From Argopecten irradians (Eukaryota; Mollusca; Bivalvia; Pectinida; Pectinidae), in the NCBI RefSeq assembly GCF_041381155.1, contig NC_091139.1, positions 11,641,905 to 11,705,904 of the forward strand: a DNA stretch of 64,000 nt, in the 5' to 3' direction. Shown piece after piece: positions 1 to 64,000 of this stretch. Position 1 is the first letter of the stretch. Every line of letters starts with the position of its first letter. Both the position numbers and the translations under genes were made by a program. A model generated the notes under the pieces. That model was not told the origin of the DNA and ran no database searches. It saw nothing but the letters and a program-made list of their open reading frames with translations.

Positions 1-20
1 CATAGAGTTTGCATTTTTAG

Positions 21-1980
21 TCTATCAAGTACTATCAAAATACCAGAAGGAATTTACCCTTCTAGAGCAGCAAATCGCCTTCTTCAAGTTTCTTCTTCAA
101 CTAGTCAAGCTCTGCAACAGCTACACATTTGATGTCCTTGGTTTAAGATCAATGCTATGTACCTCGTTTATAGATGTAGGGGTACAAATCCAAACAGAGT
201 TTCTTGGCCTGATCCTTCCCGACTGGCAAGAAATGTGTACTCTTTTCTCCACTGAAGACCTTAAGAAGATCATAAAGGTAATAAGAGTATTCTGTATTTG
301 CATGTTACCGAGTAATCTACCCTTGCAGGTAGGTATTGATTGTGATGTCATGTATTTGCGAGCATGACATCTTACTTTTCAGAGAAAATTATGTGAGTTT
401 CGCATACAATACAATGACATTTCATCAATAGATACCTCCTTGCAAGGGAGATAACCCTGTAATACGCAAAAATAGAATCTAGGAATACAGGATCATACAT
501 ATATATCTGATACTGTTTATACAGAATATGCTTCTTCATTCAAGGTCACAATGGTCAAATAGGTTAAATTATTTAAATAATTTCTTGTCATTAACCAAAA
601 AGGCCTAAAGATCCAATATTAGGCCTGTGACATACTGGGATGAAGGGCTACTCAGTTTGTTCACATGAATGACCTTGACCTTCATTCAAGGTCACAGGAG
701 TTAAAAAGATTAAAGTCTTTAAACATCTTACTGTCAAGAATCAAGAGGCTTATACTGATATTATACCTGTCATATAATTATAATTGACTCTTTTATGTCT
801 TAAGCACTAAGATTACCAGAAAGCAGAAGAGCTATTTGGGCCAATAAGTCGATAATATACCGTAATTAAATAAACAATCACACTTTGAAAATTACTGCTT
901 GTTTTTCATTCAAGTGTAAATTATCTACGTATTTATCAAATTAATAAACGGTGTCTATTTGCCTATTCACATGGATATGTAGGGGTCCAAGGAAGGTGCA
1001 CATTTTCATACTCTGGTTAATTGCATATTTTCTTCTGCAAAGTATGCAGAATCCTCTGTAGTAAAAAAATTGGTATACAGTACTACAATTGTGAATTCAA
1101 TTATATATATAAATAAAACACAATTTTGTGATTGTGTGTTAACTCCTTTTATTGAAAGGTCATGGAGGGCTACATGTATAAGAAGGGCGTCGAAGCTTTG
1201 CCAAGGGAGACAACTGACATGTTGCTGCGTTACTTCGAGGCTGGGTTCAAACATGACGAGGAGTGTAGTGAATTCCTCAGATTCCTTCCTTTTGGTGCAC
1301 TAAGACAGGATGCACTACAAAAAGTCATCTACAACAACATGAACTACACCCCTACTGCACTGCTACTATTGGCTAAAATCACCCATGATGAAATGGACTC
1401 TTCCACTTTACCATTTGGAGATCTGTTCTCTGAAAATGTGTTTCTGTTGATACAACAGGCTTTCAGGAGGCTGAGAGAGCCGAACAATGGTAATGATGCT
1501 ATTGCTGACACAGATACAGCATTCTCAGTTGACCTACGGGTTCACCTCCTCTGGTTCTTTGGAAAGATAGCGGAATGTGGGTATGGCGACGACATTGTTA
1601 AAGGTTCACAATTCCCCACCATTATGGACGACATCGCAACTACCATCAGAAATGACTCTCAGTTACTGGTTTCTTTCTTCAGTGAAATGAAGAAATCAGA
1701 GCCACTATTTGACCATGCAAGACATGTTCTGGGAGAGCATCTCATTGGTAGCTACCAGAGACGATTTCAGTCACGCTTGCGGACTTGTGGTAGATGCTCC
1801 TATGAGTATGTGCTCCAAGAAATGAAAGAGGCCAGAAATAATTGCATGCAATATGTTGACAATGGAGGTGCTTTGTTTAAAAGAAATGTGACTGAACATG
1901 TCCGAAGGCTTCATCGAGGCAAGAAGAAATTTCTACAGCTGATGGATTCTAAATTTCCAGAGCTGCGTAAGGACTTTTAG
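21..1980 (+). CDS. 3' end of an unrecognised helical protein (last two exons)
   Basis: Two exons join in frame: 21-277 (acceptor tttttag, donor AAG|gtaata) and 1159-1980 (acceptor ttgaaag, stop TAG 1978-1980). Both junctions of the 0.9 kb intron are phase 0, and the first exon begins with two bases that finish an upstream codon, so the 5' part lies outside the window. The readable C-terminal part is about 359 residues, rich in Leu/Phe helices with no signal peptide or membrane span, which suggests an alpha-solenoid (HEAT-like) protein. The tail is basic (HRGKKKFLQLMDSKFPELRKDF-like ending). I do not recognise the family; a large DNA-repair or scaffold protein would fit the look, but this is a guess. 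The reading frame and splice sites are seen directly. The intron holds a MITE copy at 296-472. Confidence 0.75.
296..472. mobile_element. MITE, TGCATATTAC family, copy 1
   Basis: Left arm ttgcatgttaccgagtaatc, then cccttgcaggtaggtattga; right arm reads the complement (ttgcaagggagataaccctg, taatacgcaaa). It lies in the intron of the leftmost gene. Two other copies of the same family are at 36136-36284 and 37610-37758. No coding capacity; superfamily not assigned. Confidence 0.65.
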
Positions 1981-4826
1981 TACAGAGTGATGAGAACTTT
2001 CTAGAGGTAAAATTTTCCTGGTACTTCGGCCCTTGTGTTATTATCATTCCTTTACTAAAAGAAATTTCCTCAACTTCAAATTTTACTGAAGTATTACAAA
2101 GTTTTAAGAAAAAGTTAAGGAACCATGTGTGATGCTCCTATGGAGAATTTCAAGTTAAGGAGTTTCCTAAGAAATTTTGATGAAATGTGACCCTGACCTT
2201 TATAGATAAACTATATAACTTGTCAAAACTGGCTCTTGTCTAATCTGAATCGCTATGTTTCCAGTGTAATTGTATGACATTTCCCTTCTTTAATAAAACA
2301 TTCACCCCTGGAGACACATTTAGACTCTCCTTAATTAAGTACTGGAACAATCCATTATGCCATTTCAGGGGTGAATGGTTCATATTATTACAGTAATTAA
2401 AAACCTTATGATTCAGAACCTGGCAATAACGACCAAATATGCTGGTCCCTTTGACATTCAGTTTAGAAAAGGTACTTTGTATATTGGATATTTGATATAT
2501 ACAGCTGTACAAGCTTTACCCAAGGGCAGTGGGCATGTCACCCTCAACTGAGGGCTTTGTATTCTAGAATTAACCTCATCTATCTGTGTGTCTATGCTAT
2601 ATATCTGTTTGTTAGTCCATCTTTTTTTCTTGTTTTCCTCTCTGGTCTATTTGAAAATTCATAGGAATTAGTATCTAAGCACCACTGGCTGATATACTGC
2701 TGAAGTTCTAGTCTCAAAATTGAAAAAAAAATATTTATATCATTTACATATATATTATATGTAAATATGAAATTTCTTTTTGTTAAATGTAACAGTGTGA
2801 TACTTGCTCTTTTTAGATTCTTGAAATAAGTATTATGGTATTTTATTTGCTCTGTGAAACAGAAGTAAAATATTTATTAGTCTATTTCAAAACTATTTAT
2901 TATATTGAGTTTAATTGATTTATTAAAGTGTATTTTTATTCTAGTAATTTGAAAGTGAATAGTCAGTCAAAGAAAACCAGTCTAAATGCGTCTATTGGCC
3001 TTACAAAAGTCCTTGCATATCAAAACCACGGTCAAGTTCTGCTTCTGTTGTCCAGTTTTGACCAATGAAATTATGGAAAAGCCCTGTGTAGATTTAGAAC
3101 AGTTCTAAAAATGAATTCGTCTTACTCTTTGAAAGCGAGGCTGCGGGGAAATGTCAACACGGATATAACCAGCCGGGAGGACGTTTTAGGATTCCTATAA
3201 TACAAATTAATTTCTTTGAATACAGAGCGAATTTGATGGGAAATTTTATTTTCTGTTACACAAGTAAATATACTGAATATTTATTATCGCCATTTTAACA
3301 GACTTTAGTCTTCCTTTGACCAACTATTCACTACAACCACTTTCTTAAAAAAGAACCACTTTCTTAAAAGAGAAAGAAGAATTGGAATTCATTGGAATTC
3401 AATTGTTGACATTTTTCTTTGTTCAAAAGTGCCTAGCACTATAAATCAATAATATATTTACTCCTAGAGATATTTATGAGGATTTTCAGTTGATTGGATT
3501 TTTTTTTTTGGAATTTAGAAAAAAAATGTATATATGTATTAATCATGCTATCAAAAAACACTCTTAAATAGTTTTGTATATTGTATACCTACAAAGTACA
3601 TGTAAGTATGCAAACTTTTATATGAATTCAATATTAAATTAGAATGATATAAGGGTACTATTTATTTTTTTGTTACTTAACTCTGTTACAGAACTCTCTT
3701 GTTTGGCATATGGTATTAAACATACTGTGAAATCATATAGTTCTTGGGGGTTTAATTTTCATGGCTTTCATTTCATGAACAAACTCAAATAACTCACATC
3801 TCCACTAAACATACAGTTTATTAAAATCAGAATACAAATTTTACAACCATTTTATGTACAAATTCTGTTTTTCTGGACCAAAATTTTATTTCATATTTTT
3901 CTTGTTTTTTTTTCCGACTGAAAGACCTTCTCCGCAGTTTTTAAAGTGCCAACGAAACTTTTATCACAAAAATTAAGCTTAACGAAAATAAACGATTTTG
4001 CACCCCTCCCCTCTTTAAGATGCCTCAAGTCTACTCAACTTAAATCTAAATTTTATAAATACAGAATGGAAATATGATACCATTTGCAAATTGTGGCTTG
4101 CTTTGTGCAATAATTTTTTCAAAGGTCTAAATTTGACCCCATTAACCACCTTGCAATTTTCTCAATTTTTTACCACCCCCACCCCCATGGGCGCTAAACC
4201 CATATTGGGTCAAATACAGCATTTAGTTATTTGAGTCCTGGGGATAATGAGTTGACAATCAAACCACGTTATTATACAACGTACATGTCTATAGATTTGA
4301 AATTGATGATGTGATTCAATTTTTATAGTGCTAATTACAATTATTGTAATAAATAATTAATAAATATTAACAATACATATTTTGTCGTATCTTACCATGT
4401 ACAGACTTAGGAAAGTCATTTGTTGATAGAATGTTCCATGATATTTTTACGATAGGATAAATCATTCTTCCTTAACGACATGATATCCCAGAGTGTATTT
4501 AATGTACACAGTATATATGCATGTTATTGTTTTTCACTTGTCAATTTTTATGGAATTTTAATATATAATCACCATAGACAAACTAACAAAGCAAGAGGTA
4601 TTTTTCTAATTCAAAACTCTTAAAAAAACATATTAATAATCTATCATTGTGAGTTTTTATAAAACTGATATGAGGATTCACTGTTACATCTCATGTACAG
4701 ATATTGTTTAAGTTGTTAACGTACTGGCAACAGATATATCTGGACCTCAGTAACCCAAAAACAATACAAGCACTTAATCAATGTTAATATCAGAAAATGA
4801 TATATTCTTCACACTGTGTTGTTAAG
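1981..4826. other. 3' flank and intergenic AT-rich DNA
   Basis: Follows the stop of the leftmost gene. A candidate poly(A) signal aataaa occurs near 2291. I see no other gene, RNA or clear mobile element in this stretch. Confidence 0.5.
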
Positions 4827-7770
4827 GATGGTAAGTCTGAGTTACAGATATTGTACCCTTTTATGGACCATATGGTAATTGTTTTGGGATATGGAGGGTG
4901 GTATTCTGAGTTACAGATGTTGTACTCTTTTATGGACCATATGGTAATTGTTTTGGGATATGGAGGGTGGTATTCTGAGTTACAGATATTGTACCCTTTT
5001 ATGGACCATATGGTAATTGTTTTGGGATATGGAGGGTGGTATTCTGAGTTACAGATATTGTACCCTTTTATGGACCATATGGTAATTGTTTTGGGATATG
5101 GAGGGTGGTATTCTGAGTTACAGATATTGTACCCTTTTATGGACCATATGGTAATTGTTTTGGGATATGGAGGGTGGTATTCTGAGTTACAGATATTGTA
5201 TCCTTTTATGGACCATATGGTAATTGTTTTGGGATATGGAGGGTGGTATTCTGAGTTACAGATATTGTATCCTTTTATGGACCATATGGTAATTGTTTTG
5301 GGATATGGAGGGTGGTATTCTGTGTTACAGATATTGTACCCTTTTATGGACCATATGGTAATTGTTTTTGGGATATGGAGGTGGTGGTATTCTGTGCTAC
5401 ACAGATAATGTACCCTTTTATGGACCATATGGTAATTGTTTTGGGATATGGAGGGTGGTATTCTGAGTTACAGATATTGTAGTCTTTTATGGACCATATG
5501 GTAATTGTTTTGGGATATGGAGGGTGGTATTCTGAGTTACAGATAATGTACCCTTTTATGGACCATATGGTAATTGTTTTGGGATATGGAGGGTGGTATT
5601 CTGAGTTACAGATATTGTACCCTTTTATGGACCATATGGTAATTGTTTTGGGATATGGAGGGTGGAATTCTGTGCTACAGATATTGTACCCTTTTATGGA
5701 CCATATGGTAATTGTTTTGGGTTATGGAGGGTGGTATTCTGAGTTACAGATAATGTACCCTTTTATGGACCATATGGTAATTGTTTTGGGGTTATGGAGG
5801 GTGGTAAGTCTGAGTTACAGATATTGTACCCTTTTATGGACCATATGGTAATTGTTTTGGGATATGGAGGGTGGTATTCTGAGTTACAGATAATGTACCC
5901 TTTTATGGACCATATGGTAATTGTTTTGGGATATGGAGGGTGGTATTCTGAGTTACAGATATTGTACTCTTTTATGGACCATATGGTAATTGTTTTGGGA
6001 TATGGAGGGTGGAATTCTGAGTTACAGATATTGTACCCTTTTATGGACCATATGGTAATTGTTTTGGGATATGGAGGGTGGTATTCTGAGTTACAGATAA
6101 TGTACCCTTTTATGGACCATATGGTAATTGTTTTGGGATATGGAGGGTGGGATTCTGTGCTACAGATATTGTATCCTTTTATGAACCATATGGTAATTGT
6201 TTTGGGATATGGAGGGTGGTATTCTGTGCTACAGATATTGTACCCTTTTATGAACCATATGGTAATTGTTTTTGGGTTATGGAGGGTGATATTCTGTGCT
6301 ACAGATATTGTACCCTTTTATGGACCATATGGTAATTGTTTTGGGATATGGAGGGTGGTTTTCAGTGATACAGATATTGTATCCTTTTATGAACCAAATG
6401 GTAATTGTTTTGGGATATGGAGGGTGGTATTCTGTGCTACAGATATTGTACCCTTTTATGAACCATATGGTAATTGTTTTTGGGTTATGGAGGGTGATAT
6501 TCTGTGCTACAGATATTGTACCCTTTTATGGATCATATGGTAATTGTTTTGGGATATGGAGGGTGGTATTCTGTGCTACAGATATTGTACCCTTTTATGA
6601 ACCATATGGTAATTGTTTTGGGATATGGAGGGTGGTATTCTGAGTTACAGATATTGTATCCTTTTATGGACCATATGGTAATTGTTTTGGGATATGGAGG
6701 GTGGTATTCTGAGTTACAGATATTGTATCCTTTTATGAACCATATGGTAATTGTTTTGGGATATGGAGGGTGGTATTCTGTGCTACAGATATTGTACCCT
6801 TTTATGAACCATATGGTAATTGTTTTTGGGTTATGGAGGGTGATATTCTGTGCTACAGATATTGTACCCTTTTATGGACCATACGGTAATTGTTTTGGGA
6901 TATGGAGGGTGATATTCTGTGCTACAGATATTGTACCCTTTTATGGACCATACGGTAATTGTTTTGGGATATGGAGGGTGATATTCTGTGCTACAGATAT
7001 TGTACCCTTTTATGGGCCCATATTGTAATTGTTTTGGGTTATGGAGGGTGATATTCTGTGCTACAGATATTGTACCCTTTTATGGACCATACGGTAATTG
7101 TTTTGGGATATGAAGGGTGGAATTCTGTGCTACAGATATTGTACCCTTTTATGGACCATATTGTAATTGTTTTGGGTTATGGAGTGTGGTAAGTCTGTGC
7201 TACAGATATTGTACCCTTTTATGGACCATATGGTAATTGTTTTTGGGATTTGGAGGATGGTATTCTGAGTTACAGATGTTGTACTCTTTTATGGACCATA
7301 TGGTAATTGTTTTGGGATATGGAGGGTGGAATTCTGAGTTACAGATAATGTACCCTTTTATGGACCATATGGTAATTGTTTTGGGATATGGAGGGTTTAA
7401 TTCTGAGTTACAGATATTGTACCCTTTTATGGACCATATGGTAATTGTTTTTGGGTTATGGAGGGTGATATTCTGAGTTACAGATAATGTACCCTTTTAC
7501 GGACCATATTGTAATTGTTTTGGGTTATGGAGGGTGGTATTCTGAGTTACAGATGTTGTACTCTTTTATGGACCATATGGTAACTGTTTTTGGGTTATGG
7601 AGGGTGACAATTCTGAGCTAAAGATATTTTATGAACCATATTGTTTTTGGGTTATGGAGGGTGGTAAGTCTGAGTTACAGATATTGTACCCTTTTATGGA
7701 CCATATGGTAATTGTTTTGGGTTATGGAGGGTGGTATTCTGAGCTACAGATGTTGTACTATGTATTCTTT
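4827..7770. repeat. 69-bp tandem array, about 42 units
   Basis: Unit of 69 bp with core ttatggaccatatggtaatt then gttttgggatatggagggtg and ttctgagttacagatattgt. Because 69 is a multiple of three, frames stay open for 120-250 codons on both strands. This is not evidence of a protein: there is no start context, and units with one extra T (gtttttggg) shift the frame freely. Variant blocks are clustered: atgaacc plus gttatggagggtgatattc units dominate about 6170-7140, while the left third is nearly homogeneous, so the array has been homogenised in patches. Confidence 0.95.
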
Positions 7771-8138
7771 TATCTTTCCTGTAGAGAATTTTAAGGTAAG
7801 AAATTGGTTAAATTTAAAAGAAATTAATGAAGTGGGGGCCTGGTATCATAATATTCCATAAAACACATTTTACTTGTTATAAATAAAGTTTGTTGCAGGC
7901 TTTTTAACATATGACCTAGTATCAGTTTAAGTATATTAGAGAAAACGATTTTTAGCACAAATAAGGAAGTGATGCTTTTTTGTTTACCGTTGATATTTGA
8001 TTAAGTAAATATGTTAACATAAATGGTGTGCATGTACATGATAAATGTAAATGTAACTATACATGTTATTTATTATGTTAACCGTTGTTAGTTTACATAG
8101 GGAAGGGAGCTGATGAAAAGTGAGTGTAATCTACTGTA

Positions 8139-9166
8139 TTTTTAGCCCACCATCATCAGATGCTGATGATGGGCTATTCAAATCGCCTGTCGTCCGTGGT
8201 CCGTCCGTCCGTCCGTCCGTCCGTTAACAATTCTTGTTACCGCTATTTCTCAGAAAGTGCTGAAGGGATCTTTCTCAAATTTCATAGGTAGGTTCCCCTA
8301 GGACCCTAGTTGTGCATATTGCATTTTGGGACCGATCGGTCAACAAGATGGCCGACAGTCGGCCATTTTGGATTTTGATAGTTAAAGTTTGTTACCGCTA
8401 TTTCTCAAAAAAGTGCTGAAGGGATCTTTCTCAAATTTCATATATAGGTTCCCCTACGGCTCTAGTTATGCATATTGCATTTTGGGACCGATCGGTCTAC
8501 AAGATGGCCGACAGACGGCCATCTTGGATTTTGATAGTTGAAGTTTGTTACCGCTATTTCTCAAAAAGTGCAGAAGGGATCTTTCTCAAATTTCATATAC
8601 AGGTTCCCCTACGACCCTAGTTATGCATATTGCATTTTGGGACCGATCGGTCAACAAGATGGCCGACAGGCGGCCATTTTGGATTTTGATACTTAAAGTT
8701 TGTTACCACTATTTCTCAAAAAGTACTGAAGGGATATTTCTCAAATTTCATATATAGGTTCCCCTAGGGTCCTAGTTTTGCATATTGCATTTTTGGACCG
8801 ATCGGTGAACAAGATGGCCGACAGGCGGCCATCTTGGATTTTGATAGTTAAAGTTTGTTACCGCTATTTCTCAAAAAGTGCTGAAGGGATCTTTCTCAAT
8901 TTTCATATACAGGTTCCCCTAGGACCCTAGTTGTGCATCTTGCATTTTGGGACCGATCGGTCAACAAGATGGCCGACAGGCGGCCATCTTTGATTTTGAT
9001 ACTTAAAGTTTGTTATCGCCATTTCTTAGAAAGCACTATAGCGATCTGTCTCAAATTTTATATATAGTTTTTTGAAAGTTTGAATAGCAGAGAAAAGATC
9101 CCTCTTTCCATTGTCAGACATAGATCATTCTTTGGTGGGCGCCAAGATCCCTCTGGGATCTCTTGT
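8139..9166 (+). mobile_element. Helentron-like / pearl-type element with six ~155-bp monomers
   Basis: Starts tttttagcccaccatcatca with a fold-back (agcccaccatcatca / tgatgatgggct), then a gtccgtccgtcc microsatellite. Six tandem monomers follow, recognised by gttaccgctatttctca at about 8235, 8391, 8547, 8702, 8857 and 9012. It ends in the hairpin aagatccctctgggatctct followed by TTGT. Leader, microsatellite, 1-6 monomers near 160 bp and a 3' hairpin is the build of bivalve pearl/BIV160 elements, often placed with non-autonomous Helentrons. No protein is encoded; mobilisation must come from elsewhere. Confidence 0.8.
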
Positions 9167-10150
9167 AATTTATTACTGTATAAACCACTTTTTTACAAAA
9201 CAAAACAAATAAGAAAAAGAGCTCAAAACGCGAATGTAAGTGTTTGTCATGGATAATAGTAAAAACGTATATACATGTATATGAATGTCAATAAGAGTCC
9301 TTGAACACAAATTTATGTGTTCATGATATGCTGACAATAACGATGACGCAAAATGTTGTATTCACGAATATAACCTTGTTTACAGTATTTGAATATTTTT
9401 TCTTCTAGATTTATTGTGTATCACATATCTGCTGTACAGACCATCAGATCTGGATGTGTGATGATTACAAGTATTTTCTGTTAATGTTATTTATTAATCG
9501 AACCAAAGAAATAAAGACGGAAATGAAACTGGCAAAGTCTCCTCTCAGTGTTTTAACATGCATTCTTGAAACTACAAATCGTTACAGATTTCTGTGATCA
9601 AATTTTCTTACTTAGATAACACAAATGAAATGTACAGTTGAACCAGCTGTGCACAATGACCAGCTGAGTAATAGAAACATTTTCTTGGTGTCCTTATGGC
9701 AAAAATTTATGACTAAGACTTATTTCAGAAAAAAAAAGCCATAGACATATTTCTACCTTGACTTTTGATGATTGGATTGTTGTCTCTATTTCTCGGGGAA
9801 CTATAAAGCAATCTTTCCCAAATCGTGTTCGCGATAAAAAGTACCAAGGATACTTAAAATTGTAAGAAGATGGAGGGCTACTTCTTTGAAAACCAAAAAT
9901 GTAAGTTGCGGACAAAACAAAATTGAAGAAAAACAAAACAGCCATCTTTTACCTCTTTCCGTACTCATAGAACTTTTATATGTCACAGTCAACATGCATA
10001 TGCTTTCTTTCCTTTGAAACGCATAATTACTTTTTAACACACGTGTGAAAAGACTCAATATTTCATGTAATATAGAATTTTACAATGTCTATGTTTAAGA
10101 CATCACAGACTTTGAAAAACATAATGTAATCCATGGGATGTGGGCGTTTA
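9167..10150. other. Intergenic AT-rich DNA
   Basis: I see no supported gene, RNA or repeat here. Short open frames have no conserved features. Confidence 0.5.
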
Positions 10151-10253
10151 CACAGGGACCTGGCACGGAAAATTTTAACCAACAGTATACATATATATAC
10201 TATAATATATTTATGTATACTGTTGTTTAAAATTTTCGTGCCAGGTCCCTGTG
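10151..10253. mobile_element. Short palindromic MITE, 8-bp target duplication
   Basis: Near-perfect inverted repeat: CACAGGGACCTGGCACG ... CGTGCCAGGTCCCTGTG with arms of about 45 bp around an AT-rich loop. GGCGTTTA flanks it on both sides (10143-10150 and 10254-10261), an 8-bp target duplication. An 8-bp duplication fits hAT-type transposition, though the CACAGG terminus is not diagnostic. Two more CACAGG...CCTGTG elements lie in this window (12580-12706, 18039-18417). Confidence 0.85.
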
Positions 10254-10453
10254 GGCGTTTATATAACTTGACTCGTTTTCCATTAGAGGGGAGGGCCATG
10301 ATTTACAGCGAATACAGTAGATGACCGTCTTTTTGCTGATTGAAAGGTCAATATATTAGGTGACCAGCACAGGAAATAATCTTTATTTACGAATGTTTAT
10401 TACCTCCATTTCCAAATCTATTTCAAATTTCCTGTTTAGGTGTCCTTGTTTGG

Positions 10454-10695
10454 GGGTCCTTGGTGGCCGAATGGTTAAGATGTTCGTAAAATGTTACCAC
10501 AAGCCTTCCACATCTGAGTCGCGAGTTTAAATCCCATGTGTGACAATAGCTGGCAGGTACTTACCCTGGTTGGTGCCTTTTCTCCGGGTATACCTGCTGT
10601 CATCTACCTCTTAAACCTCTTGTTGTCCTGATACATCCGTAAATGGTCCTGTCTGTTAATAGAACGCAAAACCAATCAAACTAATTTCTTAATAT
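10454..10695 (+). mobile_element. tRNA-derived SINE, diverged
   Basis: The 5' part reads like a tRNA (ggtggccgaatggttaagat A box; gagtttaaatccc B-box region), followed by a body with ttctccgggtatacctgctg and a tail aacgcaaaaccaatcaaac. The better-kept copy at 41812-42030 shows the same order. No clean target duplication is visible here. Confidence 0.75.
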
Positions 10696-11084
10696 CAAAA
10701 TTCCTTTTCCCATTTATTTTATAGATCGCTTTGATTCCCACTGCAATCTTCTACACAGACAAAATGGTAAATTCGATTTTGTTTCAAGCAAATATATACT
10801 GTAGATGAGATAAATTGGTTTGAAGTAAAAAAAAAATGTCCAGATCAAATTTACATGAAAAATAAAACAAAAACGTCAAAATATAGTAAAGAATTTGACC
10901 ATGAAGTTTTTTTTTTTTTTTTTTTTTTTTTGTCATTTTCACCTGAAATCTGAAATTTTATCTCAAGTGTTCTTATTAATATGAAATTGATCTCAACATC
11001 AGATCATTATCAGGTGAATTTCAGATCAAGCTATTTTTGCAACCCGATGAAATCTATTTAGAAATCTATTAGCAAAACTAACAT

Positions 11085-11320
11085 TGTTGAAAAAATGGTT
11101 TACCGATATCACTTGTCAGCGATATATCAAGAATCCTAAAAAGTTACACTGTTGAAAAGACAAATGCAAACACATCCACATCGAATATCAACCGGATATG
11201 CGTAGATTCACAAGTAATATTGTTGAAAAGACACATGTTTACCGATATTGACTGCCAAGATTCCCAAAAGCAGCATTTTTGAAGACAACTGTTTACTGAT
11301 TTAAAGATTTATAATTCTTT
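11085..11320. repeat. Degenerate ~65-70 bp tandem repeat upstream of the insulin promoter
   Basis: Units begin gttgaaaaaatggtttaccg (11087), gttgaaaagacaaatg (11152), gttgaaaagacacatgttta (11222) and ttttgaagacaactgtttac (11278). They are old and diverged, about 200 bp upstream of the TATA box. Confidence 0.5.
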
Positions 11321-11510
11321 GGGACTTGATGCTATAGCCAGGTTGTCAGCGCGCGGGGATTCCTAACAAGCAAATTTGCCGGTACATTGGGATGACAAAT
11401 GGTAGCTGCTCTACCCCTTTTGTTCTCTGCTCGGATGTCTACCGGAGATTGGAACAGTTACCGGGATTCTCAATCGTCCTCCTCACACGTTGATAAATAC
11501 TCTTGGACGA

Positions 11511-11518
11511 TATAAAAG
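11511..11518 (+). promoter_or_regulatory. TATA box of the insulin-like gene
   Basis: TATAAAAG, followed about 30 bp later by a pyrimidine-rich start-like stretch (ggttcttaatctcagac) and then a short exon ending in AAAG|gtaggg. Assignment to the insulin gene is inferred from order and orientation; no transcript data are available. Confidence 0.6.
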
Positions 11519-11540
11519 GAGCGGTGACTTAAAGGTTCGT

Positions 11541-11624
11541 AAGGTTCTTAATCTCAGACTATATCGGACAACGTTTGGACATTAAACAGACGTTCCTTGG
11601 ACACACGTGAACTTCTTCAGAAAG
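11541..11624 (+). other. Putative 5'UTR exon of the insulin-like gene
   Basis: Runs from the predicted start about 30 bp below the TATA box to the donor cttcagaaag|gtaggg. It holds no ATG of its own. Insulin genes usually have an intron in the 5'UTR, and the next exon begins two bases before its ATG, so a non-coding first exon is expected. The implied intron (11625-16710) is 5.1 kb. Confidence 0.5.
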
Positions 11625-12579
11625 GTAGGGAAAGCAGACAGAAATTAGAAATTTTATTTTTATGAGTATGAATGTTATTCACAATGCATATGCTGTTATA
11701 TGATAGTATTTAAGAACTTTTTTTTGTTTATTTTTTTTAAATAAACGTTTGGAATGAGAAAGGATGTGAATGAGTATTATATATATGCGTTGGTTGCGTG
11801 ATGAGGTTGGCTCAACATTTGACATTTAACATGAATGCATTTTGTTTAAAAAACTGAATTAGGGATAAAGTTAGAATGAGAAAATATCTGAGCACAGAAA
11901 AATGTTAATTGAAAAGAAATAACGCAATACTGCTTATAGTTGCAATATTGTGGTTCTAGACTTCCAGATCGATAGAAAATAGACATTGATGTATTCGGAG
12001 CTATAATAAGTGTATGTTCCTGCCAGTGAAGCAAAATAAACATTATGCAAAATGTTACATACACATAAAAGTACATTTTTTCGGGTCATATGTATATCCG
12101 TAACTAACTTGGTGACATAGGAAATATTCAAGTTACAGCTAGATATCATTTATTTTTTCATACAAGTATGGCGATATTTTAATGAAAATTTCACGGCAAT
12201 GTTACGGATTGTAAAATTGACGTCTTGTGAGCGGTAATGTATATATTAAGTACGATTGTTATGTGTAGTTTGAGTTTTGATATATTTATGTATATAAATG
12301 TAAAATGATTTAAAACCTTAACATGTTCATTGTTCCACTAGAGCCAATAGGGACCATTCCATTAACGGTCGAAAATGTATAGTAGATCAAATTATTAAAT
12401 AAGTAATATACTTTTCATAGCAGTCGTTGAAATTTACTGTAAACAAAAATTGGGCGTAAATTACCGGAAATTGTCGATGGTTCCTCCATATTTCAGTCAA
12501 ATGCTATGGTGCAGTTGATAATGAGAATGTTTTAAATCCCGAGAGGATTTTTTTCAACCAAATTTCAACATAAATATAC

Positions 12580-12706
12580 CACAGGAGTTTGACGTTCTGT
12601 CAATAATATATAGTAAAAATACTATATAAAAATATATAGTATATAGGGGTATTTTTTTTATATATATATTTACTATATATTATTGACAGAACGTCAAACT
12701 CCTGTG
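12580..12706. mobile_element. Palindromic MITE with CACAGG ends
   Basis: CACAGGAGTTTGACGTTCTG ... CAGAACGTCAAACTCCTGTG with arms of about 40 bp and an AT-rich loop. Flanked by AATATAC on both sides (12573-12579 and 12707-12713), 7 bp or 8 with one mismatch. Lies in the first intron of the insulin-like gene. It shares its end sequence and duplication size with 10151-10253 and 18039-18417, but the body is unrelated. Confidence 0.8.
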
Positions 12707-13540
12707 AATATACATTTGAATTAGGCCAAATGTTTGGGTTTTTTTATATATTTTTATGATGTACATATATCTTTGTTTTAATAAATAGTATTCATGAGTC
12801 ATTTACTTCTTTAACAGTTTATGTATACATAGACGGTATCCCTTGTTTCTTGATGAATACCAGTTATATATCGAGTGGGAAGGAAACTTTAATATTTTCA
12901 CTGGTGCGAAAGTATGGTACATTTTTACCATAAAACTTTTATTACATAACTTGCCTACACCAATCTATGTATGGAGAAATATAATATCTTCAACTATAAT
13001 GCCAACCGTTCAATAAAACCTTGTTTTATTGCATAGTTCGAAGTTATATTGCACGCTTCCATGGAAACGTTATTTTGCTCGGTTCGAGGTTGTGTACGTC
13101 GGTGACAGAAACATCTATTATTAAATGTATTTTATCAAGAAAAAAAACCTCCATGACATTATAATATTATAGTTTGAACATATGTTTTCTTTGTAGCGAG
13201 TTGCATCCTTGCAAGTTGTATCTTGCTTTTGACCATGACACATGTCTAGATTCTTTTCATGTTTAACTTAATAGGTATAACATGTACTTTATGTAAGAAT
13301 TTTCGTTAACTATGGATGGGGCGCTTTTTATCCCCACCTTGGACCATATCTTTATTTTGCTTATATGCTTTATAAAAATGATTGAAAGAATCATTTTATG
13401 TTTATGTCATATCTCGTCGTTTATCATAATAAACGGCCATTTTCAATTCATATCATGTTGTTGGTTTTCATTCACTTGCTTGGTCCAACAAGCTAGCCCT
13501 TGTCGACATTACGCGCCGGTATAAATGTATATATGTTCCT

Positions 13541-13599
13541 GGTGGTAATATCAACACAAGTATTGTATTACATTCGATCAACACGTGTTGATTACCACC
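13541..13599. repeat. Short imperfect palindrome
   Basis: ggtggtaatatcaacac faces gtgttgattaccacc across about 27 bp. It could be a small foldback element or a structured intronic site; no target duplication is evident. Confidence 0.45.
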
Positions 13600-15361
13600 T
13601 CCTTGGGTTAAATATCATCAACTAGTGCACAGTAACCCACGGAATATTTGTATAATATTTCACTCTGAAGAAATGTAATAATATGTATTATCTAGTAATC
13701 ACATTTTCTATGAGATTACAGTGGCATTGAAATTTCTTCACTGACAGACAGCTGTCATGTTATTTATTATATATTGAATTTTAAGTTGAGGAACTTTTTT
13801 TTTTCATTATGCGGTGTTTACATCGAATTTATTTTCAATCGTTGAACTGTTTCACATACTAATGCTTATGTTCAATTTACCTGTCCATTTTGGAAGATTT
13901 GGACGTATCTGGGTATGTGTTCAAAGTATAAATACATATCACTTTTGTAATTTTCCCCAAAGAATTTTCAATATCGCTACACAACAAAACAGCATAATAG
14001 GGAAAATAATGGAAGCTTTGACAACCGATGATCACACATTCTACCATCCAAGTCTGTACCGGACAGACGAGAGAGCCTTGTAGCTGTAGCTGACATATGA
14101 ATAGCACATAACAATGGATAGCGAGACATAAAATATAATAAGAAATGAGAAAGAAATTGTTGTGCTCGAAATACAAAATTTTCGTTTACCACATTGCCGT
14201 AAACACTTGCTCAGAACAGAACAGCAGTGTTGGAAGTTACTTAACGATTGCATTGACTATTGGGTCCAGCTTTACCATCCGGTAGAATTTCAATTATTGT
14301 TTAATTTAACTTTACCTATATATGATATTTTAACCAAAAACTTCACAGCTTTCCTTCCCCTCTAACTAAAAATTCCCATTTCTACATTTTCTATCATTAA
14401 TCCCTATTTATTTTACTCTTCCTACCTATGCTTCCCTAGAAAACTCCGTACTTTTTATTTTATTAAATTTAAATATTTTCCAAACATTGCATAAGTTAAC
14501 TTTCTATGTGCTGTCTATCAAAAATGAATTAGTATACCAGTATATTAAGGTGATAGATTAACACAAGTGTCTTAGACACTTGTTTCTATTTCCCTCCATT
14601 CTTTGTATATTATATAGTTGCATGAAAAATTCAGGTAAAGAAAGTTTAAACTAACTTTACCGTTGTTACTTGGTGGACTGGGCTTGACAGCTCAAGGATT
14701 TATCTCACTTATAAATCCTTGTGACAGTTTAAGTTATAAGGGATGACATCCCCTGCTTGTATTTGTACTACGTCTGCTAACAAGAAGTCAATGTTTGCTT
14801 TGACTTTAAAGTACGAATATTTTTCCTTGGAAATATATGATCATTGTTTGGTCGTAGGATATAATGATTCCATCTTCCACAGAGGTTCAGTCAAGGGACA
14901 TTAGTTAACGAAGCCACTTGCATTGTTTCCCTATATATTTCATATATAATATTTTGATATTTCTTCTGTTTAGTTGTCCTGATTTTATTTTTATGGTTAT
15001 GACATTGTTCACTCAGGTGAGTCATTATCTAGTATATTTACTTCTACAAAATTTTAAATAATTTTGTACTTTTGTTTTAAAAAAATACTTCTTATACGGA
15101 GAATTTTTTTTTATATTTATTATTATTTTGTTGTTGTGTTGTTGTTTTGTTGTTGTTGTTTTTTTTTAAACTTTCTGCTATTGAGTTTAATAACAACTTT
15201 ATCTTTGACACAATCCCTGAACAGACTTATTTACATAGCTTTTTTTCTGTAAGATCTTTTATTGTCTATTTCACAAAATTAATATAGCAGAATGAAGAAA
15301 TCAAATTATTTTCCTTTCTGGAGTATCCAGTATATGTAATTAGTCGGTTTAAAATATGCGA

Positions 15362-16720
15362 GCTGTCAGTTTCTTTTTCTGTGAAGCATTTGGCGGCCTT
15401 TGTGTATGCATTCAGTGGAATATTTTTCGATCTTTGAACTTAATAGCTTACTTATGAAAATCTTGGTGTTAATTGATAATACAATCAGTCTGCATATATT
15501 TATCTTTTAGTGGACCATTTTACATTCTTTGAGCTTCCACTACATAAACAATAATTTTCCTAATATGCGTAATTTGAGTTTTTCAGTGAAGCATTGTTCC
15601 ATTACTTTATTTATCAATCCATTTAGCCATCGTATAAATTGTATATGTACATGTACATTGTGACACGTCGACCCTGGTAGAGAAAGACACAGTTTGAATT
15701 AGTAATTATGATTAATACACTTTAATCGTTACGTTATAAAGGAATGCATTTGCCGTTTATTATGCGAACAATGAAATAGACTACTAGTGGCAATTTATTT
15801 TGGACACGGGAGAGTCACAATACGTCACGTGGCTTTTTACCTATAGCGTATTTCTAGCTCGAGCAAGAGCTGAGTGCTGCTTTGGCCGTGGCAGGCGGAA
15901 ATTGACCATACCTCAATTTGGCATCTGAACAATTTCATCGTGTACGTAGAAGCGGTAATCAACACATCGGAAAGCATATTCTTTTAGAGGGAGTATCTTG
16001 CAATACAAATATAACAGTAGTAGAGTACCCAAGTAATAATTTTTTTCAGTTGAATATTTTGTGATAATTGAGTGTTCAATGCATTCAACCCTTATGTCTA
16101 TTTTCAGTGAATCATTGTTCGGTCTTTGAGATTCAAATGTATCAATCCATGTTTCAATCCAATTTTTTTCTTCAATGGAAAGTTTTGCAATATTTGAGTT
16201 TCCAATATAATCAGTCTATTTACTTATTTTTTCAGTTTAGAATTTTGCAAGAACCAAAGCTGTGAATCCTTTTTGAGTGAAATATTTTACGATGTCGGAT
16301 ATTAAATGCATATGTATTTAGATTTTGTATCAGTTAATTTTACGACATTAAATTACCCAAGGTATCAATCCATTTATTTTAAGCTCACCTTGCCCGAAAT
16401 TAGGCAAGAAACATCCTTGGGGGAAAGGGGAACAGAATATGTATGAATCTTTGCCCTTATCTCCTGGGGGCAGGAGGGGCGGAAATAGAGTTAGTTCTTT
16501 AAAATCCTTCAGAAAAGAAACAATGATCCAATGTTCAGAGTTCATATCTTGGCATTACAAACCAGCTGAGCGATACTGTGAAATAATTTGCAGTCTTTGG
16601 ATTTCAAGTGAATCACACCATTCTACCCAATTATTTTTCATGAAAATGGTTGCGATGTTCGAGTATGTAAACATGTGCCAATTTACCAATTTATTTGACT
16701 ATATTTACAGTGATGCATTT
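15362..16720 (+). repeat. Old degenerate ~65-bp repeat ending at the insulin exon-2 acceptor
   Basis: About twelve diverged units follow the pattern tttttcagtgaa-cattttgc-tctttgagttc. They are seen near 15366, 15410, 15508, 15580, 16040, 16103, 16167, 16227, 16271, 16571 and 16636, and the last is 16703, the true acceptor tttacag|tgatgcattttgc of the coding exon. Spacing where undisturbed is 60-72 bp. A fragment of a pearl-type element (16378-16580) splits the series. The similarity was judged by eye and units are weakly conserved. Confidence 0.5.
16378..16580 (+). mobile_element. Fragment of pearl-type element (as at 59368)
   Basis: Begins ttttaagctcaccttgcccg, keeps acatccttgggggaaagggg, cctgggggcaggaggggcgg and cttggcattacaaaccagct, matching parts of the element at 59368-60190. 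Most of the internal monomers and the terminal hairpin are missing. Confidence 0.7.
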
Positions 16721-18775
16721 TGCAGTAGAGCTGGCGATAGTGGTCGTGGTGTGTATATCCTATACGACTGCTGACCACTGGTGTTCACCCGACGAGACGC
16801 GCCGCAGTGGTGTGTGTGGGTCTCATCTGGCAGACGACCTCGGCTTGGTCTGTAATAGAAACTACAACAAACGTGCAAGCACACAGAAACAAGGTAAACA
16901 TAGGACTTTTCATCTTTAGCATTGGATTTGTATTGGTTCAGGCAAATATAAATCCACACAAAGAGATAGACCTGATCGTCTCAACATCATTGATATCCCA
17001 GGGATAACTATCACTGGCTTGCTTAGACCATCGACTTTCCAGGAATTACTTTCACTGTCGTTGTATCTACCCCTGGATAGTTGAGACAGGTATTTCTGCT
17101 ACGCCAAAAATACGTACTTTTCTGCTTTAATTTTAATTCAACTTACCAACTTTAGATATTCTGTTTGCCTTGTAATACAATCCAAAATTTGTATCACTTT
17201 AGTTGTAAATAAATTATTGTTAACTTATATTTTTGAAAAAAAAAATGTTTTGTTTTCATACTAAATCCGGCTTTCTGATTGGCTAATACTTTTTTGCATT
17301 CCACTATGAATGGCCCAACGTTATCGTGACGTCACAATAGAGACACTGACGTTGCGTATTAAACCACAAGAATTATACAATTAAACATACTTTATTTTAT
17401 CAAATGGATTATAAAAATAATTAAAAACTTTGATATCACTCAATGCCATTGTTTAAGTATCAGACCATAGTCAGAAACCTTCCTACAACGACATTGCCTA
17501 AGTATCAGACCATATAGTCAGAAACCTTCCTACAACGACATTGTCTAAGTATCAGAATATATAGTCAGAAATTTCCCTTCAACGACATTGTCTAAGTATC
17601 AGACCATATCGTCAGAAACTTCCCTACAACGACATTGTCTAAGTATCAGACCATATAGTCAGAAACTTTCCTACAATGCTATTGGCTAAGTACATATTGT
17701 ATCAGACCATATAGTCAGAAATTTCTCTACAACGACATTGTCTAAGTATCAGACCATATAGTCAGAAACTTCCCTACAATCACATTGTCTAAGTATCAGA
17801 CTATATAGTCAGAAACTTCCCTACAACGACATTGTCTAAGTATCAGACCATATAGTCAGAAACTTTCCTACAATGCTATTGGCTAAGTACATATTGTATC
17901 AGACCATATAGTCAGAAATTTCTCTACAACGACATTGTCTAAGTATCAGACCATATAGTCAGAAACTTCCCTACAATCACATTGTCTAAGTATCAGACTA
18001 TATAGTCAGAAACTTCCCTACAATCACATTGTCTAAGTCACAGGGGGGCCAACTCAATGGAAATGGATGTTTTTGGATTAAAATATTGCTTTTGACTATA
18101 TAGACATCGTTTATATGCTTTTGCATGGTATGTGTGTGATTATGGATTATCGGAGGACTGATGCGTGACTATGACTCTAGGAAAAAGGTATACTATTGTG
18201 AAAAAATTAACTTTAATCGAGGTGGGGGTAAAAAATCCAATATGGCGACTGTCGTCCCTTTCTCTGTTTTATAGTAAATATCCCGATTTTTAAATAATTT
18301 TTCAAATCTCGTATTTTTTGAAAAAAAATCACATGACTGTCATATATACTCATCAGTCCATCCACCAAATACAAAAATGAATGACAACATCCATTTTCAT
18401 TGAGTTGGCCCCCTGTGGTCTAAGTATCAGACCATATAGTCAGGCCATTTAGTCTGAAACTTCGTTGCTAACACACGTATATATATGATTTCTAATCGTA
18501 AATTTGGTCCCTATTCAGAGAAACCATGGTCACAATACTCCAACATCGTCATGAAGAGAGATACAAAACAGCCGACGGTTGACTGGGACAAAACCGCCAA
18601 AATTTTAGACAAAATCAAACGACAAAATCTAGATAAGCTTGGCAAGCTATCAATGGAGAGACGGAAAGCCTTTTCTTACCTATCCACAATCCGGCGACCA
18701 GGTATCGTATGTGAGTGCTGCGTCCACCAATGCAGTTACTCTGAAATGCTCATGTACTGTGGGATGGAAAAATAA
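16713..18775 (+). CDS. Molluscan insulin-like peptide precursor
   Basis: Coding exons 16713-16893 and 18519-18775, joined by a phase-1 intron as in the C-peptide of insulin genes generally. The 145-residue product reads: signal peptide 1-20 (hydrophobic ELAIVVVVCISYTTA), B chain 21-52 with GVCGSHLADDLGLVC, dibasic KR at 53-54, C peptide with further basic sites (KR 73-74, RR 109-110), RR at 119-120, and a C-terminal A chain GIVCECCVHQC...YC. Cysteines are at 24, 35, 47 (B) and 125, 127, 128, 132, 141 (A). The pair C24/C125 is extra compared with vertebrate insulin and is the mark of molluscan insulin-related peptides. Expected role: secreted hormone acting through an insulin-receptor kinase. 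The start ATG lies two bases after the acceptor at 16709-16710. The stop overlaps an AATAAA (18771-18776). Upstream lie a TATA box and 5'UTR exon (11511-11624). Confidence 0.93.
17255..17350 (+). repeat. Dispersed repeat fragment shared with 54125-54245
   Basis: ggctttctgattggctaata, then acgttatcgtgacgtcacaa and tagagacactgacgttgc. The copy in PITHD1 intron 3 has agctttctgattgaccgatt, gacgttattgtgacttcaca and atagaaatattgac at the same spacing. Family unknown. Confidence 0.5.
17440..18470. repeat. 47-bp tandem array in insulin intron 2, with higher-order unit
   Basis: Unit gtctaagtatcagaccatat + agtcagaaacttccctacaa + cgacatt, about 13 copies from 17440 to 18038 and one more at 18418-18460 beyond an inserted MITE. 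A variant unit with ggctaagtacatattgtatc recurs at about 17676 and 17872, giving a higher-order repeat near 196 bp. The last copy ends about 50 bp before the insulin exon-3 acceptor. Confidence 0.9.
18039..18417. mobile_element. MITE inserted inside the 47-bp array
   Basis: Inverted ends CACAGGGGGGCCAACTCAAT ... ATTGAGTTGGCCCCCTGTG, with arms near 33 bp that include the aacatccatttt segment. GTCTAAGT on both sides (18031-18038, 18418-18425) is an 8-bp target duplication: the array sequence resumes with a repeated GTCTAAGT after the element. The body (about 300 bp) is non-coding. Confidence 0.88.
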
Positions 18776-19289
18776 AAATGCATCTTAAAACTGAATGAAA
18801 AAACATACATTTTGTGAGCGAACACATTTATTGAAGGTGTCCGTTTTTGACCTTATACAGCTTTGCAGTCATTATTTCGTTGCTTTTGTACCCCATTCTT
18901 CTTTGATCCCCCATAGTAAGCCAATGAGTATAGCTTTTCGTTGATACATGAGGACAACTTGATATCGTCATGACGTGCAATACACACCGACACATAGTTT
19001 TTAATTATTTTAAACTTTATTGACTTTTTATTCGTGAATCCAAGTCTGTTTCGGATTCGTTAATTAACATGATGCTGTGATGTCTTCGGTCGCAAATAAT
19101 TAAGTGTAATTAATTATCAATAATTTTGTAAATTTAAGTTCGTCCTGACTTCATACATACGTATATGACGCATTGTTCGTTTAAAGTCTGTTTTTGTTCA
19201 GTTTGAATTTGTTACTTAACATTATAATTCAATTAGTGTTAACTTTTCTATAAATCTAGTCTCTAAATTCTATAATGTTACGTTTTGTT

Positions 19290-19965
19290 GGCAAATCTAC
19301 GTCTGTGATGTCTTATTTTGGTAAATCTAGGTCTGTGATGTCTTATTTTAGTAAATCTACGTCTGTGATGTCTTATTTTGGTAAATCTACGTATGTGATG
19401 TCTTATTTTGGTAAATCTACGTATGTGATATCTTGTTTTGGTAAATCTACCTATGTGATGTCTTATTTTGTTAAATCTACGTATGTGATGTCTTATTTGC
19501 TAAATCTACGTATGTGATATCTTGTTTTGGCAAATCTACCTATGTGATGTCTTATTTTGTTAAATCTACGTATGTGATGTCTTATTTGGTAAATCTACGT
19601 ATGTGATGTCTTATTTTGGTAAATCTACGTCTGTGATGTCTTATTTTGGTAAATCTACGTCTGTGATGTCTTATATTGGTAAATCTACGTCTGTGATGTC
19701 TTCTATTGGTAAATCTACGTCTGTGATGTCTTCTATTGGTAAATCTACGTCTGTGATGTCTTCTATTGGTAAATCTACGTCTGTGATGTCTTCTATTGGT
19801 AAATCTACGTCTGTGATGTCTTATTTTGGTAAATTTACGTCTGTGATGTCTTATTGTGGCAAATCTAGGTCTGTGATGTCTTATTTTGGTAAATCTACGT
19901 ATGTGATGTCTTATTTTGGTAAATCTACGTATGTGATGTCTTATTTTGGTAAAATCACGTCTGTT
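19290..19965. repeat. 30-bp tandem array, about 23 units
   Basis: Unit ggtaaatctacgtctgtgat + gtcttatttt. Subtypes cluster: acgtatgtgatg units at the edges and tcttctattggt units at 19700-19800. The 30-bp length keeps one frame open as a ten-residue repeat, which I regard as a by-product. Degenerate units trail off to about 20065. Confidence 0.95.
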
Positions 19966-20010
19966 GTTTCTTTGTTGGTCATTCTAAATGTGAGGTGCCT
20001 TTATTCGTAA

Positions 20011-23000
20011 ACCGAAATTTTTATGCCTTTGTTGGTAAAATGCTAAGTCTGTGATGTCTTTCTTTGTATATACTGTACTGTTTTTATTGTCGGAAATTTT
20101 GAATTTTCTCCATATAGGTCGAAGTTATACATGTGGTCATTTAACTTAAGTAGAATGGAAATTGAGAAGAGTTGGTAGGTTGCACACTCTAGAGAAACTA
20201 CTACTATATATATATATACTAGTATAAAAAGAAAGATATGCTTATAGATCAATGAATACATCGATCAACGAGTGAAGGAAGTAAGAGGTATTGATTTATA
20301 ATATATCCGCTTGTACTCATTGTTCGTAATTGCAATCATTATCGTATATAGCGCATTGTGTCAATAGCTTGTTTAAAATCTTATTGGAAATGAAATTTAC
20401 ATCTTATCGAATTAATTTCAAATTAATAATTAATGAAAACTTACAATTATATATTTAAATATTAAAAAAAGATAAACGCTTTACTGTTAGTTAATTGGTT
20501 GTCTGATAATACTTGCGATACTAACCGGAACACTTTATTTTGATTTCATTGGGTCATTGAGTCAAAAATCAATAAACGATTTCCCTAATATGACGTCAGT
20601 GATGAAAACTTACTGTTATCTCGGTTACCTGAAGCAGTTGACTTTTGTTGTTTCTGTATACGGACGATATGAACCAGGTAAATAATATACTAGGACCGTT
20701 ATTGACCTGCTGGCCTCGTTTTCAGGATTGACGTCATGTTACGGAAGTCGTAGGTAAGACAACACTTGTATGTCATCATTAACAAATAAATCAATCCAAT
20801 CTTGTTCGTCTTCTTTGTCGTTTATTTCCAGAAACATTATGTCTGCTCGTATTTTATTAATATACGTATCGATCCACGACATAAATATAACACAACTGGC
20901 ATAAAATACTTTTGCTGCATTTGTATATTTCCTTGCATGTAAGAAATTCAGGCAAATACAGAGTCCAGGTTCATACATCCTCGATATTACAGGGGTTACT
21001 ATCATTGTCGTTGTATCACCTATGGACTATGACATCCTCTGAAGATTACAGAAAGTGACGTCCAACCTCAAAGCAGCAGTGTACCATTATTCGATTCTTT
21101 TGATATCTAAATCAAAGGATCAAACTACCTGTTCATTTCTTGTCGCACACAGTGCCTTCGTATTTGCTATTATATAGTCCAAGGGTGGACCTATGACGAT
21201 AATGATACCAACCCCTGAAACATCGAGCAAGAACATCATACGGTAAGGTCAAACACAATATCAGAAGATTTTCCTAACACGTTGTAACAAATAGTTAACA
21301 TGAACGGCGTACATATACATGCAATATTTCCTAACCTACATTCCAGATCAAAAACTCCTGACCTGAAATTCACCTGACCTTGACCTGTGTATATCAATCT
21401 AAGTAATGTTATATAATTTAAAGATAAAAAGCCTCCAACAGTTATCATATGCGTGAGAGAGCAAAGTAGTTGAATCTAACAGACCTTAAAGCATAAAGTA
21501 ACGTTGTTTATCTCATTGAAATATTATAGCTTGTTACATCCGCGATATTCAAGGGGTTACGACCACTGTCGTTATTTCCATCCCTGGACTATGACATAGA
21601 AAAAATGAAGTCATATGATTTGACAACAAATAAGCAAGTAGGTTGGTCCTTCGATGTACAGCAAAAGAACCGAATAGCGTTACTCTCTGGTTGCCTGTAT
21701 GGCTCCGAAGTTGGGCGTCGCTCTCTTGATATCTCTGCGAGCCTGTGATTAGTCAGGGTTTTTTCTCCTTAATAGTCTTCAGATTTACTATTAAATTGAT
21801 CCATGGGTGGAAATAAAGAGAGTGACAGTTAACCTTGGAGTATCGAAGATGGACTTTTTATCGTTTTTGTATAATGCTTTCACAGGTAATGAAGTGGAAG
21901 ATGATATATGTGCTACATCACACAGGAATACCTGACAGGATGTGTGTTTCTTCACACATAATAATAGCACTATGACATACATGTCAACATATGGTGTTGG
22001 GAATTTCATGATTTGACCTCACATAAACATCTGCCGCCTTTGGTGTCTGACAAGTGATCTTAAGGTCATTCTTATCACTGTTATGCAACATTGAATGGAT
22101 TTGACAATGTCAGACAAAGTTTTCAGGTCTCACAACGCTACAAACTCATTATTCACAGTGTAAAATCGATTTGTAATACCATCATCTGCAAATAGACTAA
22201 CTGGGAAATAAAAGTAAACTTAAATTTGAATACTTTTTCTATGACATGAAGACCGCAAGCCTACAAAGAGTCACAACACGAACACATATCCTAAAACTAT
22301 CCATAGACCATACAACGTTAAGGCTTGATCAACTTAATACAATAAGGACATTGTCACATTGAGAACTGTTACTTAACGTAAACATATTTGATATGACAAA
22401 ATTTATGTTCCTACGGTAGACTGTTTTGTAAGCAAAATGATATTTCTGTTCGATTTTCTTAAAGACGGTGAGAAGGCTTCGTGAAAGCATTTTAGAAGAC
22501 TGAACTATATAGTACTGCCAAAAATCATCATAATTACATCTACACAACAATGAAATCTGAACATACGGTCAGACCATAAAATGTGGTCTACAATTTCATT
22601 TAACATTTTTACAGTGGTATTAGTAATATTGTAAAGTGATTTCTGCAAGTATGTATCCATATAAACATACATAAGAGGTTAGAGTTCAGACAGAATTTTA
22701 CAGTGTATAAATCCTCTGCTGTAATTGCTGTTTATAAGGCATCATATATCTTTGTACATTTAAATGATTTTCACAGCTTAATGGTTTTGAAGGTTTGTTA
22801 AGGTACTGAAGAGAACTAACATGTCAAAACTGTCGCCCAGTTATTGCACACATAACCCGTTAAGGCAACCTTATAACAAACTCGATAAGCATGAAGTTAT
22901 ATAATCTAAAAAGCAAAATTTAACTCAATTAATTATGGGTTAAAAAACGTTAGTTTGAACACGAATTATATGATGGCCTTCATAGGAAAACATCCGCAAA

Positions 23001-23584
23001 CTTTATTAGGAAAAGCGGTTATCGACTTTATCAAGATGTTTAAAGGAGGAATTTTTGAATGCACCTATGATAATATCTCCTTTTGTCTAATTGCAAAACA
23101 TTTTAACATCATAAAAAATTATAATTTCAAGAGATACAACCAATTGTTACACCGCCAACAAATGGTATTTATTGTTTATTAAAGGATTAGCATTTTTCTT
23201 TATTAACAAAAGTTTCTCACGTTACACTTTAATCATCAACTTATTTTACTTCAATATAAAATTATTCAATATAATTAATTGCATCCCGAAAAAAAAAATC
23301 CATAACATTATGCCTTATATGGAATGAAGTACTGATTGCGTCGAGAAGAAAACATAACAGATTGTTTTGTATGTATGTTTTGTACACAATAAAACATAAA
23401 TCATTGTCCAAACGATACATATTATTTATGATCTGTATTGCTATACACATTGAAATTAGTTCCAGAACACGATGTACGTTATGTAGATTAGACATATTAT
23501 TTACGTGTTCTCAAACATGATTCTTATCTCCGCTATATACATGTATCTACTGCGTTATCTTTCTATATATCGAACTCTACTGCA
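20011..23584. other. Intergenic DNA with a twice-occurring dispersed repeat
   Basis: No gene is supported. A repeat of about 65 bp occurs near 20970-21035 (catcctcgatattacagggg, actatcattgtcgttgta, ctatggactatgacat) and again near 21535-21592 (catccgcgatattcaagggg, actgtcgttattt, cctggactatgacat). A more distant relative is at 16990-17085. Probably fragments of one interspersed family. A minus-strand frame at 20739-21005 overlaps the first copy and has no recognisable domain. Confidence 0.45.
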
Positions 23585-25654
23585 ATGTTTCTGAAATACT
23601 ATTCCTGTTTTGTTGCTTCCTTGGTGGTCGTCACCAATGGGGAGATTTCCTCCAACGAACCCTTTCCGGACATCCCAGACGACATATTGAATTATTTTGA
23701 CCAGCGTTTTGGTTCATTGACCTCTGGCCTTTCCAAACGTATCGAGGAATTTGAAAGCAGACATAATGAAGATGTTCTACGTATCGGTAATATTTCCAAC
23801 CATTATCATCTACGGTTTTGTTTATAGATTACAATAATTTATTACATTTTATTAACAAAACGTCATAAATGTATTAGTAAATATCATGATAAGGTTGACC
23901 ACATTATGACTTATTGTATTTATTATACATTTTGTAAAACCATGTCTAAATCTCAATGCCCTGCCAGTACGAAAATAATAAGAATATTAAAATACTGTTA
24001 ACCAACTGTCTTTCGCGTGCAATTTATTTTTGCGAATTTTGCTATCCAAATAAATTCGCGAAATTAAATCCGCGAATTTATTTCCGCGATTTTTTTTTAA
24101 TATGTTTTTTGACATAAATAGCGAAATTAAGCAGTCGCGAAAGAAATTTGGTTGACAGTGCATTTTCCTGGCGTTATCAGATACCAGTAGTTAGAAGAAC
24201 ATTTCATAATATGTTATCGGATAAAACTTGGATATTTTCAAAAATGCTTTAATTGACATAGAAATGCTGGAACAGTTTTACGCCAACAGCGACGATCAAC
24301 TAAAGATTATCAGACGGGAAATGGGAAATCTAAGAGCTGCTAACAATGATCTACAAAAGATTGTCAATGATCTACAGAATCAGCTGTATCAACAAACAGT
24401 CACCACCGAATCCGAGACCGACGCAGTCAAACTTACAAACAATATAAACAACATCACCTCCAGTCCCCAGCAGAGCCATGTTGGAAACTTCAGCTCGAGA
24501 TCAACAGGCACAGGAAATAAAGAAACTACCGTGGGGGCGACATTCTTTAAAAGGAAAGCACAATATAGCCGAATGAATAATTTGGATAGAGACACACGAG
24601 TAGGCAAGTATAATAATAGTTTACAGTATGATTTTAACGATTTGATATAGGATTTTTTCGGCACTCACGTTTTTGAACTAAGTGCAGTTTACGTTTTACT
24701 TTTATTAATTAATGAAAAGCTTCATTTTGCATACAAACAATGGACACAAAGCATAACCGATAAATAGAGATGCAAAAATTCCATTGCCTTGAGAACGAGT
24801 CGAAGAGAATGTTTGGTTAAATTAAGATTTTCGAACTACAGCCTTGCACATGATAGGGTAACAACTTTATGTGAATGGATTTGATCCTGATTTCGCTGTT
24901 GTAGGCCTTAAACGAACTTAGACAGTCATATCCTTGACGATGGCAAAATGAATCGTATCTTAAAAATTCTGTATCAAAAGTAGGAGCAGACGAATTTGTG
25001 CTTTTCTTAAGTTAAAAACTTACTTTCTTTACGCCATTACCACCTTTGAAAAGTTTGAGCTTCCAATTTTACTCCAAGATAAAGTATTAAAAATAATCAA
25101 CTGCATGTACCAAAAGCTTATTTTATATTTTTACTTTATTTTGTTAATAAGACATATAAACATGATTAAACACCACGTATTTTCAAATGACGAGTATCGT
25201 TTATGCTCTTTCGGCGGTGGAGCATCTTTAAAATGGTCCCTTTCCTGTTCTATTTACAGCCTCGATAGGTAGCGGACACGCCTTCTATGCTATACTTAGT
25301 CAAAAGCTGGTGGACCCTGGGAATAACCGTGCTATCGCATTCCAGAACATTGTCACGTTGGTCGGAGGGGCTTACAGTAGTAACACAGGTGCATTCACGT
25401 GTCAAAAGGCTGGCTTGTACGTCTTCCACTGGAACGTCAGGGTCCTAAACGCGGACGGCTGGATGTACACACATATTGTCAGAAATGGCAATGTTGTCGG
25501 CACTGCCAATGGGTTCCATGGTTCTACAGGTTCAGCGGCAGCTGTTCTTCAGTTGAGTTCTGGAGATGAGGTCTGGATAAGTGTTAGTTCTCATTCTGGC
25601 GGTGTCGATGTTGAGCAATCATCTTCAATGTTCTCTGGGTTTTTAATAAATTAA
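23585..25654 (+). CDS. Secreted C1q-domain-containing protein
   Basis: Three exons: 23585-23786, 24262-24603 and 25260-25654, with phases that join cleanly (G|AA, G|CC) to a 312-residue product. Residues 1-19 form a signal peptide (MFLKYYSCFVASLVVVTNG). Exon 2 encodes a coiled-coil-like helix (IRREMGNLRAANNDLQKIVN) and a Ser/Thr/Asn-rich linker. Exon 3 is a C1q domain: HAFYAILSQ start, aromatic FTCQKAGLYVFHWNV core, and end SSMFSGFLIN. This is the common bivalve layout of signal, coiled coil and globular C1q head; such proteins trimerise and act as pattern-binding lectins in hemolymph or mucus. The exon-2 donor is GTAG|GCAAGT, so intron 2 is GC-AG. Ligand is unknown. Confidence 0.92.
23993..24159. 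mobile_element. MITE with CTGTTAACCAAC ends in C1q intron 1
   Basis: Left arm actgttaaccaactgtcttt then cgcg; right arm cgcgaaagaaatttggttga then cagt. The body has repeated cgcgaattt/aaattcgcg motifs. A related copy ends at 37382 (cgaaagaaagttggtttaca). Non-coding; superfamily not assigned. Confidence 0.7.
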
Positions 25655-26275
25655 TTCAAATGGTTTGCTCTACAAGATTTGTTATTTAAAAAAAAGGATT
25701 TTCAGTTAAACATATTTGTTCAATATGCTTCTCGTAAAGCCACTTTTAAAACTAAAACGTCATGTTCGTCTACTACTATTTCTTAAATATGTTTGCATAC
25801 CCTTAGGGTCTATTATTATTCTCTTTAGTGCCTCCAAATTTGAAGATTACAAAAGCATGAATAATAAACACAAATATACAAAGCATTTTTAAATATAAGA
25901 GTAATACAAAGTAAACATTACATTAATAAATAGTTATTTGTTCAATAATATAAGTACAAGTATAAGTACTAGTATATACAAAATATCTTATAAATTTTCA
26001 TTTATACGTTAAATATAGGATGGCATAACAAAGTGTGCAACCCGATGCTTTTTATTAACTTAATTATTATTCATTACCCATTATTCTTTTGTTATATGAG
26101 ATTTATAACAAAATCATACAACTAAAAGTAGGGGTGGGCAGAGCCCTACAAGTACCAGCGAGGCGTTACGGGCTCGCACATCTATTCTATAATTTTAAGG
26201 ATACAGCATGTAATTCACATTAAAGTGTTATACTTTAAAAATATATCAACTCCTCTTTTTTCAATTAATACATGA

Positions 26276-27790
26276 TTAAGCATAATATGATTTACACATC
26301 TTGTACACATAGACAACAGATTTTATTCTGAAATCATTCAGTTCTTCTTCACTAATAGTGAAGGAAACATTCCCTCCAATCAATATATGAAATATCTGTA
26401 CATCTGTAAGCGAGTGTAAGATATTAATTATGCAACACCAAAGTTGGTCTCTCAACTCAGAGGTATATGAACATTGTAGAACTAAATGTGTCATAGGGTC
26501 CGTGTACAGAAACCCACATTTATGACATAATTCCATCGTATTCAAACTACGTATAGTTGTAACTATTTTCATTATATAATGTATTATTTCTCTGTATTGA
26601 GGGAACAAAAGCGCTAGCTTCCATAAAGTATAAGGTTTAACTTCGTTATGTAATTCACGAAATCTTCTAGAGTCAGTATCAATTTTCATATGTTCATTAA
26701 AATTATGCTCCTCAAATTTTATAACAGCATTGTAAACTATTTTTTTCCAAACAACATTCTTTCTGAAATTTCCGGTTTCAAAAAATGTTTTTAACTCTTT
26801 ATATAATGAGTACTTGTTCAATATTTCTACTATGTCAGGAATAAATCCCTTTTGGTATGTTCTACCTAGACGTCTAGTAGTAAAAACTTTAAAAACAAGA
26901 GATGTTGGTTTCATTCTACATAATCTTCCAAAAAATAACAATTTTCTGGTGTCTATATACGCTTCAATAGAGGTCCAACCAAGTAATGATGTGCACATAT
27001 CCGTTCTGGTCCTCTTTTCGAATCCCTGTATCGATTTAACAATAAAGTGTTGTGCTCTCTCTAACATTGTAATTTCCGTTCTTGTGAGTTGCCAAAGCTC
27101 GCAACCGTATAAAGCAGATGGATAAACCTTAATTTTGATAATTTTTGCAACAGTTAAGGGGTTAAGGGCACATGGGTGAGCACCAGAGCGGACAATGGAC
27201 ATTGTACCTGACCTTAATTTTTTACAAGCATTCGATGTTCTATCAAAATAATTTTGTTTGGAATTTAATAATATACCAACATGTGGAATTTCTTCAGTCT
27301 GTGGCATAATACAATTATAAAGATAAGCATTATCATACACAGTACAAGTTCTTATCCTTTGATTTGTAAAAGTTACAATTTTGCTTTTTACGGCAGAAAA
27401 TGAAAAACGCCATTTTCTTCTATAATCTTCACAGATTAAAATCATTTTCTGAAGGCTTTTAAAACTGGTGCTAACTAAACAGATATCATCTGCTTGTGTG
27501 GGAACATTAACATTCAAATCTACAATCACTGCACCTAGACCAGAATTCTCTATTTTATTTAATAAATCATTAATAAAAACTAAATACATTTTGGCAGACA
27601 ATGCCCCTCCCCGTTATATTCCACGTTCCATTTTGAGCATGGGAGACTTTAACCCATTATATAAAACACAACTTTCAACATTTGTATACATGCATTTTAT
27701 ATATTTTTATGACCCAATTCATAAAGTTTGTATAGTAATCCAGCATGCCACACGGTGTCAAATGCTTTATTACTGTAACTAAATGACGTA
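26276..27790 (-). mobile_element. LINE remnant: reverse transcriptase C-terminal half
   Basis: A 441-codon frame (27601-26276) carries the second half of a non-LTR reverse transcriptase. It has YLVFINDLL, QADDICLVS (the usual xADD catalytic box, here QADD), the thumb GILL region and a C-terminal Cys/His motif CHKCGFLYTDPMTHLVLQC typical of some LINE clades. Upstream to about 27790 the same protein continues out of frame and with a stop: KAFDTVWHAGLLYKLYELG is readable. Endonuclease and ORF1 are absent, so the copy is 5'-truncated and dead. Clade (CR1, Jockey, I or similar) cannot be settled by eye. It sits between the C1q gene and MTAP. Confidence 0.8.
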
Positions 27791-27799
27791 CATAAACTA

Positions 27800-28614
27800 C
27801 ACAAGTTCTTTTGATAAATCTAGTACCCGGTAAAAGGATTAAATGTTAATAAAATAAAGGTATCTGTGGAAATTCCAGGAAATGACCTTCACAACAAGTC
27901 AGATACTCTTTAAGAGTATAGGTACCCTCTTCTTATCGACTTTATCTGTCACACAAAACTAGTGTCAATTTTAGTTTGGTAGATACATGAATAGATCTGT
28001 GATAACAGGATACTCTAGTTTATCGAAGATGGGCATAAACTTTGAGTCTTGACAATCGTTGGTATTATCGACTAAGTACAAATACTATTATATAGTATTC
28101 TTTTCATAAAATATTCAATACATCATTAAAAAATAATATAAAGTTGAACCCTATGTTTAGTCTATACTATGATAAAAGCCTGTGAACACTACGACTTTGT
28201 TTCAAAATTCTTCTGAATCATGAATAAAAAAACCACTGGCAAATTACATCAGAATTTGATAAGGGAAGGGAGATAACTAGTACTGTGATAAGGCTAGAGA
28301 GAGTGCGCGCTTCTCTTCTTGTGGTAGATTCGTACAAAACAGCAGTTACAGTTGATTTATTTCACTAATTAGTTAACTTCCACTTACAAGTCTAATTTTC
28401 TTTATGTCACTACTATTTTAAAAGTCATAGATATAAAGATTCCCCTCAAATTCCTTACAACGTAGTAAAAATTGTCATTTGGTGACGATAAAATATGTGT
28501 TTAAGGTTCAACTGAGAAGTTGAAAGCGCGCATAGTAAACACGTGTGACTGCACTATTACCGGTAGAGGAGTCCCATTAGTGTCATAACTGCAGCAGTCA
28601 GCACAGGTGTGAAA
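27800..28614. promoter_or_regulatory. MTAP 5' flank and probable promoter
   Basis: No gene is seen. The 350 bp before the MTAP start include a CG-containing patch (gagagtgcgcgcttctcttc near 28300, gaaagcgcgcatagtaaaca near 28522) and no TATA box at a usual distance. Promoter role is inferred only from position. Confidence 0.35.
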
Positions 28615-31600
28615 ATGTCGATAAAGGTAAGTTATACAGCTCTGTCTTTGAGAGTCCTTCTTGTTATAGATCATGCAAACTCTGGTAAAATCAGCACCTG
28701 GATATGCACGGCTGATCGATGTTGTCATCTAGAAGTAGAATTAGAAGTTAGAACGAAACAAAACGTAGGAAATGCATGTATGCAGTTTGATTATTGCACA
28801 CTTTTGAATGAAAAAAGTACATGTAGGTACAATTTTTTTTCAAATTCTTAAAATTATGAGACAGGCCGGCCTATAATCCTAAATTAAACCATGCAATTCA
28901 TGAAGTAAAATAAACTGGCTGGATACAATTAATTTAACCAGATCCTAATTAGCATAAGTTGTTGATAAGCTTAAATTTCCTCAGCTACTGCAAGGTCCCT
29001 CTATAAAGGTGTGGGAAACCAAATCAGGTACGACCGACCATCGATTATGTCTTGTCAAAAATTATTCCGATCAAACACGACTTTGACACATACCTGGGTG
29101 TTAGAAGGGGATGTTATTCTAGCTGTAGACGTCCAGTTTTTAACTTTTTAACCATTATTTAATCAGATAGATGCATTTGAATCCAATGTTGACAATTTCT
29201 CGGCTAAAATCGAGCGACATTTTGTAAACTACCGCCGCGCATGCGCCAGTCTCCGAGAACATTACTTGTGAGGCCCATTAGGGGTGATGATATTTTCATT
29301 ATGTTTTGCAGGCCTACAAATGTTCATACAACACATACAATGGATAGACAAGCAATTTGATTATAAATATATATAAAAACATGAAAAAGAGGAAAAGAAC
29401 CTTTTTTTATTTTATTCTTTAAGTTAAAAAGATGTAAAAAAAAAAAAAAACAATACATGTAGTTTGTTTGAAAAACTGTTCAATTCATCATCAGCATCTG
29501 TATTTTTTGGAAAGTTTTATTTTTTATTGTTTTTATTTTTAGAATGATTAATTATTATCTTTTATGTCAAACTTATTTAATTTATATTTATTTGGAAAGT
29601 GCATACATGTGTTTCCATTTTTTTTCAAAACTCAACTGCAGGATTTTTCTGTAGTTTGTTTACATGTACATGTAAGCCCTACAACATTAAACATAATAAA
29701 CCAAGCTAATTATAAAGTTTAAACTTGATTTGAATTGTAGGTGATTTTCTTTGATGTCAAATTAAATTCTGATTGATTGGAAATGGAAGATATTCTTGAT
29801 GCTTTCTTCATCAACACACATTAACATGGTAAAGTTATTTGGAAATGCAGAATATAATTTATATAAAATGTGGCTTGTGTATCGACAGAAGAAATGCACG
29901 TGTATGAAATTTTATTGATATTGATTATAAGTATATAAAGATTATATGTATTGACATATTCATTTATGAATTATAAAAAATATGAGAACAGAGAAAATCA
30001 CGAATAGTTTCTGATGCTAGAATTTATAAGAATATTTCCACAAATTTCCATTCTAAATTATAATGTCAAAGTCAAAATTGTATTACCCATGCGATCTACA
30101 ATTTATAAATATACATGTACTGTGTGCATTGTTAAAAAATGCAAAAAAAAAAAAAATCAATAAAAAATCATGGACAATATGTCAAGACATATTGGAATCA
30201 GACAAGATAAGAGTCATTTACTTAAGAAATATATCATTAATTATGAAAAGAAAACTGATACAAATCATTTATTTATTTATATAGGCCTATATATATATTT
30301 GTTTAATCTTAAATTAATTTCTTACTACCCATTTCATTTTTCAGAATGCTTAAAGAAACTTAAATATTGTGTATTCATTTTAGTGATTTTACTATTTGAT
30401 TTCATTTTAAAAATGACATCGCCAAAATACCCGAATTTTTAGACCTACTCCTTTCATATGACTCATATATGAGGGTCCCCCATGGGGCCTCACAAGTAAT
30501 GTTCTCGGAGACTGGCGCATGCGCGGCGGTAGTTTACAAAATGTCGCTCGATTTTAGCCGAGAAATTGTCAACATTGGATTCAAATGCATCTATCTGATT
30601 AAATAATGGTTAAAAGGTTAAAAACTGAACGTCTACAGCTAGAATAACATCCCCTACTAACACCCAGGTATGTGTCAAAGCCGTGTTTGATCGGAATAAT
30701 TTTTGACGAGACATAATCGATGGTCGGTCGTACCTGATTTGGTTTCCCACACCTTTATAGAGGGACCTTGCAGTAGCGGAAAAGTCAGTCAGAAGGTGAT
30801 ATCTTTTCCGCTACAACAGTAGCTATAATTAGCATAAGTTGTTGATAAGCTTAAATTTCCTCAGCTCCAATACTAGATTATTTCCCCTATTTTCAAATAG
30901 TTTGAAACTTAGAATGCATGAGCTCGATCGGTTGAGCGTCAGACTAGTAATCAGGTCCCGAGTTCGATCCCTAGCAAAGGCAGGTATTAAAGTTATTGTA
31001 AATCCTGCACCCTGTTACATTGGCGCCCACGTAGGGACTCGGGAATTACATACTTCATGATACCTGCGAAGGAATCGTTGTGACCCCTGGAAACTCAAGG
31101 ACGAGTTGTTTCCTAGAGGGGGAGTATCGATGTAACCCTGGTCAATACTAGCCGCAATATATTGCTCGGCTAGAGAGAACTTCTCTTTAGCTCGATCGGT
31201 TGAGCGTCAGACTAGTAATCCAGAGGTCCCGAGTTTGATCCGTAGCAAAGGCAGGTATTAAAGTTATTGTAATTCCTGCACCCTGTTACGTACATAGGAG
31301 ACAAAAATTGTCAAACCAATTTTAATGATTCTTTTGATATTCTAGAGACTGGTGGCCAAGCTAAATTTTACTGTGCATATTTATAACAGTCCTGTATTAT
31401 GTTACTGTCTCTGCACTTCATTGACTAACAATACATGTAGTAACTGGAGACATTCAGTGCAAACCTCATGCTTGGTTGACTGATGTTTACCTGTGTTCTA
31501 TTTTTAGCTTCATAGTAGGTATTAAAGCAATGGTGGTGATTTAGTGTGACTTTTACAAAAATTGAGACAATATCATAAATTTTAAGTTAAGTCCCCTTTG

Positions 31601-34600
31601 GTGTAGTAGTTGTATACTCCTGTATATAATGTTAGTGTAATGTGATGGTGCCATCAAGGATTTATAAGTGAGAAGGACCTGTCACTGTCTCTTTCATACT
31701 ACTATAAATGCCACGCGAGCTAGACGCCTAATGAATCGAGAATAAAATCATTTTTCTCAACAAATACTTGTCTTGTCGTGTCAAATGGAACACCAATGTA
31801 AAGCTTAATAACCACAACATATACGCTAATCCTTGCTTTAAAGACGAAAGATTTAGAAGAAATGTAGTAAATTTTCATTACAAAAATAAGACATCTCATG
31901 AAATGCTGGCCCGCTTCAGAAAGTAGGATGGTTAACCCTGCACCCACAAGCTACATCAATGGTTGCGCCGGTGGATATCAAAGAAAAACCAGTCATAAAT
32001 CCAACGTTACGGATCAGTGGACAAACACAAAAGCCTGACATGTTTGTCCAAAAACCAGAGTAACTTGTCCCTCTCATCTATGTCCTATAATATAGTGCCA
32101 TGTAAAAATTTTAAGCCCTTTTTTTCTATGACAACTCTTTATGTACATGTAAAAGGAGCGGGTCGGTGTGACTTGTACATAGTGTTAAATACGGTCTCTG
32201 TCACTCAGCTGACGGAGCATGCTTCTTTGGCTCAGTCGGTAGAGCCGTAGATTTCCACGCCAGAGACCTGGGTTCGATTCCTGGTCGGGGCACTCGACAG
32301 GAATGTGTATTTTTCCTGTTTTTCTAGATTGGTGCCCAACTAAATAACCCATGGAAGGTGATTAAAGAGTCTTGGGTTGAGATTTAGGAAATCTCAAGAA
32401 ACACAGGGGGAGTAGTGTAAAAGGAGCGGGTCGGTGTGACTTGTACATAGTGTTAAATACGGTCTCTGTCACTCAGCTGATGGAGCATGCTTCTTTGGCT
32501 CAGTCGGTAGAGCCGTAGATTTCAACGCCCGAGACCTGGGTTCGATTCCTGGTCGGGGCACTCGACAGGAATGTGTATTTATCCTGTTCTACATACATAA
32601 ATATGTGTTTTGTTTTAAAAAATTCTAATGTCATTATCAACAGCCAGGATATCTTTCTATAGTCGGAAGACTACCTGACAACTGTTCATGTGTTACCTTG
32701 GATTCAAAATCGAGACCCAGAGTTTGGGGGTTATGTCAAAACATCCCAACCACACCACCAGCGAGGCCCATTGATATTGATTCAACAGATAAAAACTGAT
32801 GTTGGCTATTGGTACCAATTTATATTTTCGGCTATTGGTACCAATTTATATTTTCTGATGCAAGTTTTTATCTTACATCTTGAACTTAAGATAGAAATTA
32901 TCTAATTTTGCTGTAATAATAATAATAGTAAACTTTATTTATTGAGGATGGATTTACATGTTAAGCCAAAGGCTTATCTACCACATGGTCCTCCATCTAC
33001 CACATGGTCCTCCATGTAATTATAATGTACTTATACTTTTATCGTTAGATTGGGATAATTGGAGGATCAGGGCTTTCCAACCCAGACATCCTGAAAAATG
33101 GAGCTGACCAAGAAGTTGACACACCATATGGAAAGGTATAAATATGATACTAACTTCATGCATGTACACACACTCTTTCTATTTGTGTCATTATGCCAAT
33201 TGTTGAAAAAAAATCTCGCACCAGTAGTACTAACACTCCCACTATTGGGAATTATGGTCAAAACTGGCAAGTTTTTATAATGAAACATTTACTCAATAAA
33301 ATAGGATTATTTTTTACTCAATTAAAATAGGATTAATTTGCATGGTATTTTTATATAGATTTCTCCCAACATAATCGTGCAAACATAAACAGATATATTA
33401 TGATTTTAAGATGTAAGCTGTTGTGTATAAAACCATGATCTTGACAATTTTTCAGCCCTCTGACTCACTGAAGGTTGGTGAAATTGCAGGTGTACCATGT
33501 GTACTTCTAGCCAGACATGGTCGCTCCCATTCCACCATGCCAACCAATGTCAACTTTCGTGCCAATGTTTGGGCCTTAAAACAGGTCGGCTGTACACACC
33601 TTGTGGTGACCACCGCATGCGGTTCCCTACAGGAGAATATGCACCCGGGAGAAATTGTTATCCTGGATCAGTTTATTGACAGGTTTGTTGAGGGTTATAG
33701 ATAATCTTTAAACTATTTATAAAAACTCTTTAAGTTCACCTGGACCAAATGGCTGCTGAGCTTGTTCCATGGTATGTGATCTGTTGTTGGTCGGTCCATC
33801 AATATTTTCTTTAAATCGCTACTATACATAGAGTTCTACATGGATTGTTACCAAATTTGGTCAGACACATCCTCTGTGGAAGGGTGGATAGAGTTTATAT
33901 AAGTCTTGGGGTGTGAAGGTCAGGGCCCAATAGGGGAAGTAGAAATCTGGATTGTTACTAAATGGCAAAACATTTTCTGGGGAAGGGAAGCAGAGTTAGA
34001 ATAAATATTGACTGTGACCACCTGGGGAAGTGTGTCCCATTAGAGAGAACTTGTCCAAACCAGCACTTGTCTACCTGGCCTAATTTGATGTCATTTTCCT
34101 TATTAATCAAAGTACATATAATAATTAAAACCTGTATAATATGGAAACCTGTCTATACCAGCCAAAAACACTGTCTCTCAGTGATATGTGCTTTAGACAA
34201 ATCATACAATTGTATGTTAATTCTAAAGGAAAATATTGTAAAGGTGTAGTATGTGTTTAATATGTAAAGTGTGTTTTCTGCAGAACTCAGAAAAGAATAC
34301 AGACATTTTTCGATGGATCAGAACATGCACCCCCTGGTATATGTCACATGCCTATGGCCAAACCATTTTGTACCAGGACTAGCCAGGTAAATAAAAATAT
34401 TTGTTTTTTGGGTTTGCTTATACTGTATAGTTTGCTATTTTTGTATGTCTTTGTGATTTCTACTTATAACAGCTATTACTTATTTTTTCACAAAGACTTA
34501 CAGATTCACAAAAAAATATAATCCCTTTTAAATTTCCCAAATAATAAAAATAAATTGAGTGTTTCATTGTCAAAATACGCATGGATTTTGAATTGTATAA

Positions 34601-37517
34601 AAATATTTTTTATACAAGGAAATGAATCACATGAAACATGAGGATATAATTTTTATAGAATTACGGGTATATATAAAATTATATTGTACTTAAGTGATAT
34701 ATAGCTTCCAATTGGAAATAAAAAAATTTTTAAACAAAAATAAAATAGAAGTTTCTTTATTTGGGATGAAGAAAACTAAATGTTATTTTAACAAAAGATA
34801 TAAAACATTAAAAGAAATTATGGATTAATTTTTCCAGATTTTGTACGACTGTGCCAAAGAACTGTCTATCGGCTGCCATAAAGGAGGCACCATGCTGACA
34901 ATAGAAGGACCTCGATTTTCTTCTGAAGCCGAGAGTAAACTTTTCCATTCTTGGGGAGCTCATTGTATCAACATGACAACAGTTCCTGAGGTAATGAAAT
35001 TATCTCCCCTGTTACACCAATGACGAATAACAGGCAATTGTATTTATTTGAGCACTCTTGATTTATTGATCTAGTTCTGAGGTCACAGAAATAAAATATG
35101 TTGGATTCATAGAGAGGCCTCCATTTTATTCTTAAGCTGATAGTAAACTTTTCCATTTCTGAGAAGGACATTGTATCAACACTTGACAACAGTACCCGAG
35201 GTTAATCAAATTATCTCCCCTGCTAGGTCAAAATTAAAGATTAAATTCAAATGTTCTTTAAGTGAAGTCCATAAGTCATCAATGTTCAATTAAAATATAC
35301 ACTTGTGATATGTTCTAGGTAGAAGTTTCATTTAGATATTTATAAATGTACACCACTTTAAACCTGTGAGACAATATTTTTGTTTCTTATCAGGTAGTGT
35401 TGGCTAATGAAGCAGGACTGTGTTATGCATCAATGGCTTTGGTGACAGACTACGATAGCTGGAGGCCCGACACAGAATCTGTAAGTTACACCACAGGGGT
35501 TTGAGTTTAAATCCCACATTGAGCATTTATTAATTGGCAGTTATGTATATTACAAACTGATGATTTTTCTCTAAATACTCTAGACTTTTTTCACCTCCTA
35601 AACCTGGCACATCCATAAAAGATTTTGGCTGTTGAGACTGTAAAACAAAAACAAACAAGCAAACTTACACATAAGATAAGTAACTGTGTGATATGTGAAG
35701 TGGAATAATGTGGTTGTGAAGCCAATAGTTGCTGTTATCACAAGGAGACAAAAACGCCCATTAGTACCATTCTTGCATGTTATAAACTCAAAGGATGCCC
35801 TGAAACTAACCAAGCTGTTGAGAGATTATAAAACAAACTAAAACTAAACCAATCCATGTGATTGCAATTTAGTGCAGTTATATCAGGTATCGAGTTTATA
35901 CTGAACAGATATAGTCTCCGTTGACATATTTCCATTCCCTTCTTTCTGGCATAGCCAATTTTAAAAATACTTTTCAATATCTTCTCAATAACCATGGACA
36001 TATTGTTGGTCAGTGACTTGCTGAGATATATATCTAAAGGCCTAGCATGTTACTCACAAATGAATAACCTAAACATACTTTCAAGATCTTAGGAATTATT
36101 CCACATTTTTCGCATAACCATGAGGTCAATAATAATATGCACATTAAAAGTTATCTGCCCTTGCAAGTAGGTACTAATTGCTACGCAAGTGTTAATATAT
36201 TTCAGAGAAAACTAAAATTTTTGCCCACAAAGTAATGTCACAATTGATATCTACCAGCAAAAGATATAACACTGTAATATGCAACGATGGAATAGTTGGA
36301 CAAATAACCTTGACCCCCTAAAATATAAATACACTTTTAGCCTGTTATATGGCAGTACAAAGTAAAGACATTTGATCAGCCAAATAACAGGCTAAAATGT
36401 AATTGTATTTGGACAGGCTTGATTTCTTAATTTAGCCTTAAGGTCTTGGAAATGGAATATGTTAGATTCTTTAAATGCTTATACCCAAAACAACAAGACA
36501 TCAACAATCAGTTCATATTCATACCAGGTATTTCCTAACTCACTTAATTTGACCTTTGTTATTGAATCCTTTGGAGGTGGATGGAACCAGAAACTTAGAA
36601 GCATGCTTTAGGATGTTCCACCTTTAATTTATAACCCATTTAATAATAGATAGTGTATGATCAGTTAATCAAAATTATCTTACACATTGTTTTAATCAAT
36701 TCATACAATCAAATATTAGTTCTTTTCTCTTGTCATAGGTAAATGTTGCCAATGTCATGCAGACATTTCAGCTGAATGCTTCTAATGCACAGAAAGTGCT
36801 ACTGAAGGCCATCCCATTGATAGCACAGCAGGACTGGACAGATACAATCAAAAGTAAACAGGTAAGTTATACCAACATACATATGCTCTGGAGTCACTGG
36901 GCTCAAATTAGCTAATCAATTTTAAAAACAACTTCTTCTCAATAACCAATTCAAGAGGCCCAAGATATTTTTTGTCTGCTTGTTGATCTGATTACTGAAT
37001 GGCAGATTAGCTTTGTTGTTTAATTATATAAATGTATAATAAATAAATTTAGAAATTTTAGAAAGAGTTGTAAATGGAGACTTTTGTCTGTAAAACTAAG
37101 CAATCAGTTAGAAGGTTTTACAGAATGTTTACCAGTTAATAACAAAGAAATCAATCTGCAAGCTTATGTAAATTTGAATGCATTCTTAACAAATTAACCT
37201 GCGTAAAAATCACTTGCGAAATATGAAATATTTACAGCTGATTAATATTCACAGATTTAAAAAAAATTCCTATCATTATCAATGATGTGGATGTTAGTTC
37301 GCAGAAATAAACTTTCACATATTTATTGAGATCGCGAAATTCGTGAGAATAAATCGCACACGAAAGAAAGTTGGTTTACAGTATGTAACCTCCTTCCTAT
37401 GTTGAGATAAACGACATTGAGGAGAACCTTTCTAGTAGTACTATAGTTTACCATGATTTTTTTCTATCTTTCCAGGATATGGTCACGTCCAATACCATGC
37501 TACCACATAGTTACTGA
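28615..37517 (+). CDS. MTAP: S-methyl-5'-thioadenosine phosphorylase (MTAP)
   Basis: Eight exons: 28615-28626, 33049-33135, 33456-33682, 34284-34386, 34838-34990, 35394-35480, 36739-36861 and 37476-37517. All junctions are in phase and give 277 residues (human enzyme 283). Exon 1 encodes only MSIK, as the human first exon is also tiny. Motifs of the family: IGIIGGSGL phosphate-binding loop, [48 protein letters not shown] and LVTDYDSW. The enzyme phosphorolyses 5'-methylthioadenosine to adenine and methylthioribose-1-phosphate, in cytosolic methionine salvage and polyamine synthesis. Intron 1 (4.4 kb) holds a foldback element and two miniature LTR elements. A decayed copy of exon 5 lies in intron 5. 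The last exon has 13 codons. Confidence 0.96.
28985..30776. mobile_element. Foldback element with 292-bp inverted arms, in MTAP intron 1
   Basis: Left arm 28985-29276 (ctactgcaaggtccctctat ... acttgtgaggccc) is almost the exact complement of 30485-30776 (gggcctcacaagtaatgttc ... gagggaccttgcagtag). The arms are less AT-rich than the core, with ccgccgcgcatgcgcc. The 1.2 kb core is AT-rich and has no gene. An identical 41-bp sequence, taattagcataagttgttga onward, flanks the element at 28946-28986 and 30826-30866, with an extra 49 bp hairpin segment (agcggaaaag ... cttttccgct) between the right arm and the right flank. Confidence 0.9.
30920..31290 (+). mobile_element. Miniature LTR element (TRIM-like), tRNA-like LTR, family A
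   Basis: Partial 5' LTR (30920-31019), primer-binding-like site TTGGCGCCCACGTAGGGACT, about 110 bp of internal DNA without coding, purine tract agagggggagtatcga, and a fuller 3' LTR beginning TGTAAC (31131) and ending at GTTAC (about 31289). The LTR contains a tRNA-like module: tagctcgatcggttgagcg (A-box-like) and gagttcgatcc (B-box-like). It is a fossil truncated on the left; the LTRs remain very similar, so it is not old. It sits in MTAP intron 1. Confidence 0.72.
32148..32593 (+). mobile_element. Miniature LTR element (TRIM-like), tRNA-like LTR, family B
   Basis: LTRs 32148-32328 and 32416-32593 start TGTAAAAGGAGCGG and are nearly identical, so the insertion is young. A primer-binding-like site TTGGTGCCCAACTAA follows the left LTR, and acacagggggagtag precedes the right one. 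The internal part is under 100 bp and codes for nothing. TACA on both sides (32144-32147, 32594-32597) is a 4-bp target duplication. Each LTR holds a tRNA-like module with ggctcagtcggtagagcc (A box, D-arm) and gggttcgattcct (B box). The element looks structurally whole and depends on outside proteins. It lies in MTAP intron 1. Confidence 0.82.
33725..33960 (+). mobile_element. Fragment of pearl-type element in MTAP intron 3
   Basis: gttcacctggaccaaatggc, ttctttaaatcgctactata, tagagttctacatggattgt, taccaaatttggtc and gggcccaataggggaagtag match the element at 59368-60190 in order. One diverged monomer only; the 3' hairpin is absent. Confidence 0.72.
35085..35222 (+). pseudogene. Decayed tandem copy of MTAP exon 5
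   Basis: About 209 bp downstream of exon 5 the same sequence recurs. It includes gcctccattttattcttaag, tagtaaacttttccatttct, ttgtatcaacacttgacaac, agtacccgaggttaatcaaa and ttatctcccctg, against the exon's gacctcgattttcttctgaa and following bases through its donor and flank. Extra bases and stops break the frame, and the donor gaggtaatg has become gaggttaat, so it should not be spliced in. Confidence 0.8.
35487..35660 (+). mobile_element. Decayed SINE fragment in MTAP intron 6
   Basis: gggtttgagtttaaatccca, atttttctctaaatactcta and cctcctaaacctggcacatc follow the order of the SINE at 41812-42030. The tRNA-like head is largely lost. Confidence 0.5.
36136..36284. mobile_element. MITE, TGCATATTAC family, copy 2
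   Basis: Left arm agttatctgcccttgcaagt then aggtactaattg; right arm gatatctaccagcaaaagat then ataacactgtaatatgcaa. Diverged copy in MTAP intron 6. Confidence 0.6.
37200..37382. mobile_element. Diverged MITE related to 23993-24159
   Basis: The right end cgaaagaaagttggtttaca, then gt, matches the end of the C1q-intron MITE; gcgaaattcgtgagaataaa inside is of the same type. The left end (near tgcgtaaaaatcacttgcga) is blurred. In MTAP intron 7. Confidence 0.5.
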
Positions 37518-37609
37518 AGAGTCCATGGAACGTTTCTAACCTCAGCAAGGACATTTAAAATTTTTACAAAGATCCGTCTTGCAATATATATGTATAGCTA
37601 TTTCGTCTC

Positions 37610-37758
37610 TGCATATTACAGAGTTACTTCCCTTGCGGTTAGGTATCCATTGTGACGTCATTATTTTGTGGTCGTTTTCTCTGTGTATAATGTTATGCTC
37701 ACACATGACGTCACAATCAATAGCCATCCACAAGAGTAGATAACTCTGTAATATGCAA
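37610..37758. mobile_element. MITE, TGCATATTAC family, copy 3, in MTAP 3'UTR
   Basis: Best-kept copy: tgcatattacagagttactt ... agataactctgtaatatgca. Each arm carries tgacgtca next to the loop (ttgtgacgtcatta and catgacgtcacaatc). It begins about 90 bp after the MTAP stop and so is probably transcribed in the 3'UTR, where it could fold into a long hairpin. Confidence 0.75.
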
Positions 37759-38215
37759 CTGTGGAATAGCAGCCTGTGATGTGTTACTCAGATATAAAGA
37801 TTTTCTGCAATATCAACCAATGATTGAAATTTTTGAGTGCCATTTAGTTGAACTTTGTTATCTCGGACTTAATAGTCTATTTTTGATTGCATAATTGCTT
37901 AGTACAGTACACATTTTGTATCAGTATTGAATTGGATCAAGCCCCGGTGAATCATTAAAAGTTAATATGCATTAATTAATATTTTGTTGGCCTGAGATAA
38001 CGTGGTTTGATTCTCATAGTTGTTATATGTGGTTATTGTCTAAAACTGAAGCCTGAAATGTATGGAAACCTTTGATAACCAGAGTAGATTAGACAATGTA
38101 ATCAGAATGCCTTTTACAAAAATTGAAGTTTTGTCTGTACAATATTTCCATGAACCACGAAATCCATGTACATATCAGAGTTTATACTGAAATAATGTAG
38201 AATGTCTTGCGTGGA

Positions 38216-38221
38216 AATAAA
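38216..38221 (+). terminator. Candidate MTAP poly(A) signal
   Basis: AATAAA about 700 bp after the MTAP stop; a second AATAAA occurs near 38627. Which one is used cannot be told from sequence. Confidence 0.4.
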
Positions 38222-38956
38222 ATGTTAAGTTGTGTCTGTATTCCCATTTAATGGGATTCCTATTTTTTTCATAGTTAATATAGAATATGTAATATGAAAT
38301 CTATTAAACTAATTCATTAGGTATTTGATATGCCACTCATGACATGTAAAGGCTTGTGGCAAGGCAAGTTTCGAGTAATTCAACTCTAATAAATTCATTA
38401 TAACACAGCCACAAATATATTATCTTTAGGACATGACCTTGGATATTTTTTGTGCCTTTTACAACACAGTTAAAATAACTTAAATTCAAAGACGAAAGAT
38501 TATTTTGAATATTTTTTTTATATTTTATGAAATCCATCATTCCATGTACATCTTATTTGTATTGGAAGAATAACTCTTGTTACATTTTGGTGGCCTCTCG
38601 CTTTATATGTATATTGACTTTTTGAAATAAAATCTATGCTATAATGAAAACATGTATGTGTATATGATATATGTCTCTTTACTGTATAAATTGATACATT
38701 TGATCTTCAACATCATAATTAATCAGACCTGGTTTCATTGATATGAATGTACCATAGAATTTTGATAATGCATCAATTAGTAACAATACAGTTATTCATA
38801 TAGCTAGTTGAATGCAATACCGTATTCGACCCAATAATTGCCCAGTGGTTTAGAAAATTGAAACAAGACTTCAAAGGAAGTGGATGTGACACCTGCATAG
38901 CATCACAAAAAGTGATTAGTTATTATACTGTCAGAAACAGTTGAAAATATTGTTAT

Positions 38957-39345
38957 TAACTAGGTGAAGTTATCAAATCCCATAAATCTTGCAAATATTG
39001 ATGGATTTTGACCAGTTTCGAATCCATCTAAGATCTCATTGATATAAAGCAATCCACCTGATTTGGTTAAAAGTGGACGATAAATACTAAAGTTATCCAG
39101 CAGAAACTATGGACTTTTAAGTTTTGACAATTTTAAAGTCCTGTAACTTTTGCAAATATTGACGGATTTTGACCTTTATCAAACTCATACGAGATCTCAT
39201 TGATATAAAGCAATATACTAAATCTGTTTGAAATCGGACAATAAATAATTGAGATATCGCATGGAAACCGTTTGCCAGACGCCGACACCGACATAGTGAT
39301 ACCTAAGTGTCGATCGCCCTTGCGTTGCAGGCGACACAAAAATGA
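38957..39345 (+). mobile_element. Truncated element with two ~160-bp monomers and a 3' hairpin
   Basis: gcaaatattgatggattttg at 38992 and gcaaatattgacggattttg at 39151 mark two monomers 159-160 bp apart; gatctcattgatataaagca is shared by both. It ends in gacgccgacaccgacatagt and a hairpin around gtgtcgatcgcc/ggcgacac. The monomer sequence is unrelated to the elements at 8139 and 59368, but the length and 3' build are the same. Confidence 0.68.
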
Positions 39346-39416
39346 AAAGATGCTTACTAAGATGAAATTATTGTAAAAAAAAAGGGCAAACCTATACAGT
39401 TTTGATAGATTTAGTC

Positions 39417-39422
39417 TTTATT
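39417..39422 (-). terminator. Candidate PDCD2 poly(A) signal
   Basis: tttatt on the plus strand is AATAAA on the minus strand. It is the first strong signal after the PDCD2 stop, beyond the tandem arrays. If used, the 3'UTR (about 1.35 kb) would consist largely of tandem repeats. Confidence 0.45.
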
Positions 39423-39684
39423 TAGTTCTTATTGGATCGAATATGGTACCAAACACCAGCACTTTCATTGATCCTCTAGGTAATTCAATGCAGCAGACAG
39501 GATAAAGATCTTGTATGAAAGGGCTGTGATATTAGAAATGTAATAAAAAGTGTGATTAAATGCTCTAAACCTAGAATTGTTTACCAGGTGCCTGGTAATC
39601 ATGATAGACAAATTACCTTGTATAAATAGGAAATTTCAAAAGGTAGAGCCATTTCATACAATACATGTATACATTAACTATGTC

Positions 39685-40460
39685 AATCTCATCACAGTCC
39701 TGTTTCTAGATGTACATATTACAGTCAATGCTGTTCTACATCACAGTCCTGTTTCTAGATGTACATATTACAGTCAATGCTCTTCTTCATCACAGTCCTG
39801 TTTCTAGATGTACATATTACAGTCAATGCTGTTCTACATCACAGTCCTGTTTCTAGATGTACATATTACAGTCAATGCTGTTCTACATCACAGTCCTGTT
39901 TCTAGATGTACATATTACAGTCAATGCTGTTCTTCATCACAGTCCTGTTTCTAGATGTACATATTACAGTCAATGCTGTTCTTCATCACAGTCCTGTTTC
40001 TAGATGTACATATTACAGTCAATGCTCTTCTTCATCACAGTCCTGTTTCTAGATGTACATATTACAGTCAATGCTGTTCTTCATCACCAGTCCAGTCCTG
40101 TTTCTAGATGTACATATTACAGTCAATGCTGTTATTACATCACAGTCCTGTTTCTAGATGTACATATTACAGTCAATGCTGTTCTACATCACAGTCCTGT
40201 TTCTAGATGTACATATTACAGTCAATGCTCTTCTTCATCACAGTCCTGTTTCTAGATGTACATATTACAGTCAATGCTCTTCTTCATCACAGTCCTGTTT
40301 CCTGTTTCTAGATGTACATATTACAGTCAATGCTGTTCTTCATCACAGTCCTGTTTCTAGATGTACATATTACAGTCAATGCTGTTCTTCATCACAGTCC
40401 TGTTTCTAGATGTACATATTACAGTCAATGCTGTTCTTCATCACAGTCCTGTTTCTAGAT
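39685..40460. repeat. 49-bp tandem array behind PDCD2, about 16 units
   Basis: Unit acagtcctgtttctagatgt + acatattacagtcaatgctg + ttcttcatc. Units are nearly identical, with a ctcttc/gttcta subtype and a few partial-duplication units (near 40090 and 40295). The part cctgtttctagatg equals the end of the PDCD2 coding sequence read on the other strand (Trp-Lys-Gln-Asp region). Confidence 0.95.
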
Positions 40461-40761
40461 GAACTCTGGGTGATGGGAATTGTCTCTACAGTATCACAGT
40501 CCTAAAGCGTAGTCCTGTTTCAAGATGTACAGTATCACAGTCCTAAAGTGTAGTCCTGTTTCTAGATGTACAGTATTACAGTCACTTCTGTCCTACAGCG
40601 TACAATGTAGTCCTGTTTCCAGAGGTGCAGTATTACAGTCCTGAAGCGTAGTCCTATTTCCAGATGTGCAGTATCATAGTCCTAAAGCGTAGTCCTATTT
40701 CCAGATGTGCATTATAGCAGTCCTAAAGCGTAGTCCTATTTCCAGATGTACAGTATTACAG
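40445..40761. repeat. Older ~45-bp units between the 49-bp array and PDCD2's stop codon
   Basis: About seven diverged units of the type agtcctgtttccagatgtac + agtattacagtcctaaagcg. The first (40445-40482) continues as gatgaactctgggtgatggg, a copy of PDCD2 last-exon codons (real version gatgaattctgggtgataag at 40795-40814). The series runs directly into the real stop codon. Confidence 0.85.
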
Positions 40762-43700
40762 TCACTGTTTCTCTGCAGCGTAGTCCTGTTTCCAGATGAA
40801 TTCTGGGTGATAAGAATTGCCTATTTGGCAGCTGTTACTACAGGTATAAACACAAAGCGTCCCCCAATCCAGACTGTCGCCGAGCTGGTCAACCTGTAAA
40901 TGGCTCAACATCTGTGGCATCACCTACAATAGTGAATATAACATGAAACATTTCACTTACAAAAGTAATTATAATATATGACATCACCTACAACTGTAAT
41001 TATATCATGTGGTGTCACCTACAACACAAATAACATGTGGCACGTACCATCCACAACACAAATAAAGTGTCATAACCTACAAGAGTAAAAACAACATGTG
41101 GCATATCACCTACAATTATAATAATTATGTGGCACCACCTACAATAGTGGTGACTAGAATATTCAGAAGTCAGAAAAGGCAGGGCCCACAAAGTGAATGA
41201 CCATATTGAGAAACCTTTGGACTTCACACCAGGCAAGTTCCTAATTAATCTCCTTCAACATCATGATTCAGATTGTCTAAAAACCCTTGTTATCCAATTT
41301 TCTTCAGTGAATTATGAAAATTTTGACCCATTTAGGGTTCATGACAGCCATATTGGTTTTTTTTTTATATACACAGACAACCTTTTAGCTAGACTCATAG
41401 ACCTGTAGCATTATGCCAAAACTGACACTGTGAATTTTACTTGCACATTTCTTGAATACCGGTATGTGCATTTAAGAAAATAAGGCTGACTTTTATGGAA
41501 AAAGTCTTACTTGGAATTCAAATTGTCGTTTGGCTCCACAAGAGCATGATGGGATATCTGTTTCCTCTGGGATATGGTCTACTGACACCCATAGTGGCTG
41601 GCCTCCTTTATGGTACCTCAAAACCTAAAAATGGTAAGTAATGATATCCATTGTATTCCATTGCCTTGGATTAGCAAAATGGTTAACGTTGGATATCGTT
41701 ATGAACGAAACAGTATGAAACGATGCTGATACTGGTACTATTGAAGAAATATACTGGTTGTCCTAAAATGAGTAAAAATACTGTATTGGTACCCGTGTCC
41801 AACCCTAATAATAGGGGCCCGGTGGCCGAGTGGTTAAGATGTACCGACATATTACCACATGCCCTCCACCTCTGGGTCGAGAGTTCCAATCCCATGTGGG
41901 GCAGATGCCAGGTCCTGACCGCTGGTCGGTGGTTTTTCTCCAGGTACTCCGGCTTTCCTCCACCAACAAACCTGGCACGTCCTTAAATGACCCTTGCTGT
42001 TAATAGGACGTTAAACTAATCAAACCAAATCAACCCTAATAAGCAAATTGCAATGTGTCACTTAATCCAATAATTTTATATTTACATGCAACAATTCCCT
42101 TCAGTAGATGAAAACTTTCTTATATACCTTATAATTATCACAAATGTTCATGTTAATTATCACAAACTTTACAGTCTTGAAAACCAACAAACTTCAAAAT
42201 ATACACAACCTGATCAGGATTAGTTTTGATTCGTTCCTTGAATTTTCTAAATACTTTGTCATCCACACTTTCTGAGGTTGCCATTTTCTCTAGTTCATTT
42301 TTTGAGGCACCATCTGGTAGTAAACTATCCGCTTTGTCTGATTTTAGGAAATCTTTGTATTCTTGCCACTTCTCATTTTCACCCTTTGTATCACATTCAT
42401 CATCAGTGCTAACATCATCCAATTCCTCTGGTTCTGTGATTAGTTCTAGTTCTGGAAACAACACTCCTTTCACAATCGTTTTGCCTGAGGCATCTACAAA
42501 GTATTGTAATTCATCATTAATTAGGGCTTAATTTTTGATAACTTAAAAAAAGAAATTAGCGTAGATTTAGAAATCACATACCGGTACATCTATTCATGTA
42601 TTGTATTGTAATCCCTTTTTGTGAACTGTTATCAGACTTGCTTTGCGTAATTTTCATAGATTTCTAATACAAAACAAAATCTACTCAATGTTAGCCAATT
42701 TTGCCACGAGCTTTACATGATAATGGTCTTCAAAGCAGACATGGCGAAATTTGCCGGTCCGACGGACATGTCCGGCAAAATTTTACTCAGATCACCTATT
42801 TCAAAATCCGGTCCGGACCGACTGTTTGGCAATTATTGAATACTAGAAGTTGGTAAAAAGTCATCATTTGATTCAACAAAATCGTGTTTTTAACCCCACA
42901 GCAATGTAGAATTAAAACTGCATAGATAATCACCAAAGCAGTTGCCTGGACACTAATAGCGGGAAGTTATGTTTATTTTAAAAATTCACATTAATTTTGG
43001 TCCGGCAAAATATTGTTCGTTCTGGCTTACTCACAGTCCTTGCCAGTCCGAATGTCCAGCCATTTTTTTTCAACTTTCGCGATATCTGCTTCGAAGTTTT
43101 TATAAATTCAAATATATAATTTTGGTAGTGTGTTAAAGAACCTGTGGTATACCAATTATACAAGTTTGTTTAAATCATACCAATCCAATTTTCTTTTCAT
43201 TCAAGTATTTTGATCTCTCTTAATACCACGAACACTGAAACAGACTGTTTGTTTGAATGTTCATGATCAGAGAGATGAAACTAAGCAAAAGTTAACTTGA
43301 GATTGGTAGTCCTGGCCTCATATTTCCGCCTTCTACAACATCAATTATACTGTCTTTAGTCTTGAAATATTGAGAAAAAGGCTTTAAACCTGTTGAGAAA
43401 TGCATTTGGCCCCTATGACCTTGAATGAAGTTGAATGAAGGTCAAGATCATTCGTTTAAGTTTTAACAAATGTGGTACATTCTATATCAACCAATTGCAA
43501 GCTTGCTTTAGAAGTACAGGTCTAATATAGCAGGCCATGGGTTAGTAAATTATTTTTTGAAGCTGTCTTGTGATTTTTTTTTTGGTATTTGTTCTTGACC
43601 TTAAATGAAAGTCACACCTTGATCTTGAATGAAGGACAGGGCAATTCTTTCAAAAAAACTTGAAAGACATACATCTTTTAGGGCTTTTTTCACTTAATTT

Positions 43701-44613
43701 GGAAGGGGCCTTTTAATATTATTTTGGGGAAGAAATTTGCAAATTGGGAAGGAAATATCCAGGAGTAAAATGTATTTTGGGCACTTTGGCATACATTTGA
43801 AATAATTTCCATGGGGAATGGGCCCATTATTTGCCCCAAAAGCCCCTAGAAAAACATGTCTTTGCATATTACAAGCTCAATACTATATCAAAGAGAATTA
43901 GTTATTGCCAGGATGTGAAGATATTACCATCAGTTTTTTTCTCTTTTTAACTTATTTGACCTGTGTGATTGAATGAAGGTAGTGTCATTCATTTGAGTCA
44001 TCTTGGTCATTCATATAGACAAACTTCGTTGATACTACTAGATTTCATATGGAATTGAAAAATTAGTATAACGAGGCTAATTTAGTGTATCTATACCTTT
44101 AGACGAACACGCAGTTTTGTGTCCATTCTTCCAATCGATGACCTGATGTTCTTTACTACAGTAGGAAGCGGAATGACATTTGGCGCATCGTTTTGGTCCA
44201 AGTAGACCACAAACACGGCATAGGTCTGCATCTGGACTAGGGCCAGGGGTAGCTACTTTCTCGTTTGGAGGATCTGGACTGTAAAACTCATTTTGACGAG
44301 GAAGTTGACTCCGGAATACCACAAAATTCAGATTTGAATTTCTTTCTGAACATCCAGGATTCCGACAAACGAAAACGAAAATTGTTCGGTGAAAAGCAGA
44401 CGACACATTGTCATCGGGTGAGTAGACTTGCATTAGAAAGATGACAGGTTTACCACATGTTTTACAATTGATATCTATTGGGAGGTGATTAAGAGACAAC
44501 CATGAGGGTTTCCCACCAACTTTACTGGGGAAATAATGGCTTCGTAGAAAATCTGGACTTGTTTCCTCCAAAAATCCCAACTCCACGTTGTCGTTCGCAC
44601 CATTCGCCGCCAT
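40762..44613 (-). CDS. PDCD2: Programmed cell death protein 2 (PDCD2)
   Basis: Four exons on the minus strand: 44613-44097, 42493-42210, 41624-41511 and 40923-40762. All junctions are in phase (AAA G|AT, CAG|GTT, CAA|GTG), giving 358 residues (human 344). An N-terminal zinc-ribbon-like part with CKTCGKP is followed by the MYND finger at about 132-169 ([25 protein letters not shown]). The PDCD2_C domain follows, with [34 protein letters not shown] and [16 protein letters not shown], ending [12 protein letters not shown]. The family acts as a dedicated chaperone of ribosomal protein uS5/RPS2 (known for fly and human). The start ATG lies in AAGATGGCGGC, a YY1-type motif. Intron 2 holds a SINE; the 3'UTR holds tandem arrays derived from this gene. 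PITHD1 lies head-to-head upstream. Confidence 0.95.
41812..42030 (+). mobile_element. tRNA-derived SINE with 12-bp target duplication, in PDCD2 intron 2
   Basis: tRNA-like head ggtggccgagtggttaagat with gagttccaatccc, body ttctccaggtactccggctt and cctccaccaacaaacctggc, tail ggacgttaaactaatcaaac. CAACCCTAATAA occurs at 41800-41811 and again at 42031-42042. Same family as 10454-10695 and the fragment at 35487. Better kept than those, so more recent. Confidence 0.88.
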
Positions 44614-44814
44614 CTTTTTATTTTGTCATCAAGATCGTTATAACTCTTTTTTCCTTTGACGAATCAATACTTTTAAATTCAAGGTCATTTTTACGCTTTA
44701 AACATACTCGCGTCAAATATTACAAGCACTTGGTGGAATAAGAAGCGAGTAACGTGAAACTTGCAAGTAACAGTGAATTTGAAGATTTACTAACTGAATA
44801 AGGCGTTGTTGAAA
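44614..44814. promoter_or_regulatory. Bidirectional promoter between PDCD2 and PITHD1
   Basis: 201 bp separate the two start codons, which point away from each other, so both promoters and 5'UTRs must fit here or overlap. No TATA box is placed for either gene. On the PDCD2 side the start codon sits in aagatggcggc, the YY1 consensus often found at housekeeping gene starts. The tactcgcgtcaa and aagcgagtaacgtgaaac stretches are the only CG-containing parts. Confidence 0.75.
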
Positions 44815-47800
44815 ATGTCAGGGCATGGTCACAGTCATGGAGGCGGTGGATGTGACGACCATGACCATATTACTGAAGCGGAAAAGGCAGCAGCATACAG
44901 TTTATTTTTGAAAATTGACACACAGAGAGTTGAATGCCTGAATGAAGCTGTTGATGGATCTGGGAAGGATGTCTTCAAACCCTGGGATAAGCGATTAGAT
45001 AAGGAAAAGGTTAAACTTTATGTATTTATTCAACTGGACACTGCCTTTCATTGAAAACATCGTGAAGTAAAGTTTAATATTATATATTGAATGATCAGTG
45101 AAGTGAATGCAGCTGACATAATATTCCATAAGGCACCATAGCCTGAGATACTCTGGCCCCTACCACCAGACTTGGACATTATGACAGATACAGTTGGTAG
45201 TAGACGAAAGGAGTCCACCCTTGTGACCAACTGAGTGCTCGAGGTTACGACTACTGGTAGACACGGTGTGCACGAGTGTTTAGACTACAGGAAGACACGG
45301 GAGTGCACAAGATTTTAGACTACATGTAGACACGGACGTGCACAAAGATTTCAGACTACAGGTTAGGACACGGGAGGTAGCATCTATGTGTGAACTCGGT
45401 GTGTCCAATACAGGTGGACATGGTGTCTCAGGTACTATCCGACCTAGACAGACAATGTGGATTGTGTTACAGTTAGGGCTCGGGGAAGAAAACGTTCATC
45501 ATTATGAAAATAATACACAGAGTGCTCTTAATTCATAAATTATTAGTGTTATATATTATTTTTATTTACAAAATTTACAATTTAGATGTACAGTTTAATA
45601 TAACTAAAATAATACGATATATTTATTAGTATACATGTATAAAACCTATTCACTGCAAAAGTAATAAAGATTAATTTATATTCATTAAGTAAATGTCTAT
45701 TTAAATATATTAAATTCGAGTAGTTTCCCCTTTTCATATCTTAAATTGTCTTTATTACGTTTTTATATAGTCAATGTTTTATGGCGTAAATTGCTTTAAA
45801 TTTATGTATATATAATATTATAAATTTAAATCATGAAATAGTTAAATACAATCATTTTTCAACAAGTCTAATATAAACACTTTGAATTGCGGCAAAAACT
45901 AGAACGGATGATACGTAACCCGCGCCAACTAAGACGACACAATTATTCTGTTCTAAAAGTCTTTTGCGCAACAATAATGCAGCAACGGCAAAAACCAGTC
46001 CTTATTGTGCTTTTGAGACACTTTTTCATTAATTAATTTAAGCTATTCGTAATACAATCATATACCGGGTAATATATAGCTTTTTAAATAAAAAAGATAT
46101 GGTGTCCTAACAATCGGTTTATTCAAGCGACACCCTTGTAGATCGTTCTTTCATAAAATAATCTCTTCTTTTTTGCTTTTTTCAACATGTTGTGGCGTTA
46201 TGATTTGCTCTTCTATGCTTCCTTTATTTGAGTGTTATTTTTGTTTTTTCTGTGTTTTTCAAACTTATTATAATATTTTTCTTGTTATTTTAAGTTCTAA
46301 AAAGGATTGCTACGTTAATAAAAGCTTTATTACATATTTCTTTATTACAAAACTTGTACGTCTTTTAAATGGATCATGCAGAATAAATCCACTTCAACCT
46401 TTATGACATAGCTATAGTCTACCTACAAGTACCCAATTCAGCTTGTTTGATTCGTAATTACTGGTTAAACTCAGTATGCTTAAGATCCTCTACCCCGCCA
46501 AAGTTATCTTGACCGTATATGTGCGTCATGGTCTCCAATAATTATAACTTGTTCAAAACATACAGGTTAGCCTCAGTATCCAGCTACTACAGGTACCTCA
46601 TGGTGACCATCGATAGATGGCCAGAGGGCAGAATTGTTGCCTTCGGAGTTTATGCACGCTTTAATGATATTGGAGCATGGCAGTATCTTATATATAATAT
46701 GTGATTTTAGAAATGTTTCAATTGGAAGTTTTGTGTAAGAACAAAACAAAATATACATTTATCCCGTCTTAAAAAATCATAAAGGTTTATGAGTATTGAA
46801 ACTCAAAATGTACCATTATTATTCAGATACATGTACAAGTTTGAGTTGGTAGAGCCTTGGTAAACATGTACACCGTTTCCCGTGGGGGGGGGGGTTAGAT
46901 TGGGATGAGGTCAAAAAACTAGCTAGGCAAAACATATAGAGAGTGATGTCTGAATTACACCATCAAATATCTGGTCCATGACAGGTCAGCCGTTTGAAGT
47001 GGATCTTGACGGGAGCTGTACAAATGCGTATAGCAATCCAAGCATGTCTGTCATAAAAACAACTTGAATTTACCTAATGAATACATGTTATATATTATAA
47101 ACAAAAATTATTTAGATTAGGTAATTATTCAACATTGTAATTATGGTACTTTATATACATAGTCAATGATAATCAAGGTTTCAGAATATATGTTAATAAA
47201 TCCAGTGTTAAAAAAATAAATTAAATTAAAAAAATAAAAACAGGATATATGGATGAAAATCTGTTTGTCCTAATAAGACTTGAAATAAATGTTTTTATTT
47301 AATTATACACTTGGTATTTTGTTTGATTATTTTTTTATTTAAATATATAAATATTTCATATTATCAACATAAATAAAAGTGCACTACCAGTTAAAATACT
47401 TTTATCCCTATTGAGTACCATTGGTTGTTATATAACTGTTCATATTTGTGTGAATGGAGCGTAAAATGTATTTGTATAGAGAGGGCTGCCACCTAAATAT
47501 AAGTACAGCATGCTATGTATATACATGTAATATATGGTGTTGATAGTCCGAGTTACACTTGACCTGTACCATCCATTGAAGGGTGACCCAAAGAAGGCCC
47601 CAGGCCACACTCTGACCAATGTTAGGATAATTTAGATTATCATATCGTTGTGGTTTGATGGAATCAGTATGAAGTCCATGTGACCATGGCCAAAATGCAT
47701 TCCTAGCCTTGGGTCCTAAAACCTTACGGGCAGAGCATATTTTAAGTGTTACAATTAGACTATTTTTAACATTGTAAATGGATCCCACACTTAGTAAAGA

Positions 47801-50800
47801 AGGTCAGGAATATGATATTGTCAACATGTATCAGAGTTACTAGAATTAAAAAAATTGTGACAAATTCAGAATCTAATTCAAACAACTATGAAGATACAGT
47901 TTTAAATGGATATAGAAGTTTGGATTTATTTTGATTTGACTGTTAAATTTATTATCATGGCTATGTTACATACATTTTTGGCGATCCGGGTCCTGTTGAA
48001 CATTGTTGATATATGCCACGAGCAGCCACATGCCCGGTTACTAAATTTTTGCATTTCTTAGAGCCAGTGCATACAGTATTTTCCTCAATCGGTTGACACA
48101 ATATAATGAAAATTTCTAATGCCCAGTTTTAACGTCCCCTATGGCACGATTTCACATATTTACCCAGAAGCATTGCAACTGCGCCCAGTTTTCCCTGTAC
48201 GCAACGGTTATACCGTATAATACTTTTGGTTAGGATTAAAAACTATGTCGAGCCACTCTTGCCGGTTAGGAAAAACTTTATTCCATACATACTAAGTGAA
48301 ACATTTTTATGAAGAATTTTATTTGATTATGTTTATCATGATGTACCTTACTTGTATTATGCCCATCAAGAAATATTTATCTATCCTTATATAAAATAAA
48401 ATTAATTTGTCGAATAAAATATCTCTTTGCCATTAAAAATATAATGTTTCTGATCGCAAAAAATAATTCTATCTGTCAAAGTCCATAATAAGACCTAGCT
48501 GAATAAATACATTATTTATCTCGACAGCATAACTCTGTGGCAACATCATCTAGTTCCTGTCCTATGGGTCTTGATGAATTAGCCCATATTTACCTGGATC
48601 ACGATGTCCACCAGTAGTGGAACACCGTTTTCACATGAAGTGCACCTACTGTGACTTCCTGTAGGTCTAAATCGTGCTGCATCTCCATGTCAACCTGTGA
48701 GACTAAAAACCTCGTGCACTCCGTGTCTACCTGTAGTCTTAACCTCGTGCACTCCTCGTCCACTCGTAGTTCACACCGTAGTCTCGTGCCACAATGTGTA
48801 ACCTTTATGAGTCTACTAAGCGAAATGTAGATGTCCCTGGTTTAGGGCCAGGAGCGCAGATAGTAACTCGAAAAACATTGAAATAAGCAGAACACCCGTT
48901 TTTGAGTATCTGGTCCAGGTCATCTCCGATTCAGGACTATTTACAAAATATTACCACCAACAATCGCCCACTTTCCCTTAGGTCCTTTCAACATATGAAT
49001 AATTTATCTACTCATAAGCCATCTATTTCAACAAGCATGCAGGTTTCGATTTGGTATCAACACAAGTAGTTTTTTTCCCTTTTCCGCAACTTTAAATTAA
49101 TTCCCCTCGAAGGCACCAATGTCCACAAGCACCTTAGTGTTAGCTTAGGTCGTTTACATTGTAGCAGATTTCAGTTGTATATATAGTGATACGGTCGCCT
49201 TCTAGCTTTGCGCTAGGGGGAATTTCCCTTTAGCTCAGTCGGGGAGAGACGGACCAGTAAGTCCGGGGTCACGGGTTCAAGCCCGGCTGGCGTCACACTA
49301 TACTCTCGCCCTATTACATTTGGTACCATAGACCACTCCAAGTGGAAGTATTAGAGGCTTCCTTGGAGAGAGAACCTGGGTTGGTCTGTGTTTGGGGGCG
49401 AATACATTTGGGGGGAGTAGGGTAGCAGGTTTTAATTATACATAGTGATTAATGTTCGCCTTAATTCTAGCTTAATAGGCACTGGAATCTCTTTAGATTA
49501 GTCAGATCAGTGGCGGGACCAGCAAGTCTGGGGTCGCGGGTCCGAGCCCGGCTTGCAGCATACTTCTATCACCTTGTTACAACATAAATGTGATTGATCA
49601 TTCTACATGAAATGTACCTGATACAGAAATACATTTTGAAATACAAAATTACGTTCCTTCTACATGAAGTTTAACACTATCAGAATGTTTCTTAGTATCA
49701 ATAATATGGGTGTAGACGTTTAAAGTTTGGGTCTAGCTGGTATAGAATGTAAGATACAGAAGGTGGTTTTTGGGGGCCATTTTGAAAATCAATATGGCGG
49801 CGGCCAGGGGGAGTTATTTTTTGGTGTCCATTTTTTTCCTGAAACCGGTGTCCTAAAGAAGCCATATGCAAAGTTTCATGCTTTCTTCAAACTTTGAACG
49901 ATTTTGCAAAAAATTTGACCTTTGAGCTGCTCCACTAATATAGCTTTGTTGTGCTGAATATGCAAAATGACTATACGAAAATGATTCTGACAGCTATTGC
50001 AAACTATTTCATCCCCTAAAATTTACTTCCTTGATTTTAAAGTAGCAATATGTTTGGCCACTTCAAAAGGTCATCCATGATGGTATTTTATCTGAGCCTC
50101 TGAGAAACAGGGTGATAATGATTGTCTATATTTTAATTGGATTTGAATCCTTGATTAGCTACCTGGTGGATGCCAGCGGTTAAATTGACCTGATTCAGAA
50201 CTCTTAAATCTAGTTTTTCCCTTTCTTTATTTAGTCCTGTAACATCTAATTGATTGACATGTTTTAATTGTTTTTTATAGTTTGTGGAAAGTGATGCTGA
50301 TGAAGAACTCCTGTTTAACATTCCGTGAGTGTTTTCTTTCTTAACTCATTATGCATATATCAAATTTTGATAGTTCATAGTTAATTTACTTTGTTGTGCT
50401 CTATTATAGCTGGTATATATGATGAGTATATACAATGTACCTTGGTAACTTGTACATTATATAAATATAATATCTTGGGAACCTTGAATAACATGATTAG
50501 CAGATTATTACTATTTTAAGTATGCTCTTCAATTCAGATTCACGGGCAGCGTAAAGTTAAAGGGGATTATCATTATTGGTGGAGAGGAGGATACCCACCC
50601 TAACCAAATGAGGATGTGAGTATTAAAATAACACAGTAATACTAGTACTATAGAGATGTAGTGTTATCTTCCATAAACAGATGAGGATGTGAGTATTTAA
50701 CAACAGTAATACTTGTACTATAGATGTGTAATTTAGAGTTATCTACACTAAACAGATGAGGATGTGAGTATTTAAATAACAGTAATACTAGTACTATAGA

Positions 50801-53800
50801 GATGTAGAGTTATCTTCCCTAACCAGATGAGGATGTGAGTATTTAAATAACAGTAATACTATTACTATAGAGGTGTAATTCAGAGTTATCTAACCTAAAC
50901 AGATTGAGGATGTGGTATTTAAATAACACAGTGATACTAGTACTATAGAGGTGTAGAGTTATCTACCCTAACTAGATGAGGATGTGAGTATTTAAATAAC
51001 ACAGTAATACTAGTACTATAGAGGTGTAATTCAGAGTTATCTACCCTAACCAGATGAGGATGTGAGTATTTAAATAACACAGTAATACTAGTACTATAGA
51101 GGTGTAGAGTTATCTACCCTAACCAGATGAGGATGCGAGTATGTAAATAACACAGTAATACTAGTACTATAGAGGTGTAATTCAGAGTTATCTACCCTAA
51201 CCAGATGAGGATGTAAGTATGTAAATAACACAGTAATACTAGTACTATAGAGGTGTAATCCAGAGTTATCTACCCTAACCAGATGAGGATGTAAGTATGT
51301 AAATAACACACAGTAATACTAGTACTATAGAGTGTGTAATCCAGAGTTATCTACCCTAACCAGATGAGGATGTGGGTATTTAAATAACACAGTAATACTA
51401 GTACTATAGAGGTGTAAGAGTTATCTACCCTAACCAGATGAGGATGTGAGTATGTAAATAACACAGTAATACTAGTACTATAGAGGTGTAATTCAGAGTT
51501 ATCTACCCTAACCAGATGAGGATGTGAGTATTTAAATAACACAGTAATACTAGTACTATAGAGGTGTAATTCAGAGTTATCTACCCTAACCAGATGAGGA
51601 TGTGAGTATTTAAATAACACAGTAATACTAGTACTATAGAGGTGTAGAGTTATCTACCCTAACCAGATGAGGATGTGGGTATTTAAATAACACAGTAAAT
51701 ACTAGTACTATAGAGGTGTAATCCAGAGTTATCTACCCTAACCAGATAAGGATGTGAGCATTTAAATAACACAGCATAATACTAGTACTAATAGAGGTGT
51801 AATTCAGAGTGTGTTATCTACCCTAACCAGATGAGGATGTGAGCATTTAAATAACACAGTAATACTAGTACTATAGAGGTGTAATCCAGAGTTATCTACC
51901 CTAACCAGATAAGGATGTGAGTATTTAAATAACACAGTAATACTAGTACTATAGAGGTGTAATCCAGATTTATCTATACCCTCACCAGATAAGGATGTGA
52001 GTATTTAAATAACACAGTAATACTAGTACTATAGAGGTGTAGAGTTATCTACCCTAACCAGATGAGGATGTGAGTATTTAAATAACACAGTAATACTAGT
52101 ACTATAGAGGTGTAATCCAGAGTTATCTACCCTAACCAGATGAGGATGTGAGTATTTAAATAACACAGTAATACTAGTACTATAGAGGTGTAGAGTTATC
52201 TACCCTTAACCAGATAAGGATGTGAGTATTTAAATAACACAGCAATACTAGTACTATAGAGGTGTAGAGTTATCTACCCTAACCAGATGAGGATGTGAGT
52301 ATGTAAATAACACAGTAATACTAGTACTATAGAGGTGTAGAGTTATCTACCCTAACCAGATGAGGATGTGAGTATGTAAATAACACAGTAATACTAGTAC
52401 TATAGAGGTGTAGAGTTATCTACCCTAACCAGATGAGGATGTGAGTATTTAAATAACACAGTAATACTAGTACTATAGAGGTGTAATTCAGAGTTATCTA
52501 CCCTAACCAGATGAGGATGTGAGTATTTAAATAACACAGTAATACTAGTACTATAGAGGTGTAATTCAGAGTTATCTACCCTAACCAGATGAGGATGTGA
52601 GTATTTAAATAACACAGTAATACTAGTACTATAGAGGTGTAGAGTTATCTACCCTAACCAGATGAGGATGTGAGTATTTAAATAACACAGTAATACTAGT
52701 ACTATAGAGGTGTAGAGTTATCTACCCTCACCAGATGAGGATGTGAGTATTTAAATAACACAGTAATACTAGTACTATAGAGGTGTAATCCAGAGTTATC
52801 TACCCTAACCAGATGAGGATGTGAGTATTTAAATAACACAGTAATACTAGTACTATAGAGGTGTAATCCAGAGTTATCTACCCTAACCAGATGAGGATGT
52901 GAGTATTTAAATAACACAGTAATACTAGTACTATAGAGGTGTAATCCAGAGTTATCTACCCTAACCAGATAAGGATATGAGTATTTAAATAACACAGTAA
53001 ATACTAGTACTATAGAGGTGTAGAGTTACCTACCCTTACCAGATGAGGATGTGGGTATCTAAATAACTCAGTGATACAGTACTATAGAGGTGTAGATTAC
53101 TACCCTCACCAGATGAGGATGTGAGTAAATAACTCAGTGATACTAGTACTATAGAGGTTAGATTTACCTACCCTTACCAGATAAGGATGTGAGTATCTAA
53201 ATAACTCAGTGATACTAGTACTATAGAGGTGTAATTAAGAGTTATCTACCCTCACCAGATAAGGATGTGAGTATATAAATAACTCAGTGATACTAGTACT
53301 ATAGAGGTGTAGAGTTATCTACCCTCACCAGATGAGGATGTGAGTATATAAATAACACAGTAATACTAGTACTATAGAGGTGTAGAGTTACCTACCCTTA
53401 CCAGATGAGGATGTGAGTATCTAAATAACCTCAGTGATACTAGTACTATAGAGGTGTAGATTTATCTACCCTTACCAGATGAGGATGTGAGTATCTAAAT
53501 ACCTCAGTGATACTAGTACTATAGAGGTGTAATCAGAGTTATCTACCCTAACCAGATAAGGATGTGGGTATTTAAATAACACAATAATACTAGTACTATA
53601 GAGGTGTAATTCAGAGTTATCTACCCTAAACCCAGATGAGGATATGAGTATATAAATAACACAGTAATACTAGTACTATAGAGGTGTAGAGTTATCTACC
53701 CTAACCAGATAAGGATGTGAGTATCTAAATAACTCAGTGATACTAGTACTATAGAGGTGTAATCCAGAGTTATCTACCCTAACCAGATAAGGATGTGAGT

Positions 53801-56603
53801 ATTTAAATAACACAGTAATACTAGTACTATAGAGGTGTAGAGTTATCTACCCTAACCAGATGAGGATGTGAGGATGTGGGTATTTAAATAACCCAGTGAT
53901 ACTAGTACTATAGAGGTGTAATTCAGAGTTATCTACCCTAACCAGATGAGGATGTGAGTATTTATAGTAACACAATAAAGATATAATTAAGAGCTATTAA
54001 TAGCATTTAGCAGCTATGATTTACAAATTTTTTTGTGTTTTGAAAATGGTATCAGAAGTGAACAATATGCTTTATAGTAACATTATTTATTGTAATGGTT
54101 AAGATTTCTTTGTTTTTATGCTTAATCTAGCTTTCTGATTGACCGATTGTTTTCAAACTGTGAGGGAAAAATAATCTGAGAATGTAGCAGAAACTTGACG
54201 TTATTGTGACTTCACAATAGAAATATTGACTTTGTCTATTGATTTGGTAAAATTATTCCTTGGAAAATCAATTGAATCGTACGCGTAATCTTATTTTGTT
54301 AAGTAGTCTGAAAAATAAATTATAAGCATTGATGTAACTATTTTTAATTTCATTGGGGAATGTTAGATATTTTGTTTTCAAACTTTGTGAATGCGCATAA
54401 ATATACAATGATGTATGATGAATAGACATTACTAATAGAGTTTTCAGTACTAAGTACAGTCAAGCCTGTCTGTAAAGACCACCCTTAAGGACAAAGGGAA
54501 AATGGCATTTATAGCCAGGTTGTATTTATACACAGGTTGGAATGTGTAAAAAATGGTCATTAGGGACCCTTGAAAAGTGGTCTTATGTATAAGCAGATTG
54601 TCTGCATACTGAGGTGGTGGCTAAGACAGGTTTTACTGCAATATATTACAACCTAGATGAACATGTTACTATTACTCAGTTAGCTAAATATCTCTGGCTT
54701 CGTATTGTTATAGGAGCCATCACACGCCTATTAACATTTTCCTTAGAATAAGATAAATTCCTGACCTTTGTTGTCCAAAAGTTGAAATAACCCAACAATC
54801 TTATTTGTACTTATTTTATCATTTTCTCTTGTTTCAGTTACAAAAATCGACCAAATATGACATTTGATGCGTGTGGTTCTGAACCTGACCAAATGTTTGA
54901 GTTACACCCAGATCCTACAGGGGCATTAGAATACAGTACAAAGTGAGTGTTACACACAGAACCTACAAGTGTATTAGAATACAGTAAAAAGTGAGTAAAA
55001 CACCCATATCTTACAGTTGCAGTACAAAGTGAGTGTACGACCCAGATCTTACTGGACCCTTTAATGCTTTCAGGAAAAAACCGCACCATTTCATTTGTAA
55101 AATGCTTTGAAATACAATAAGAAGTACATGGTAGGATTCACACATTTAAGATAGAACTTAAAGATTACAAAGAATATTTTTCTGCTAAATTATAATAAGG
55201 TGAGGTATTGTAAAAGAGCAATTAAGGACTATGAAAATTTACCTATGTCAATGATTTTCCTTTCAGAGTGGCCAGATTTAACTCTGTGGAACACCTTTCC
55301 ATCCATTTCCCTACTAATTTTGGTGCAGACAACACAAAAGTGTACTACATTGGTCTTAGAGGAGACTTCACAGAGGTAAATCAATAAATTCAATTCATAT
55401 GAATACATAATACAGTCAAACCTGTTTGAATGGCTACCTGAAGTCTTATACAACTGCTTTATGGCACAGCAGATGATAAATTCTACATAATCAACATTTA
55501 ATAAACAGCTCACCTACCTGTCTAATGTGGCCAGTGTCCACTATGATCTGGTCTGAATCGTCTTCTCTTACTGTAATCAGTGACCATTCTGTCCAGATGT
55601 AACACTGAGATGATTGCATGGCCACAAAGTATTAGATGTATAAAAATAAGTGTTTAATACTTGTGGTAGAACAGATGACATGGTTACATTTCCTGCTGCC
55701 CAATTCTCTGCATAACTACCTGTATTTTTTGAGTGCAGGATGTTTAAACTGTATGCTTTGTACAAGTACTAGATATTAAGTATTACAATTTTACATATTC
55801 GGAAACATTGCTCATTTTTGTGACTTACGGTTGGCAGTCTCTTGATTGTGTTTCATCAAGATATCATTAGTATAGGAAACATTAATTACTCCATTTTATT
55901 ACACTTAGTCTGCTGGAGTCGCATTCTATCAGAGTTACTTCCCTTTGTTTCACTCAACCGGAAACAAAGGATGTAGTTTTTGTAAACCCTATTGATCGGT
56001 TGACACCTTCTTGATACTACTGTAAACTAAGTTTTGTAAGTAAAACACTGATCAGCTTAGACTGACCATGTTACAGAACCTCACTTTCAAAGTTGAATGA
56101 ATCCGTTAATAACAAATTGAAATCAAGGGAAGTAACTTGGATGGTTCAGAATGAGAAGTGGTGTCCTTCATTAAGCCCACCCAGCAATAAAGTAAGGGGG
56201 TATATTAAGGGGGGGGGGTATATTGGAAACCTGGTCGTCCGTCTGTCTGTAGACACAAATTTGTGTCCGACAAACTCCTATTAAACTACCTGACAGATTT
56301 TGATAAAATTTGGTACACAGAACCCTGACATAAAGGGGAGCAGAGTAAACTATGTAGGGTTCTGCAATATCCCCTACTAATGGAGTTATCACTATATTTG
56401 TGCAGCGGGGGTATTAGTCGTCCACTCTGACGACAGTTCTAGTTTTGGTTGTTAATGTTTGACTGTATTATCAGTAATAAGGTTTGCTTTTGTCGTTACA
56501 GGTCCATCGACATGAAGTCACCATATGTAACTATGAGGCCCGAGCTAACCCAGCCGACCACAAAACCAACATACTGGACAATGTTAACCATCAGATCAGC
56601 TGA
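44815..56603 (+). CDS. PITHD1: PITH domain-containing protein 1 (PITHD1)
   Basis: Six exons: 44815-45009, 50281-50324, 50538-50615, 54838-54942, 55267-55375 and 56502-56603. Phases join cleanly to 210 residues (human 211). The start MSGHGHSHGGGG is the His/Gly-rich head of the family. The PITH domain follows: FVESDADEELLFNIPFTGSV, KLKGIIIIGGEEDTHPNQMR, NMTFDACGSEPDQMFELHPD, ARFNSVEHLSIHFPTNFGAD, YYIGLRGDF, VTICNYEARANPADH. The PITH domain is the proteasome-interacting domain of thioredoxin-like proteins; the human protein is linked to proteasome binding and megakaryocyte differentiation. Introns are large: intron 1 (5.3 kb) has a miniature LTR element and inverted repeat clusters, and intron 3 (4.2 kb) has an array made from exon 3's own splice site. 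Intron 5 has a Helentron-like element. Confidence 0.96.
45200..45425. repeat. Degenerate ~38-bp repeats, inverted relative to 48680-48800
   Basis: About four units of gactacaggtagacacgg-gtgcacgagttt type (e.g. tagactacaggaagacacgg, gagtgcacaagattttagac). The complementary type appears at 48680-48800. Confidence 0.65.
48680..48800. repeat. Inverted partner of the 45.2 kb repeats
   Basis: cctcgtgcactccgtgtcta, cctgtagtcttaacctcgtg and cactcctcgtccactcgtag are the complement of the 45.2 kb unit. The two clusters, 3.3 kb apart in PITHD1 intron 1, could pair in the pre-mRNA. Confidence 0.6.
49160..49581 (+). mobile_element. Miniature LTR element (TRIM-like), tRNA-like LTR, family C
   Basis: LTRs 49160-49318 and 49421-49581 (TGTAGCAG-type start, TTACA end) are clearly diverged from each other, so older than family B. 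A primer-binding-like site TTTGGTACCATAGACC follows the left LTR; ttggggggagtaggg precedes the right one. The internal part is about 100 bp and non-coding. ACAT on both sides (49156-49159, 49582-49585) is a 4-bp target duplication. Each LTR has a tRNA-like module: tttagctcagtcggggagag, an anticodon-like stem ggac/gtcc, and cgggttcaagcccgg (B box). Whole in structure. It lies in PITHD1 intron 1. Confidence 0.78.
50606..53965. repeat. 73/78-bp tandem array in PITHD1 intron 3, copied from the exon-3 splice donor
   Basis: About 44 units. Each carries ccctaaccagatgaggatgt then gagtatttaaataacac, agtaatactagtactataga and ggtgta(attca)gagttatcta. The first 'unit' is exon 3 itself: ccctaaccaaatgaggat|gtgagtatt at 50599-50623. 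So every repeat contains the last ~19 exon bases plus an intact 5' splice site (gat|GTGAGTAT; some units GTAAGTAT or GTGGGTAT). Two length classes, 73 and 78 bp, differ by an attca/atcca insert. The right fifth (after about 53040) is more diverged. Confidence 0.95.
54125..54260 (+). repeat. Dispersed repeat fragment shared with 17255-17350
   Basis: agctttctgattgaccgatt ... gacgttattgtgacttcaca ... atagaaatattgacttt, same order as in insulin intron 2. Confidence 0.5.
54455..54640. mobile_element. MITE with TACAGTCAAGCCTGT ends
   Basis: tacagtcaagcctgtctgta then aagaccacccttaagg; right end aggtggtggctaagacaggt then tttactgca. The arms are complementary (cctgtc... / ...gacagg) and contain a ggtggtc/gaccacc core. 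A partial relative begins at 55411 (tacagtcaaacctgtttgaa) in PITHD1 intron 5. Confidence 0.7.
54943..55035 (+). repeat. Two to three decayed copies of the PITHD1 exon-4 3' end
   Basis: Exon 4 ends ttagaatacagtacaaa|gtgagtgtt. Right behind it come tattagaatacagtaaaaag|tgagtaaa (54971-54998) and tgcagtacaaagtgagtgta (55016-55035), preceded by cacacagaacctacaag and cacccatatcttacag, which copy the exon's cacccagatcctacagg. So the donor is re-copied in tandem here as well, at low copy number. Confidence 0.85.
56200..56444 (+). mobile_element. Short Helentron-like element in PITHD1 intron 5
   Basis: Starts in a G-run (ggggggggtatattgg), then cgtccgtctgtctgtagaca, one monomer-like part (cctgacagattttgataaaa, tttggtacacagaa), and ends in hairpin gtcgtccactctgacgac followed by agttctagtt. 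Same plan as 8139-9166 and 59368-60190, with one monomer. Confidence 0.65.
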
Positions 56604-57314
56604 TCTCTGGAATGTCCTAGTACAACATCTGTAGATCTTTGTGTGGACATGTTGAGGAAGACTTCCATCCACATTCCGCTCTGAAGGGCGATGAATTTCC
56701 CTTTGAAGGAAAAATTATTTATGTCCCAGTATATGTGTAGCAAACTTTAAACCTGCCTTAAGTGATCACTATCAACTGACATCATATTTTTTGCCAATCA
56801 CAGAGGGGAAAATCCATTGATTCTTACAAGAAGATTGGGGTATCGTTTAGCCATCTCGTGATTCAATTGTGATATTGATAATTTATACACATCTTTGCTT
56901 GGTGTATTAGAAGTCGGCTACTTGCAGCGATTCAAGCAATGAGACAATTTAACAAGATATCAAACAAGTTGTTTGTGAATTGTACTGCTGCATTATGTGG
57001 TCCTATGTTTTGTAGACTTACAACATTGCTATTGCTGAGCTTGTACATGTAATGCAGTACAAATTACATAAGTTTTTATCACATTTTGTACAAATTCCTT
57101 GTTATTTCTCTCTGCATTATGATATGTGGAAGATGCAATTTTATTATTGAAATATTAAACAATACTTATCATAATGCAATATTTTGTTCTCATGTAGTAC
57201 ATGTGCTGTATCTGATTTGGAATGTGTAGTTAACTGTGTAATGTTAATTTATTTCTTGTGAGGAATATTTTGCCTTTAGCAAGGTTCTGCTGAGGTATGT
57301 TGTCCATCCATAGG

Positions 57315-57410
57315 TATTTAGCACGCTTATAAGTCAAAGACCAACTATAGACTAATTTATCTCTGTATATTAGTCTATAGTGGGTCTTTGACTTATTAGC
57401 GTGCTAAATA
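57315..57410. mobile_element. Palindromic MITE (copy in first UTR unit)
   Basis: tatttagcacgcttataagt, caaagacc... faces ...ggtctttgacttattagcgt, gctaaata. Arms of about 45 bp and a ~10 bp loop. Confidence 0.8.
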
Positions 57411-58381
57411 ACATGTGGTCCAACTGACATCCGAACATCAAGTTAAATGTATTTACTTGTATTTTTGGATTTGGTCTTGGTAAAATTTCATTTCACCAGA
57501 CCAGATGATGAACTTTAACGAGACCAAAAATATTTATCTGAAAATTTCAAGCTATGATAACAAAATTATACAATCATTTTATTGCTCATTGGTAGTTGAT
57601 TAACCATGGATAATTCTTACTATGATTAGGATTCTTCTTACCAGGATTTGGAAAAGTTTACGAGATTTAAATAGGGAAAGTAGTTGGAGAAACATGTTAA
57701 AACAAGGATAAAGATTAACTATGTATTTGAATCCACATTCCACTCATGAAGGGCGATGAATTTCCCTTTGAAGGAAAAATTATTTATGTCCCAGTATATG
57801 TGTAGCAAACTTTAAACCTGCCTTAAGTGATCACTATCAACTGACATCATATTTTTTGCCAATCACAGAGGGGAAAATCCATTGATTCTTACAAGAAGAT
57901 TGGGGTATCGTTTAGCCATCTAGTGATTCAATTGTGATATTGATAATTTATACACATCTTTGCTTGGTGTATTAGAAGTCAGCTACTTGCAGCGATTCAG
58001 AAGCAATGAGACAATTTAACAAGATATCAAACAAGTTGTTTGTGAATTGTACTGCTGCATTATGTGGTCCTATGTTTTGTAGACTTACAACATTGCTATT
58101 GCTGAGCTTGTACATGTAATGCAGTACAAATTACATAAGTTTTTATCACATTTTGCACAAATTCCTTGTTATTTCTCTCTGCATTATGATATGTGGAAGA
58201 TGCAATTTTATTATTGAAATATTAAACAATACTTATCATAATGCAAGATTTTGTTCTCATGTAGTACATGTACTGTATCTGATTTGGAATGTGTAGTTAA
58301 CTGCGTAATGTTAATTTATTTCTTGTGAGGAATATTTTGCCTTTAGCAAGGTTATGCTGAGGTATGTTGTCCATCCATAGG

Positions 58382-58479
58382 TATTTAGCACGCTTATAAG
58401 TCAAAGACCCACTATAGACTAATTTTATCTCTGTATATTAGTCTAATAGTGGGTCTTTGACTTATCAGCGTGCTAAATA
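58382..58479. mobile_element. Palindromic MITE (copy in second UTR unit)
   Basis: Same element as 57315-57410 at the matching place, so it was present before the UTR duplication. Confidence 0.8.
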
Positions 58480-59085
58480 ACTGTGGTCCATCTGACATCC
58501 AACCGTTTGGAGTTCAAGTTAACTATGTATTTACTTGTATTTTGCAAAGGTTTTTAATTTAGCTGAATTCATGGAATACCCAACTTTGTGAAATTTAATA
58601 CCTTAGCAATTTAAAAAAAAAAGGCAGAACATGTCAAACTTTATCCTGTAAATGACACTTTCAAAGGCTACAAAGAAATGTAATGAAAAGTAGTTCACTG
58701 TGATTAAGTTCAAAACAGTAAATTGCAAAATTTTAGTATGTTTGACACACAACACCATGCCTAATACTTTAAATCACTTTGTTTCCGCAAGATACAAATT
58801 CTATGCGTAATTTTTGAAGTGAACTCTAACACAAATTCAAATGTTGAACCCTTCATTGCAAATTTATGTATTCGCAAATATGTTGAAATAATTAAATTTT
58901 GTTTGTTACGAGCATTTTCATTGGCTTAAAATTTTACTTTATCAGCCCTTAAAGGAAAAAATGGCGTAGCTGTTTTTAACGGCACTTCTGATTGGCTGAG
59001 ATGATGGTGTAATGATTTCATAGACAAAATAGTCACAAAATGAATTTCATATATTAAAGAGATTGTCTTTAGTGAATTGAATTAT

Positions 59086-59243
59086 AAGGATTAATTTAAA
59101 TAGATTTTCTATGTTATAGAGATATATAGCACAAAAAACTGAGTGTACTCTCATCATAAACGGCTTCGCAGGTTTTTTTAGAGTACACTCAGATTTTTGT
59201 GTTATATCTTCCTAACATAAAAAATCTATTCAAGTTAATCCTT
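59086..59243. mobile_element. Imperfect palindromic MITE with GC-containing loop
   Basis: aaggattaatttaaatagat ... atatagcacaaaaaactgag, tgtactct; then loop cataaacggcttcgcagg; then agagtacactcagatttttg, tgttatatct ... atctattcaagttaatcctt. Arms are about 70 bp with mismatches. Confidence 0.7.
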
Positions 59244-59367
59244 AAATAAATATGCAAAATATTGTATTCACGAAAATTGAATGGTTTATAGTTCTCTGAT
59301 GAAGTTCGATCGGTATGCAAAATAGATCCTTGAAATATTTTCGTACCTTTTTGAAAAGTACCGTGAG

Positions 59368-60190
59368 TTTTTAGCTCACCTGGCCCAAAGGGCCGGTGAG
59401 CTTATGTCATGGCGCGGCGTCGGACCGTCGTCCGTCTGTCCTTCAACATTTCCTTTAAATCGCTACAAGTCATAGAGTTCTGCATGGATTGTAACCAAAT
59501 TTGGCCACAAAAAACATCCTTGGGGGAAGGGGAACAAAACTTGTATAAATTTTTTGCTCTGACCCCAGGGGGCAGGAGAGGCGGGGCCCAATAGGAGAAA
59601 TAAAGGTGAATTCTATAAATCGCTACTTATTCTAAAGTTCTGTATGGATTGTGACCAAATTTTGCCACAAACATCCTTGGGGAAGGGCAACAGGAGGACT
59701 TGTATAAAATTTTGGCTCTGACCCCCCGGGGGCAGGAGGGGCGGGGCCCAATAGGGGAATTAGAGGTAAAACCTATAAATTGCTACTTGTCCTAGAGTTC
59801 TGCATGGATTGTGACCAAATTTAGCCACAAACATCCTTGGGGGTAGGGGAACAGAACTTATATATAAATTTTGGCTCTGACTTCCTGGGGGCAGGAGGGG
59901 TGGGGCCCAATAGAGGAAATAAAGGTAAATTCTATAAATCGCTACTTGTCCTAGAGTTCTGCATGGATTGTGACTAAATTTGGCCACAAACATCCTTGGT
60001 CGGAGGAAGGGGAACAGAGTTTGTATGAATTTTTGGCTCTGACCCCCTAGGAGCAGGAGGGTTGGGGCCCAATAGGGGAATTAGAAGTCAATATTCAAAT
60101 TCCTTCTGAAAAGAAATAATGAACCTGTATCCAGAACATTACTTGGCATTACAAACCAGGTGAGTGATACAGGCCCTCTGGGCCTCTTGT
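59368..60190 (+). mobile_element. Helentron-like / pearl-type element with four ~160-bp monomers
   Basis: Start tttttagctcacctggccca + aagggccggtgagct fold-back, then cgtccgtctgtcc. Four monomers marked by tagagttctgcatggattgt at 59473, 59634, 59793 and 59952, each with acatccttggggg and a gggggcaggagggg run. End caggtgagtgatacaggccc + tctgggcctcttgt. Both ends resemble those of 8139-9166 (tttttagc-cacc, hairpin, tcttgt) though the monomers do not. Fragments are at 16378 and 33725. Confidence 0.85.
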
Positions 60191-63100
60191 ACTATTGTTT
60201 TTCTGTCAAATACCATATCAATAATGATAAACAGAAATAATCGGGTGAAAGAAATTTATTTAGAAAACATGATCAACAGCACGAATAATAATGTTGAATT
60301 AATTTGTATAAGGCACCATATTTATTTCCAAAAAGTAGTAAAGATACAGACTGAGGTAAAAAATTAAAATCATATTCGAACAATTTTTTGACACTAATTA
60401 ATATTGTAAAGAACGGTAACAATACAAAATCAAATTGAATCAATAGCAAGAATTTACCCTGATCAGCTTTGACAATATTGCCTGTGTACGTATATGTTAA
60501 CAATGATGAACACACACTGCACTGGGCAGTAAAGCTACATGACACCAACTTATCCACCTACAACCTATGTTAATAAAGAACAATTAAGTTTAGTAATACA
60601 ATTGTACGTGTATTTACGAATCACAGCTTTAGCTGAGTATTAAATCTAATGTCATCAAAGTTTTCAATATTAATTAACAACTTTATTGATTCATATTTTA
60701 AACACATTTCAAAATAGTATCTATTGAACATATTTACCAATACCCTTGTACTGCCTGCAGACACAAAGTTTTACTCATAGTTATCCTTATAAATACAATG
60801 TTAGTAACATTTTAGTCATGGAGGCCAGTCCATGCTTGTAGATCTTACCTAGAGATCTTTCAAAGCTTTAAGTTTTTGGTTTGTTACCGTTAAAAAGTTC
60901 AATATAGTTTCTAATTCTTTAATGGAACTTAATTAGTAGATGAAAAAACACTTGATGACAAGACCACCTTTCTTTTAGAACTGATATTAATAAGCAGCAA
61001 ATATTACCAATTTTTTTTTTTTGAGATTATCAAGTGTGAATTTTACATATTTCTTTAAATCAACTTCAAAATTAGTACCATGTACATGTATCTTCATTAA
61101 AACTAATAACTGATTTAAGAAGTGAAATGTGAAATGATAGCAGATCCAACAGAATTCAAATAATTTCAAATAAAGAACCTTTAGTTTGACACCCACTGTA
61201 GGTTGTAACTTTTATTTTAAAATTTTAAGGTCAGCGTCAGCATCAGCATTCAACCTTTTTATTACACATATATAAGATCTAGTAGAGATAAAAAAGGTTA
61301 CCTTTAAGTGGAAACAATAGAAAATACTACAATTAATCACTGGCTATGTAGGTCATCCATGTACACTGTATAACCAAACATGGAGGTCACGCTTGTTAAT
61401 ATATTGTTTAGAAAATATCTTTACATATATATGCTACTAGTAAGGAAATATAAACAAAGGTATACAAATTAGTATTATAACATGTGGCAAGTGAGATACA
61501 ATGAGTAAATTAGTCAGTGTAACCTTCTGACTGAAATATGTTTGCCCTAAACATAAAAACGGGAACTCATTCAAATTCTGAAGTCGTTATAGGAAGGTTC
61601 CACTGTGTACAGGTACTGTATAGTTGCTAAATTTTGCGAGGAGAAAAATTTATGATTTCCTCTTTGATTTTTATGCACAGGGAGAAATGTTCGTGCATTT
61701 GTCAATTTCAAACATTAATGGCCTAAGGTACATATACATATATTTGAACTTCCATTTTCATAAGTCTGCAGAAATTTACTTAATCATCAATATTGAGTAA
61801 TTTAATCTCTCGCAAATAAAAGCAAAAATACAGTAAGCTGTGATGTTACAAAGATGCATAATTCTAATGTAAATAATAGGCAAGAGAGATACATGTATAT
61901 ATAGAAATTATAGATTAATACAAAATATAAATCTTTTGAAACAACCACCTTTAACAAAATATACAAAAAAATCAAAACCTTCACATGTATCATCACATAT
62001 AATTATTGCTCCAAAATCATAGATGAACACACAATCTTTAATATCATAATGCTCAAATAAAATCATGCACTTAATTAAATAATCACAACTTAAGGGGAGA
62101 AAAAAATCAATTGCATTTAATAAATGATGCATGGTAGCAAAATCCAATGCAATTTCTAGTAATTAGTCTTATTTTTCTTAATTCAGCATTTTTGTCCAAA
62201 AAAAACCCAAAATTATAACATTGTCAAGTAGCAAATTAGAAAAATCAATTATAAATAAAAATGAAATCATAAATACCATAAAGCCAGTTATTTAAAGTTG
62301 TATGGTCTATCACTTTCGCTCTTTTTTCATAGTAAAAACTGTATAGGTGCTATACACATTTTTCTCCGTCTGTCCAAGGTTTAAACTTTCTAATTTTACC
62401 ACTTTTTATTAAGTTGCAGCACTGGAAGTATTTTAATTATAAAAGTGAAAAAATCTTTTTAACGTGTACACGTAAAAAATAGGCTCGAAAGATGCCGAAC
62501 TCTTCCGAACATCGTCGCGACAATCTCGAAGTAACACGAGAGTTGTGAAACCAAGAAAAGTGTCAACAATTTTTCGTAAACAAAACACGTGGTCGACCAT
62601 AGCAGACTGAATCTACAAAGAAACTAATGCTCGCACATTACAATTTTTTATACACACAATATTGAATTACGGCAATATGTGAATTAGATGTTTCAAATAC
62701 TCGTACTGTGGACATAAACCAGCACGATTTGCTCATATTAGCCAGAAGGAAACCGTAAACAAACACATGTGCGCTTACGCTAGTTACCTGGATCACCACG
62801 TGCAGGACGTGTGAACATCAGTCAGGTGATACGATTCGGAATTTCGACAAAACCCGAAGGTAATGAATATGGCGGAGATTGAAGGCGTTTTATTCACAAC
62901 CAGGAATATATGATCCCTAGATTTCGGCTCTTTTATAGACTGACATATGGTTTTGGGGAGCTAAATCATCAAGTTACATGTCCATATTCAAATATCAAAT
63001 GTTAAAACGACATATTGTTACAGCGAAAATTACAGGAAATACAACTTTAAGCAGGTCAAAATTTTTGTGATTTGAGGTAAAAACGAGAAAATTAATTAAG

Positions 63101-64000
63101 AAAAATTTTAATTTTCACAATCTGACTTTTAGGGCATATGATTCACCTATTTATCAATATTTCTTGGGTCAAATTCTCGTGAACACAAAAAAATCACAAA
63201 AAATATCATATCAGCAAAAATAACCAGCTAAACAGTAATATATAAGATATTATGCAGACTGTTTGGTAACATCGCTTGCATTATGAATGTGTAATCCAAG
63301 AGGAACAAAATAAAGAACAAGCTTTGTTTAATATTCAGATAAATAGACCACAGTGTATATAGCAATAAACAGCCATCACGTGCATAGACTCAGTCCAATT
63401 GTAAAATTGAGTCCAATTGTAAGAATCCTTATCATGTTGCAGCCGTAAACCAATGTATGTAAACAACATTCCATCACAATTAAAATTCAAATGAATTTCA
63501 TAATTTGAGACGCATAATTTGAGACACTCAATTATCATTAATATGAGAAATATAAAATATGTTCCATCATCGTTGATAAACTTTAGCTAGCACCATTCCT
63601 GTGATCAAACTTCCCCATGGTCTGCTAGACTAAGGGTATGAAAACATAGTTCATGTTTTCTTACTGGTTTTAAAACCCAGTATTTTCCCTTCTATGGAAT
63701 TTCTTTGTTGATTTAATGTCTTAGTTAACTTTCAATGTATGTACAAGGTTGTCAGTTTAACCATATGTATATATGTACCTACAAACAAAATATCTAACCT
63801 ATAAGGTTATTCAACATAACTTTTGTTAGCCTGCCTCATCAATCATCATGTTTAGTATACAAGGCCTTGACGTTCTCATTTACCGTACTAGTTCAACGGG
63901 AGACTAATTTTATATAACATTTACTGGTATTTAATATGATGATGATGAAATTAATTTTGACAAAACTTTAATCTGTTTTATATTGGAGAAATCCAGAAAT
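60191..64000. other. AT-rich flank with a CG-containing patch at 62460-62960
   Basis: No coding gene is supported. The patch at 62460-62960 stands out: cgaaagatgccgaactcttc, gaacatcgtcgcgacaatct, ttcgacaaaacccgaag|gtaatg and atatggcggagattgaagg (YY1-like). It could be a promoter and first exon of a gene reaching beyond the window, or a remnant. The remainder is featureless. Confidence 0.3.

Follow-up and report, generated by a model that had tools for sequence, protein, structure and literature searches.

The window (the whole 64-kb stretch of DNA analysed here, with a GC content of 34%) carries three elements, called E1 (30921-31290), E2 (32148-32593) and E3 (49160-49581), which are very probably three Helenus-type TRIM insertions in an animal genome, with tRNA-derived sequence in the LTR and presumably moved by way of an RNA polymerase III (Pol III) transcript and the proteins of a Gypsy element. 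Helenus elements are TRIMs with tRNA-like LTRs described from six animal phyla (Kojima, 2024, PMC10886601), and the description is repeated in a 2026 meeting report (PMC12859917). Three miniature LTR elements had been proposed at these places in an earlier, sequence-only reading of the same DNA, whose coordinates proved right within about one base. The three copies differ from one another and lie inside 19 kb of one genome.

Architecture and surroundings of the elements

The plan attributed to the elements, paired LTRs around a non-coding interior, is borne out in all three (Table 1), with interiors of 87-111 bp (about 103 bp in E3) and with none of the 20 open reading frames (ORFs) of at least 110 aa in the window falling in E1-E3. 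The full LTRs have the proposed length of about 160-180 bp, but the left LTR of E1 retains only 99 bp. E2 is the cleanest of the three, with TTGGTGCCCAAC and GGGGGAGTAG at opposite ends of its 87 bp interior. The 4-bp target duplications (TSDs) reported for two elements were found again, as a perfect TACA around E2 (32144-32147 and 32594-32597) and an exact ACAT around E3 (49156-49159 and 49582-49585); no TSD was found at the flanks of E1. Given an LTR identity of 116/147, E3 is an old insertion, with a TSD that is still exact; its LTR pair is too diverged for a blastn search at E 1e-5 and was aligned separately. Such a search (blastn, E 1e-5) found no further copies or solo LTRs of E1-E3 in the 64-kb window.

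Both ends of the interiors have the signals that were first noticed there, namely the purine tract GGGGGAGTA ahead of the right LTR in 3/3 elements and, in each of them, a primer-like site with TGG 1-2 bases downstream of the left LTR. The sites of E1 and E2 resemble the complement of the tRNA-Lys 3' end. At the TGGTACCA of E3 no match was obtained with tRNA-Lys, the sole tRNA compared, and we take tRNA-Leu to be a possible primer there. With a primer-like site, a purine tract and, in two of three cases, a TSD, the paired repeats behave within the window as those of LTR elements do.

Table 1. Positions of the features of E1, E2 and E3 in the window
Feature	Position	Strand	Basis
E1 left LTR, 5'-truncated, start within A-box, U3 missing	30921..31019	+	95/99 aligned positions identical to right LTR
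E1 primer-binding site, tRNA-Lys(CTT)-like	31021..31041	+	19 matches, 1 mismatch, 2 gaps over 22 columns vs complement of tRNA-Lys-CTT 3' end
E1 polypurine tract GGGGGAGTA	31118..31126	+	sequence
E1 right LTR, TGTAAC...TTACG, 160 bp	31131..31290	+	
E1 right LTR, inverted repeat over A-box start	31168..31192	+	palindrome 4/1000 shuffles, fold energy 6/1000, fold-energy rank 4 of 131
E1 right LTR, A-box to B-box module	31188..31241	+	box pattern; no Rfam tRNA match up to E 10
E2 left LTR, 181 bp	32148..32328	+	173/178 aligned positions identical to right LTR
E2 left tRNA-like sequence	32221..32292	+	Rfam RF00005, 31.9 bits, gathering score 29
E2 primer-binding site, tRNA-Lys-like	32330..32340	+	10/11 vs tRNA-Lys
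E2 polypurine tract GGGGGAGTA	32406..32414	+	sequence
E2 right LTR, 178 bp	32416..32593	+	alignment to left LTR
E2 right tRNA-like sequence	32489..32560	+	Rfam tRNA 25.2 bits, under gathering score
E3 left LTR	49160..49318	+	alignment to right LTR
E3 left LTR, inverted repeat over A-box start	49212..49234	+	palindrome 7/1000 shuffles, fold energy 1/1000, fold-energy rank 5 of 130
E3 left LTR, A-box to B-box module	49231..49283	+	box patterns; no Rfam tRNA match up to E 10
E3 primer-binding-like TGGTACCA	49321..49328	+	sequence
E3 polypurine tract GGGGGAGTA	49411..49419	+	sequence
E3 right LTR, decayed	49422..49581	+	116/147 identical to left LTR (alignment boundaries one base off)

The hexamer TACATA is present in each of the three cases, either at the insertion site or across it (31291-31296, 32594-32599 and, rejoined, 49155-49159 plus 49586). 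It directly follows E1 and E2 and belongs to the pre-insertion site of E3, the right flank of which reads ACATAA when taken alone; in E2, the symmetry of the target site is centred one base off the TSD. These flanks may possibly point to a target preference of the integrase; a literature search on TACATA as a gypsy integration target site found no paper.

Other repeats occur in the surroundings. Inverted repeats with arms of 331 and 382 bp, which align in pieces (293 bases at 98% and 41 at 100%, blastn), bound a 1.9 kb stretch (28946-30866) that ends 54 bp before E1 and may be a DNA transposon of the type that has long terminal inverted repeats. Direct repeats of about 800 bp (56667-57465 and 57731-58543), 96% identical and with 265 bp between them, represent either an LTR-like spacing or a tandem duplication. 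Long tandem arrays are found at 4836-7758 (69 bp unit), 39689-40461 (49 bp), 50597-53978 (78 bp) and 19288-19964 (30 bp); the length of the 69-bp unit is divisible by three, and its array gives ORFs of more than 200 aa on both strands. An autonomous Gypsy partner was sought by a Pfam scan covering 7 of the 20 window ORFs of at least 110 aa, in which the only reverse transcriptase match, in ORF 26276-27613 (- strand), reached 22.4 bits and thus stayed under the cut-off of 29.6. By Pfam, ORF 25232-25654 (+) has a C1q domain and ORF 44077-44625 (-) a MYND finger. The C1q domain and the GC content of 34% are compatible with a bivalve host but are no proof of one.

The tRNA-like module and the relatedness of the elements

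An A-box and a B-box, said to be carried by the LTRs, are present in five of the six but not in the right LTR of E3, where the pattern has no match. The pattern was composed after inspection of E1-E3 and has five matches in the 64-kb window, all of them within the three elements, against 0.00 expected (100 shuffles); combined with TTGGYRCC, it matches the left LTRs of E2 and E3, again with 0.00 expected. A tRNA-like fold, looked for in each LTR, is supported by Rfam in both LTRs of E2 but not in E1 and E3 (Table 1). Since an Rfam tRNA match is limited to E2 and ARAGORN, run with the bacterial code, found no tRNA genes, the module looks like a promoter relic and not like a working tRNA gene, as was likewise concluded for most Helenus families in their description (PMC10886601). 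No match to 5S rRNA was obtained in E1-E3 in Rfam scans up to E 10.

That the elements do not match each other in overall sequence is a fair statement outside the module, given that no two of them are linked by blastn at E 1e-5 and that interiors and downstream parts stay within the shuffle range. When whole LTRs are aligned (E1 right, E2 left and E3 left), each pair scores above all 500 shuffles, chiefly via the module; as proof of one LTR ancestor these alignments, which cover three of the six LTRs, were rejected, the module carrying the signal once the LTRs are split up. In pairwise comparisons of the LTR parts with 2000 shuffles each, the score of the module, the best conserved part between elements, was reached by 6 (E1-E2), 0 (E1-E3) and 35 (E2-E3) shuffles. 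For the upstream part, taken to the base before the A-box, the counts in the same order were 1198, 17 and 26, and they changed to 1527, 476 and 28 when this part ended 7 bases earlier, the upstream similarity being moderate for E2 and E3, and for E1 and E3 only with the seven A-box-adjacent bases counted. No similarity beyond shuffles was seen in the downstream LTR parts (1051, 235 and 1988 of 2000) or in the interiors (295, 910 and 493 of 2000).

These part-by-part counts suggest common descent of E3 with E1 and of E3 with E2, and leave common descent of E1 and E2 unsupported outside the module. It is possible that the three LTRs captured tRNA sequence separately, as opposed to inheriting it from one ancestor; separate capture has been proposed by Kojima for Helenus as a whole (PMC10886601). 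A common interior structure is not claimed, because the fold of the interior deviates in E3 only (z of -0.2 in E1, -0.5 in E2 and -2.3 in E3).

Proposed life cycle and rival explanations

In the life cycle that we propose, the tRNA-like module in the left LTR would be the start of Pol III transcription, which would continue across the short interior and enter the right LTR. An autonomous Gypsy element would supply the proteins that take up this RNA, and a cellular tRNA (Lys in the case of E1 and E2) would prime it. After copying by strand transfer of the usual LTR kind, a Gypsy integrase would insert the product, giving rise to the 4-bp duplication; TSDs of 4 bp are those of Drosophila Gypsy elements (PMC3276498).

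The left LTR of E2 contains T5 runs at 32310 and 32319, where an early Pol III stop would be expected. In the stretch that begins with the left tRNA-like part and runs to the element's end, TTTT (overlapping starts) occurs 0 times in 370 bases of E1, 4 times in 373 of E2 and once in 356 of E3. A depletion of TTTT is not convincing with these counts, and its scarcity in E1 and E3 is weak evidence because only about two would be expected at this base composition. The T-runs that break up the left LTR of E2, together with the lack of a tRNA-model match in E1 and E3, speak for a rival view in which the elements are ordinary TRIMs transcribed by Pol II and their tRNA-like part is a SINE2 fossil that does not act as a promoter; moreover, Pol III activity of Helenus is, by the statement of the paper itself (section 4.1), not experimentally validated (PMC10886601). 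We nevertheless regard Pol II transcription as unlikely, with boxes A and B recognisable in five of six LTRs, with the conservation between elements being best from box A to box B and, as a weak point when about two are expected, with no TTTT in E1 and a single one in E3. That separate SINE insertions or tandemly duplicated tRNA pseudogenes mimic LTR elements is hardly credible even though it is mainly in the tRNA-like module that the elements are significantly similar to one another, since this module, far from being inserted in some copies only, occupies the same position in the two LTRs of each element in the window (the left LTR of E1 starting inside it), the LTR pairs of E2 and E3 reach well past it on both sides, exact TSDs lie just outside the TG-starting LTRs of these two elements, and a primer-like site and a purine tract mark the interior ends.

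Returning to the Helenus-type cycle with a Pol III transcript, the best of all gapless inverted repeats in the LTR spans the A-box start in four of the five full LTRs (E1 right, E2 left, E2 right and E3 left), a region picked after inspection and in three elements only; the right LTR of E3 has only a weak inverted repeat. The fold energy stands out in E1 and E3 (Table 1). In E2, left and right, the palindrome score was reached by 27 and 29 of 1000 shuffles and the fold energy is unremarkable (211 and 232 of 1000; ranks 47 of 152 and 34 of 149), and by fold energy the repeat is not the top-ranked stretch of its LTR in any of the four. As read from the sequences, the E1 and E3 repeats differ by one pair altered on both sides and one altered on a single side; the two elements may be homologous at the repeat and, for this reason, would not be independent support for a hairpin.

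In tRNA-type promoters, transcription starts some 8-18 bases upstream of box A, which would place a Pol III start within the inverted repeat; only at the 3' LTR, next to TTT, would the transcript then include the complete hairpin. The hairpin, the 3' arm of which is the A-box start, and the adjoining TTT might then form a terminator that works in the 3' LTR and is silent in the 5' LTR, a proposal that we consider a long shot. Nascent RNA structure helps Pol III termination at T-tracts in yeast (PMC9278858), but the TTT of the elements is short for a terminator and is situated within the 3' arm. The truncated left LTR of E1 starts at the same place as the repeat, which would fit a copy of the RNA start and, equally, a plain deletion. 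In the main text of Kojima (2024, PMC10886601), the one text searched for them, the terms "hairpin", "palindrom" and "inverted repeat" are absent. If true, the hairpin terminator would equip the RNA with a short terminal repeat that strand transfer could use and would account for the failure of the first terminator to stop a Pol III LTR element, and the formation of the RNA terminal repeat would become directly testable.

Place among known TRIMs

Outside animals, four exact LTR patterns gave 0 matches in viral contigs. A further pattern scan of viral contigs gave 23 loci, with all 23 matches overlapping ARAGORN tRNA genes and 4/23 having a direct repeat nearby; another gave 29 matches at 28 loci, five of the 29 being followed by a B-box, each near a tRNA gene, and four having direct repeats nearby. 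The 28 loci show no resemblance to E1-E3 (blastn, E 0.01). A scan of prokaryote-genome contigs gave at least 119 stretches, and among the matches listed in a blastn of E1-E3 against 142 collected loci there is one locus alone (L064), across 44 bases of E2. E2 also matched 13 phage records, at an annotated tRNA in 6, at an unannotated place in 6 and at a protein of no known function in 1.

The proposal of a TRIM with a tRNA-derived Pol III promoter in its LTR fits the features examined, but not as a novelty: the class is already known, having been named and described as Helenus in 2024, and the remark in the sequence-only reading that no named animal family has a tRNA-like module in the LTR was out of date (Kojima, 2024, PMC10886601). 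As described there, animal Helenus elements are 311-1263 bp long, have TRGCY and YGG as box A and GGTTC as box B, Gypsy-like primer-binding sites (PBS) to tRNA 3' ends including Lys, and 4-bp TSDs; 51 families come from five pteriomorph bivalve orders, the bivalve primers including Lys and the PBS regions resembling those of Gypsy elements. The same paper compares Helenus with SINEs, coins "TRIMp3" for Pol III TRIMs and offers ancient SINE capture by an LTR as a hypothesis for its origin.

E1-E3 share with Helenus, and especially with its bivalve families, the tRNA-like LTR sequence, a PBS including Lys, a polypurine tract, a 4-bp TSD, several families per genome and the size range of 311-1263 bp, and no examined feature differs in kind, the comparison being with the published description. 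All three are short and non-coding with two LTRs (the left one truncated in E1) and a polypurine tract; boxes A and B are found in 5/6 LTRs with a full tRNA model match in E2 only, a PBS complementary to a tRNA 3' end in E1 and E2 (Lys-like), and a 4-bp TSD in 2/3 elements. The gaps in this likeness are E1 and E3 without a tRNA-model match, E1 without a duplication and the E3 primer site without a match to tRNA-Lys.

Other known TRIMs are less close in the features described for them. In Cassandra, another TRIM, the LTR likewise includes a Pol III promoter, but this is derived from 5S rRNA and the element belongs to plants (as described in PMC10886601). Ajax is an animal TRIM whose LTR has a small-RNA promoter; unlike that of E1-E3, this promoter is 5S-derived, and Ajax has a 5-bp TSD and comes from two nemerteans (PMC10886601). 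The biv-TRIM is, like E1-E3, a bivalve TRIM, with an interior of 77-80 bp and a polypurine tract that is mostly GGGGAGA (Satovic, 2019, PMC6934838); its TDRs measure 202-218 bp, tRNA similarity is reported for the interior only, without a clear PBS, and "polymerase III" goes unmentioned in the available text of that paper. E1-E3 thus represent the rediscovery, from raw sequence, of the kind of element published as Helenus.
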